From Chitinophagaceae bacterium (lineage in GTDB: Bacteria; Bacteroidota; Bacteroidia; Chitinophagales; Chitinophagaceae): DNA of 36,422 nucleotides. Under the pieces are notes generated by a model, which had not been told where the DNA came from, did no database searches, and saw nothing but the letters and a program-made list of their open reading frames with translations. Both the position numbers and the translations under genes were made by a program. The stretch is taken from contig JANYEP010000075.1 of NCBI GenBank assembly GCA_025363075.1, forward strand, positions 1 to 36,422, given 5' to 3'. Of the stretch, positions 1 to 36,422 are shown in pieces. The stretch's first letter is position 1; every line of letters starts with the position of its first letter.

Positions 1-668
1 CACATATTATAACCATTATCATCAACTATAACACTTGGTTTTGAAAATGCTTGTGCTACACCAACTTCATACGGTATTGCAACATCGTGCTTTTGCCAAT
101 CAATGCCATTTATAGAAGTTGCATATTTTACAACATGAATCATTTCGCCATTTCCGGCATCCCAAGTAGTTGTGCTGCCATACCACATTTTATATATCCC
201 CTTCTCAAAAATAACAAAAGGATATGATAAGCTGATTGGGTCCTCTGCATCAATAGACATAAATGGAGAAGAAGGATTAAGGTTTAATTGTTGGTTGCCT
301 ATTAATTCTAACCTTCCTACATCTCCTCTCCAATGAGCATTTTTGGGATATTGCCAACCCATAAACAGTATATATTTTTTATTATTGGATTCATAAACAT
401 TTCCTATGCTTATGCCATGGCTGTAAAACGAGTTCTCTTCACCAAAGGTGATAACAGGTTCTTGAGGATAGTTAATGATTTGAGCGGTTATTATATCAAT
501 ATCAACATAACCAACTGATGATTTATTATCTATATTTCTACCACTATAATACACTCTAAAAACATTATCATATAAATGCACTGCTAATGGATTAGATGCA
601 TGTGAGCATAAATATTCATTGTTGTTTTGAACAGTGAACACTTGCCCCATTTTTTTCCACTTGAACAT
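1..668 (-). CDS. GH43-like beta-propeller protein, copy 2 (3' end beyond window)
   Basis: The open frame starts at an ATG (666-668) and runs off the window edge, giving about 222 residues without a stop. Repeated propeller-type stretches such as SYPFVIFEKGIYKMWYGS and YATSINGIDW recur in the sequence, as in the five-bladed GH43/invertase-like fold. It is clearly related to the complete protein at 9395-10315, which has GVYKMWHWFS and YAESTDAINW at equivalent places. No signal peptide is visible, so it may act in the cytoplasm on sugar intermediates; that is inference. Relatives of this type are known from polysaccharide clusters, but the reaction is not established and I cannot assign catalytic residues. 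It begins 1 nt after the stop of the NeuD-like gene, so the two are co-transcribed and probably translationally coupled. Confidence 0.75.
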   Translation of the reverse strand, partial: MFKWKKMGQVFTVQNNNEYLCSHASNPLAVHLYDNVFRVYYSGRNIDNKSSVGYVDIDIITAQIINYPQEPVITFGEENSFYSHGISIGNVYESNNKKYILFMGWQYPKNAHWRGDVGRLELIGNQQLNLNPSSPFMSIDAEDPISLSYPFVIFEKGIYKMWYGSTTTWDAGNGEMIHVVKYATSINGIDWQKHDVAIPYEVGVAQAFSKPSVIVDDNGYNM

Positions 669-669
669 A

Positions 670-1329
670 TTAAAAATTTAGTTCATTACTTTTTTTCTTG
701 AACAAAGTGCTTTGTGCTGGTAGATATACACTTGCCTCTTCTGTGTTTTTGCTTATAATTGCACCCGCAGCAATTAAGGTTTCTTTTTCAACTATCACGT
801 TATTATGAAGTGTTGCATTTACACCAATGAAACAATTAGATTTTATTTCGCAATGTCCTGAAATTACTACGTGAGAACTAATAAAATTGTGGTTATGAAC
901 AGTAGAATGATGACCAATATGATTTCCACTCCAAAGTGTAACGTTACTACCAATTTTAACAAAGGGCTGAATTGTATTGTCTTCGAAAATAAAACAATTA
1001 TCGCCACATTCAAATTGTGACATATAAGAACATTTGCTACTAATGTATGATGCCAATGCGTATCCTTTTGCCTTTGCTTCATCATATTTTTGCTCCCTTA
1101 TTTTATTCATTTTTGAATAACTTAGTGCAATAAATAGTTTGTAATCATTTGGAGAATATTCATTTTCAATATTTTCAAAAGAAATAACAGGCTTTCCTTC
1201 AAACTCTTTCTCTTTTATGTAGCTGCTGTTTACAGTAAAGCCAACTACCTCGTGTTGAGTGTCTTTTTCAAAGTAGTAATTTGCAATTTGTGCAATGTCG
1301 CCAGTTCCAAAAATTATTATTTTAGCCAT
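670..1329 (-). CDS. NeuD/PglD-like sugar O- or N-acyltransferase, copy 2
   Basis: A 219-residue protein of the NeuD/PglD type. The N-terminus is a Rossmann-like nucleotide-binding segment (IIIFGTGDIAQ, residues 4-14). From about residue 95 it has the imperfect hexapeptide turns of a left-handed beta-helix, including LWSGNHIGHHST and FISSHVVISGH. Family members transfer acyl groups, usually acetyl from acetyl-CoA, to amino or hydroxyl groups of activated sugars; histidines of the NHIGH region are the expected active-site residues. It resembles the protein at 10390-11070 along its whole length, and both are followed by a GH43-like propeller gene. It lies 5 nt downstream of a methyltransferase gene. 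The exact sugar is unknown. Confidence 0.85.
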   Translation of the reverse strand: MAKIIIFGTGDIAQIANYYFEKDTQHEVVGFTVNSSYIKEKEFEGKPVISFENIENEYSPNDYKLFIALSYSKMNKIREQKYDEAKAKGYALASYISSKCSYMSQFECGDNCFIFEDNTIQPFVKIGSNVTLWSGNHIGHHSTVHNHNFISSHVVISGHCEIKSNCFIGVNATLHNNVIVEKETLIAAGAIISKNTEEASVYLPAQSTLFKKKSNELNF

Positions 1330-1334
1330 TTGAT

Positions 1335-1964
1335 TTATTTTTTAACAAGTATTGTAAATTCGTAAAGTGGGTAATCGTGCATTATGGTAACATATTTCGA
1401 AAAATTTTTTTTACAAAAATCGAAGTAAAAAAGAGGATCAGCATAGTACAAATATTCTTTCATAAACTCTTTATCAGAATAGCTTGTAAGCATATTAAAC
1501 GAAAACCCTTTTTTAGCATATTTATTCATTTCTGTTAAAGTTTCTAAAATATATTTTCCCCATTCGTCTTTTTTATTTTTCAATCTTACGTTAAAAATAC
1601 CACTTGCAATAACATAGTCCGATTCACAATTTTCACTTAAACTAAAACACCACTGGCTTTTTAAATCATTCGCAAAATTTTCTTTTGCTTTTTGAATCAT
1701 ATTTTCCGAAATATCAAACCCTGTAAATGAAAAATCATTTACAAAAATTTTTCTCATAAACGGATACATTGCACCAAATCCACAACCATAGTCTAAAACC
1801 GAAAAATCCAATTTAAATGTTTCTACAATTTCTAACAATTTGGTGAATCGCAATTCCTGCGATTCTTCAGAATTCCAATCTACACCTCTTGGGGTTGCTC
1901 CAAAAGTTTCAAGTTTCTCGTTGTAGTAGTCTAATACCTGATTAATTATTTTATTTTTTTGCAT
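1335..1964 (-). CDS. Class I SAM-dependent methyltransferase
   Basis: A 209-residue protein with a class I Rossmann methyltransferase core. Motif I is VLDYGCGFGAMYPF (about residues 56-69) and is followed by an acidic strand end, FTGFDISENMI, that would hold the ribose of S-adenosylmethionine. The remainder is less conserved and gives no clue to the acceptor. Its place between a PhyH-type dioxygenase gene and a NeuD-like acyltransferase gene suggests methylation of a sugar or sugar substituent of the surface polysaccharide, but that rests on context only. Gaps to the neighbours are 29 and 5 nt on the same strand, consistent with operon membership. Confidence 0.8.
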   Translation of the reverse strand: MQKNKIINQVLDYYNEKLETFGATPRGVDWNSEESQELRFTKLLEIVETFKLDFSVLDYGCGFGAMYPFMRKIFVNDFSFTGFDISENMIQKAKENFANDLKSQWCFSLSENCESDYVIASGIFNVRLKNKKDEWGKYILETLTEMNKYAKKGFSFNMLTSYSDKEFMKEYLYYADPLFYFDFCKKNFSKYVTIMHDYPLYEFTILVKK

Positions 1965-1993
1965 AGCAGTAACTTCTAAGCTGAAGAGTCTTC

Positions 1994-2803
1994 TTATTTT
2001 TGATTTAATTTTTTATTCAATCTTTTTTGTCTAAAATCTGCAATGCTCGTTGGAGTTAAATAATCTACACCTAAAATTTGAGAAGTTTTTTCATCTAATT
2101 GCTGGTTCGCAAAATGTTGGGCAATGTCTATTTGTTGTTTAATAATTGGTACTGTAAACATATTATTTATACCGTATCTAATATTTTGTGACGAATTTAT
2201 ACCAGCTCTATGGTATAACATACTATCAAAAAAAATAATAGAACCTTTTGGTGCCTCAACTTGAAGTTCATTATGCCTTACAAAGTTGGTACTTGGAAAA
2301 CTTTCCGATCTATGTGAGTAAGGCAAAATAAACGTGGCTCCGTTTGCATTTGTAAATTCTGTAAGGCAATAAAAAGCATTTAATGCCAAAGGTTTACTAA
2401 TTACCCAATTTTGATATGGTAAATCTCGGTGCCAAGCTGTTTGATGATGCTCAATTTGTGGTCTGTTAATAATTGCATTTTGAAGGTGCAAGTGAAATGC
2501 TTTTCCAATGGTTTTTTCTACCACTTCTACAATGAAATTGTTTGTAAATAAATCATAGAAGCAAGTATCCTCTAAAAATGGCATTCTCGCCATATTTAGT
2601 TCGTTAATTTCAGCTAAATTATTTTTTTGAAAACTCTCTTCTTGATTTCTATACACTATTTCAACACTGTTTGATAAATCATCGCAAATTTTTGTTTTTA
2701 AAAAATTTTCTTCTATTGAAAATCCTTTTAAGCGAATGTTTTCAATGTGAATATCAACCTTGTTGTTAATTTCCTGTTGTTGCCCAATTCCATAACTCTT
2801 CAT
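1994..2803 (-). CDS. Phytanoyl-CoA dioxygenase (PhyH) family Fe(II)/2-oxoglutarate oxygenase
   Basis: A 269-residue protein with the facial triad expected for PhyH-type non-haem iron oxygenases: H125 and D127 in TAWHRDLPY, and H198 in DSMLYHRAG. R209 (NIRYGINN) is placed to bind the 2-oxoglutarate carboxylate. Family members hydroxylate diverse small molecules with O2 and 2-oxoglutarate. Within this cluster it most likely hydroxylates a sugar or an acyl or amino substituent of the repeat unit, but the substrate cannot be read from the sequence. It sits between two methyltransferase genes (gaps of 24 and 29 nt), so hydroxylation followed by O-methylation is a plausible order. Confidence 0.85.
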   Translation of the reverse strand: MKSYGIGQQQEINNKVDIHIENIRLKGFSIEENFLKTKICDDLSNSVEIVYRNQEESFQKNNLAEINELNMARMPFLEDTCFYDLFTNNFIVEVVEKTIGKAFHLHLQNAIINRPQIEHHQTAWHRDLPYQNWVISKPLALNAFYCLTEFTNANGATFILPYSHRSESFPSTNFVRHNELQVEAPKGSIIFFDSMLYHRAGINSSQNIRYGINNMFTVPIIKQQIDIAQHFANQQLDEKTSQILGVDYLTPTSIADFRQKRLNKKLNQK

Positions 2804-2827
2804 AATAAATTATTTTAGTGCAGATGT

Positions 2828-3598
2828 TTAATCATTTTTTATAAATTCACAATATATAACTAAACAATTTGGCGTTTTAATAAACATTTTTTGCAACAAG
2901 TGTAGAGGATACATTACAGATTCATTTAACACAAGACCAAATGGTTTAGGGAAAGTTGTTTTGTATGTTACATTTCTATTGCCAGTGTATATTGTTTTTT
3001 CCTTTTGGGTCATTGTTAAAACCTTGCTTTCTTTTTTTTTAATAAGAGCGTTAGACAAACTTAAAAGCCAGTTACTTAAAGGGTAAGTTAGTCCTGCTAT
3101 ATTTTGAATGGATAAGTTGTATTGGTTTGACATTTGCTTAAAATCTTCAAATTCATATCTTTTTATATGACCAGCAATTTCATCTTCAATGCCCCAATAT
3201 TTCATTGAAGCAGGCACATAAAAAATCATCGCTCCGTTTTTATTTAAAAGCGATTTACATTTTAATATAAATTCATTCAAGGTTTTTGGTGGCAAATGTT
3301 CTATTACCATCGAGGAAATTAATAAATCAAACTTTTGTGGTGTTTCTATACTTAGCATATCTTGGTGTAAGACTGCATAATTGCCTTTATTAACAAATGA
3401 CTTATTTAATTCAGCGTTATTAAAACAAGCACTTTGGTTTAAATCACATCCTATACCTGAGAATCCTTTTTTTAGTAAAATATTACTTACATACCCGTTT
3501 CCTGCCCCTACTTCTATAAATGTTTTCCATTTATTAAGTTTTATTCTTTCTTTTAAATAAATATTTTGCAAAATATTTCCAGGAGGTAGCACTATCAT
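2828..3598 (-). CDS. Class I SAM-dependent methyltransferase
   Basis: A 256-residue class I methyltransferase. Motif I is FIEVGAGNGYVS (about residues 27-38), followed by the acidic GIGCDLNQS and by a post-I segment DLLISSMVIEHLPP, characteristic of the UbiG/Methyltransf_11 group. The first four bases overlap the end of the upstream GT2 gene in an ATGA arrangement, which implies translational coupling with that glycosyltransferase. The likely role is methylation of a sugar in the polysaccharide, perhaps a terminal cap, but the acceptor is not determinable. It is clearly different from the other methyltransferase at 1335-1964, so the two are not a recent duplication. Confidence 0.82.
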   Translation of the reverse strand: MIVLPPGNILQNIYLKERIKLNKWKTFIEVGAGNGYVSNILLKKGFSGIGCDLNQSACFNNAELNKSFVNKGNYAVLHQDMLSIETPQKFDLLISSMVIEHLPPKTLNEFILKCKSLLNKNGAMIFYVPASMKYWGIEDEIAGHIKRYEFEDFKQMSNQYNLSIQNIAGLTYPLSNWLLSLSNALIKKKESKVLTMTQKEKTIYTGNRNVTYKTTFPKPFGLVLNESVMYPLHLLQKMFIKTPNCLVIYCEFIKND

Positions 3599-4527
3599 AA
3601 ATTAATTTTTTTATCAATTAAAAAAAGGGGTCTTTGTTTTGTTTGTTCAAATATTTTTCCAATATAAATAGCACTAATCCCAATACTAGTTATAATAAGT
3701 CCAGAGGTAAATAAAATTAACACAACAAGGCTTGGCCAGCCATTTTGAATAGGAGCATAAAAATATCGAAAAATGATATAAAGAATTCCAAGCAAAGAAG
3801 TAAATGATAAAGCAAAGCCAAGAATTACTGTTAATCTTAGTAGTTTATCAGATTGTGAAGTAATGCCATCTATTGCATGAGTTAGCAATTTGCTAAAATT
3901 GTAGGAACTTTTACCCTCATAACGAATTTTGTGTTCAATTTCTATAAAAGTGTAATTAAACCCCAGCCATCTCAAAACCATTAAATAATGCCTTCTATAA
4001 TCTTTATACTGTCTAAATGCAGTAACAACTTTTTTTGTAATCAAACTGTAAGAACCAATTTCAGAGGAGCTTTTCCAATTTTTGTTGTCAATTAGCCAAT
4101 TAAAAATTATATTAAAAAAAGAAGCAAAAAAATTTTTGAAAAAAGAGTGTTTTCTTTTACTTTTTATCGTGTAAACGATGTCGTATCCTTCTTTGGCTTT
4201 TTGAAGAAGTTTTTGAATATATTTTGGATCGTCTTGTAAATCGCAGTCCATCACAATTACATTATCGCCTTCAGAACTTTCAATTCCAGCAGATATAGCA
4301 TAATGTTGTCCAAAATTTCTGCTCAATTTAATCCCTTTAATTCTGTTATCCTTTTCGCAGTTTTCTACAATTTTATCCCAAGAATTATCTGGGCTGCCGT
4401 CTTCAATTAAAATAATTTCAAATTTTTGAGTAATTTGATTAACATTTTTAATAATATCCTCTACAAGTTTATCAACAATTTTTTCCGCACGATAAACAGG
4501 TGATACTATTGAAATTTCAATTGACAT
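3595..4527 (-). CDS. Family 2 glycosyltransferase, GtrB/dolichol-phosphate-mannose-synthase type
   Basis: A 310-residue GT2 protein. The N-terminal GT-A domain begins ISIVSPVYRAE and has the donor-binding IEDGSPDNS and the metal-binding aspartates in VMDCDLQDDP (about residues 91-100). Two strongly hydrophobic segments at about 230-255 and 262-290 anchor the C-terminus in the inner membrane. This layout matches GtrB/DPM1-like enzymes, which move a sugar from a nucleotide donor to undecaprenyl or dolichyl phosphate. The product could feed a GT-C type transferase on the outer face, and the large membrane protein at 5238-7244 is the obvious candidate partner; that link is inference. It starts directly after the WbqC gene and overlaps the next gene by 4 nt. 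Confidence 0.87.
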   Translation of the reverse strand: MSIEISIVSPVYRAEKIVDKLVEDIIKNVNQITQKFEIILIEDGSPDNSWDKIVENCEKDNRIKGIKLSRNFGQHYAISAGIESSEGDNVIVMDCDLQDDPKYIQKLLQKAKEGYDIVYTIKSKRKHSFFKNFFASFFNIIFNWLIDNKNWKSSSEIGSYSLITKKVVTAFRQYKDYRRHYLMVLRWLGFNYTFIEIEHKIRYEGKSSYNFSKLLTHAIDGITSQSDKLLRLTVILGFALSFTSLLGILYIIFRYFYAPIQNGWPSLVVLILFTSGLIITSIGISAIYIGKIFEQTKQRPLFLIDKKINL

Positions 4528-5217
4528 TTAAATGTTTTTAACTAAAAAATTTTTGCTTTTTTCTCCCATATTAAATATTAAGTCCCAAATGCAAACTCCG
4601 TGTTCAAATGGTGAATGCATTTGTTGATATTCTGGGTATCCATCATAAGAAAAATAATTAACGCTAATATTCTCTGCAGTAAACAAATCCTCTTCCATAT
4701 AATTTTTAGCTGCAGGTCCAGTATAATATTCTGTTGCTCCAAGTTTTTTACAAATATCAACAAGCCTTTCTGTTTTACCTTCTTTTAGGTCAAACTCTCT
4801 ACTATCTCTAAATGCTGTTTTGATTTCTAAAAATTGACAAATGGCTTTTAAGAAATGTACATTTATTGCAGTGATAGTTTCAAAAGTAGCTGTATTATAC
4901 AATTCCTCTACCCAAGATTCTAATTGCTTAAAAAAGGGAGCTTTTGAATAGCAATGTTTAACTTGTTGCCAATGATTAGTATTCCAATTTTTTTCTGAAA
5001 CAATTGTTTCATTAATTTTTTGAAAATACTTACCTTTTACTTCAACAGGAACTGTTAACCACTTTAATCCCTGATTAGTTTTAATATAATTTCTGTTTCT
5101 CCAATCTCTTCTAGTGTACTGCATATCATCAAAAACAACAAACACATCACAAGACCTTATATTATCAAAATACCCTTTCCAAGGAATGTAATTTGATTGG
5201 GTTATTAGTAGCTTCAA
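4528..5217 (-). CDS. WbqC family protein
   Basis: A 229-residue protein recognised as WbqC-like from its N-terminus, which contains QSNYIPWKGYFD, VVFDDMQYTRRDWRNRNYI and WLTVPVEVKGKY, followed by W/H-rich central segments. WbqC proteins occur in O-antigen and exopolysaccharide clusters. Their biochemical role is not firmly settled; involvement in making or transferring an aminoacyl or amino-sugar substituent has been suggested. There are no membrane segments or signal peptide, so it is probably cytoplasmic. It has zero spacing to the downstream GT2 gene and 20 nt to the upstream membrane protein gene. Confidence 0.85.
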   Translation of the reverse strand: MKLLITQSNYIPWKGYFDNIRSCDVFVVFDDMQYTRRDWRNRNYIKTNQGLKWLTVPVEVKGKYFQKINETIVSEKNWNTNHWQQVKHCYSKAPFFKQLESWVEELYNTATFETITAINVHFLKAICQFLEIKTAFRDSREFDLKEGKTERLVDICKKLGATEYYTGPAAKNYMEEDLFTAENISVNYFSYDGYPEYQQMHSPFEHGVCIWDLIFNMGEKSKNFLVKNI

Positions 5218-5237
5218 AACTTGATTTATTTAATGAT

Positions 5238-7244
5238 TTATTTAAAATTATACATCCACTTTGTGCCGTCTTTTTTTATCAATAGGTTTTGCATAACGAG
5301 TTTAGAATAGGTAGCAGTATCTTTTGGTGTAGCGACAATACAATCAACTTTTTCAGATTTTAGGTGGTTAATTATTTCCACTTTTTCATCATTTTTGGTT
5401 AATGTATCCAATAGTTTTTGAAAGTATATGTTTCTATTATGACTGCTAAGATTCATTGTATACCCTTCCTTAGAGTTTCGTGTCCCTGTGCAGTACCAAG
5501 GACCTATACCCAAAGAGCTAAGGTAAGTGCCAGAAAAAAATTCCTCTCCTCTAACAACCATTAGTTTGGGTTTTGCTATTTCATAGTCTTTACTCACATC
5601 CATATACCAAGAGTTATCTGAGGTAGTAGCTTTCGGATATGTGGATGAAAAAAATGAATATGAGTTTAATATTGCAATTATTGCAGTGAGTGTTAGTAAC
5701 ATTTTTTTATACTTTCCTTTTGCATAAAAAAATACAAAATATAAGAGAAAGGAAAAGCAAAAAATTGAAACAAGGAAAATTCCAGCACGCAAAAATTGCC
5801 TGCTATCTTCTGTAACATCATAGATAACTTTTTTTGATGCATCTACACCATATATCTCCAAAAAGAAACCTAATGACAATGTAACAATTAATGCTGCGAA
5901 ACAACAATAAATAACTCTTTTAACTTCAAGTCTGTGTTCAGATGGAGATTTTTTAAATGCGAAATAACCGATGATAGCTTTAATACTTAACCAATTAATC
6001 ATACTAAAAACTAACATACAAAATATTTTAACTATAGTATTTAGCTTTCCTAAATGGTACTTTTCCGCAGTTTCAAAGAAGAGGTGATAGAAATATCCAT
6101 TTGGTATTAACTCAATTTTAGTGATTGGATCATTTCCTGCTATAAAGCGATATCCCCAATATAAAAAAGGCATTCCAAATAACAAGTATAAAAAAAGTTT
6201 ATAGTCTTTATCTTTTCTCTTATACAAAGAATAAATGCCAATTAAAACTAATAATGGAATGAATAATGCAATTTTTGAAAAAATAATAGCGAAAAGAAAA
6301 ACAATTGGATAAACAAATTTTAGAGGCTCTTTATCTGGCAAGAAAAGATAAATTAGTATAAGCCCAGTAAAAAACATTGCCAAGGCAAAACCTAAACTAC
6401 CTAATGGTAAGGCGTATCCCATTCCCAAAAACAATACATTTTTAAAGTCTAATTTTATAAGAGCCATTATGTTTATTGGACCAAGAAATAGCAAAGAAAA
6501 ATTTGCAAAAAATTTATGATAATGTACTTTATTTCTATCTGTTGGAGTGTATTCGGCTATTTTATATGCATATGACACAATAAAGTATGAGATTGTTGCA
6601 AAAGAAATCATTGGCAACAGTCTCGAATAAATGCCAAATAAAGCTAACCATGATCGAGTTGATGCAAATTTCGATATTAAAGCTGGAGTTTGAAAAGGAA
6701 GTACCGAATAGTTGATGGGTAGTTTAATATGATAAAATGCACTACTGAAATTAAAGTTTCGTGATAATGATTCCGTAATTGCTGTATAGTAAAAATAATC
6801 TCCAGGAATAATATTTGTTCCCTGTTTAGTAGCAACAAAAAACTCAACAGGATTAATATATAAGAACATTAATGGAATTAATGAGAGAAAGTCCCGATAA
6901 TCAACATAAATCGTAATTCGTTTAAAATAAACAGAGGTAAAAATAAATGTAATGAAGAGAGCATATATCAAGTAAGTTGTATCTATTAGATAGGCTAAAG
7001 TTGAAATAATTATTCCTCCTATCAAAATATTTATACCAGCCCTCACCAGAAAAGGAATTTTCTTAAATATTACAGAAGGACAAAAAAATAACTCGCCCAC
7101 AAAAAAAGATGAGCAGAAGAAAATATTTATTTGAATGAACTGTAGAAAGTTTATAGTGTGATAAACAAATGGTATCACCGTTGCCATAATTGTCCAAAAT
7201 AACAACTCAATAATGCCAATTTTACTATCTTTAATAAATTTCAT
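5238..7244 (-). CDS. Large polytopic inner-membrane protein, possible GT-C glycosyltransferase or Wzy-like polymerase
   Basis: I do not recognise a named family. The 668-residue protein has roughly a dozen hydrophobic helices from the N-terminus to about residue 530, then a soluble tail of about 130 residues ending KWMYNFK. After the first helices there is a loop with GDYFYYTAITES, an acidic/aromatic motif reminiscent of the first periplasmic loop of GT-C enzymes. The overall plan (membrane core plus C-terminal extracytoplasmic domain) also fits GT-C transferases that use polyprenyl-phosphate sugars. A Wzy-like polymerase is the main alternative, since no other polymerase is visible here. The gene starts 3 nt after the aminotransferase gene, so it is within the operon. 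Confidence 0.6.
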   Translation of the reverse strand: MKFIKDSKIGIIELLFWTIMATVIPFVYHTINFLQFIQINIFFCSSFFVGELFFCPSVIFKKIPFLVRAGINILIGGIIISTLAYLIDTTYLIYALFITFIFTSVYFKRITIYVDYRDFLSLIPLMFLYINPVEFFVATKQGTNIIPGDYFYYTAITESLSRNFNFSSAFYHIKLPINYSVLPFQTPALISKFASTRSWLALFGIYSRLLPMISFATISYFIVSYAYKIAEYTPTDRNKVHYHKFFANFSLLFLGPINIMALIKLDFKNVLFLGMGYALPLGSLGFALAMFFTGLILIYLFLPDKEPLKFVYPIVFLFAIIFSKIALFIPLLVLIGIYSLYKRKDKDYKLFLYLLFGMPFLYWGYRFIAGNDPITKIELIPNGYFYHLFFETAEKYHLGKLNTIVKIFCMLVFSMINWLSIKAIIGYFAFKKSPSEHRLEVKRVIYCCFAALIVTLSLGFFLEIYGVDASKKVIYDVTEDSRQFLRAGIFLVSIFCFSFLLYFVFFYAKGKYKKMLLTLTAIIAILNSYSFFSSTYPKATTSDNSWYMDVSKDYEIAKPKLMVVRGEEFFSGTYLSSLGIGPWYCTGTRNSKEGYTMNLSSHNRNIYFQKLLDTLTKNDEKVEIINHLKSEKVDCIVATPKDTATYSKLVMQNLLIKKDGTKWMYNFK

Positions 7245-7247
7245 TAA

Positions 7248-8360
7248 TTATACGATTTGATTAAAATATTGTTTAATTGCATTTGCAACCTGTTGCACCT
7301 GTTCTTGTGTCATTCCTGGATAAAGTGGTAAGCTCAACATTGTATTTGCCAATTCCTCTGCAATAGGAAAATCGCCTTTTTTATGCCCAAGAAAACTATA
7401 TGCTTCCTGCAAATGTGGAGGCATAGGATAGTGAATCATCGTGCCAACGCCTTGTTGAGTTAAATATTGTTGCAATTCATCTCTTTTTGTTGTTCTGATA
7501 ATATAAAGATGATAAACGTGTGTAGCATCTTTGTGAACTTTTGGTAAAATGATTTCTGAAACATCCTTCAATGCTTCGTTATACCAATTTGCAATTTGTT
7601 GTCTTTGTAAAGTCCAGTTGGGTAAGTGTTGCAGCTTAACAGAAAGCAGTGCAGCTTGTAGTTCATCCAGCCTCATATTATGCCCAATAACCTCGTTGTA
7701 ATATTTTTTTGATGAACCATAATTGCGAAGCGATTTTATTTGAGTTGCAAAATTTGCATCGTTTGTTGTAACGGCTCCAGCATCTCCAATTGCCCCTAAA
7801 TTTTTACCAGGATAAAAACTTGTCCCATTTACGTGTCCCCAGGTTCCTGTAAGTTTATTGTTGAAAGATGAACCTTGGCTTTGTGCATTATCTTCTATCA
7901 CGAATAAATTATGCTTTTTAGCAATTGCCATTATCTCTTCCATTTCGCAACACTGGCCATATAAATGCACAGGCATTATGGCTTTTGTTTTGGGGGTAAT
8001 GGCTGCCTCAATATTTTTTGGGCTAATATTATATGTATCAATATCTGGCTCTACAAAAATGGGCGTAGCCCCAATGTAGGTAACTGCCAAAGCTGTTGCT
8101 ATATATGTGTTTGATGGAACAATTACTTCATCACCTGCCTTTACGCCAACAACTTTTAATGCCAAAAACAAAGCATCTAAACCATTGCTAACACCAATTG
8201 CATTTTCAACTTGGTTGTATGCTGCATATTCTTTTTCAAAGTTTGTAACGCTTTCGCCATTTACATACCAATAACTGTCATATACTTTTTCAAATGCAGC
8301 CATCATTTCTGTTTTAATGGATGAGTGCATTGGTTGAAAGGATAAAAAAGGGATGTTCAT
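7248..8360 (-). CDS. DegT/DnrJ/EryC1/StrS family PLP-dependent sugar aminotransferase
   Basis: A 370-residue, full-length sugar aminotransferase. The family signature is visible: GVSNGLDALFLAL near residue 56, PSNTYIATALAV at 82, the PLP-contacting VIEDNAQSQG (D157, Q160) and the Schiff-base lysine K186 in SFYPGKNLGAIGDAG. These enzymes aminate keto-sugar nucleotides using glutamate. With the two FdtA/WxcM-type cupins upstream, the best guess is an FdtB/QdtB-like role, making a 3-amino-3,6-dideoxyhexose on dTDP, but the position aminated cannot be proved from sequence. It is followed by the membrane protein gene after 3 nt and preceded by a 57-nt spacer that carries a dispersed-repeat-like sequence. 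Confidence 0.92.
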   Translation of the reverse strand: MNIPFLSFQPMHSSIKTEMMAAFEKVYDSYWYVNGESVTNFEKEYAAYNQVENAIGVSNGLDALFLALKVVGVKAGDEVIVPSNTYIATALAVTYIGATPIFVEPDIDTYNISPKNIEAAITPKTKAIMPVHLYGQCCEMEEIMAIAKKHNLFVIEDNAQSQGSSFNNKLTGTWGHVNGTSFYPGKNLGAIGDAGAVTTNDANFATQIKSLRNYGSSKKYYNEVIGHNMRLDELQAALLSVKLQHLPNWTLQRQQIANWYNEALKDVSEIILPKVHKDATHVYHLYIIRTTKRDELQQYLTQQGVGTMIHYPMPPHLQEAYSFLGHKKGDFPIAEELANTMLSLPLYPGMTQEQVQQVANAIKQYFNQIV

Positions 8361-8385
8361 TAGAATATGATTAAATGATTTTTTT

Positions 8386-8414
8386 GGAATTTGTGATTAT
8401 TCTCTATGCCTCTG
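8386..8414 (+). repeat. Dispersed-repeat-like spacer sequence (TGCCTCTGTGG core)
   Basis: The 57-nt spacer between the aminotransferase and the FemAB-like gene contains TTCTCTATGCCTCTGTGG. A related sequence, TTAGTGCCTTTGTGG, lies on the opposite strand in the spacer at 10320-10352. From memory, such sequences recur in intergenic DNA of many Bacteroidota. Only two copies are in this window, so calling it a repeat is tentative. Confidence 0.35.
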
Positions 8415-8417
8415 TGG

Positions 8418-9395
8418 TTAATTAAACATTGCTTCTATTGCAACGTAATTTTTTGTTTCAATTTCGTAAAATCTGTGTGCATACGCCCTTGCTCCAAAAC
8501 CTTCTTTCCAATCAAGCAAACCCATATTTATTTTTCTTCCTTCTTCTTCATTCACTATACCAAAATCGAAGGTTTGTTTATGGGCAAATGTTTGTGAAAT
8601 AAGGTGGTGGAATAATAAATCTATTGCCCCATTTTTCCTTCCTTCTTCGCTTGCAGAAATGTATTGAGCGTGGGCAACAGCAGGCGTTTCAAACACTGTT
8701 GTTCCAGCCATCAGCACTCCATTTTGCCAGGCTTCAAACTGGCGAATTTTATTTGGATTGTTTGTGGAAAGAGATTCCATTTCTGCTAAAGAATGAACTG
8801 GATTTACACCAAACCTGCTTTGCAAATTGGGTATTAAAATTTCGTTCCAAAACGTTGAGAAATCTGTTGTTTCTTTTATTTCAACACCAATTTTTTCTGC
8901 TTTTTTTATAGCTCTTCTCCTGCGTTCTTGGTATTGAATTTTGTTTTCTAATTGTTGATTAATGGCATAAGCAATATCAACCCTATACAATTTTGCATCT
9001 ACCAAAAACATTGCATAATCAATTTCATCCTGGCTTACAGAACTATAAAAGGATGGACTTTGCTTGAAGATAATTTTCTCAATATTATTCCCACTTACAA
9101 ACTTTAAAAGCTGTGCAAAATATTGAATGGAATTTTTTGTGGCTTCATCTTTTGCAACAACAAAACCACCAAAAGTTAAACCACTATGGCTAACAACAAT
9201 ATTGTTTTTAATGTTTGCAGGAAAAATTGCAACTATGTTTTTTTCATCAAAAACTAATAATGAATAATCTTCAAAACGGTCTTTATGATATTCCATAAAG
9301 TTGCGAGAAAGCAGGAATTGATTGGTTCTGCTTTGCTCTAAAAAATTATTCCAAAGCTCTTTGTCTGTGTCTATGTATCTTCTTACTGAAATCAT
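8418..9395 (-). CDS. FemAB/GNAT-type acyltransferase
   Basis: A 325-residue protein resembling the FemAB-like GNAT (Acetyltransf_6/BioF2-like) group: two GNAT-like halves, a basic helix QERRRRAIKKAEKIG near residue 157, and a C-terminal half with LMAGTTVFETPAVAHAQYISASEEGRKNG split over typical beta-alpha elements. Family members move acyl or aminoacyl groups onto amino groups of cell-envelope intermediates. In this cluster it could acylate the amino sugar made by the neighbouring aminotransferase; acetyl-CoA or aminoacyl-tRNA as donor cannot be decided. Its ATG shares one base with the stop of the upstream GH43-like gene (TAATG), so the two are translationally coupled. Confidence 0.75.
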   Translation of the reverse strand: MISVRRYIDTDKELWNNFLEQSRTNQFLLSRNFMEYHKDRFEDYSLLVFDEKNIVAIFPANIKNNIVVSHSGLTFGGFVVAKDEATKNSIQYFAQLLKFVSGNNIEKIIFKQSPSFYSSVSQDEIDYAMFLVDAKLYRVDIAYAINQQLENKIQYQERRRRAIKKAEKIGVEIKETTDFSTFWNEILIPNLQSRFGVNPVHSLAEMESLSTNNPNKIRQFEAWQNGVLMAGTTVFETPAVAHAQYISASEEGRKNGAIDLLFHHLISQTFAHKQTFDFGIVNEEEGRKINMGLLDWKEGFGARAYAHRFYEIETKNYVAIEAMFN

Positions 9396-10315
9396 TATTT
9401 CTTCAATCTCGCTATGCCAAAACCTGTGGCACCATTGCTGTTGCCATTGTAAAACATATATCGTTCGCCTTTAATATCAATGATAGATGGATAACAAATC
9501 ATTTCACTATCCCATCCTTCATTTGATACATCAATGCCAACTTCTTCATCTTTTCTTGTCCATATAAAGCCATCATTGCTTTCTGCATATCCAATGCGGT
9601 ACATTTTTTCTATAATTCTTATACTGTACCACATTTTAAAAATACCATCTTCAAAAATTACAGAAGGACGAGCTACAGAAAACTCTCCTTTGCTTTCATC
9701 AGGTGCAAGGCAGGTAATATTGTGCATTGTCCAGTTAATGGCATCTGTACTTTCGGCATATCCAATTTGATAATCTAAAAAAGGTTTGCCTTCAACTGTT
9801 ATCCATTTTGTGCTAAACCAATGCCACATTTTATAAACGCCATCGTGAAATAAAACTGTTGGAGCTCCCTGTGATGTTGGTCTAAAATTATTGCGTGGAA
9901 GTATGGGTGCAACACTTGTTCTTTTGAAGCTTACTCCATCGTCTTCACTTTCTATCAAGCCTGCAAACAACATATATGGCACTCGTCCACAACGTTGATA
10001 GCCCACAGTGTAAACATACAATTTGTCATCTTTTTTAATGAGGCAACTTGGCACCACACCACTATCATCAAAAGTTCCTAAAGCACCAATATCTAAAATG
10101 GGTTCTGTGCTTTCGCCAACAATTTGGGTTAAATCATCAGCGTTTAAATCAACATAGCAAATTCTGCAAAATATTTCTTTATCGGCACTTCCAAAAAATA
10201 CACGAACAATGTTCTGCTCTTCTATAAATAAAGGAACAGGTAATTGCCCATATTTATAATTCCACCATTTATCGGCTTTTGGAGCCCAGATTAATCCAAG
10301 TTTTTCCCAGTTCAT
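9395..10315 (-). CDS. GH43-like beta-propeller protein, copy 1
   Basis: I place the start at the ATG at 10313-10315 (MNWEKLGLIWAPK). The frame can be extended to a TTG at 10348, but those 11 codons fall in the repeat-like spacer and look non-coding. The 306-residue protein has recurring propeller units with IGYAESTDAINW, SVIFEDGIFKMWYS, IGYAESNDGFIW and YMFYNGNSNG, as in GH43/GH130-like folds. It lacks a signal peptide, so it is probably cytoplasmic. Similar proteins appear in O-antigen and capsule loci; the catalytic activity is unproven. It is paralogous to the partial protein at 1-668, and each copy follows a NeuD-like gene. Its stop overlaps the ATG of the FemAB-like gene by one base. Confidence 0.8.
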   Translation of the reverse strand: MNWEKLGLIWAPKADKWWNYKYGQLPVPLFIEEQNIVRVFFGSADKEIFCRICYVDLNADDLTQIVGESTEPILDIGALGTFDDSGVVPSCLIKKDDKLYVYTVGYQRCGRVPYMLFAGLIESEDDGVSFKRTSVAPILPRNNFRPTSQGAPTVLFHDGVYKMWHWFSTKWITVEGKPFLDYQIGYAESTDAINWTMHNITCLAPDESKGEFSVARPSVIFEDGIFKMWYSIRIIEKMYRIGYAESNDGFIWTRKDEEVGIDVSNEGWDSEMICYPSIIDIKGERYMFYNGNSNGATGFGIARLKK

Positions 10316-10319
10316 TTTT

Positions 10320-10352
10320 TGTATTGCCACAAAGGCACTAAGACGCAAATTG
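10320..10352 (-). repeat. Dispersed-repeat-like spacer sequence (TGCCTTTGTGG core)
   Basis: The spacer just upstream of the GH43-like start holds, on the minus strand, TTTGCGTCTTAGTGCC followed by TTTGTGG. It resembles the spacer sequence at 8386-8414, which is on the opposite strand. It explains the false N-terminal extension of the GH43-like frame. I know similar sequences only as common intergenic motifs; copy number in this genome is unknown. Confidence 0.35.
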
Positions 10353-10389
10353 TTTTATAACTAATACCTAAATTACCAATTCTCATTTA

Positions 10390-11070
10390 CTATGCATCAG
10401 GTTCTACACCAAATGCCTCGTAGCTTGATTTTATTCTTTTTGCAGGACTTCCAACATAAATACTTCCAGCTTCTGTATCACGAACAATAATAGTTCCATT
10501 ACCTATGATACTATCTTTTCCAAACTTTACTCCATCATTAAACGATGAATTTACACCCAAAAAAGAACTGCTTCCTATTACACAAAAACCAGAAATTACA
10601 ACGTGAGATGATATAAAGCAATTGTCTTCAATAATGGTTTGGTGACCAATGTGGTTGCCACTCCAAAGGATAACATTGTTGCCAATCTTCACCTTATATT
10701 GAATAACATTTTCCTCGAAAATGAAAGTGTTTTCGCCAATTTCTACATTATGCCAAACAAAAGCGTGGCTGTTTACATAGCTTGCAAACTTGTAGCCAGC
10801 AGCCTTGCCTTTTTGGTACATTGAAGTGCGTATCCTGTTTATTTTTCCAAACGATGCAGCAGCAAACATTTCATATTCACCTGGTGGATATTTTGCCACC
10901 ACTTCATCAAAAGGAACTATTGGCAAGCCAAGCAAACTATTTGCTGTCATATATTCTTTATCAACAGTAAAAGCAACTACTTCATAAATAGAATCCTGAA
11001 TAAAATAATCGGCAATCATTTCTGCAGTTTCGCCAATGCCATACACGATTAGTTTTTTTTCTTTAGTCAT
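10390..11070 (-). CDS. NeuD/PglD-like sugar acyltransferase, copy 1
   Basis: A 226-residue protein with an N-terminal Rossmann-like segment (LIVYGIGETAEMIADYF) and a C-terminal left-handed beta-helix with hexapeptide turns, including ILWSGNHIGHQT, FISSHVVISGF and a final IYVGSPAKRIK. Members acylate UDP- or dTDP-amino sugars with acetyl-CoA. It lies directly downstream (3 nt) of the FdtA/WxcM-like cupin. In WxcM/FdtD proteins an acyltransferase and a ketoisomerase are fused, so the adjacency supports a shared pathway to an N-acylated 3-amino-3,6-dideoxyhexose. It is a full-length paralogue of the protein at 670-1329, so the two may act on different positions or sugars. Confidence 0.87.
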   Translation of the reverse strand: MTKEKKLIVYGIGETAEMIADYFIQDSIYEVVAFTVDKEYMTANSLLGLPIVPFDEVVAKYPPGEYEMFAAASFGKINRIRTSMYQKGKAAGYKFASYVNSHAFVWHNVEIGENTFIFEENVIQYKVKIGNNVILWSGNHIGHQTIIEDNCFISSHVVISGFCVIGSSSFLGVNSSFNDGVKFGKDSIIGNGTIIVRDTEAGSIYVGSPAKRIKSSYEAFGVEPDA

Positions 11071-11073
11071 TGC

Positions 11074-11493
11074 TTATAGGTTTTTAAAGGTTTTAAAGTC
11101 GTTATAATTTCTAAAATAATCTGCTTCGGTATATAAATGAGAAGCCAAAACCAAACAGATTGCCCCAGAAGAAAAATTATCAATATCTCGCCAAATACCT
11201 GGCTTTATGTGCAAGCCAATATATGGACGACTTAGTTGAAAGGTTTGTTTGTTTGTACCATCATCAAGGGTAATGTCAAAGCTGCCACTTGCTGCAACTA
11301 TCAATTGTTCCAAATCTTTATGCCCGTGAGCAGCACGAGATTCTCCACCTGGCACATCATATAAATAATAAATTCTATTTACAGCAAAAGGAATATCCTT
11401 GTTATTTTCGATGGGTGTAATGCTGCCCAAATTACTTTGAATTTTGGGAAGCTGAATTATTTTGCAGTCAAAAACAGATATACTACTACCCAT
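11074..11493 (-). CDS. FdtA/QdtA/WxcM-like cupin, dTDP-sugar 3,4-ketoisomerase (HxH copy)
   Basis: A 139-residue single-domain cupin. The family pattern is clear: PFAVNRIYYLYDVPGGESR, then AAHGHKDLEQLIVAASGSF (H56 and H58), LDDG, and the C-terminal LVLASHLYTEADYFRNYNDF. FdtA and QdtA convert dTDP-4-keto-6-deoxyglucose to the 3-keto isomer with galacto or gluco configuration, the substrate for a 3-aminotransferase. Both histidines of the HxH pair, expected to act in proton transfer, are present, so this copy should be active. The gene overlaps the second cupin gene by 8 nt. Fuc3N and Qui3N outcomes cannot be told apart by eye. Confidence 0.85.
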   Translation of the reverse strand: MGSSISVFDCKIIQLPKIQSNLGSITPIENNKDIPFAVNRIYYLYDVPGGESRAAHGHKDLEQLIVAASGSFDITLDDGTNKQTFQLSRPYIGLHIKPGIWRDIDNFSSGAICLVLASHLYTEADYFRNYNDFKTFKNL

Positions 11494-11884
11494 TTTTTAG
11501 TTTTAAATAGTCATCAAAATTTCTAATATAATCGTTGGCATCATAAAAATTATTGGACATTACCAACACCAATGAATTGGTAGAAAAATTTTGAAACTTT
11601 CGCCACAGCATTTGTGGCAAATGCAAGCCATAATATGACCTGTTTAAATGATACAATGTTTCTTTTTGCCCATCGTTTACTACTACATCAAAACTGCCAC
11701 TTAGTGCCACCACAAACTCCTCATTGGTTTTGTAAGCGTGACTACCACGTTCTTCGCCACCTGGCACATCATATACCCAGTAAGTTCTATTTATTGTAAA
11801 AGGTATGTGATTATTTTCCTCAATAAAAGACAAATTGCCTCTATTGTCGAGTATTTTAGGAAGTTGAATTATTTGGGGTTGCAT
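11486..11884 (-). CDS. FdtA/QdtA/WxcM-like cupin, second copy (HxY variant)
   Basis: I choose the ATG at 11882-11884 (MQPQIIQLPKI). The longer frame starts at a TTG at 11914 inside the upstream glycosyltransferase gene and adds no family sequence. The 132-residue protein parallels the copy at 11074-11493: ILDNRGNLSFIEE, PFTINRTYWVYDVPGGEERG, GSFDVVVNDG and NFYDANDYIRNFDDY. The HxH pair is changed to H49-A-Y51. It may therefore be a catalytically altered or structural partner of the adjacent copy, or have a different isomerase specificity; this is inference. It begins 4 nt after the glycosyltransferase stop and overlaps the next gene by 8 nt. Confidence 0.82.
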   Translation of the reverse strand: MQPQIIQLPKILDNRGNLSFIEENNHIPFTINRTYWVYDVPGGEERGSHAYKTNEEFVVALSGSFDVVVNDGQKETLYHLNRSYYGLHLPQMLWRKFQNFSTNSLVLVMSNNFYDANDYIRNFDDYLKLKNG

Positions 11885-11888
11885 TTGC

Positions 11889-12902
11889 TTATTGTGCCTT
11901 GGTGTTTTCTGCAACTATTTTCCTGTAGAGATTATAGTATTGGTTTGCAATTTCGTGCTTGTCAAAACGCTTCACATTTTCAAAGCCATTCTGTATCAAT
12001 TGCTCTCTGTAAGAGTCGTCATTTATTACTTTTAAAAATCCGTTTCGTATAGAATTAATGTCAAACGGATCTACCAATTGTGCTGCATTGCCTGCAATTT
12101 CTGGCATTGAGGTAGTATTGCTTGTTACAACAACACGCCCTGTTGCATTTGCTTCAGCTATTGGCATTCCAAAACCTTCAAGTGTTGATGCAAATGAAAC
12201 TATGTCACACTGTTTGTAAAGATTTGCAACTTCTTCATCTGTAATGGAGTAATTGATATTTTCAAAATCAATATTGTTTTTTTTTAAAATATTGATGGTA
12301 TCGTTATCTAAAGAACCAAGTATTATATACTTACAAGCAATACCGTTTAAAGCAGCTGCAATGCGAGGAATATTCTTATTAGGTGCTGTACCCAATTGAA
12401 ATATAACAGGTTTCTCTTTATTAAAAAGCTTGATATTAGGTTTATGAACCTCTGGAACAAAAATGTAAATAACCTTTATTTTTTCCTCGGGAAAACGAAT
12501 ATAGGTAAGCAAATCCTGTTTGGTGGCATTGGAATTTACTGTTATATAGTTTGTTTTTTTTGCAGGAAGTGTGTACCAAAAAAATTTTACGATTTCAAAA
12601 TTGATACCCGTAATTCTTTTTAAAAAACCACAATCGTGAACCGTCAAAATATTCTTTTTTTTTGATAGAAAAATATTTATAAAATGAATATCGCCAGTAG
12701 TGTGATTAACATCCTTTTGATAAAAAAAAGATTCAATCGCAATGTATAATCGTTTAAAAAAACCATTACTTACATACCTTGGTATTTTAACAGAAACATT
12801 TATATCAGTGGCTTGAAGGTCTCTTATTGTTTTAAAATAACTTTCTATGCTATGATTTCCTGTTTCCCTTCTTTTTCTTTGAAAATGTACTATTTCCATC
12901 AT
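11889..12902 (-). CDS. GT4 family glycosyltransferase (GT-B fold)
   Basis: A 337-residue retaining glycosyltransferase of the GT1/GT4 type. The diagnostic C-terminal motif, STLEGFGMPIAEANATGR followed by TSNTTSMPEIAGNAAQLVDP, lies near residues 240-280 and supplies the EX7E-type donor-binding glutamates. The N-terminal acceptor half includes NILTVHDCGFLKRI. Both ATGs of the MM start are possible. The likely job is adding one sugar of the repeat unit to the lipid-linked intermediate at the cytoplasmic face. It sits between the amidotransferase gene (10 nt) and the cupin pair (4 nt). It is one of only two clear nucleotide-sugar glycosyltransferases in view. Confidence 0.9.
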   Translation of the reverse strand: MMEIVHFQRKRRETGNHSIESYFKTIRDLQATDINVSVKIPRYVSNGFFKRLYIAIESFFYQKDVNHTTGDIHFINIFLSKKKNILTVHDCGFLKRITGINFEIVKFFWYTLPAKKTNYITVNSNATKQDLLTYIRFPEEKIKVIYIFVPEVHKPNIKLFNKEKPVIFQLGTAPNKNIPRIAAALNGIACKYIILGSLDNDTINILKKNNIDFENINYSITDEEVANLYKQCDIVSFASTLEGFGMPIAEANATGRVVVTSNTTSMPEIAGNAAQLVDPFDINSIRNGFLKVINDDSYREQLIQNGFENVKRFDKHEIANQYYNLYRKIVAENTKAQ

Positions 12903-12912
12903 TAATTTCTCA

Positions 12913-14709
12913 CTAATTCAAATTATCAAATTTGTTTTTACTACTAATCCTATTTGTTAAAAATACAGACCAAAGCCTCGAGAAGTTTAATTTTTTTGCA
13001 ATAAAATTTTTATAAATCCATAAAGGAGTGTATTGTGTATTAGTAAACACGGCCATTGTTTTAAACCAGTTTTCAAATGGAAAAGTAAACCCTTGTTTTG
13101 GGCGATTCCAAATTTTTTCTGGCAATTCATTTATATATGCATCTACCAATAACTGCTTCTTTTTGGCTTCTGAAAATTTAATTGAAGCAGGCAAATTGTT
13201 TACATATTCCATTAAATCTTTATCTAAAAAAGGAACACGCAACTCCAAACTATGCCACATACTTTGTACATCACTATCTTTCAACAACTGACATTGCATA
13301 TAGATGGATGTTTCGTAATAGGTAGCTCTATTTTGTGCTGATAATTGTTCTATATTTTCTTGAAAAGTTAAGGTTGCTAATTCTTTCCACACATCATTTT
13401 CAGTAATATCTAAAATTTTTGCAACATCTTTTGGCACAAATAGCCCACGATATAATAAATATTCTGAAGCTTGTATTTGTTTATGTAAAAATGATATTTT
13501 TTTTCTTGGGTAGGAGTCTATTAAAAATGCTGGCAGAAACTGGCTTAGCATAGCCATTCTAGAATATTGTGAAAACTTATTTACACGATTAACAGATGAA
13601 TAACCACCAAAAATTTCATCGGCACCTAAGCCGCTCAAAACAACTTTTAAGCCATTTTGCTTAGCATATTTACAAATGAAATGTGTGTTGATTGCATCTG
13701 TTGAAGGTTGATCTAAACTTTCATAAATTTCGTTCCAAGATTCGAGAAACTCCTCTTTTGAAATTTTATATAAATGATGTTTTACACCAGTTTGTTTGAT
13801 AATGATTTCTTGATACTCTTTTTCTGAATATTTTTCATCATCAAAATAAATACTAATAGTTTCAACTGGAGATGTTTGCTGTTGCTGTGCAACTATTGCC
13901 AAAATACTGCTATCAATTCCTCCACTTAAAAAAACACCGACAGGAACGTCGGCGATTAAATGTCTTTTTACTGCTAAATCAACCAGCTCTCGTGTTTTCT
14001 GTACTGCAGCCTTGTAAGTAGTAACTTCATTGCGGTATTGATATTCAAAATAAGAAGCAATTTTTTCTTCTTTTGTTTCAAGGTTTATTGTAATGTAATG
14101 CCCTCTTGGTAAAGGCTTCACATTGTTTAAAGTAGTAACTGGTTCTGGCAAGAAACCAAAAGTTAAAAACCAGATTTTCCAATTAGGATTTTCATCCCAA
14201 TTTTCAACTGTAGCCTTCAAGCCTCTAATTTCAGATGAGAAATAAGTATTTCCATCTTTCTTACCAATATATAAAGGCTTTATTCCAGCGTGGTCTCTTG
14301 CAGCAAAAAGTATTTTATTTTTTTTGTCAATTAAAACAAATGCAAACATCCCTTTCAACTTTGAAAGTATTTCTGCACCCCACTCTCTGTAACCTTTTAT
14401 TAAAACTTCGGTATCAGATTTAGAATTGAAAATATATCCTTTTTCTTCGAGCTCTTCTTTTAGTTCCAAGTAATTGTAAATCTCGCCATTGAAAACAATT
14501 TCAATAAAATCATCAATCATTGGTTGATGACCAGCTGGCGATAAATCAATAATCGCAAGTCTTCTGTGCCCTAAGGCGTATCCTAAATCTTCATTAACAA
14601 TGTGTCCTTTGTCATCTGGTCCACCACGGTACATAGCTTCTGTCATAGCAGTAATATTGCCTTCCAATGAAGAAATATTTTTGCTAATGATAGCTGCTAT
14701 TCTACACAT
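12913..14709 (-). CDS. asnB: Asparagine synthase (glutamine-hydrolysing)-like amidotransferase
   Basis: A 598-residue AsnB-type protein. The N-terminal glutaminase domain has the nucleophile Cys2 (MCRIAAI; the usual third residue is Gly), then RGGPDDKG, GHRRLAIIDLS and FNGEIYNY. The synthetase domain has the ATP pyrophosphatase loop VFLSGGIDSSILA near residue 256 and LSGLGADEIFGGY. In polysaccharide clusters such enzymes are thought to amidate sugar carboxylates, for example uronic acids to uronamides, although free asparagine synthesis is also possible. Its ATG overlaps the stop of the tyrosine kinase gene by one base (TAATG), so it is tied to the export genes. Arg3 in place of Gly is unusual and worth noting, but all other key motifs look intact. 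Confidence 0.9.
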   Translation of the reverse strand: MCRIAAIISKNISSLEGNITAMTEAMYRGGPDDKGHIVNEDLGYALGHRRLAIIDLSPAGHQPMIDDFIEIVFNGEIYNYLELKEELEEKGYIFNSKSDTEVLIKGYREWGAEILSKLKGMFAFVLIDKKNKILFAARDHAGIKPLYIGKKDGNTYFSSEIRGLKATVENWDENPNWKIWFLTFGFLPEPVTTLNNVKPLPRGHYITINLETKEEKIASYFEYQYRNEVTTYKAAVQKTRELVDLAVKRHLIADVPVGVFLSGGIDSSILAIVAQQQQTSPVETISIYFDDEKYSEKEYQEIIIKQTGVKHHLYKISKEEFLESWNEIYESLDQPSTDAINTHFICKYAKQNGLKVVLSGLGADEIFGGYSSVNRVNKFSQYSRMAMLSQFLPAFLIDSYPRKKISFLHKQIQASEYLLYRGLFVPKDVAKILDITENDVWKELATLTFQENIEQLSAQNRATYYETSIYMQCQLLKDSDVQSMWHSLELRVPFLDKDLMEYVNNLPASIKFSEAKKKQLLVDAYINELPEKIWNRPKQGFTFPFENWFKTMAVFTNTQYTPLWIYKNFIAKKLNFSRLWSVFLTNRISSKNKFDNLN

Positions 14710-17216
14710 TAATAAGCTTTTTTACTTGTATCTGTTTTTGAGCCACCAAACAAATTTTTAACCCATTTTGCAACTTTGGTAAATACACCTGCTTCTCCCA
14801 TATCATCAAAATAATGTCCAGAAGTTTTGCTTACATAACCATAACCATAGCCTTTTCTGCCATAACCATAACCATAACCATAACCATAACCATAGCCATA
14901 GCCATAGCCATAGCCATAATAACCATATCGAGCTCCTACCTTAACATCATTGATAATTAAACCCATTCCTGGTAACTTATCGCCTTGATAAATATCATCA
15001 ATAAAGTCAACTTGTTTTTTTAGTGTGTAACGCTGACGTATAACATATAAAGAAGCATCTGCATATTCGGCAATTGTGAAAGTATCACTTACCAATCCTA
15101 CTGGTGCAGAGTCAATAATTATGTAATCATATTCGGCTTTTAACAAATTAAATAGCTCTTTCATATGCACACCTAACATAAGCTCTGAGGGGTTAGGAGG
15201 AAGTGGTCCACAACCATAGACGTGTAAGGTTGGGTATTGCTCAAAAGTATAATAAAGGTTGTCTAAAGTTTTGCTTTGACCAATTAGGAAATTACTAATA
15301 CCAAATTCTTTTTTCTCAACTCCAATACTTTTAATGATTCTTGGTTTACGCAAGTCAAACTCAAGTACTGCAACTTTTTTACCAGATATTGCTAAAACAG
15401 CCCCTAAGTTCAAAGTAATAAAAGATTTACCCTCACCACTAATTGAAGAAGTTACTAAAACCGTTTTTTTGCCCTCTGTTAACAGAAATTGCAGATTCGT
15501 TCGTATGATTCTAAATTGTTCAGAAATAATACTTCTGCTTTTATGTGCAACTACAAACGCTTTTGTATTGCTATAGTGTCCAACCTCTCCAATAAATGGA
15601 GATGAAGTCTTTTTAGTGATATCGTCTCTACTTGTAACTTTATCATTTAGAACTGCTTTAACATATATTAAACCTATTGGAAATAGAAGCCCAATAATAA
15701 TTCCATATAAACGCCATTTAGCTTGATCTGGTTCAAAGGGTCCTCCAGGTATTGTTACTTCATCAAACTGTTGGTAGTTGGATGTCGTTGCAGCAGAAGT
15801 TACTAATGTCTCTTCTCTACGTTGCATCAAATAAATGTAAATTGCTTCTTTAATTTTCTGTTCTCTACCTACACTTACATAGGTTTTTTCAAACTCTGCA
15901 CCACCTCCAAAAAGCGATTTTAGGCTTGCGTTATTTTCTTCTAATTTTTTTATTTTTCTCTCAAGATCAACTTTGTAATCACTAAGACGCTTCATTAAGC
16001 TGTTACGAGCCTCATCTAAGTTAAGTTTGGCTCTAGCTATTAGCTCACTATTTCTACCCAATGCTTTTTCTTCATTAATTAAAACTGCTTTTTCAGTATT
16101 AAAAAAACCTACCAAAGCAGCTATTGTTGGATCATCAATTCCCAAGTAAGATGGTACTAAGTCTGCTTTATCTGTTTCAATAATTCTCTTCTGAAGTTGT
16201 GTAACTGCATCCAATTTACCATTAACTTCAATAAATATTTTAGTATTATTGTCAAATTCCTGCGTTTTTCCTAGTAATAATTCTTTTTGATAAAAGTATG
16301 GATTCTCTTTTTTGAATTCGGTTGCTTTTTCTTCAACTCCATCTAACTCACTTTTAACAATCGCAAGTCTATTTGTAATGAAATTTACTGTGTTGGTTGC
16401 TACAATATTTTTTTCTTCAATATTTTGGTTTCTGTATTCAGTTATTAACGAGTTTAAAATATCAGAGCCTCTTTGTGGGTTTTCGGAGGATAGTGTTAAA
16501 TTAATAATTGTTGTTTTCGTACCAAGTGGGTTAACGTTTAAGTTGTTAGAAATTTCAGCTGTTGCTGTTCTAGTTGGTTTCCAGGTTACATAGTAATTTA
16601 CTATGGGAAATGTGGTAACATTATTTCGTTTATTTAATATTAGTTTATATCCTAAATATTCAAAAACAACACCCCAAGAGAATTTAGTTTCAATATCATT
16701 TTTCTTATCTCGCTTTCTAAACCATACACCACCATCAGCATTTAATTTTTTAAGTATAAATGTTGATGGCTTTGTGGAATCAGGAATACTTATAAAAGTC
16801 GTTTCAAAAGGAATTGATTTAGAGTAAGTTTCTGTTTTTTTAATACTTCCTTCAACATAGTATTGCACATTAAAGTTGTTTTTTTCAACCACCTTAGCCA
16901 TTAAAGCCTTTGATTTAATGAGTTCAACCTCATTATCAAGATTTACTTTTTTCCCTCCATACATTGCAGCATCAATCAAATCATTTGAGCCTCCACCACG
17001 TGTGCTTCCTCCAGACTTATCGTCATTTTTAACTAAAATTTGTGCTGTGTTTTTGTATTTCGGCACAAGGTACCTTACATAAATATAAGATGCTGTTATG
17101 CATAGTGCAAGGCTTACGATAAATAGTGGTAAATATGATAGATACATAAAAAGCACCTCGGTTGGGGTAGCTTTTTTTTCAGATTCGTTTACAAGGACGT
17201 TGTCGTTTTTTGCCAT
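14709..17216 (-). CDS. Wzc-like polysaccharide co-polymerase / BY-type tyrosine autokinase with Gly-Tyr repeat tail
   Basis: An 835-residue bacterial tyrosine kinase. The Wzz-type chain-length domain is flanked by membrane helices at about 28-48 and 499-518, the second preceded by a proline-rich PGGPFEPDQAKW. The cytoplasmic kinase has Walker A (SSISGEGKS, about 589-597), Walker A' (VLEFDLRKP, about 617-626) and Walker B (YIIIDSAPVG, about 697-706). It controls polymer length and export with the Wza-like partner encoded 16 nt upstream. BY-kinases normally end in a tyrosine cluster that is autophosphorylated. Here the cluster is replaced by a long alternating Gly-Tyr tract (about residues 764-794, some 15 tyrosines), followed by a further 40 residues ending KKAY. 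Confidence 0.93.
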   Translation of the reverse strand: MAKNDNVLVNESEKKATPTEVLFMYLSYLPLFIVSLALCITASYIYVRYLVPKYKNTAQILVKNDDKSGGSTRGGGSNDLIDAAMYGGKKVNLDNEVELIKSKALMAKVVEKNNFNVQYYVEGSIKKTETYSKSIPFETTFISIPDSTKPSTFILKKLNADGGVWFRKRDKKNDIETKFSWGVVFEYLGYKLILNKRNNVTTFPIVNYYVTWKPTRTATAEISNNLNVNPLGTKTTIINLTLSSENPQRGSDILNSLITEYRNQNIEEKNIVATNTVNFITNRLAIVKSELDGVEEKATEFKKENPYFYQKELLLGKTQEFDNNTKIFIEVNGKLDAVTQLQKRIIETDKADLVPSYLGIDDPTIAALVGFFNTEKAVLINEEKALGRNSELIARAKLNLDEARNSLMKRLSDYKVDLERKIKKLEENNASLKSLFGGGAEFEKTYVSVGREQKIKEAIYIYLMQRREETLVTSAATTSNYQQFDEVTIPGGPFEPDQAKWRLYGIIIGLLFPIGLIYVKAVLNDKVTSRDDITKKTSSPFIGEVGHYSNTKAFVVAHKSRSIISEQFRIIRTNLQFLLTEGKKTVLVTSSISGEGKSFITLNLGAVLAISGKKVAVLEFDLRKPRIIKSIGVEKKEFGISNFLIGQSKTLDNLYYTFEQYPTLHVYGCGPLPPNPSELMLGVHMKELFNLLKAEYDYIIIDSAPVGLVSDTFTIAEYADASLYVIRQRYTLKKQVDFIDDIYQGDKLPGMGLIINDVKVGARYGYYGYGYGYGYGYGYGYGYGYGRKGYGYGYVSKTSGHYFDDMGEAGVFTKVAKWVKNLFGGSKTDTSKKAY
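14835..14927 (-). repeat. 6-bp microsatellite encoding a Gly-Tyr tract in the autokinase tail
   Basis: A tandem 6-bp unit, CCATAA or CCATAG on the plus strand (read as GGTTAT or GGCTAT on the coding strand), is repeated about ten times without break, with three more GY codon pairs after an interrupting Arg-Lys. It lies in the C-terminal coding part of the Wzc-like gene. The unit length is a multiple of three, so gain or loss of units keeps the frame and changes only the number of tyrosines. Confidence 0.9.
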
Positions 17217-17232
17217 TTTATTATTTTATCAA

Positions 17233-18081
17233 TTAAAATTTTCCTTTTGTCAAAACTAATATGTTAAATACTAAAAAGAGTGTCGAAATAGTAGTAAGAG
17301 CCAAACTATAATCTCTTTGAAAATTTGGGTTTACATTAAGAGTCTTCAGCTTGTTAATATTGGCTCCAACATATATAATATCATTTTGTTGCACTTGAAA
17401 TGCTGGAGAATTAATGAAGGTTGTGTTTCTCAAGTCTATCTTAAATGTTTCATATTTACCTGCAATTTGTCTCATCAACAAAATATCTTCACGTTTTCCA
17501 TAATCTGTTAGGTCTCCTGCTTCAGCTATTGCATCTAATATAGAAGCTTTATCAGTCCTAAAACTAACGACACCAGGTCTTTTAACTTCGCCCAAAACGT
17601 TCACCTTAAATTGAGCAAGCTTTACTATAATTAAGGGTTTTACAATTTCATCTGCGAGTTTTATTTTAATCAAATCTGCGAGTTCTTGCTTTGTCAGTCC
17701 AGCAGCTTTAATTTTTCCAATTTTAACCATTTCAATATATCCTTGCATATCTATTTGATAAGTTGGAGAAGAAGTTTGTGCAGAGCTTGGCAGAGCAATA
17801 CCTGTTGAAGTTCCAGCAGTTGATGAAATTGCAGTACTTTGATTTGCCTGATTAAACAACAAAGCATCTTCTTGTCTTAATGACCCTGCAATCACTTGAA
17901 TTGTTATAAGATCATTTTCAACAAACTTGTATTCAATAAATTCTATCTTGGGAACACTATCAACTCCTCTTTGAAAATAATTATAGTCTTTTGCTATTCT
18001 TTTTTGAGGATCGCAAGAAGTAAGTGTTATTGTAAAAAGTGAAACACCAACACCCAAAAATAGTTTTTTTAGTTGTATCAT
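17233..18081 (-). CDS. Wza-like polysaccharide export lipoprotein
   Basis: A 282-residue outer-membrane export protein. The N-terminus is a lipoprotein signal with lipobox LTSC (C23). A Poly_export domain follows (ENDLITIQVIAG, then YIEMVKIGKIKAAGLTKQEL), then an SLBB-type segment (VNVLGEVKRPGVVSFR) and a second ligand-binding-like stretch with QQNDIIYVGAN. A hydrophobic helix near the C-terminus (about 258-278) probably spans the outer membrane, as in Wza. It is the first gene of the long minus-strand cluster, preceded by a leader of roughly 220 nt after a -7-like element. The ATG at 18079-18081 lies 1 nt after the stop of a possible 15-codon leader ORF. Confidence 0.92.
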   Translation of the reverse strand: MIQLKKLFLGVGVSLFTITLTSCDPQKRIAKDYNYFQRGVDSVPKIEFIEYKFVENDLITIQVIAGSLRQEDALLFNQANQSTAISSTAGTSTGIALPSSAQTSSPTYQIDMQGYIEMVKIGKIKAAGLTKQELADLIKIKLADEIVKPLIIVKLAQFKVNVLGEVKRPGVVSFRTDKASILDAIAEAGDLTDYGKREDILLMRQIAGKYETFKIDLRNTTFINSPAFQVQQNDIIYVGANINKLKTLNVNPNFQRDYSLALTTISTLFLVFNILVLTKGKF

Positions 18082-18082
18082 T

Positions 18083-18130
18083 TTATATGTATTTTAAAGA
18101 ACAAACACAGCTCCGCCACATAAGTCCCAT
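18083..18130 (-). CDS. Possible 15-residue leader ORF upstream of the export gene
   Basis: An ATG at 18128-18130 opens a 15-codon frame, MGLMWRSCVCSLKYI, whose TAA ends 1 nt before the ATG of the Wza-like gene. The close spacing would allow translational coupling. There is no run of one amino acid to suggest classical attenuation. It may be chance, since short ORFs are common in AT-rich leaders. Confidence 0.25.
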   Translation of the reverse strand: MGLMWRSCVCSLKYI

Positions 18131-18307
18131 TATATTTTATGGCTAACCGTTAGATTTAATGAATGTACGCTTTTGATTAACGGCAAATTGAACGCAATAG
18201 CACTTTGTGTTGAGTGTTGCATACAAGATTTACGTTATTCTCAACGTTTCCTTACGATTTAATTAGAAAATAATTTTAATTAAAGTAAAGGCTTTATAAA
18301 AGCGTCG

Positions 18308-18315
18308 CAAAGGTA
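18308..18315 (-). promoter_or_regulatory. Bacteroidota -7-like element for the polysaccharide operon
   Basis: The minus strand reads TTTACCTTTGCGAC, containing TACCTTTG, an exact match to the TAnnTTTG -7 consensus of Bacteroidota primary-sigma promoters. No good TTTG -33 element is found at the expected spacing; a T-rich run lies there instead. Transcription from here would give a 5' leader of about 220 nt before the Wza-like gene. Confidence 0.55.
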
Positions 18316-18398
18316 AACATAATTGGATAAAAAAAAGCATTAAAATGAGATCAATCATTTATTTCATTTTGACAAGCACTTAAATAAAAAATACAACG

Positions 18399-18406
18399 TA
18401 AGTTTG
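18399..18406 (+). promoter_or_regulatory. Bacteroidota -7-like element for the acyltransferase/exosortase pair
   Basis: TAAGTTTG matches TAnnTTTG exactly and lies 16 nt before the ATG at 18423, so the leader would be very short. A TTTTG lies upstream at 18367-18371, but the spacing is longer than usual, so the -33 part is weak. Confidence 0.45.
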
Positions 18407-18422
18407 ATTTTTTTGGTTGCTT

Positions 18423-19625
18423 ATGGATAAAAGATTTTTTTCATTGGATGTTTTTAGAGGTGCTACAGTAGCCTTAATGATTTTGGTAAATAATCCTGGA
18501 AGTTGGGAACACATTTTCATTCCGCTCGACCATGCAGAATGGCAAGGTTGCACGCCTACAGATTTGGTTTTCCCTTTTTTTCTTTTTGCTGTTGGCAATG
18601 CGATGGCTTTTGTAATGCCCAAACTGCAACAATGTGGCGATGCCGTTTTTTACAAAAAAATTATTAAAAGAACACTGTTCATTTTTATTATTGGATTGTT
18701 TCTTAATTGGTGTCCTTTTTTTATTTGGCAAAATAATCAACTGGTATTTAAGCAATGGGCATTTATGAATAAAGACGCTGGTGGTGTTGCGTTTGAAGAT
18801 GGTATAAGAATTTTAGGTGTACTACAACGCATTGCTATTTGTTATTTTTTTGCCTCAATTACTGCCTACTATTTTAAACCTAAAATAGCACTCGCCATTA
18901 GCATATCAATTTTAATTTTATATTGGTTTTTGTGTTGGAGTTTGGGCAGTGGAACAAACCCATACACACTTGAAACTTTTTTTGGGACCAATATAGACGC
19001 AGCAATTATTAGCAAACATCATTTGCTACACGCAGATAAAGTTAATGGCAAAATTTTTCATTTCGATTATGAGGGTTTGGTAAGTTCAACAGCAGCAATA
19101 GTGCAAGTTTTGTTTGGTTATTTTGTTGGATATTACATTCAAAAAAAAGGCAAGACATATGAAATGCTTTCCAATCTTTTTGTAGCAGCAGCTATTTTAC
19201 TTGTTGTAGGATATTGGTGGGATATGCTATTTCCTATAAGTAAAAAAATGTGGAGTAGTAGCTATACAGTTTATACAACTGGTCTCGCAATAATGTGCAT
19301 TTGTGTGTTGATGTATTTAATAGAATTTAAAAATGTAAAAGGTGTTTGGGCAAGGTTCTTTGATGTGTTTGGAAAAAATTCATTGTTCATTTTTGTGCTA
19401 AGTGGCTTTTTACCAAGAGTATTTAAATTAATACGAATTAATGATATAAATGAAAAAGGCGAACCCACTATCCTCAATCCTTTTAGCTGGTTTTATGAAC
19501 ATATTTGCAAACACGTTGCAACAGATTTACGCATTGGCTCATTGCTATATGCTATCATTTTAATTTTCTTTTATTGGGCAATTTGTTACGTGCTCGATAA
19601 AAAGAAAATCTATATAAAAGTTTAG
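18423..19625 (+). CDS. HGSNAT/NagX-like multipass membrane acyltransferase
   Basis: I take the ATG at 18423 (MDKRFFSLDVFRG). A TTG two codons earlier is less likely. The 400-residue protein has about ten hydrophobic helices and the family signature: SLDVFRGATVALMILVNNPG, then PLDHAEWQGCTPTDLVFPFF with the catalytic-type histidine H37. Human HGSNAT in this family acetylates terminal glucosamine of heparan sulfate across a membrane; bacterial NagX-like proteins are often found with amino-sugar genes. It is the first gene of a two-gene plus-strand unit with an exosortase-family gene, divergent from the polysaccharide cluster. A role in acetylating an envelope glycan is plausible but inferred. 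Confidence 0.85.
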   Translation: MDKRFFSLDVFRGATVALMILVNNPGSWEHIFIPLDHAEWQGCTPTDLVFPFFLFAVGNAMAFVMPKLQQCGDAVFYKKIIKRTLFIFIIGLFLNWCPFFIWQNNQLVFKQWAFMNKDAGGVAFEDGIRILGVLQRIAICYFFASITAYYFKPKIALAISISILILYWFLCWSLGSGTNPYTLETFFGTNIDAAIISKHHLLHADKVNGKIFHFDYEGLVSSTAAIVQVLFGYFVGYYIQKKGKTYEMLSNLFVAAAILLVVGYWWDMLFPISKKMWSSSYTVYTTGLAIMCICVLMYLIEFKNVKGVWARFFDVFGKNSLFIFVLSGFLPRVFKLIRINDINEKGEPTILNPFSWFYEHICKHVATDLRIGSLLYAIILIFFYWAICYVLDKKKIYIKV

Positions 19626-19629
19626 AACA

Positions 19630-20199
19630 GTGTTTTCTCAAATTAATAAAAAATATCCCGAAGCAATATTTGTTGCCAAGTTGCTTACATTGTTTTCAAT
19701 CTTTTATTTTGGAACAGAATTTTGGATTGGCATTACAGCTAAAGGAAATTTATATTCAGCTTTTTGCGACGAGTATTTAAACTATGTAGAATGGCTAAGG
19801 CTTTTTATTTTAAAGGGTGCTAGTATTATCTGTAATTTATTTGGGCATAATACAATCATTGAAAACACTAAATCTTTAAAAATTGTTGGAGGGTACAGGG
19901 TAAATATGGTTTACAGTTGCATCGGTTTTGGAATATTAAGTAGTTGGGCAGCTTTTGCAATTGCTTATCCGGCAAAACTGAAGAAAAAAATAATTTGGCT
20001 TTTTGGTGGGTTACTAATAATTTGTTTTATAAATATTCTAAGAATTGCAGCTTTGCTTATGTTAATTAACAAAGCAAAAAACATACAAGTATTCACTTCT
20101 CATCATACAGTTTTCAATTGGGTTGCTTACATACTTGTGCTGATACTTATTTATTTTTATACAAAAGAAAAACAGGAGCAATCTCAAAACCATAAATAA
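19630..20199 (+). CDS. Small archaeosortase/exosortase-family membrane protein
   Basis: A 189-residue multipass protein starting at GTG (19630-19632), 4 nt after the acyltransferase stop. The three catalytic-type residues of exosortases are visible in order on the predicted membrane core: C97 in VYSCIGFGILSSW, R138 in INILRIAALL, and H158/H159 in TSHHTVFNW. It is much shorter than the EpsH-type exosortases of about 300 residues and fits the short Bacteroidota class; I cannot name the subfamily. Exosortases are transpeptidase-like enzymes that process proteins with a C-terminal sorting tail. No protein with such a tail is seen in this window, so the substrate must be elsewhere or the function differs. 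Confidence 0.8.
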   Translation: MFSQINKKYPEAIFVAKLLTLFSIFYFGTEFWIGITAKGNLYSAFCDEYLNYVEWLRLFILKGASIICNLFGHNTIIENTKSLKIVGGYRVNMVYSCIGFGILSSWAAFAIAYPAKLKKKIIWLFGGLLIICFINILRIAALLMLINKAKNIQVFTSHHTVFNWVAYILVLILIYFYTKEKQEQSQNHK

Positions 20200-20259
20200 G
20201 ATACAAACATTTCATTCACAAATAATAAGAACTATTTTTTAATCCCATCGTCATTTCTA

Positions 20260-20267
20260 TATTTTTG
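20260..20267 (+). promoter_or_regulatory. -7-like element upstream of the SNF2 gene
   Basis: TATTTTTG matches TAnnTTTG, in the 169-nt gap between the exosortase-family gene and the SNF2 gene. No clear TTTG lies at -33. It would start a leader of about 95 nt that contains the tiny ORF at 20289-20324. Confidence 0.4.
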
Positions 20268-20288
20268 CGAATTGCAGTTTTAGAAATT

Positions 20289-20324
20289 ATGAATATGAAC
20301 TATTGGTTGCGAATTAATCAGTAA
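20289..20324 (+). CDS. Possible 11-residue leader ORF upstream of the SNF2 gene
   Basis: ATG to TAA encodes MNMNYWLRINQ, beginning about 22 nt downstream of a -7-like element and ending 44 nt before the SNF2 ATG. The peptide has no obvious regulatory amino acid run. It may be chance. It is listed because it is the only ORF in the presumed leader. Confidence 0.2.
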   Translation: MNMNYWLRINQ

Positions 20325-20368
20325 TTCTTTTCATTCATAATTCACAATCTATAACTCTTAATTATACA

Positions 20369-23300
20369 ATGGCTTTACCCTATCTCATTAAACGTATTTA
20401 CAACAGCAGTTCAGAAGAAGTTGTTAGACGTGGAAAAAAAATTCACAACACAGGCAACGCTATTGAATTAATAGAGTATGATGAGTTGATGGGCAATATT
20501 GTTTTTAGGGTCAAAGACGACAATTACAACAGCTATTACAAGGTTCACATCAATCAATTTAGAAGCGAGAAGACTTTATCACTACGCTGCTCTTGCCCTT
20601 ATAATCTAACTGAAATTTGCAGGCATAAAGCTGCATCATTGTTTCATTTGCAAGAATTGCTCGATAGAAATATGCTAGGCAGCAATGAAATTGAATACAA
20701 CCCAAAACATACGGTTGTAAAAATGAAGCAAATTGATTTGAAGATGCTGAAGATGTTTAGTAGCTATGAAACCTTTACTGCTGCTGAAGAATTTTTGAGA
20801 AGCAATAAACCAAATATTATTGATGCTAAAGATGAAACTGTTTGGGCTACAATAGTTGAAAATGCTACAGAATATAAACTTCTCATTAAAAAAAATGATG
20901 AAAGAAATTTTGATACAAGTTGCACTTGCCACACAGAAACAAAGCATCCTCTTTGCATACATAAAAACATTTTATTCCTGCATTTGTTAACCAATCACGG
21001 TGCAAATTATTTTGATAGTATTAGAAATTGGGATACTGTAAAAAATAAATTATTGGCGATTTATGGTTATTCACTAAGTGATGATTTAAAAAATAAATTT
21101 GAGTTTACCTATCAAGATGGAAGACCTTTTTTGCGTGTGCTTGATAACGCAATAAAAAGAGTTGTAGTGCCTGTAGATATTGCACCTAAGCCAAGATTGT
21201 TTGAGCAGGAATTGGTAACCACAGCACCAGTTATTTTAGATAATTTTGTTGATGAAAAACCAAAGATTGCAGAGCTGAAACTTGGAATTGTTTTTACAAC
21301 CCCATCCAATCAATATCCTTTTTTGCAGTTGGAATGCATTCAAGGTATACCAAATGAAACAAACACTGCATTTGTAACCAAAATTGAAAAACTTGATTTA
21401 AACAAGTTCATTAATACTGATGTTTTTGATGAAGAAGATAAACAACTGCTGCAACAACTTAGGAAATTATTACCTTCGGAAATTAGTAAGTATATTAATC
21501 GAAACTCACCATTTGGTGGCATTTGGGAACACATTATTCAACACCAAGATGAAGAGTTGCCAGAAGAAACAAGACAACTGATTGCAGAATATCTTCATCC
21601 GAAATTAAAACGAATATTTGAAGAACAAAACCATAGTGCTTTTATTTTTCAATTACCCGAAAGCAAAAGTTTTACCACAGCAGCCATTCAAAACATTTCA
21701 CTAGCAATAGAGACAGCAACGCCTTATTTTATTGTTAATAAAAATGCAGATGGTTTTACCGTAGAATGCAGGGTGAAGTTGCCTTTGCTTGATTTGAATG
21801 TAAACGAATCTGAAAATATTTCGCCTGTAATCTTTCAATCAAACGATACTATTTTTCTATGGCAAAATAGCGAAGACATAAACATCATTGAAAAATATTT
21901 GCCTTCTGGCAAAATGAATATTGAAGCTGAAAACTGGAACAGGCATTTAGAAGAATACATTCTGCCTCTTTCAAAAAACTACGAAGTTCAGTTTGGTAAT
22001 TTGCAAAAAGAAGAGTTGAAAAACATTAAACCAGAAATGAAAATTCTCTTAAAAGAAAAAGGAGAATATTTAATTTTTGAGCCTGTATTTTCTTATAACG
22101 AATATGACATTAAAACCACGGATAAAGAAAAAATAATACTTCCATTTCAAGATAAACTACTCATCATTCAAAGAAATGTTGAAGCAGAGAACGAGTTGGT
22201 AGAAAAGATACAAGCATTGCATTCACAATTTGTGAAACCCAACAACAATCATATTTTGGCGTTGCGAGGTGCAGAAGTTTTAAAAAACAATTGGTTCTTT
22301 TTATTTGTTGATGCAACAAAAGAAATGAACATTCCTGTGTTCGGTTTTGATAATTTAAAAAATTATCGTTTCAATACTTCAAGGCCTTCTACAAAAATAT
22401 TTATTAGCAGTAATACTGATTGGTTTGATGCTAAAGTTGAAATAGATTTTGGTGGGCAAAAAATTACCGTTGCTGATGTTAAAAAAGCACTTGCCAACAA
22501 GCAACAATTTGTGCCATTAGCAGATGGAACACTTGGTATTTTGCCAGAAGATTGGATAAGAAAATATAGTTTGCTTTTTAAAGTGGGTGATGGCAAACAA
22601 GATAATATGAAGCTGAGCAAATTTCAGTTTAGCGTTATCGAAGATTTGTATAACCAACGTGATGAAGAAGAATTATTTGTGCAGCTTGAGGAGAAATATG
22701 ATAAACTGAGATACAATTATGAAATTAAAAAAATACCAACGCCAGAGCATCTTTCAAGCGTTTTAAGACCTTACCAGGAAAGTGGGTTTCAATGGTTGAA
22801 TTATTTAACTGAAGTGCAATGGGGAGGCATTTTAGCAGATGATATGGGTTTGGGGAAAACAGTGCAGGCATTGAGTTTTATGCATCATCTAAAAGTGAAA
22901 AATGGAAAATTAAGAGCATTGGTTGTTTGCCCTACAACGCTAATGTTTAACTGGCAAAATGAGATAAAGAAGTTTACTCCAGATCTTAATTGTTATGTGC
23001 ATCATGGTGGTGGAAGATTGCGTGATGATTTAAAAGAAAAAAAGGCAGACATCATCATCACAACTTATGGAACATTGAGAAGTGATGTGAAAGAGTTTAT
23101 GGAGTTGCAATTGGACTATGTTGTGTTGGATGAAAGTCAAGCAATAAAGAATCCTGCAAGTAAAGTTACTAAAGCTGCTTGTTTGTTGAAAGCTAAGAAC
23201 CGCTTGTGTTTGAGTGGAACGCCACTTCAAAATAATACGTTTGATATTTTTGCTCAAATGAATTTCTTGAATCCTGGAATGTTGGGAAGTCAAGAATTTT

Positions 23301-24157
23301 TTAAGAGTGAATTTGCAGTGCCAATTGATAGATTTGGGGAGAAAGATCAAAAAGAACATTTGCGAAAACTATTGTATCCATTTATTCTAAGAAGAACGAA
23401 AGAACAGGTTGCAAAAGATTTACCAGAGAAACAAGAGATGGTTTTATTTTGTGAAATGGGTGATGAACAACGTAAAATTTATGACGCTTATCGCAACGAT
23501 TTTAGAGATAAAATTATGGGTGTGGTGCAAGATGTTGGCATACAAAAAAGTCAGTTAACCATTTTACAGGGCTTAATGAAGTTGCGACAAATTTGCGACA
23601 GTCCAGCAATTGTAAAGGAAACCGATGGAGAAAAATATCCTAATGTTTCTGTGAAACTTGAAGAAATTGGAAGAGAAATTAGCGAGAATATTAGCAACCA
23701 TAAAGCACTTGTTTTCTCACAATTTTTAGGAATGTTGGCATTGATAAAACAACGCCTTAAAGACCTTAATGTTAATTACGAATATTTTGATGGAAGCAGC
23801 AGTGCTGCTGAAAGAGAGCGTGCTGTTACTCGTTTTCAAAACGATGAAGAGTGTAGGGTATTTTTAATTTCGTTAAAAGCAGGTGGTGTGGGTTTAAACT
23901 TAACTGCTGCCGACTATGTTTACATTGTTGATCCTTGGTGGAACCCTGCTGTAGAGCAACAAGCTATTGACAGAACGCATCGCATTGGGCAAACAAAAAA
24001 TATTTTTGCATACAGAATGATTTGCACAGATACTGTAGAAGATAAAATTTTGAAACTACAAGAAAAAAAACGCAAACTTGCCAGTGATTTAATTACAGAT
24101 GATGAAGGTTTTGTGAAGACTTTGACAAAAGAAGATGTGGAGTATTTGTTTAGTTAG
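20369..24157 (+). CDS. SNF2-family DEAD/DEAH ATPase with two N-terminal SWIM-like zinc motifs
   Basis: A 1262-residue Swi2/Snf2 protein. The N-terminus has a SWIM zinc finger (C74-S-C76, C84-R-H86) and about 110 residues later a second CxC...CxH set (C185, C187, C196, H198). A long middle region of about 600 residues has no motif I recognise. The ATPase core fills the C-terminal third: Walker A in ILADDMGLGKTVQ (about 823-835), motif II DESQAIKN (about 920), motif III LCLSGTPLQN, and motif VI QQAIDRTHRIGQTKN near 1200. Such proteins translocate on double-stranded DNA and remodel DNA-protein complexes. RapA-like recycling or a repair role are possibilities. The next gene, uvrB, is convergent and only 13 nt away. 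Confidence 0.92.
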   Translation: MALPYLIKRIYNSSSEEVVRRGKKIHNTGNAIELIEYDELMGNIVFRVKDDNYNSYYKVHINQFRSEKTLSLRCSCPYNLTEICRHKAASLFHLQELLDRNMLGSNEIEYNPKHTVVKMKQIDLKMLKMFSSYETFTAAEEFLRSNKPNIIDAKDETVWATIVENATEYKLLIKKNDERNFDTSCTCHTETKHPLCIHKNILFLHLLTNHGANYFDSIRNWDTVKNKLLAIYGYSLSDDLKNKFEFTYQDGRPFLRVLDNAIKRVVVPVDIAPKPRLFEQELVTTAPVILDNFVDEKPKIAELKLGIVFTTPSNQYPFLQLECIQGIPNETNTAFVTKIEKLDLNKFINTDVFDEEDKQLLQQLRKLLPSEISKYINRNSPFGGIWEHIIQHQDEELPEETRQLIAEYLHPKLKRIFEEQNHSAFIFQLPESKSFTTAAIQNISLAIETATPYFIVNKNADGFTVECRVKLPLLDLNVNESENISPVIFQSNDTIFLWQNSEDINIIEKYLPSGKMNIEAENWNRHLEEYILPLSKNYEVQFGNLQKEELKNIKPEMKILLKEKGEYLIFEPVFSYNEYDIKTTDKEKIILPFQDKLLIIQRNVEAENELVEKIQALHSQFVKPNNNHILALRGAEVLKNNWFFLFVDATKEMNIPVFGFDNLKNYRFNTSRPSTKIFISSNTDWFDAKVEIDFGGQKITVADVKKALANKQQFVPLADGTLGILPEDWIRKYSLLFKVGDGKQDNMKLSKFQFSVIEDLYNQRDEEELFVQLEEKYDKLRYNYEIKKIPTPEHLSSVLRPYQESGFQWLNYLTEVQWGGILADDMGLGKTVQALSFMHHLKVKNGKLRALVVCPTTLMFNWQNEIKKFTPDLNCYVHHGGGRLRDDLKEKKADIIITTYGTLRSDVKEFMELQLDYVVLDESQAIKNPASKVTKAACLLKAKNRLCLSGTPLQNNTFDIFAQMNFLNPGMLGSQEFFKSEFAVPIDRFGEKDQKEHLRKLLYPFILRRTKEQVAKDLPEKQEMVLFCEMGDEQRKIYDAYRNDFRDKIMGVVQDVGIQKSQLTILQGLMKLRQICDSPAIVKETDGEKYPNVSVKLEEIGREISENISNHKALVFSQFLGMLALIKQRLKDLNVNYEYFDGSSSAAERERAVTRFQNDEECRVFLISLKAGGVGLNLTAADYVYIVDPWWNPAVEQQAIDRTHRIGQTKNIFAYRMICTDTVEDKILKLQEKKRKLASDLITDDEGFVKTLTKEDVEYLFS

Positions 24158-24160
24158 AAA

Positions 24161-24174
24161 GTAGCTTATGCTAC
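24161..24174. terminator. Small hairpin between convergent SNF2 and uvrB genes
   Basis: GTAGC-TTAT-GCTAC forms a 5-bp stem with a 4-nt loop in the 13-nt gap, overlapping the uvrB stop codon. There is no T-run on either strand, so it would be a weak bidirectional terminator at most. Confidence 0.3.
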
Positions 24175-26201
24175 CTCATTTCTTCCAACTCTTTCTGTAA
24201 CCTAAACATTTCATCTCTTTGTTTTGCAGCTTCAATAAAGTCTAAATCTTTAGCAGCTTTTTCCATTATTTTTTTAGTTTGTGCAATGGCTTTTTCAACT
24301 TGTGGAATAGTTCTATAAACACTTTGTTCTTCTGCTGCAATGCTTGGCGATGAATCAATAATGGCATAAGGTTTTTTCTCATCAAAGCCTTTAATATCAA
24401 GCACGCTACCTTGTTTCATTATTTGCTCAATAGATTTTTTTACTGTAGTTGGCGTAATATTATATTCAAGATTATATGCAACCTGCTTTTCACGTCTTCT
24501 ATTTGTTTCATCAATGGTGCGTTGCATACTTTGCGTCATTTTATCAGCATAAAAAATCACCAATCCTTCTGCGTTTCTTGCAGCACGTCCAGCCGTTTGT
24601 GTAAGGCTTCTTTCATTACGCAAAAAGCCTTCTTTATCTGCATCTAAAATGGCAACAAGCGAAACTTCCGGCAAGTCTAAACCTTCTCTTAAAAGATTTA
24701 CGCCAACCAATACATCAATCGTTCCTAACCTAAGCTCACGAAGGATTTCAACTCTTTCCAATGCATCCACTTCGCTATGAATATACTTTGATTTAATGTT
24801 GATCCGTTGCAAATATTTATCCATTTCCTCTGCCATTCTTTTGGTCAAAGTAGTTACCAAAGTTCTATCACCTTTTGTAACTCTTTTATCAATTTCTTCA
24901 AGCAAATCATCTATTTGGTTAACACTTGGTCTCACTTCAATTGGAGGCTCTAATAAACCTGTAGGGCGAACAACTTGCTCCACTACAACACCTCCTGTTT
25001 GTTCTAATTCATAGTTACCAGGAGTTGCACTAACAAACACTGTTTGACCAATAATATTTTCAAATTCGTGAAAGTTTAAAGGACGATTATCCAATGCACT
25101 TGGTAACCGAAAACCATAATCAACCAATACCATTTTTCTTGTTCTATCACCACCATACATTCCACCAATTTGGGACACAGTTTGATGGCTTTCATCAATC
25201 ATTAAAATAAAATCTTTTGGGAAATAATCCAGCAAGCAAAAGGGTCTTGTTCCCGGCTTTCTTCTATCAAAAAAACGAGAATAATTTTCTATTCCCGAAC
25301 AGTAGCCCAATTCACGAATCATTTCAAGGTCATATTCCACACGTTCCTTTACACGCTGGGCTTCCACACGTTTTCCTGTCTTGTTGAAATACTCATATTG
25401 CAACATCATTTCATCCTGAATATCGTGTATCACTTGTTGCAACATATCTTTAGGTGCAACGTATAAAGTTGCAGGAAAAATAGCTGCTGTATCCAACACA
25501 CTTATTCGTTTGCTGCTTTCTTTTTCAAGTGTTTCAATTTCTTCAATTTCATCACCAAAAAAAGTAATGCGATAAGCCCAATCTAAGTAAGGTAAATTAA
25601 TATCAACAGTATCGCCTTTTACCCTAAAAGTTCCTCTTGTCCAGTCGCCTTGACTTCTTGTGTAAAGTCCATTTACAAGAGCGTGTAAAAATGCTTGACG
25701 AGGAAAAGTTTGTCCTTTCTCAATTCTAATAATACCATTCTCAAACTCAACAGGATTGCCCATTCCATAAATACAACTCACAGAGGCTACTACAATAATG
25801 TCACGTCTTCCACTCAATAATTCTGATGTTGCTTGAAGCCGAAGTTTGTCCAATTCTTCATTAACATTCAAATCTTTTTCAATGTAAGTATCACTAACGG
25901 CAAGGTATGCTTCGGGTTGGTAATAATCGTAATAGCTTACAAAATATCCAACAGCATTATCTGGGAAAAATTGTTTGAATTCGCCGTACAACTGAGCTAC
26001 CAAAGTTTTGTTGTGAGTGAGTATCAGCGTGGGTCTTTGCACTTGTTGAATAACGTTTGCCATCGTAAACGTTTTGCCACTACCAGTTACGCCTAATAAT
26101 GTTTGGAAACGTTCACCATCATTAATTCCTTGCACCAATTGGGCAATGGCACTTGGCTGGTCTCCTGCTGGCTGATATGGTGCTTGAAGTTGGAAAGGCA
26201 T
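24171..26201 (-). CDS. uvrB: Excinuclease ABC subunit B (UvrB)
   Basis: A 676-residue, full-length UvrB. I use the ATG at 26199-26201 (MPFQLQAPYQPAGDQPSAI), not the TTG nine bases upstream, which lies inside a -7-like promoter element. Visible motifs are Walker A GVTGSGKT (residues 37-44), the damage-probing beta-hairpin region with YYDYYQPEAYLAVSDTYIEK, SCIYGMGNP, the DEAD-type DESHQT, the helicase motifs NLLREGLDLPEVSLV and QTAGRAARN, and the C-terminal UVR coiled coil (DLDFIEAAKQRDEMFRLQ) that contacts UvrC. It receives damaged DNA from UvrA and hands it to UvrC in nucleotide excision repair. No other uvr gene is nearby. Confidence 0.98.
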   Translation of the reverse strand: MPFQLQAPYQPAGDQPSAIAQLVQGINDGERFQTLLGVTGSGKTFTMANVIQQVQRPTLILTHNKTLVAQLYGEFKQFFPDNAVGYFVSYYDYYQPEAYLAVSDTYIEKDLNVNEELDKLRLQATSELLSGRRDIIVVASVSCIYGMGNPVEFENGIIRIEKGQTFPRQAFLHALVNGLYTRSQGDWTRGTFRVKGDTVDINLPYLDWAYRITFFGDEIEEIETLEKESSKRISVLDTAAIFPATLYVAPKDMLQQVIHDIQDEMMLQYEYFNKTGKRVEAQRVKERVEYDLEMIRELGYCSGIENYSRFFDRRKPGTRPFCLLDYFPKDFILMIDESHQTVSQIGGMYGGDRTRKMVLVDYGFRLPSALDNRPLNFHEFENIIGQTVFVSATPGNYELEQTGGVVVEQVVRPTGLLEPPIEVRPSVNQIDDLLEEIDKRVTKGDRTLVTTLTKRMAEEMDKYLQRINIKSKYIHSEVDALERVEILRELRLGTIDVLVGVNLLREGLDLPEVSLVAILDADKEGFLRNERSLTQTAGRAARNAEGLVIFYADKMTQSMQRTIDETNRRREKQVAYNLEYNITPTTVKKSIEQIMKQGSVLDIKGFDEKKPYAIIDSSPSIAAEEQSVYRTIPQVEKAIAQTKKIMEKAAKDLDFIEAAKQRDEMFRLQKELEEMR

Positions 26202-26207
26202 AATGAG

Positions 26208-26215
26208 CAAATGTA
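26208..26215 (-). promoter_or_regulatory. -7-like element directly upstream of uvrB
   Basis: The minus strand reads TACATTTG, an exact TAnnTTTG match, ending 6 nt before the chosen uvrB ATG. Transcription would begin at or within a few bases of the start codon, giving an essentially leaderless mRNA. No -33 TTTG is evident at normal spacing. Confidence 0.45.
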
Positions 26216-26243
26216 AGAAATGTGATGTACGATTTGCGATGTG

Positions 26244-26267
26244 TGTTGTAATAAAAAGGTTACAACA
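26244..26267. promoter_or_regulatory. 8-bp inverted repeat upstream of uvrB (possible operator)
   Basis: TGTTGTAA-N8-TTACAACA is a perfect inverted repeat with 8-bp arms, about 43 nt upstream of the uvrB start and 125 nt before the divergent outer-membrane gene. It could be an operator, perhaps a damage-response one, or a hairpin. No regulator can be assigned from the sequence. Confidence 0.35.
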
Positions 26268-26392
26268 TTTTAAAAAAAAGAAACTTTTTCATCGCTTTCT
26301 ATTTCATAATTTTTTGTTAAAAAAATTAAAAGGCATTGTTATCTCGTTAGAAAACAAAATCTTAGCAGCACAAAACAAATATCTACTGTTTT

Positions 26393-29146
26393 ATGAAAAA
26401 ACAAACAATGCTACTTTGTGTTATTCTTCTTACAACGCTACAAACATTCTCGCAAACAACAAGTATCAGTGGCAAGATAAGCGACACTTTAAACAAGCTA
26501 AATTTATCTAATGCAAGCATTAGTATTATTCGTGCTAAAGACTCTATTTTATTGGCTTTCACACGAAGTAATGCAGATGGTTTTTTTACAATAAACAACA
26601 TAAGCGAGGGCAAGTATTTTATCCAAATTTCTAATCCTAATTATGCAGATTATTTAGATGCCATTGTAGTTGATAAAAATAATATCAGCCTTGGAAATAT
26701 AACCTTGCTGACAAAAACAAAATTGCTTGAAGAAGTTGTTGTGAAACAAAAAATGGCTGCTATTAGAATGAAAGGTGACACTACAGAATACAGAGCAGAC
26801 AGCTTTAGAGTGGGTGCTAATTCTAACGTGCAAGAATTGCTAAAAAAGCTGCCAGGCATTACTGTTAATAGCAAAGGAGAAATAACTGCACAAGGACAAA
26901 CAGTAAAAAAAGTATTGGTTGATGGCGAAGAATTTTTTAGTGATGACCCTGCTGTTGTTACACAAAATCTTCGTGCAGATGCTATTGATAAAGTGCAAGT
27001 ATTTGATAAAAAAAGTGATCAAGCAAATTTTACAGGCATTGATGATGGCGAAAAAAACAAGACAATTAACCTGCAATTAAAGGATGATAAAAAGAAAGGC
27101 TATTTTGGTAAAATTGAAGCTGGCAGCGACTTTGACAAGTATAGTAGTGGTAAAGTTTTGGTAAATGCCTTTAAAGCAAAAAGTAAAGTAGCTGCATACA
27201 TTACCCACGACAATACAAAATTTGAATCGTTAAATTGGGAAGAAAAAAGGAGTTATGGAGAAGACCTTAACAGCAATGTAGAGATAAATGATGATGGTGG
27301 AATGATGATGTGGAGCAATGGTGATGCATTTAGTTGGGGCGAAGGATTGCCAACAAATACTACAGCAGGGTTGCATTATTCTCAAAAATGGAACAAGGAT
27401 AAAAACAATATTATTAACACGTATCAATATAATAATTTGGGCGTAGTTGGCAACATTAATACTATAACAAAAACTCTTTTAGACTCTACCTATACCACTG
27501 GCAACACAACACAAATATTCGATAACCAAAAAGATAGAAATAGATTAAAAACAACTTATGAATGGACAATAGATTCGACTAGTTCCTTAAAAACATCTAT
27601 TACAGAAAGTATAGTGAAAGGCAATAATAACAACAGTTTCAGTGGAAACACGAGCAATGCAAAAAACGAGTTAATTAATGAAACAAATAGAACCACTGCC
27701 ACTAATGAAAGAGCAGCAACACTTTTGAGTACAATTTTTTGGCGAAAAAAATTCAAGAAAAAAGGTAGAACAATTTCGCTAAATACTGACTTAGATTTTA
27801 ACAATGATAATAGCACTGGTTACTACAATTCAAAAAACACTTTTTATAGTTCAAGTCTTGGTGTAGTAGAGTTTATTGATCAATATAAAACTAATACAGA
27901 AAATAAATTTGCAGTCACCAGCAAAGCTGTTTATACAGAGCCTTTATGGAAAAATACATTCTTGCAATTGAACTATAAATTTCAAAATAATAAGAATGAT
28001 GCAGAAAGAATTACATACGACAAAACACCTTTTACAACCGACTACAATATCATTGTTGATAGTTTAAGCAATCACTTCAAATTCAATAATACTGCACACT
28101 CTGGCGGGTTTGAAATTAAATATAAAAATAAGAAAATTAATTTTACCGTAGGCAGTGGTGTAGGTACTATAAACTATAAATTGAAAGATGTTGAAGTTAA
28201 TATAGAACGTTCTGTTAATTTTAATAGTTACCTACCATATCTTAGATTGGAACTTACACCAAAAAAACAAACTGCCTTGGAATTTACATACAGTGGTAAA
28301 ACGAATAACCCTACACTAAATCAAATTCAACCTCTAATTAATAACAACGACCCTTTAAATACAACTAAAGGCAATCCTTTTTTAAAGCAAGAATATGTTC
28401 ACAATTTTAATTGGAGATTTAGTGATTATAAAGTAATAAAAAGTAAAAGTATTTGGTTGTATGCAAACCTTAGTTTATCTGAAAATGCTATTACATCTGC
28501 AAATAGCTACGATGCTAAAACAGGCAAAAACATTAGGCAATATGTAAATGTTGATGGCAATTATAATTTCTCAATGTATAGTTCATACAGGTTTGAATTA
28601 TTGCCTTCATTTAATTTGTATGTCGGTTTTAATCCTTCGGCTTCACGATATTCTAACTTTGTAAATGATGTTAAAAATGTAAGTGATAATAATAACTACA
28701 GATTCTCAATTGGTACAAGTTATTGGGGTGAAAAGTGGATAAACTACAATTTAGATTTTTCTCCAACATATACCGTTTCTAAATCAACTATAAACCCAAA
28801 TAACACTAAATATTGGAAGTATAGTATTGATGGAGGTGTTGATATGAAATTCAAGAAGAAAAAATTATATGTTAATGTTGATGCCAATGCAAATTTTTAT
28901 CAGAAAAATGAAACTTTCGCAAACACACCAAACACTTATGTAGTATCGGCTGGCATAAAAAAATCCATAGATAAAAAAGAAAATTGGCAGGCGAAAATCT
29001 TTGTTAATGATATTTTCAATACCAACAACAATATTGATAGAAACACTATGAGCAATTATATTTCTCAATCAACAAAACAAGTGGTGCAACGCTATGTTAT
29101 GTTTTCAATAATCTATAACTTCAATAAAAATGGAGCAAGTAATTAA
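26393..29146 (+). CDS. Outer-membrane beta-barrel protein with carboxypeptidase-regulatory-like N-terminus (TonB-receptor-like)
   Basis: A 917-residue secreted protein with a Sec signal peptide (MKKQTMLLCVILLTTLQTFSQ). A short beta-sandwich repeat domain follows (SISGKISDTLNKLNLSNASI), then a plug-like segment with ELLKKLPGITVNSKGEITAQ and VLVDGEEFFSDDP, typical of TonB-dependent-receptor plugs. The rest is a long Asn/Lys-rich beta-barrel region (OMP_b-brl_3-like) ending in alternating aromatic strands near YVMFSIIYNF. It should sit in the outer membrane; transport substrate is unknown. I see no clear TonB box. It is followed after 43 nt by a GLPGLI-family gene, a pairing I recall as recurrent in Bacteroidota. 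Confidence 0.9.
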   Translation: MKKQTMLLCVILLTTLQTFSQTTSISGKISDTLNKLNLSNASISIIRAKDSILLAFTRSNADGFFTINNISEGKYFIQISNPNYADYLDAIVVDKNNISLGNITLLTKTKLLEEVVVKQKMAAIRMKGDTTEYRADSFRVGANSNVQELLKKLPGITVNSKGEITAQGQTVKKVLVDGEEFFSDDPAVVTQNLRADAIDKVQVFDKKSDQANFTGIDDGEKNKTINLQLKDDKKKGYFGKIEAGSDFDKYSSGKVLVNAFKAKSKVAAYITHDNTKFESLNWEEKRSYGEDLNSNVEINDDGGMMMWSNGDAFSWGEGLPTNTTAGLHYSQKWNKDKNNIINTYQYNNLGVVGNINTITKTLLDSTYTTGNTTQIFDNQKDRNRLKTTYEWTIDSTSSLKTSITESIVKGNNNNSFSGNTSNAKNELINETNRTTATNERAATLLSTIFWRKKFKKKGRTISLNTDLDFNNDNSTGYYNSKNTFYSSSLGVVEFIDQYKTNTENKFAVTSKAVYTEPLWKNTFLQLNYKFQNNKNDAERITYDKTPFTTDYNIIVDSLSNHFKFNNTAHSGGFEIKYKNKKINFTVGSGVGTINYKLKDVEVNIERSVNFNSYLPYLRLELTPKKQTALEFTYSGKTNNPTLNQIQPLINNNDPLNTTKGNPFLKQEYVHNFNWRFSDYKVIKSKSIWLYANLSLSENAITSANSYDAKTGKNIRQYVNVDGNYNFSMYSSYRFELLPSFNLYVGFNPSASRYSNFVNDVKNVSDNNNYRFSIGTSYWGEKWINYNLDFSPTYTVSKSTINPNNTKYWKYSIDGGVDMKFKKKKLYVNVDANANFYQKNETFANTPNTYVVSAGIKKSIDKKENWQAKIFVNDIFNTNNNIDRNTMSNYISQSTKQVVQRYVMFSIIYNFNKNGASN

Positions 29147-29189
29147 CAATAATTTTAAAACTCAATTTATCTATTTTAAACCTTGTTAT

Positions 29190-29933
29190 ATGAAATTTTT
29201 TTTATTCATTTTACTGGCTTTTATTTTTTCAAATGCAAATTCCCAAACAATTTTTCTTGCCCAAGGAAGGGTTGAATATGAAAAAAAAGTGAATCAATAT
29301 AAAATGATTGAGGATGAAGATGATGAAGATAAAAGTTGGATAGAGGAGATAAAAAAAACAATGCCTCGATTTGTTACCGATATTTATGAACTTCATTTTA
29401 CTGCTACAAAATCTGCGTATAAAATGAAAGCAGAGAATACAGAAAATAAATATATGTGGGGGTCAAAACCATCTGAGACAGATATTACAGTTCAGGATTT
29501 TGCAAGTAACAAATTAAGTATTCAACGAGATGTATTTGAGCAAACATATTTAGTGAATGATAGCATCAGAAAATTTGAATGGAAGATTACTGGCGAAGTG
29601 AGGGAAATTGCAGGGTTTGAATGTAAAAAAGCAGTAACAAAAATTTGTGATAGTGTGTACGTAGTTGCATTTTATACTGACCAAATTATGGTAAGTAGTG
29701 GTCCAGAAAGTTTTGGTGGATTGCCAGGATTAATTTTGGGCTTAGCAGTACCAAGGCTTGCTACCACTTGGTTTGCTACAAAAGTAGAAACAGTTACACC
29801 GACAGCAAAACAAATTTCACCACTACAAAAAGGTAAAAAGGTTGATTGGAAAAAATTAAATATGGATATGCACAAAGCAACGAAAGACTGGGGTAAATAT
29901 GGAGCAAAAAATATTTGGAAATTTAGTTTATAA
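29190..29933 (+). CDS. GLPGLI family secreted protein
   Basis: I start the gene at the ATG at 29190 (MKFFLFILLAFIFSNANSQT), which gives a clean signal peptide. The frame extends to an ATG at 29130 that overlaps the previous gene's end and would add a poor N-terminus. The 247-residue protein carries the name-giving motif in ESFGGLPGLILGLAV, downstream of the usual GYECKKA-type element (here GFECKKAVTK). A very acidic patch, EDEDDEDKSW, lies near the mature N-terminus. The function of this family is unknown. Export to the periplasm or outer membrane and a role with the upstream beta-barrel protein are inferred from the gene order. Confidence 0.9.
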   Translation: MKFFLFILLAFIFSNANSQTIFLAQGRVEYEKKVNQYKMIEDEDDEDKSWIEEIKKTMPRFVTDIYELHFTATKSAYKMKAENTENKYMWGSKPSETDITVQDFASNKLSIQRDVFEQTYLVNDSIRKFEWKITGEVREIAGFECKKAVTKICDSVYVVAFYTDQIMVSSGPESFGGLPGLILGLAVPRLATTWFATKVETVTPTAKQISPLQKGKKVDWKKLNMDMHKATKDWGKYGAKNIWKFSL

Positions 29934-29948
29934 AACCAACAAATTACT

Positions 29949-30530
29949 ATGACACCACGACAATCTATTCTTAAATTTTTGTACCCTTTTATCACTTTAT
30001 TTTCTGGATTTTTTAAAAATGGGGTTAGTCAAAACAAAGAAAACATACAACCAATATCTTCCTTTTATTCTTTATCTTCAACACTCAATAATGGAGAGTC
30101 GTTTTCCTTCGATTCGCTACGAGGCTATAAAGTTTTAATTGTAAACACTGCAAGCAATTGTGGGCTAACTACTCAATATGAAGAGCTTGAAAAATTGTAT
30201 CAACAACATAAAGACAAATTAAAAATTATTGCTTTCCCTGCAAACAATTTTAAAGAACAAGAGAAAGGAAGTGATGAAGACATTGCCACGTTTTGCAAAT
30301 TGAATTATGGTGTGAGTTTTATGTTAATGCAAAAAATGAATGTAATTGGTACAAACCAAAATGGTGTTTTTAAATGGCTTACCAATAAAGATAGCAATGG
30401 CTGGTGCAACCAACAACCACAGTGGAATTTTAGTAAGTACTTGATTGATGAAAATGGAATTTTGCAAAACTATTTTGCTCCATCAGTATCGCCTTTATCT
30501 AAGAAAATTGTTGGAAAAATTACGCAATAA
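29949..30530 (+). CDS. Glutathione peroxidase family thiol peroxidase (resolving Cys replaced)
   Basis: A 193-residue GPx-fold protein. The peroxidatic cysteine is C71 in IVNTASNCGLTTQYEEL, with Q104 in the EQE segment and W149/N150 in QPQWNFSKYL completing the usual catalytic set. The usual FPCNQF element, which carries the resolving cysteine of thioredoxin-dependent members, reads FPANNF here (A98). C116 (IATFCKLNY) is the only other cysteine nearby besides one in GWCNQQ. The N-terminal 27 residues are hydrophobic and may anchor or export the protein. Expected role: reduction of hydroperoxides. It follows the GLPGLI gene by 15 nt. Confidence 0.9.
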   Translation: MTPRQSILKFLYPFITLFSGFFKNGVSQNKENIQPISSFYSLSSTLNNGESFSFDSLRGYKVLIVNTASNCGLTTQYEELEKLYQQHKDKLKIIAFPANNFKEQEKGSDEDIATFCKLNYGVSFMLMQKMNVIGTNQNGVFKWLTNKDSNGWCNQQPQWNFSKYLIDENGILQNYFAPSVSPLSKKIVGKITQ

Positions 30531-30538
30531 AAAAATAT

Positions 30539-30554
30539 AACTAAAAAAATAGTT
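30539..30554. promoter_or_regulatory. Candidate BlaI-type operator 1 (AACTA-N6-TAGTT)
   Basis: A 16-bp inverted repeat with perfect 5-bp arms upstream of the BlaI-type gene. Staphylococcal BlaI/MecI sites have the related form ACTACA-N2-TGTAGT, so an ACTAA/TTAGT half-site is plausible. It overlaps the presumed -33 region. Confidence 0.55.
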
Positions 30555-30558
30555 GTAT

Positions 30559-30574
30559 AACTAAAATATTAGTC
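30559..30574. promoter_or_regulatory. Candidate BlaI-type operator 2 (AACTAA-N4-TTAGTC)
   Basis: A second 16-bp palindrome with one outer mismatch, starting 20 bp after the first. It lies between the presumed -33 TTG (30553-30555) and the -7 element (30577-30584), where repressor binding would block RNA polymerase. Confidence 0.55.
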
Positions 30575-30576
30575 TA

Positions 30577-30584
30577 TATATTTG
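30577..30584 (+). promoter_or_regulatory. -7-like element for the BlaI / M56-amidase pair
   Basis: TATATTTG matches TAnnTTTG exactly, with a TTG at 30553-30555 about 21 nt upstream as a candidate -33 element. The presumed start of transcription would fall close to 30590, giving a leader of only about 15 nt. The promoter is enclosed by the palindromes. Confidence 0.6.
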
Positions 30585-30585
30585 C

Positions 30586-30605
30586 ATAACTAAACATTTA
30601 GTTAT
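30586..30605. promoter_or_regulatory. Candidate BlaI-type operator 3 overlapping the start codon
   Basis: ATAACTAAACATTTAGTTAT is a 20-bp palindrome, perfect except for its central CA. It covers the expected transcription start and the first two bases of the BlaI-type ATG. It is the strongest of three related sites, consistent with autorepression of the two-gene unit. Confidence 0.65.
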
Positions 30606-30969
30606 GATAAATAAAACGCTTACAAAAGCTGAAGAGCAAATAATGCAGGCTCTCTGGAAATTGGAGACTGCTTATCTCAAAGATATTATTGAAGCCCTGC
30701 CTGAACCCAAACCCCACAACAATACAGTTGCAACGCTTTTAAAGATTTTGATAGAAAAGGAATTTGTTGACAACGAAGTACACGGAAGAAATCATAATTA
30801 CTATCCAATTGTTTCAAAGCAAGATTATACAAGTGGCAGTATAAACAACATTGTAGAAAACTATTTTGATGGTTCTTTTAAAGATGCTGTTTCATTTATG
30901 GTTGATAAAAAGAAATTAAAACTTAAAGACATTGAGCTTTTATTAAATCAACTTAAAACTAAAAAATAA
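30604..30969 (+). CDS. BlaI/MecI/CopY family transcriptional repressor
   Basis: A 121-residue winged-helix repressor. The N-terminal DNA-binding domain starts LTKAEEQIMQALWKLETAYL and includes the recognition-helix region HNNTVATLLKILIEKEFV; the C-terminal helices (SFKDAVSFMVDKKKL) form the dimerisation part, as in BlaI and MecI. In the classical system the repressor is inactivated by proteolysis triggered by the membrane sensor BlaR1. The next gene, 1 nt downstream, is an M56 protease of the BlaR1 type, so the two form a repressor/sensor pair. Three palindromes cover its promoter and start codon, so autoregulation is likely. No beta-lactamase gene is next to it; the regulated target may be elsewhere. 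Confidence 0.95.
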   Translation: MINKTLTKAEEQIMQALWKLETAYLKDIIEALPEPKPHNNTVATLLKILIEKEFVDNEVHGRNHNYYPIVSKQDYTSGSINNIVENYFDGSFKDAVSFMVDKKKLKLKDIELLLNQLKTKK

Positions 30970-30970
30970 T

Positions 30971-33016
30971 ATGCTACCACTAACTTATTTTTTTAAAGTA
31001 ATGCTTTGCACTGCTGCATTCTTTGGCTATTATTTAATAGCACTTCGCAACAAAAAATTTCATCAATACAATAGATTTTATTTATTGTTTTCTGTTGCAG
31101 CTTCTTGGCTGATTCCATTATTAAAATTTCAAATTGGTGTTGAGCAAAAAGTGCAGCAACCCATTTATCAAGTATTTACTTATATTGCTGAAAGCAATGC
31201 TGCATTGGAGTTTGAGTCAACACAACAAGTAGCAACATCATTTAACTGGATGCAATTACTACCCATTTTTTATTTTGCAATTGCAGTTATTATTTTAATA
31301 GCACTTCTTATATCTCTATTCAGAATTTATCGCATTTATACAAAATATCCAAAGCAAAAAACAGAAAATATTGTGCTACTAAATACCACAGAAGACGGAA
31401 CTCCTTTTTCATTTTTCAAATTCATTTTTTGGAATGATGAAATAGATGCAAACTCGATTGCTGGCAAACAAATTTTGCAACACGAGCTAACACACGTTAA
31501 AGAAAAACACAGTTGGGATAAAATTTTTATACAAATAAACCTTGTATTTGGTTGGTTCAACCCTTGCCTTTGGCTAATAAAAAAAGAACTTGAAATGATA
31601 CACGAATTCATTGCAGACAATAAAGCTATAGAAAATGCTGATGCTAATGATTTTGCTTCAATGCTTTTGGTAGCAGCATTTCCAGCACATCAATATAAAC
31701 TCACAAATCCATTTTTCTTTTCACCAATAAAACGCAGATTAATTATGCTAACTCAAAACAAAAACCCAAGATTATCTTATTTAAGAAGAGTAATTGCATT
31801 GCCATTACTTGCTATTGTTGTATTACTTTTTGCCTTTAGAAAAAAGGAAGTTGTAACGAACTTTAAAACAGAAAAAAAGTATAAAATAGTTATTGATGCT
31901 GGACACGGAGGAACAGATTTTGGTTGCAAATCAATAGATGGTAGTGTTTATGAAAAAGATATAGACCTTGCCATTGCAAAAGCTATTAAACACCTTAACA
32001 AAAACATTGAAATTGTATTAACAAGAGATGATGATCATTTTGATCAAGTTAAGGCAAAAGCCGATTTTGTGAACAGTCAAAATGCAGATTTATGTGTAAG
32101 TATTCATTGCAGTGATGCAAAGAGCGATAATGGAGAATCTAACAATACTAGAGGTACTGAAATTTATGTGGTAAGCCCAGAAAAAAATAATGGCTTTATG
32201 AATGAAAGCAAGCTATTAGCACAAAATGTGAATGAAGTATTAAAAAAAGATTTTATTAATAGAGGCATCAAAACACGTAAAGTTGGGATTTGGATTTTAC
32301 AAGCTACCAATTGCCCTACAATACTTGTAGAAGCAGGGTTTTTATCAAATAAAAATGATGCAGCAATGCTTCAAAAAACAGATAAACAGGAATTGATTGC
32401 AATTGATATTTTGAAAGGAATTGAAAATTATTTGGCATTGAAAGAGCAAAAAGTTGAACTGCCCAAACAAAAAATTATTGAAAAAGATACCCGTCAAGTA
32501 TATAATTTGAATGCAGAATTAATTGAAATAAAAATTGAGGACAAAGCTAGTGAGAAAGACTTGAAAGAGTTTAAGGCAATTGCTGGCAGATATGATATTT
32601 ATAATAATCCAAGACCCAATTGCGAAACAATAAATGGTATTACAATTAGTGAAAGAAATAAGTTGTTTTCAATCTATGAAAAAATGTCTGCTACCCAAAA
32701 GAGTAATTCATTTATTACATTTAAAAAACCAAATCCCATATCCAAAAACCAGCCAACACAAATTCAAATGAATCATTGCATTAATAACACTGGTTTTGAA
32801 GTTTATGTTGATGGCAAAAAAATATTGAACGAAGAGTTGGGAATGTATTCATACAACGATTTTGCTGATTTCTACGAATACCAAAGTCAAGAAAATGGTA
32901 CGACTAAAATTTATCTTAAAACGAATAAATTTTTTGAATTACAAAACGCAGAACATATGAGCAAAAAATATTCAGAAATGATAATCAACGGTATTTACCA
33001 TGTTGGGATAAAATAA
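30971..33016 (+). CDS. BlaR1-like M56 membrane protease fused to a periplasmic N-acetylmuramoyl-L-alanine amidase domain
   Basis: A 681-residue fusion. Helices at about 5-25, 37-52 and 96-117 precede a cytoplasmic M56 zinc-protease domain with HELTH (171-175) and a distal E in EMIHEFIADNKAI. A fourth helix (272-289) follows. In BlaR1 the part after this helix is an extracytoplasmic penicillin-binding sensor. Here it is an amidase_3 domain (about 304-490) with IDAGHGGTD (H312), E328, SIHC (H379) and ILVEAGFLSN (E454), i.e. all expected zinc ligands and the catalytic glutamate. The last 190 residues have no motif I recognise. Amidase_3 enzymes cut between MurNAc and the stem peptide, so the protein could sense or trim peptidoglycan and relieve the repressor encoded 1 nt upstream. 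The signalling role is inference. Confidence 0.9.
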   Translation: MLPLTYFFKVMLCTAAFFGYYLIALRNKKFHQYNRFYLLFSVAASWLIPLLKFQIGVEQKVQQPIYQVFTYIAESNAALEFESTQQVATSFNWMQLLPIFYFAIAVIILIALLISLFRIYRIYTKYPKQKTENIVLLNTTEDGTPFSFFKFIFWNDEIDANSIAGKQILQHELTHVKEKHSWDKIFIQINLVFGWFNPCLWLIKKELEMIHEFIADNKAIENADANDFASMLLVAAFPAHQYKLTNPFFFSPIKRRLIMLTQNKNPRLSYLRRVIALPLLAIVVLLFAFRKKEVVTNFKTEKKYKIVIDAGHGGTDFGCKSIDGSVYEKDIDLAIAKAIKHLNKNIEIVLTRDDDHFDQVKAKADFVNSQNADLCVSIHCSDAKSDNGESNNTRGTEIYVVSPEKNNGFMNESKLLAQNVNEVLKKDFINRGIKTRKVGIWILQATNCPTILVEAGFLSNKNDAAMLQKTDKQELIAIDILKGIENYLALKEQKVELPKQKIIEKDTRQVYNLNAELIEIKIEDKASEKDLKEFKAIAGRYDIYNNPRPNCETINGITISERNKLFSIYEKMSATQKSNSFITFKKPNPISKNQPTQIQMNHCINNTGFEVYVDGKKILNEELGMYSYNDFADFYEYQSQENGTTKIYLKTNKFFELQNAEHMSKKYSEMIINGIYHVGIK

Positions 33017-33024
33017 GCGAAAAA

Positions 33025-33567
33025 CTACACATTAACCTTCTCTGCCAACCATAAAAATTCATTCACAAAAACATCTACACTTTTCGCAAAACTTTCATCA
33101 AGCAAATTGCCTTCGGCATCAAACTTTTTGTCAACAAAAGGAGTAACTAAAAGTTGAGATGATGCAACGCCAAATAATCCAGGAACCAATAACAGCAATT
33201 GTTGTGAGGCTCTCATTCCTCCCATTGCACCAACACTTGCAGTTGCTAAGCCAAATGTTTTTCTTGCTTGTTTTGGGAAATGATCCATTAAATTTTGCAA
33301 TGCTGGCGAATAACTTCCATTATACTCTGGCGTTACTAAAATAAAAGCATCAGCAGCAAACATTCTTGCTGCCAAAGGCTTGTATTGTTCAGGTGTATTT
33401 TCTACAGAAGAAAATACATTTTCCAACAATCCCAATTTCCAATCTCTCACATCTATTAAACCAATATTATGTTGGGTTTTTGTTGTAAGATATTTGTGCA
33501 AATGCAATGCTACTCTATTCGTGAGGCTTATACTTCGTGGGCTGCTGCTTATAATTTCTATGTTCAT
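33025..33567 (-). CDS. NAD(P)H-dependent FMN reductase family flavoprotein
   Basis: I choose the ATG at 33565-33567 (MNIEIISSSPRSISLTNRVA), because the phosphate-binding SSSPRS loop normally follows a first beta strand directly. The longer frame to 33597 enters a palindromic repeat. The 180-residue protein has a flavodoxin-like fold with VTPEYNGSYSPALQNLMDHF, the typical FMN-ring-contacting motif, and GAMGGMRASQQL. Family members reduce FMN, quinones, chromate or azo compounds with NAD(P)H. It is the last gene of the MarR-pirin-YceI-DoxX group and is convergent with the M56 fusion gene 8 nt away. A role in quinone or electrophile detoxification fits its neighbours. Confidence 0.88.
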   Translation of the reverse strand: MNIEIISSSPRSISLTNRVALHLHKYLTTKTQHNIGLIDVRDWKLGLLENVFSSVENTPEQYKPLAARMFAADAFILVTPEYNGSYSPALQNLMDHFPKQARKTFGLATASVGAMGGMRASQQLLLLVPGLFGVASSQLLVTPFVDKKFDAEGNLLDESFAKSVDVFVNEFLWLAEKVNV

Positions 33568-33574
33568 ACTATAT

Positions 33575-33609
33575 AAAGCTTCTCCAAACCTCTCCAAAGG
33601 AGAGGCTTT
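33575..33609. repeat. GC-rich intergenic palindrome (CCTCTCC-AAA-GGAGAGG)
   Basis: A perfect 7-bp inverted repeat with a 3-nt loop (33589-33605), flanked by AAAGC and GCTTT that extend it across an internal loop. It is much richer in GC than its surroundings. Very similar palindromes recur between genes in many Bacteroidota, from memory. On the minus strand it lies in the leader of the FMN reductase gene and could form an RNA hairpin or a processing site. Confidence 0.6.
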
Positions 33610-33623
33610 AGAAAAGCAAGTTT

Positions 33624-33992
33624 TTATTTTATTATCGAAATATATTTTTCTTTATTTACAAAAATTCCAATAGCATTTAACACTACTAATAACACTCCAA
33701 TTCCTGGCTGTTGTGCCATAAAAATTTCAAACAACAATATGTTTACTGAAATTGGAGCAATTAATAAATAAGCTAAAGCTCTTGTTTTTGGAATAAGCAG
33801 CAAAAGACCAAAAGAAATTTCTAAAACTTTTACGAATGCAAGAAAACCTGTAGAATAAAGCAACCCTGCAAAAGCACCTGCATTGCCTGCCATTGGTGGC
33901 ATTGGAATAAAGTGTAAAAAGAAATTTGAGCCAAATACTAAATATACTAAGGCTAATAAATAGGCTGGAATATGTTTTAATTGTTGTTTCAT
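33624..33992 (-). CDS. DoxX-like small membrane protein
   Basis: A 122-residue protein with four hydrophobic helices, in the DoxX/DoxD-like family: YLLALVYLVFGSNFFLHF, GLLYSTGFLAFVKVLEISFG with the conserved K-x-x-E pair, LLLIPKTRALAYLLIAPIS, and a last helix near GVLLVVLNAIGIF. In other bacteria DoxX-type proteins work with redox enzymes at the membrane in resistance to oxidative or thiol stress; the exact role here is unknown. It lies 25 nt downstream of YceI and 56 nt upstream of the FMN reductase gene, in the MarR-headed group. Confidence 0.85.
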   Translation of the reverse strand: MKQQLKHIPAYLLALVYLVFGSNFFLHFIPMPPMAGNAGAFAGLLYSTGFLAFVKVLEISFGLLLLIPKTRALAYLLIAPISVNILLFEIFMAQQPGIGVLLVVLNAIGIFVNKEKYISIIK

Positions 33993-34017
33993 TTTGTATA
34001 TTTTCTATAAGTTAAAA

Positions 34018-34545
34018 TTATGCTTGTTTAATCATTTGTACATTGAATGCAAGTTTCACTTCATCGCTTACCATAATGCCACCAGCTTCTGTAACAGCAC
34101 TCCAAGTTAATCCAAAATCTTGTCTATTGATTTTTCCAGTAATTTCAAAGCCAGCTTTTACTTGTCCATAAGGGTCAGTTGCTGTGCCACCATATTCTGC
34201 ATTTAAGGTTACAGATTTTGTATGACCTTTTAATGTTAAATCTCCAACTAAAGCATATTCATCATCGCTTTTTTTAGTGAAAGAAGTTGATGTGAAAGTC
34301 AATGTAGGAAAGGTTTCTGCATCAAAAAAGTCAGCACTTTTTAAATGTCCATCACGCTGTTCGTTGTTTGTAGTGATACTGTTTACATCTGCTTCAAATG
34401 TAATTTTTGCATCACTAAAATCATCGGCATTTGCTTCAAGCGTTGCATCAAATTTTGTAAAATTTCCTGTTACGTTTGTAATCATTAAGTGTTTTACTTT
34501 AAAAGTAATTTCGCTGTGTGCAGCATCAATTTTGTAAGTTGCCAT
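34018..34545 (-). CDS. YceI family lipocalin-like protein
   Basis: A 175-residue YceI protein. The family pattern is complete: YKIDAAHSEITFKVKHLMI at the N-terminus, EADVNSITTNNEQRDGHLKS, FPTLTFTSTSF, GDLTLKGHTKSVTLN and INRQDFGLTW. YceI-like proteins form a beta-barrel that binds isoprenoid-like lipids such as polyprenyl quinones. Most have a signal peptide; this one starts directly with the barrel, so it is probably cytoplasmic. It belongs to the MarR-pirin group and may carry or sequester a quinone, which fits the adjacent FMN reductase and DoxX genes. That functional link is inference. Confidence 0.93.
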   Translation of the reverse strand: MATYKIDAAHSEITFKVKHLMITNVTGNFTKFDATLEANADDFSDAKITFEADVNSITTNNEQRDGHLKSADFFDAETFPTLTFTSTSFTKKSDDEYALVGDLTLKGHTKSVTLNAEYGGTATDPYGQVKAGFEITGKINRQDFGLTWSAVTEAGGIMVSDEVKLAFNVQMIKQA

Positions 34546-34582
34546 TTTGTTTTGTTTTTATTTGTTTAAAATTTATTTTTAT

Positions 34583-34602
34583 TCCCTTTTAGGGGTCAGG
34601 GG
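34583..34602. repeat. GC-rich intergenic palindrome (CCC-TTTTA-GGG)
   Basis: A short GC-rich element with CCCTTTTAGGGG followed by TCAGGGG, next to the pirin stop codon. It stands out from AT-rich surroundings and resembles widespread Bacteroidota intergenic repeats I know from memory. It can fold into a small hairpin at the 3' end of the pirin transcript but has no T-tract. Confidence 0.45.
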
Positions 34603-34604
34603 CA

Positions 34605-35312
34605 TTAATTCATTGGCACTTCTACCAACAATATTTCTGTATTTGTGTTTGATAAAATATTAATTGCATCTGTATCCCAAATGCCTATTGCATCTCGTTT
34701 TGAGAGAATGTTACCATCAATCTCAACCTCACCTTCAATCACTAAAAGATAAATGCCATTGCCTTCTTTTTTTACTTTATAGGAAGACAGATTTTCTGCA
34801 TCAAAATTTCCTAAGCTAATCCACGCATCCTGATAAATCCAAAGTCCATCATTTCCAAAAGGCGATACCACAGTTTGAAATTTATTTTGTCTTTCATCAG
34901 CCGAAAATGTTTTTTGATCGTAACGTGGTGAAACGTTTTCTTTATTTGTGAAAATCCATAGTTGAAAAAGATTTACATCTTCTGTTTTGCTATGGTTAAA
35001 TTCGCTGTGTTCAATACCACTTCCTGCACTCATTACCTGCACATCATTTTTTGCAATCACACCGTGTCCACCTGTGCTATCCTTATGTTCCAAAGCACCA
35101 CTTAAAGGAATGGTAATAATTTCCATATTGTCGTGTGGATGTTTTCCAAAACCAAAACCAGCTTTAACAATATCATCATTCAACACCCTTAATTTTCCAA
35201 AATGAACTCGCTCGGGATTATACCATTGTCCAAAACTAAAACTGTGATGGGCATCCAACCAACCGTGGTTTGCGTGTCCTCTTGTGTCTGATTTGTGTAG
35301 TGTAGTTTTCAT
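34605..35312 (-). CDS. Pirin family protein (YhhW-like bicupin)
   Basis: A 235-residue pirin. The N-terminal cupin has HANHGWLDAHHSFSFGQWY, GFGKHPHDNMEIITIPLSG (the metal-binding HxH and E), LEHKDSTG and GSGIEHSEFNHS, supplying the remaining histidine and glutamate ligands. Pirins of this group bind Fe or another metal, and the E. coli homologue YhhW has quercetin 2,3-dioxygenase activity in vitro; the natural substrate is unknown. The gene lies 44 nt downstream of the MarR-type regulator, and a palindrome identical in core to the one before the regulator lies 15 nt upstream of its ATG. It is therefore probably regulated by that MarR protein. Confidence 0.94.
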   Translation of the reverse strand: MKTTLHKSDTRGHANHGWLDAHHSFSFGQWYNPERVHFGKLRVLNDDIVKAGFGFGKHPHDNMEIITIPLSGALEHKDSTGGHGVIAKNDVQVMSAGSGIEHSEFNHSKTEDVNLFQLWIFTNKENVSPRYDQKTFSADERQNKFQTVVSPFGNDGLWIYQDAWISLGNFDAENLSSYKVKKEGNGIYLLVIEGEVEIDGNILSKRDAIGIWDTDAINILSNTNTEILLVEVPMN

Positions 35313-35326
35313 TATTTTTATTTTAT

Positions 35327-35338
35327 ATGTATATACAT
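35327..35338. promoter_or_regulatory. Candidate MarR operator upstream of pirin (ATGTATATACAT)
   Basis: A perfect 12-bp palindrome in the 44-nt gap between marR and pirin, ending 15 nt before the pirin ATG. The same core occurs as GATGTATATACATC upstream of the marR gene. Paired sites before the regulator and its neighbour are what an autoregulated MarR protein would need. Confidence 0.6.
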
Positions 35339-35356
35339 CTATTTATGTAAAAAAAT

Positions 35357-35812
35357 TTATTCTTTGGTTCTAAATTTTTCCAATAAAGTATTTAACAACA
35401 TTGCATCTTCATTGGTTATTGCAACAGATTTTTCACTAATTGCATCAAGTTTAATGGTTGCTTTTGCCAAAACATCAATCCCTTTTTCTGTTAAAGTAAC
35501 AACAGTTTGTCGTCCATCAATTTCGCCTTGTGTTCTTTTTATAAATTTCTTAATCTCAAGCCTATCAACAATTCTGGGTACATTAGAGCTTTTTTCAATC
35601 ATCCTGCTTGCAATGTCTTTTACACACATCAGCTCAGGATGTTTACCCTTTAAAATTCGCAACACATTATATTGCTCGTGTGTAATTCCAAAAGTTTTTA
35701 GTTCCTTTACACTCAATGTTTTTAACCACCAAGCTGTGTACAAAACATTTAGCCCAGCTTTCTGTGTTTCGCTTTTAAATTTATTACTTTTTATGGCGTC
35801 TTCTAATTTCAC
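35357..35812 (-). CDS. MarR family transcriptional regulator
   Basis: I choose the GTG at 35810-35812 (MKLEDAIKSNKFKSETQ). The longer frame to 35908 runs back through the operator palindrome and has no family sequence. The 151-residue protein has the MarR winged helix: ITHEQYNVLRILKGKHPE, CVKDIASRMIEKSSNVPRIVDRLEIKKFI, and the wing TQGEIDGRQTVVTLTEKG. It has a single cysteine (C63, in the DNA-binding part), so a classical OhrR-type N-terminal redox cysteine is absent. It probably represses itself and the downstream pirin, YceI, DoxX and FMN reductase genes, which look like a quinone/electrophile or oxidative stress set. The inducer is unknown. Confidence 0.9.
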   Translation of the reverse strand: MKLEDAIKSNKFKSETQKAGLNVLYTAWWLKTLSVKELKTFGITHEQYNVLRILKGKHPELMCVKDIASRMIEKSSNVPRIVDRLEIKKFIKRTQGEIDGRQTVVTLTEKGIDVLAKATIKLDAISEKSVAITNEDAMLLNTLLEKFRTKE

Positions 35813-35824
35813 AATGCAAATATT

Positions 35825-35838
35825 GATGTATATACATC
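35825..35838. promoter_or_regulatory. Candidate MarR operator upstream of marR (GATGTATATACATC)
   Basis: A perfect 14-bp palindrome 12 nt upstream of the GTG start. On the minus strand it falls between a TTTG (candidate -33) and AATATTTG (one mismatch to the -7 consensus), 21 nt apart, so bound protein would cover the promoter spacer. Confidence 0.65.
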
Positions 35839-35979
35839 TAATTTCCAAATTTATTTTTGTTGTCCAAGCTGCACTGCTACTATTTAGCAATTGTGGCGAT
35901 AGCACCATTCAACATTTGTGCTACTATTAAGCATTAAGTTTTGGTAATAATAATTGTTAATACACTTTATTTTCGCCTT

Positions 35980-36422
35980 ATGTCTTTAACATTTACACTT
36001 ATACAAACCAATCTTTTTTGGGAAAATAAAACAGCCAATCTTGCAATGCTCGAACAAAAAATTTTGAGCATAAAAGAAAAAACACAAGTAGTTGTTTTGC
36101 CAGAAATGTTTAGCACAGGTTTTAGTATGCAGCCAAATTTATTTGCAGAAACAATGCAAGGCGAAACCATAAAATGGATGCAAAAAATAGCATCAGAAAA
36201 ACGAATTATTCTTGCAGGAAGTTTAATGATTGAAGAAGATGGTAATTATTATAATCGTTTCATTTGGATGTTGCCAAATGGACAAATTGGGCATTATGAT
36301 AAACGCCATTGTTTTGCGTATGCCAATGAGGATAAGCATTACACAGCAGGTAATAAAAAAATGATAACACAAGTAAATGGCTGGAAAATAAACTTACAAG
36401 TGTGTTACGACCTGCGTTTTCC
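35980..36422 (+). CDS. Nitrilase-superfamily omega-amidase-like hydrolase (5' part, runs past window end)
   Basis: The ATG at 35980 opens a frame that stays open to the last base (about 147 residues). The nitrilase catalytic triad is visible in order: E in VVVLPEMFSTGFS, K in GHYDKRHCFAYANED, and C in LQVCYDLRFP at the window edge. The CYDLRFP and EMFSTGF forms resemble YafV-type omega-amidases, which hydrolyse alpha-ketoglutaramate or ketosuccinamate to the keto acid and ammonia, repairing by-products of glutamine transamination. It is divergent from the MarR gene, with a 167-nt gap to the MarR start. Confidence 0.88.
   Translation, partial: MSLTFTLIQTNLFWENKTANLAMLEQKILSIKEKTQVVVLPEMFSTGFSMQPNLFAETMQGETIKWMQKIASEKRIILAGSLMIEEDGNYYNRFIWMLPNGQIGHYDKRHCFAYANEDKHYTAGNKKMITQVNGWKINLQVCYDLRF

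Follow-up and report, generated by a model that had tools for sequence, protein, structure and literature searches.

Receptors of the BlaR1 type switch on penicillin resistance in staphylococci and, to our knowledge, are known almost only as detectors of β-lactams. BlaR1 has the zinc motifs H201EXXH and E242XXXD and an extracytoplasmic loop, EL1 (residues 56–96), which fills the cleft of the sensor and is displaced by the β-lactam; it cuts the repressor BlaI directly, and BlaI of Staphylococcus aureus is cleaved at Asn101/Phe102 (PMC9834060). The window analyzed here, a stretch of 36,422 nucleotides from a Chitinophagaceae bacterium (contig C94 of a 3.0-Mb genome in 281 contigs, about 96% complete), encodes a protein of 681 residues in which an M56 membrane protease is fused to an Amidase_3 domain; its gene (30,971–33,016, + strand) begins with ATG and is a single uninterrupted frame. 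Like BlaR1/MecR1, the protein has an N-terminal four-helix M56 protease with HExxH and ExxxD motifs and an EL1 of about 40 residues, and, as in the BlaR1/MecR1 and BlaI/MecI systems of S. aureus and Bacillus licheniformis, a gene for a BlaI-family repressor is adjacent, with operators at its promoter. It differs in that the position after TM4 holds the amidase and a tail instead of a penicillin-binding sensor, in that no β-lactamase or mecA-like target was seen beside the locus, and in the operator, AACTA-N6-TAGTT. The SxxK transpeptidase-like C-terminal sensor is absent, Amidase_3 standing in its place (the blaR1_generic model scores 25.6 bits against a cut-off of 400), and without a penicillin-sensor domain the fusion protein is therefore not a BlaR1, although its mode of working is probably the same. 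The searchable literature, which comprised open-access papers only, yielded no account of an M56-Amidase_3 fusion, and PMC12578637 and PMC10470040 contain nothing relevant to M56/BlaI; the bare architecture may exist in domain databases.

The membrane protease region (residues 1–288; 30,971–31,834, +) has four transmembrane segments, at about residues 2–25, 31–50, 93–125, and 268–288 as judged from hydropathy and the predicted structure, and Pfam places Peptidase_M56 (PF05569) at residues 167–260 with 47.1 bits (curated cut-off 31). A profile of this half, made from 20 relatives, matches S. aureus BlaR1 (PDB 8exp) with an E value of 7e-10 over positions 10–286, so that the homology spans all four transmembrane helices; the helices and the homology agree with an N-out/C-out topology, which is thus predicted for the receptor. 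The HELTH zinc protease motif (residues 171–175; 31,481–31,495, +) and the ExxxD motif of the third zinc ligand region (Glu212–Asp216; 31,604–31,618, +) align on H201EXXH and E242XXXD of BlaR1. Both are invariant in 56 of 56 aligned fused copies and 53 of 53 unfused relatives, and the protease is therefore almost certainly meant to work. The counterpart of EL1, between TM2 and TM3 (residues 53–92; 31,127–31,246, +), is the least conserved stretch of the M56 region. In the predicted model, the pLDDT of the M56 part is about 43–88 by block, and the model does not fix the placement of the domains.

The original prediction described a BlaR1-like M56 sensor-protease with an intact peptidoglycan amidase in the sensor position, and both halves were placed by Pfam above their curated cut-offs. 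The amidase domain (residues 303–493; 31,877–32,449, +) gives a full-length Amidase_3 match (1–174 of 174) at residues 306–486, with 138.8 bits against a cut-off of 27. The model of residues 303–493, which is mostly confident, superimposes on 4rn7 with a Z score of 29.2 and a deviation of 1.4 Å over 181 residues, and many other Amidase_3 structures match it at Z 25–29, the nearest at 1.2–1.6 Å. The zinc ligands His312, Glu328, and His379 and the catalytic Glu454 are all present, in agreement with the earlier claim that every catalytic residue is kept; its number for Glu328 and its VEAGFLSN motif, which holds Glu454, are right, and its GHGG and SIHC motifs, which start at Gly311 and Ser377, place the two histidines at 312 and 379. 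The domain thus resembles CwlD, CwlV, the Clostridioides difficile enzyme 4rn7, and AmiA/B/C in fold, zinc ligands, and catalytic Glu, but unlike these enzymes it is joined to a membrane protease and lies only about 15 residues away from the M56 part. A comparison of domain lengths and alignments indicates that the fused amidases also lack the autoinhibitory insert of the AmiA/B/C type: the domain is about 180 residues long in the fusion versus 250–270 in the stand-alone AmiC-like amidases of the family, whose insert falls between the two matched blocks. The linker following the M56 match is 9–21 residues long in most copies and 43–49 in seven, and a short linker would keep the enzyme near the membrane.

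Among the 56 aligned fused copies, the zinc ligands are kept in all and the catalytic Glu in 52, including that of the window; in the other four, whose zinc ligands are intact, it is replaced by Gln (L005 and L050), Ala (L010), or Gly (L095). By its substitution rates the amidase evolves under purifying selection, with dN/dS values in close pairs of 0.06–0.17, compared with 0.06–0.14 for the M56 region and 0.20–0.42 for the tail. From these sequence features, the amidase domain is likely to be enzymatically active.

The remaining residues, 495–681 (32,453–33,013, +), which had been noted as an unassigned tail of 190 residues, form a real, conserved domain of 187 residues that has so far been found only on M56 proteins and has no Pfam family or significant fold match. 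Its profile matches 3 of 41 relatives, namely the window gene, a fused gene in G023, and a gene of G020 in which it lies directly beside the M56 match, and in L057–L062 the tail directly follows M56, with no amidase. Only the stretch of about residues 590–664 is modeled with confidence in the tail, and a fold search with the tail returned no significant match; the several TonB-dependent receptor chains at Z of about 3 are not evidence for that fold. Tails vary widely among the fused copies, and other relatives carry Plug-like and TonB_C modules at the C-terminal end, so placed that the amidase module sits between the M56 part and the other C-terminal modules. The Bacteroidota M56 proteins with Plug-like and TonB_C modules share the M56 clade, the linkage to blaI, and the operators with the fusion, and include direct orthologues at the same locus, but they have no amidase. 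In the fusion L091:1486–4494, the C-terminal part holds a Plug-like and a GldM third domain, and in L039:4001–6178 an M23 (LytM) domain comes after the amidase; as judged by eye, this M23 domain seems to lack the catalytic motifs that are usual for its kind. Activation of amidases is a known function of LytM domains.

The adjacent gene, blaI (30,604–30,969, +), encodes a BlaI/MecI-family winged-helix repressor of 121 residues (PF03965, E 5e-30, 104.6 bits) that is similar to the solved MecI structures 1sd6 and 1okr. Phe98/Met99 of this protein align with the cleavage site Asn101/Phe102 of BlaI/MecI, in a strongly conserved region with Met, Leu, or Phe at P1′. A gap of one base separates blaI from the fusion gene, and the next gene downstream is on the other strand, so that the operon consists of blaI and the fusion gene. 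The lpxB-like and surE-like genes (named by eye), which are conserved neighbors, are also on the opposite strand and look like chromosomal context as opposed to operon members. Elsewhere in the window, a gene at 19,630–20,199 for an exosortase/archaeosortase-family protein close to XrtY (152.5 bits versus a cut-off of 160) adjoins an apparent exopolysaccharide cluster (about 1–18,081), and 14,709–17,216 (−) encodes a Wzc-like tyrosine autokinase in which a long GYGYGY run lies close to the C terminus.

The blaI promoter contains tandem palindromes of the pattern AACTA-N6-TAGTT, which are putative BlaI operators. The first (AACTAAAAAAATAGTT, 30,539–30,554) belongs to a tandem site that is kept upstream of blaI in relatives, the second (ACTAAAATATTAGT, 30,560–30,573) is 20 bp from the first, and a third (AACTAAACATTTAGTT, 30,588–30,603) abuts the blaI start codon. 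Between the second and third, at 30,577–30,584 (+), is the sequence TATATTTG, a match to TAnnTTTG, which we take to be the −7 promoter consensus of Bacteroidota; such a match alone is not significant, and it is its location directly after the operators that suggests a promoter. At least two ACTA-N6-TAGT sites, with a usual spacing of 20 bp, are found in 47 of 54 fused promoters, compared with an expectation of 0.006 sites per shuffled promoter. When 41 genomes were searched for the tandem operator, 16 had one match each, 15 of these at blaI-M56, versus 4 genomes with matches to the reversed control pattern. In the window's genome, it occurs once, at the blaI-fusion operon, which is therefore probably self-regulated, with the receptor-amidase as the main predicted product. 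A wider regulon was considered and rejected, since the numbers of sites in the genome are those of chance (11 for AACTA-N6-TAGTT versus 19 for the reversed control; 9 versus 7 for ACTA-W6-TAGT). The other single sites lie mostly inside open reading frames, and two that are just at start codons, C87:11773 (a small secreted protein) and C107:5211 (accA-like), are indistinguishable from chance. In G048, a tandem operator with no blaI nearby (L147:1501–1534) is upstream of a DUF1573 protein and is possibly a remote BlaI target or a coincidence. The same genome as the window has a second blaI-M56 pair (G000:C124; L001:889–2764) with neither an amidase nor AACTA operators, and in L021, L025, L027, L028, and L031 the palindromes upstream of blaI are TACGAA...TTCGTA in place of AACTA...TAGTT, a second operator class.

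Of the 296 genomes sampled from the window's family, at least 75 contain a single match that covers both M56 and amidase. The named relatives are Chitinophagaceae, among them Ferruginibacter and Sediminibacterium, and the strains with the fusion include Sediminibacterium goheungense DSM 28323 and Sediminibacterium ginsengisoli DSM 22335. The expectation that a BlaI gene always lies next to this architecture holds in all 54 fused loci that have upstream sequence. Outside the family, among the matches listed from 395 genomes across the phylum, the only copy is in G537, a member of a different family, where the fusion (L111:1531–2958) also accompanies blaI; its presence there points to transfer or to a separate fusion event. 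A single origin of all fused amidases including that of L111 stays compatible with the data (AU p 0.36), so that a fusion arising twice is no more than possible.

The fused amidases of the family form a group of their own, to the exclusion of the stand-alone domains (support 92/95). In G017, an amidase encoded by its own gene next to blaI-M56 (L012:160–975) is nested in this group and looks like a product of fission of the fusion. Copies with and without the amidase are intermixed in the M56 tree, where well-supported branches force at least 11 changes. L055:4001–5659 shares the neighborhood of L040–L044 and is missing the whole amidase, in frame; orthologues of this kind retain blaI together with the operators and the M56 motif, and there have been repeated losses of the amidase among receptors that are otherwise orthologous. 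In L045 and L066 (about L045:5125–5725), the amidase stretch is mostly 57–70% identical between flanks of near 95% identity, suggesting a probable cassette exchange by recombination. The mixed tree, the in-frame loss, and the cassette exchange together characterize the amidase as a module that can be removed or swapped while the receptor is conserved.

The components indicate, with high probability, a circuit of M56 protease, BlaI, and operators. The extracytoplasmic module is most likely a real amidase, which would act as a regulated enzyme and probably as a ligand sensor. We tentatively favor a BlaR1/BlaI-type circuit with a working amidase on the receptor, whose occupancy or turnover is the likeliest input and whose own dosage is the direct output, a reading that falls a little short of an even call. 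By homology, the amidase of the receptor would face outward from the inner membrane, and, from the location of the operators, BlaI bound to the tandem sites over its own promoter would repress both blaI and the receptor gene. A cue received by the extracytoplasmic part would activate the M56 protease through TM4/EL1; the protease would then cut BlaI near Phe98/Met99, derepressing the operon and producing more receptor-amidase. The amidase, about 12–20 residues from the M56 part, would be able to bind muramoyl-L-Ala bonds of peptidoglycan that is near the membrane and probably uncrosslinked, and to cleave them. The location after TM4, the short linker, and the losses of the catalytic Glu with intact zinc sites favor the amidase as the input, whereas the repeated loss of the whole domain counts against it, so that this role is almost as probable as its opposite. 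The more specific proposal, that turnover on nascent peptidoglycan signals across the membrane to M56 and releases BlaI, making the substrate the signal and the gene itself the output, is doubtful. The absence of the amidase from many orthologous receptors means that it is not a universal sensor and that the circuit does not require it in every case, and the four copies without the catalytic Glu indicate that binding without cutting is also tolerated. The earlier interpretation is supported in part, and its idea of an enzyme and sensor at once fits the copy in the window.

It is possible, if rather unlikely, that the amidase is an output only, that EL1, the membrane part, or a C-terminal module (the tail, Plug-like, or TonB_C) does the sensing, and that the circuit doses a tethered hydrolase. 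The persistence of the circuit in receptors lacking the amidase, the sole tandem operator found in the genome at its own operon, and the purifying selection on the amidase are all consistent with this. A precedent for control through a membrane partner is the LytH amidase of S. aureus, which depends on the transmembrane protein ActH (PMC8496864). The fusion is like LytH-ActH in pairing an amidase with a transmembrane part, but there ActH licenses LytH as a separate protein, whereas here a single M56-type protein is accompanied by a repressor gene. The amidase, however, occupies exactly the position of the BlaR1 sensor after TM4, it has lost the catalytic Glu but no zinc ligand in 4 of 56 copies, and the tails, which are among the candidate sensors, differ widely.

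These same four copies, with Gln, Gln, Gly, or Ala at the catalytic position, would suit an amidase fold that acts, as in BlaR1, as a non-cutting sensor, binding peptidoglycan on a hydrolase scaffold. In CwlD, mutations of zinc ligands, but not of the catalytic Glu, lowered the levels of CwlD and of its activator GerS in spores (PMC8496864), which is in keeping with such a role. This explanation is improbable, given that the window copy and 51 others retain the full catalytic set and that dN/dS is low in the tested pairs.

Slightly less probable again is that the amidase makes a co-inducer, the freed stem peptides being imported and trimmed to a γ-D-Glu-diamino acid dipeptide that weakens the binding of BlaI to DNA. 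The bond whose cleavage releases the stem peptide is precisely the one that an amidase cuts, and γ-D-Glu-m-A2pm binds BlaI/MecI, specifically Bacillus BlaI and MecI, and destabilizes the complex with DNA (PMC3305447). However, later work showed direct cleavage of BlaI by BlaR1 (PMC9834060), the BlaI of the window is distant from those with reported dipeptide binding, two further Amidase_3 genes elsewhere in the window's genome could supply the peptide, and some fused copies have lost the catalytic Glu. Finally, a joining of two genes by assembly error or frameshift, which a single contig of a fragmented genome might suggest, is ruled out for practical purposes, because no stop or frameshift separates the halves and the same order in one frame recurs in at least 75 genomes of the family, dozens of them independent and including the DSM 28323 and DSM 22335 strains, so that the fusion is neither chance nor an assembly join.

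In this family, whose members are environmental bacteria, the wall-facing part of the receptor is an apparently intact wall-cutting enzyme in place of a penicillin detector, and gene control may thus be coupled directly to contact with the wall or to its cleavage. The orthologues form a natural matched set in which the amidase is present, absent, split off, or catalytically disabled; this set makes it testable whether M56/BlaI circuits sense peptidoglycan itself and allows one to ask how an outside domain drives the M56 protease. If the turnover reading is true, the receptor would read the wall by cutting it.
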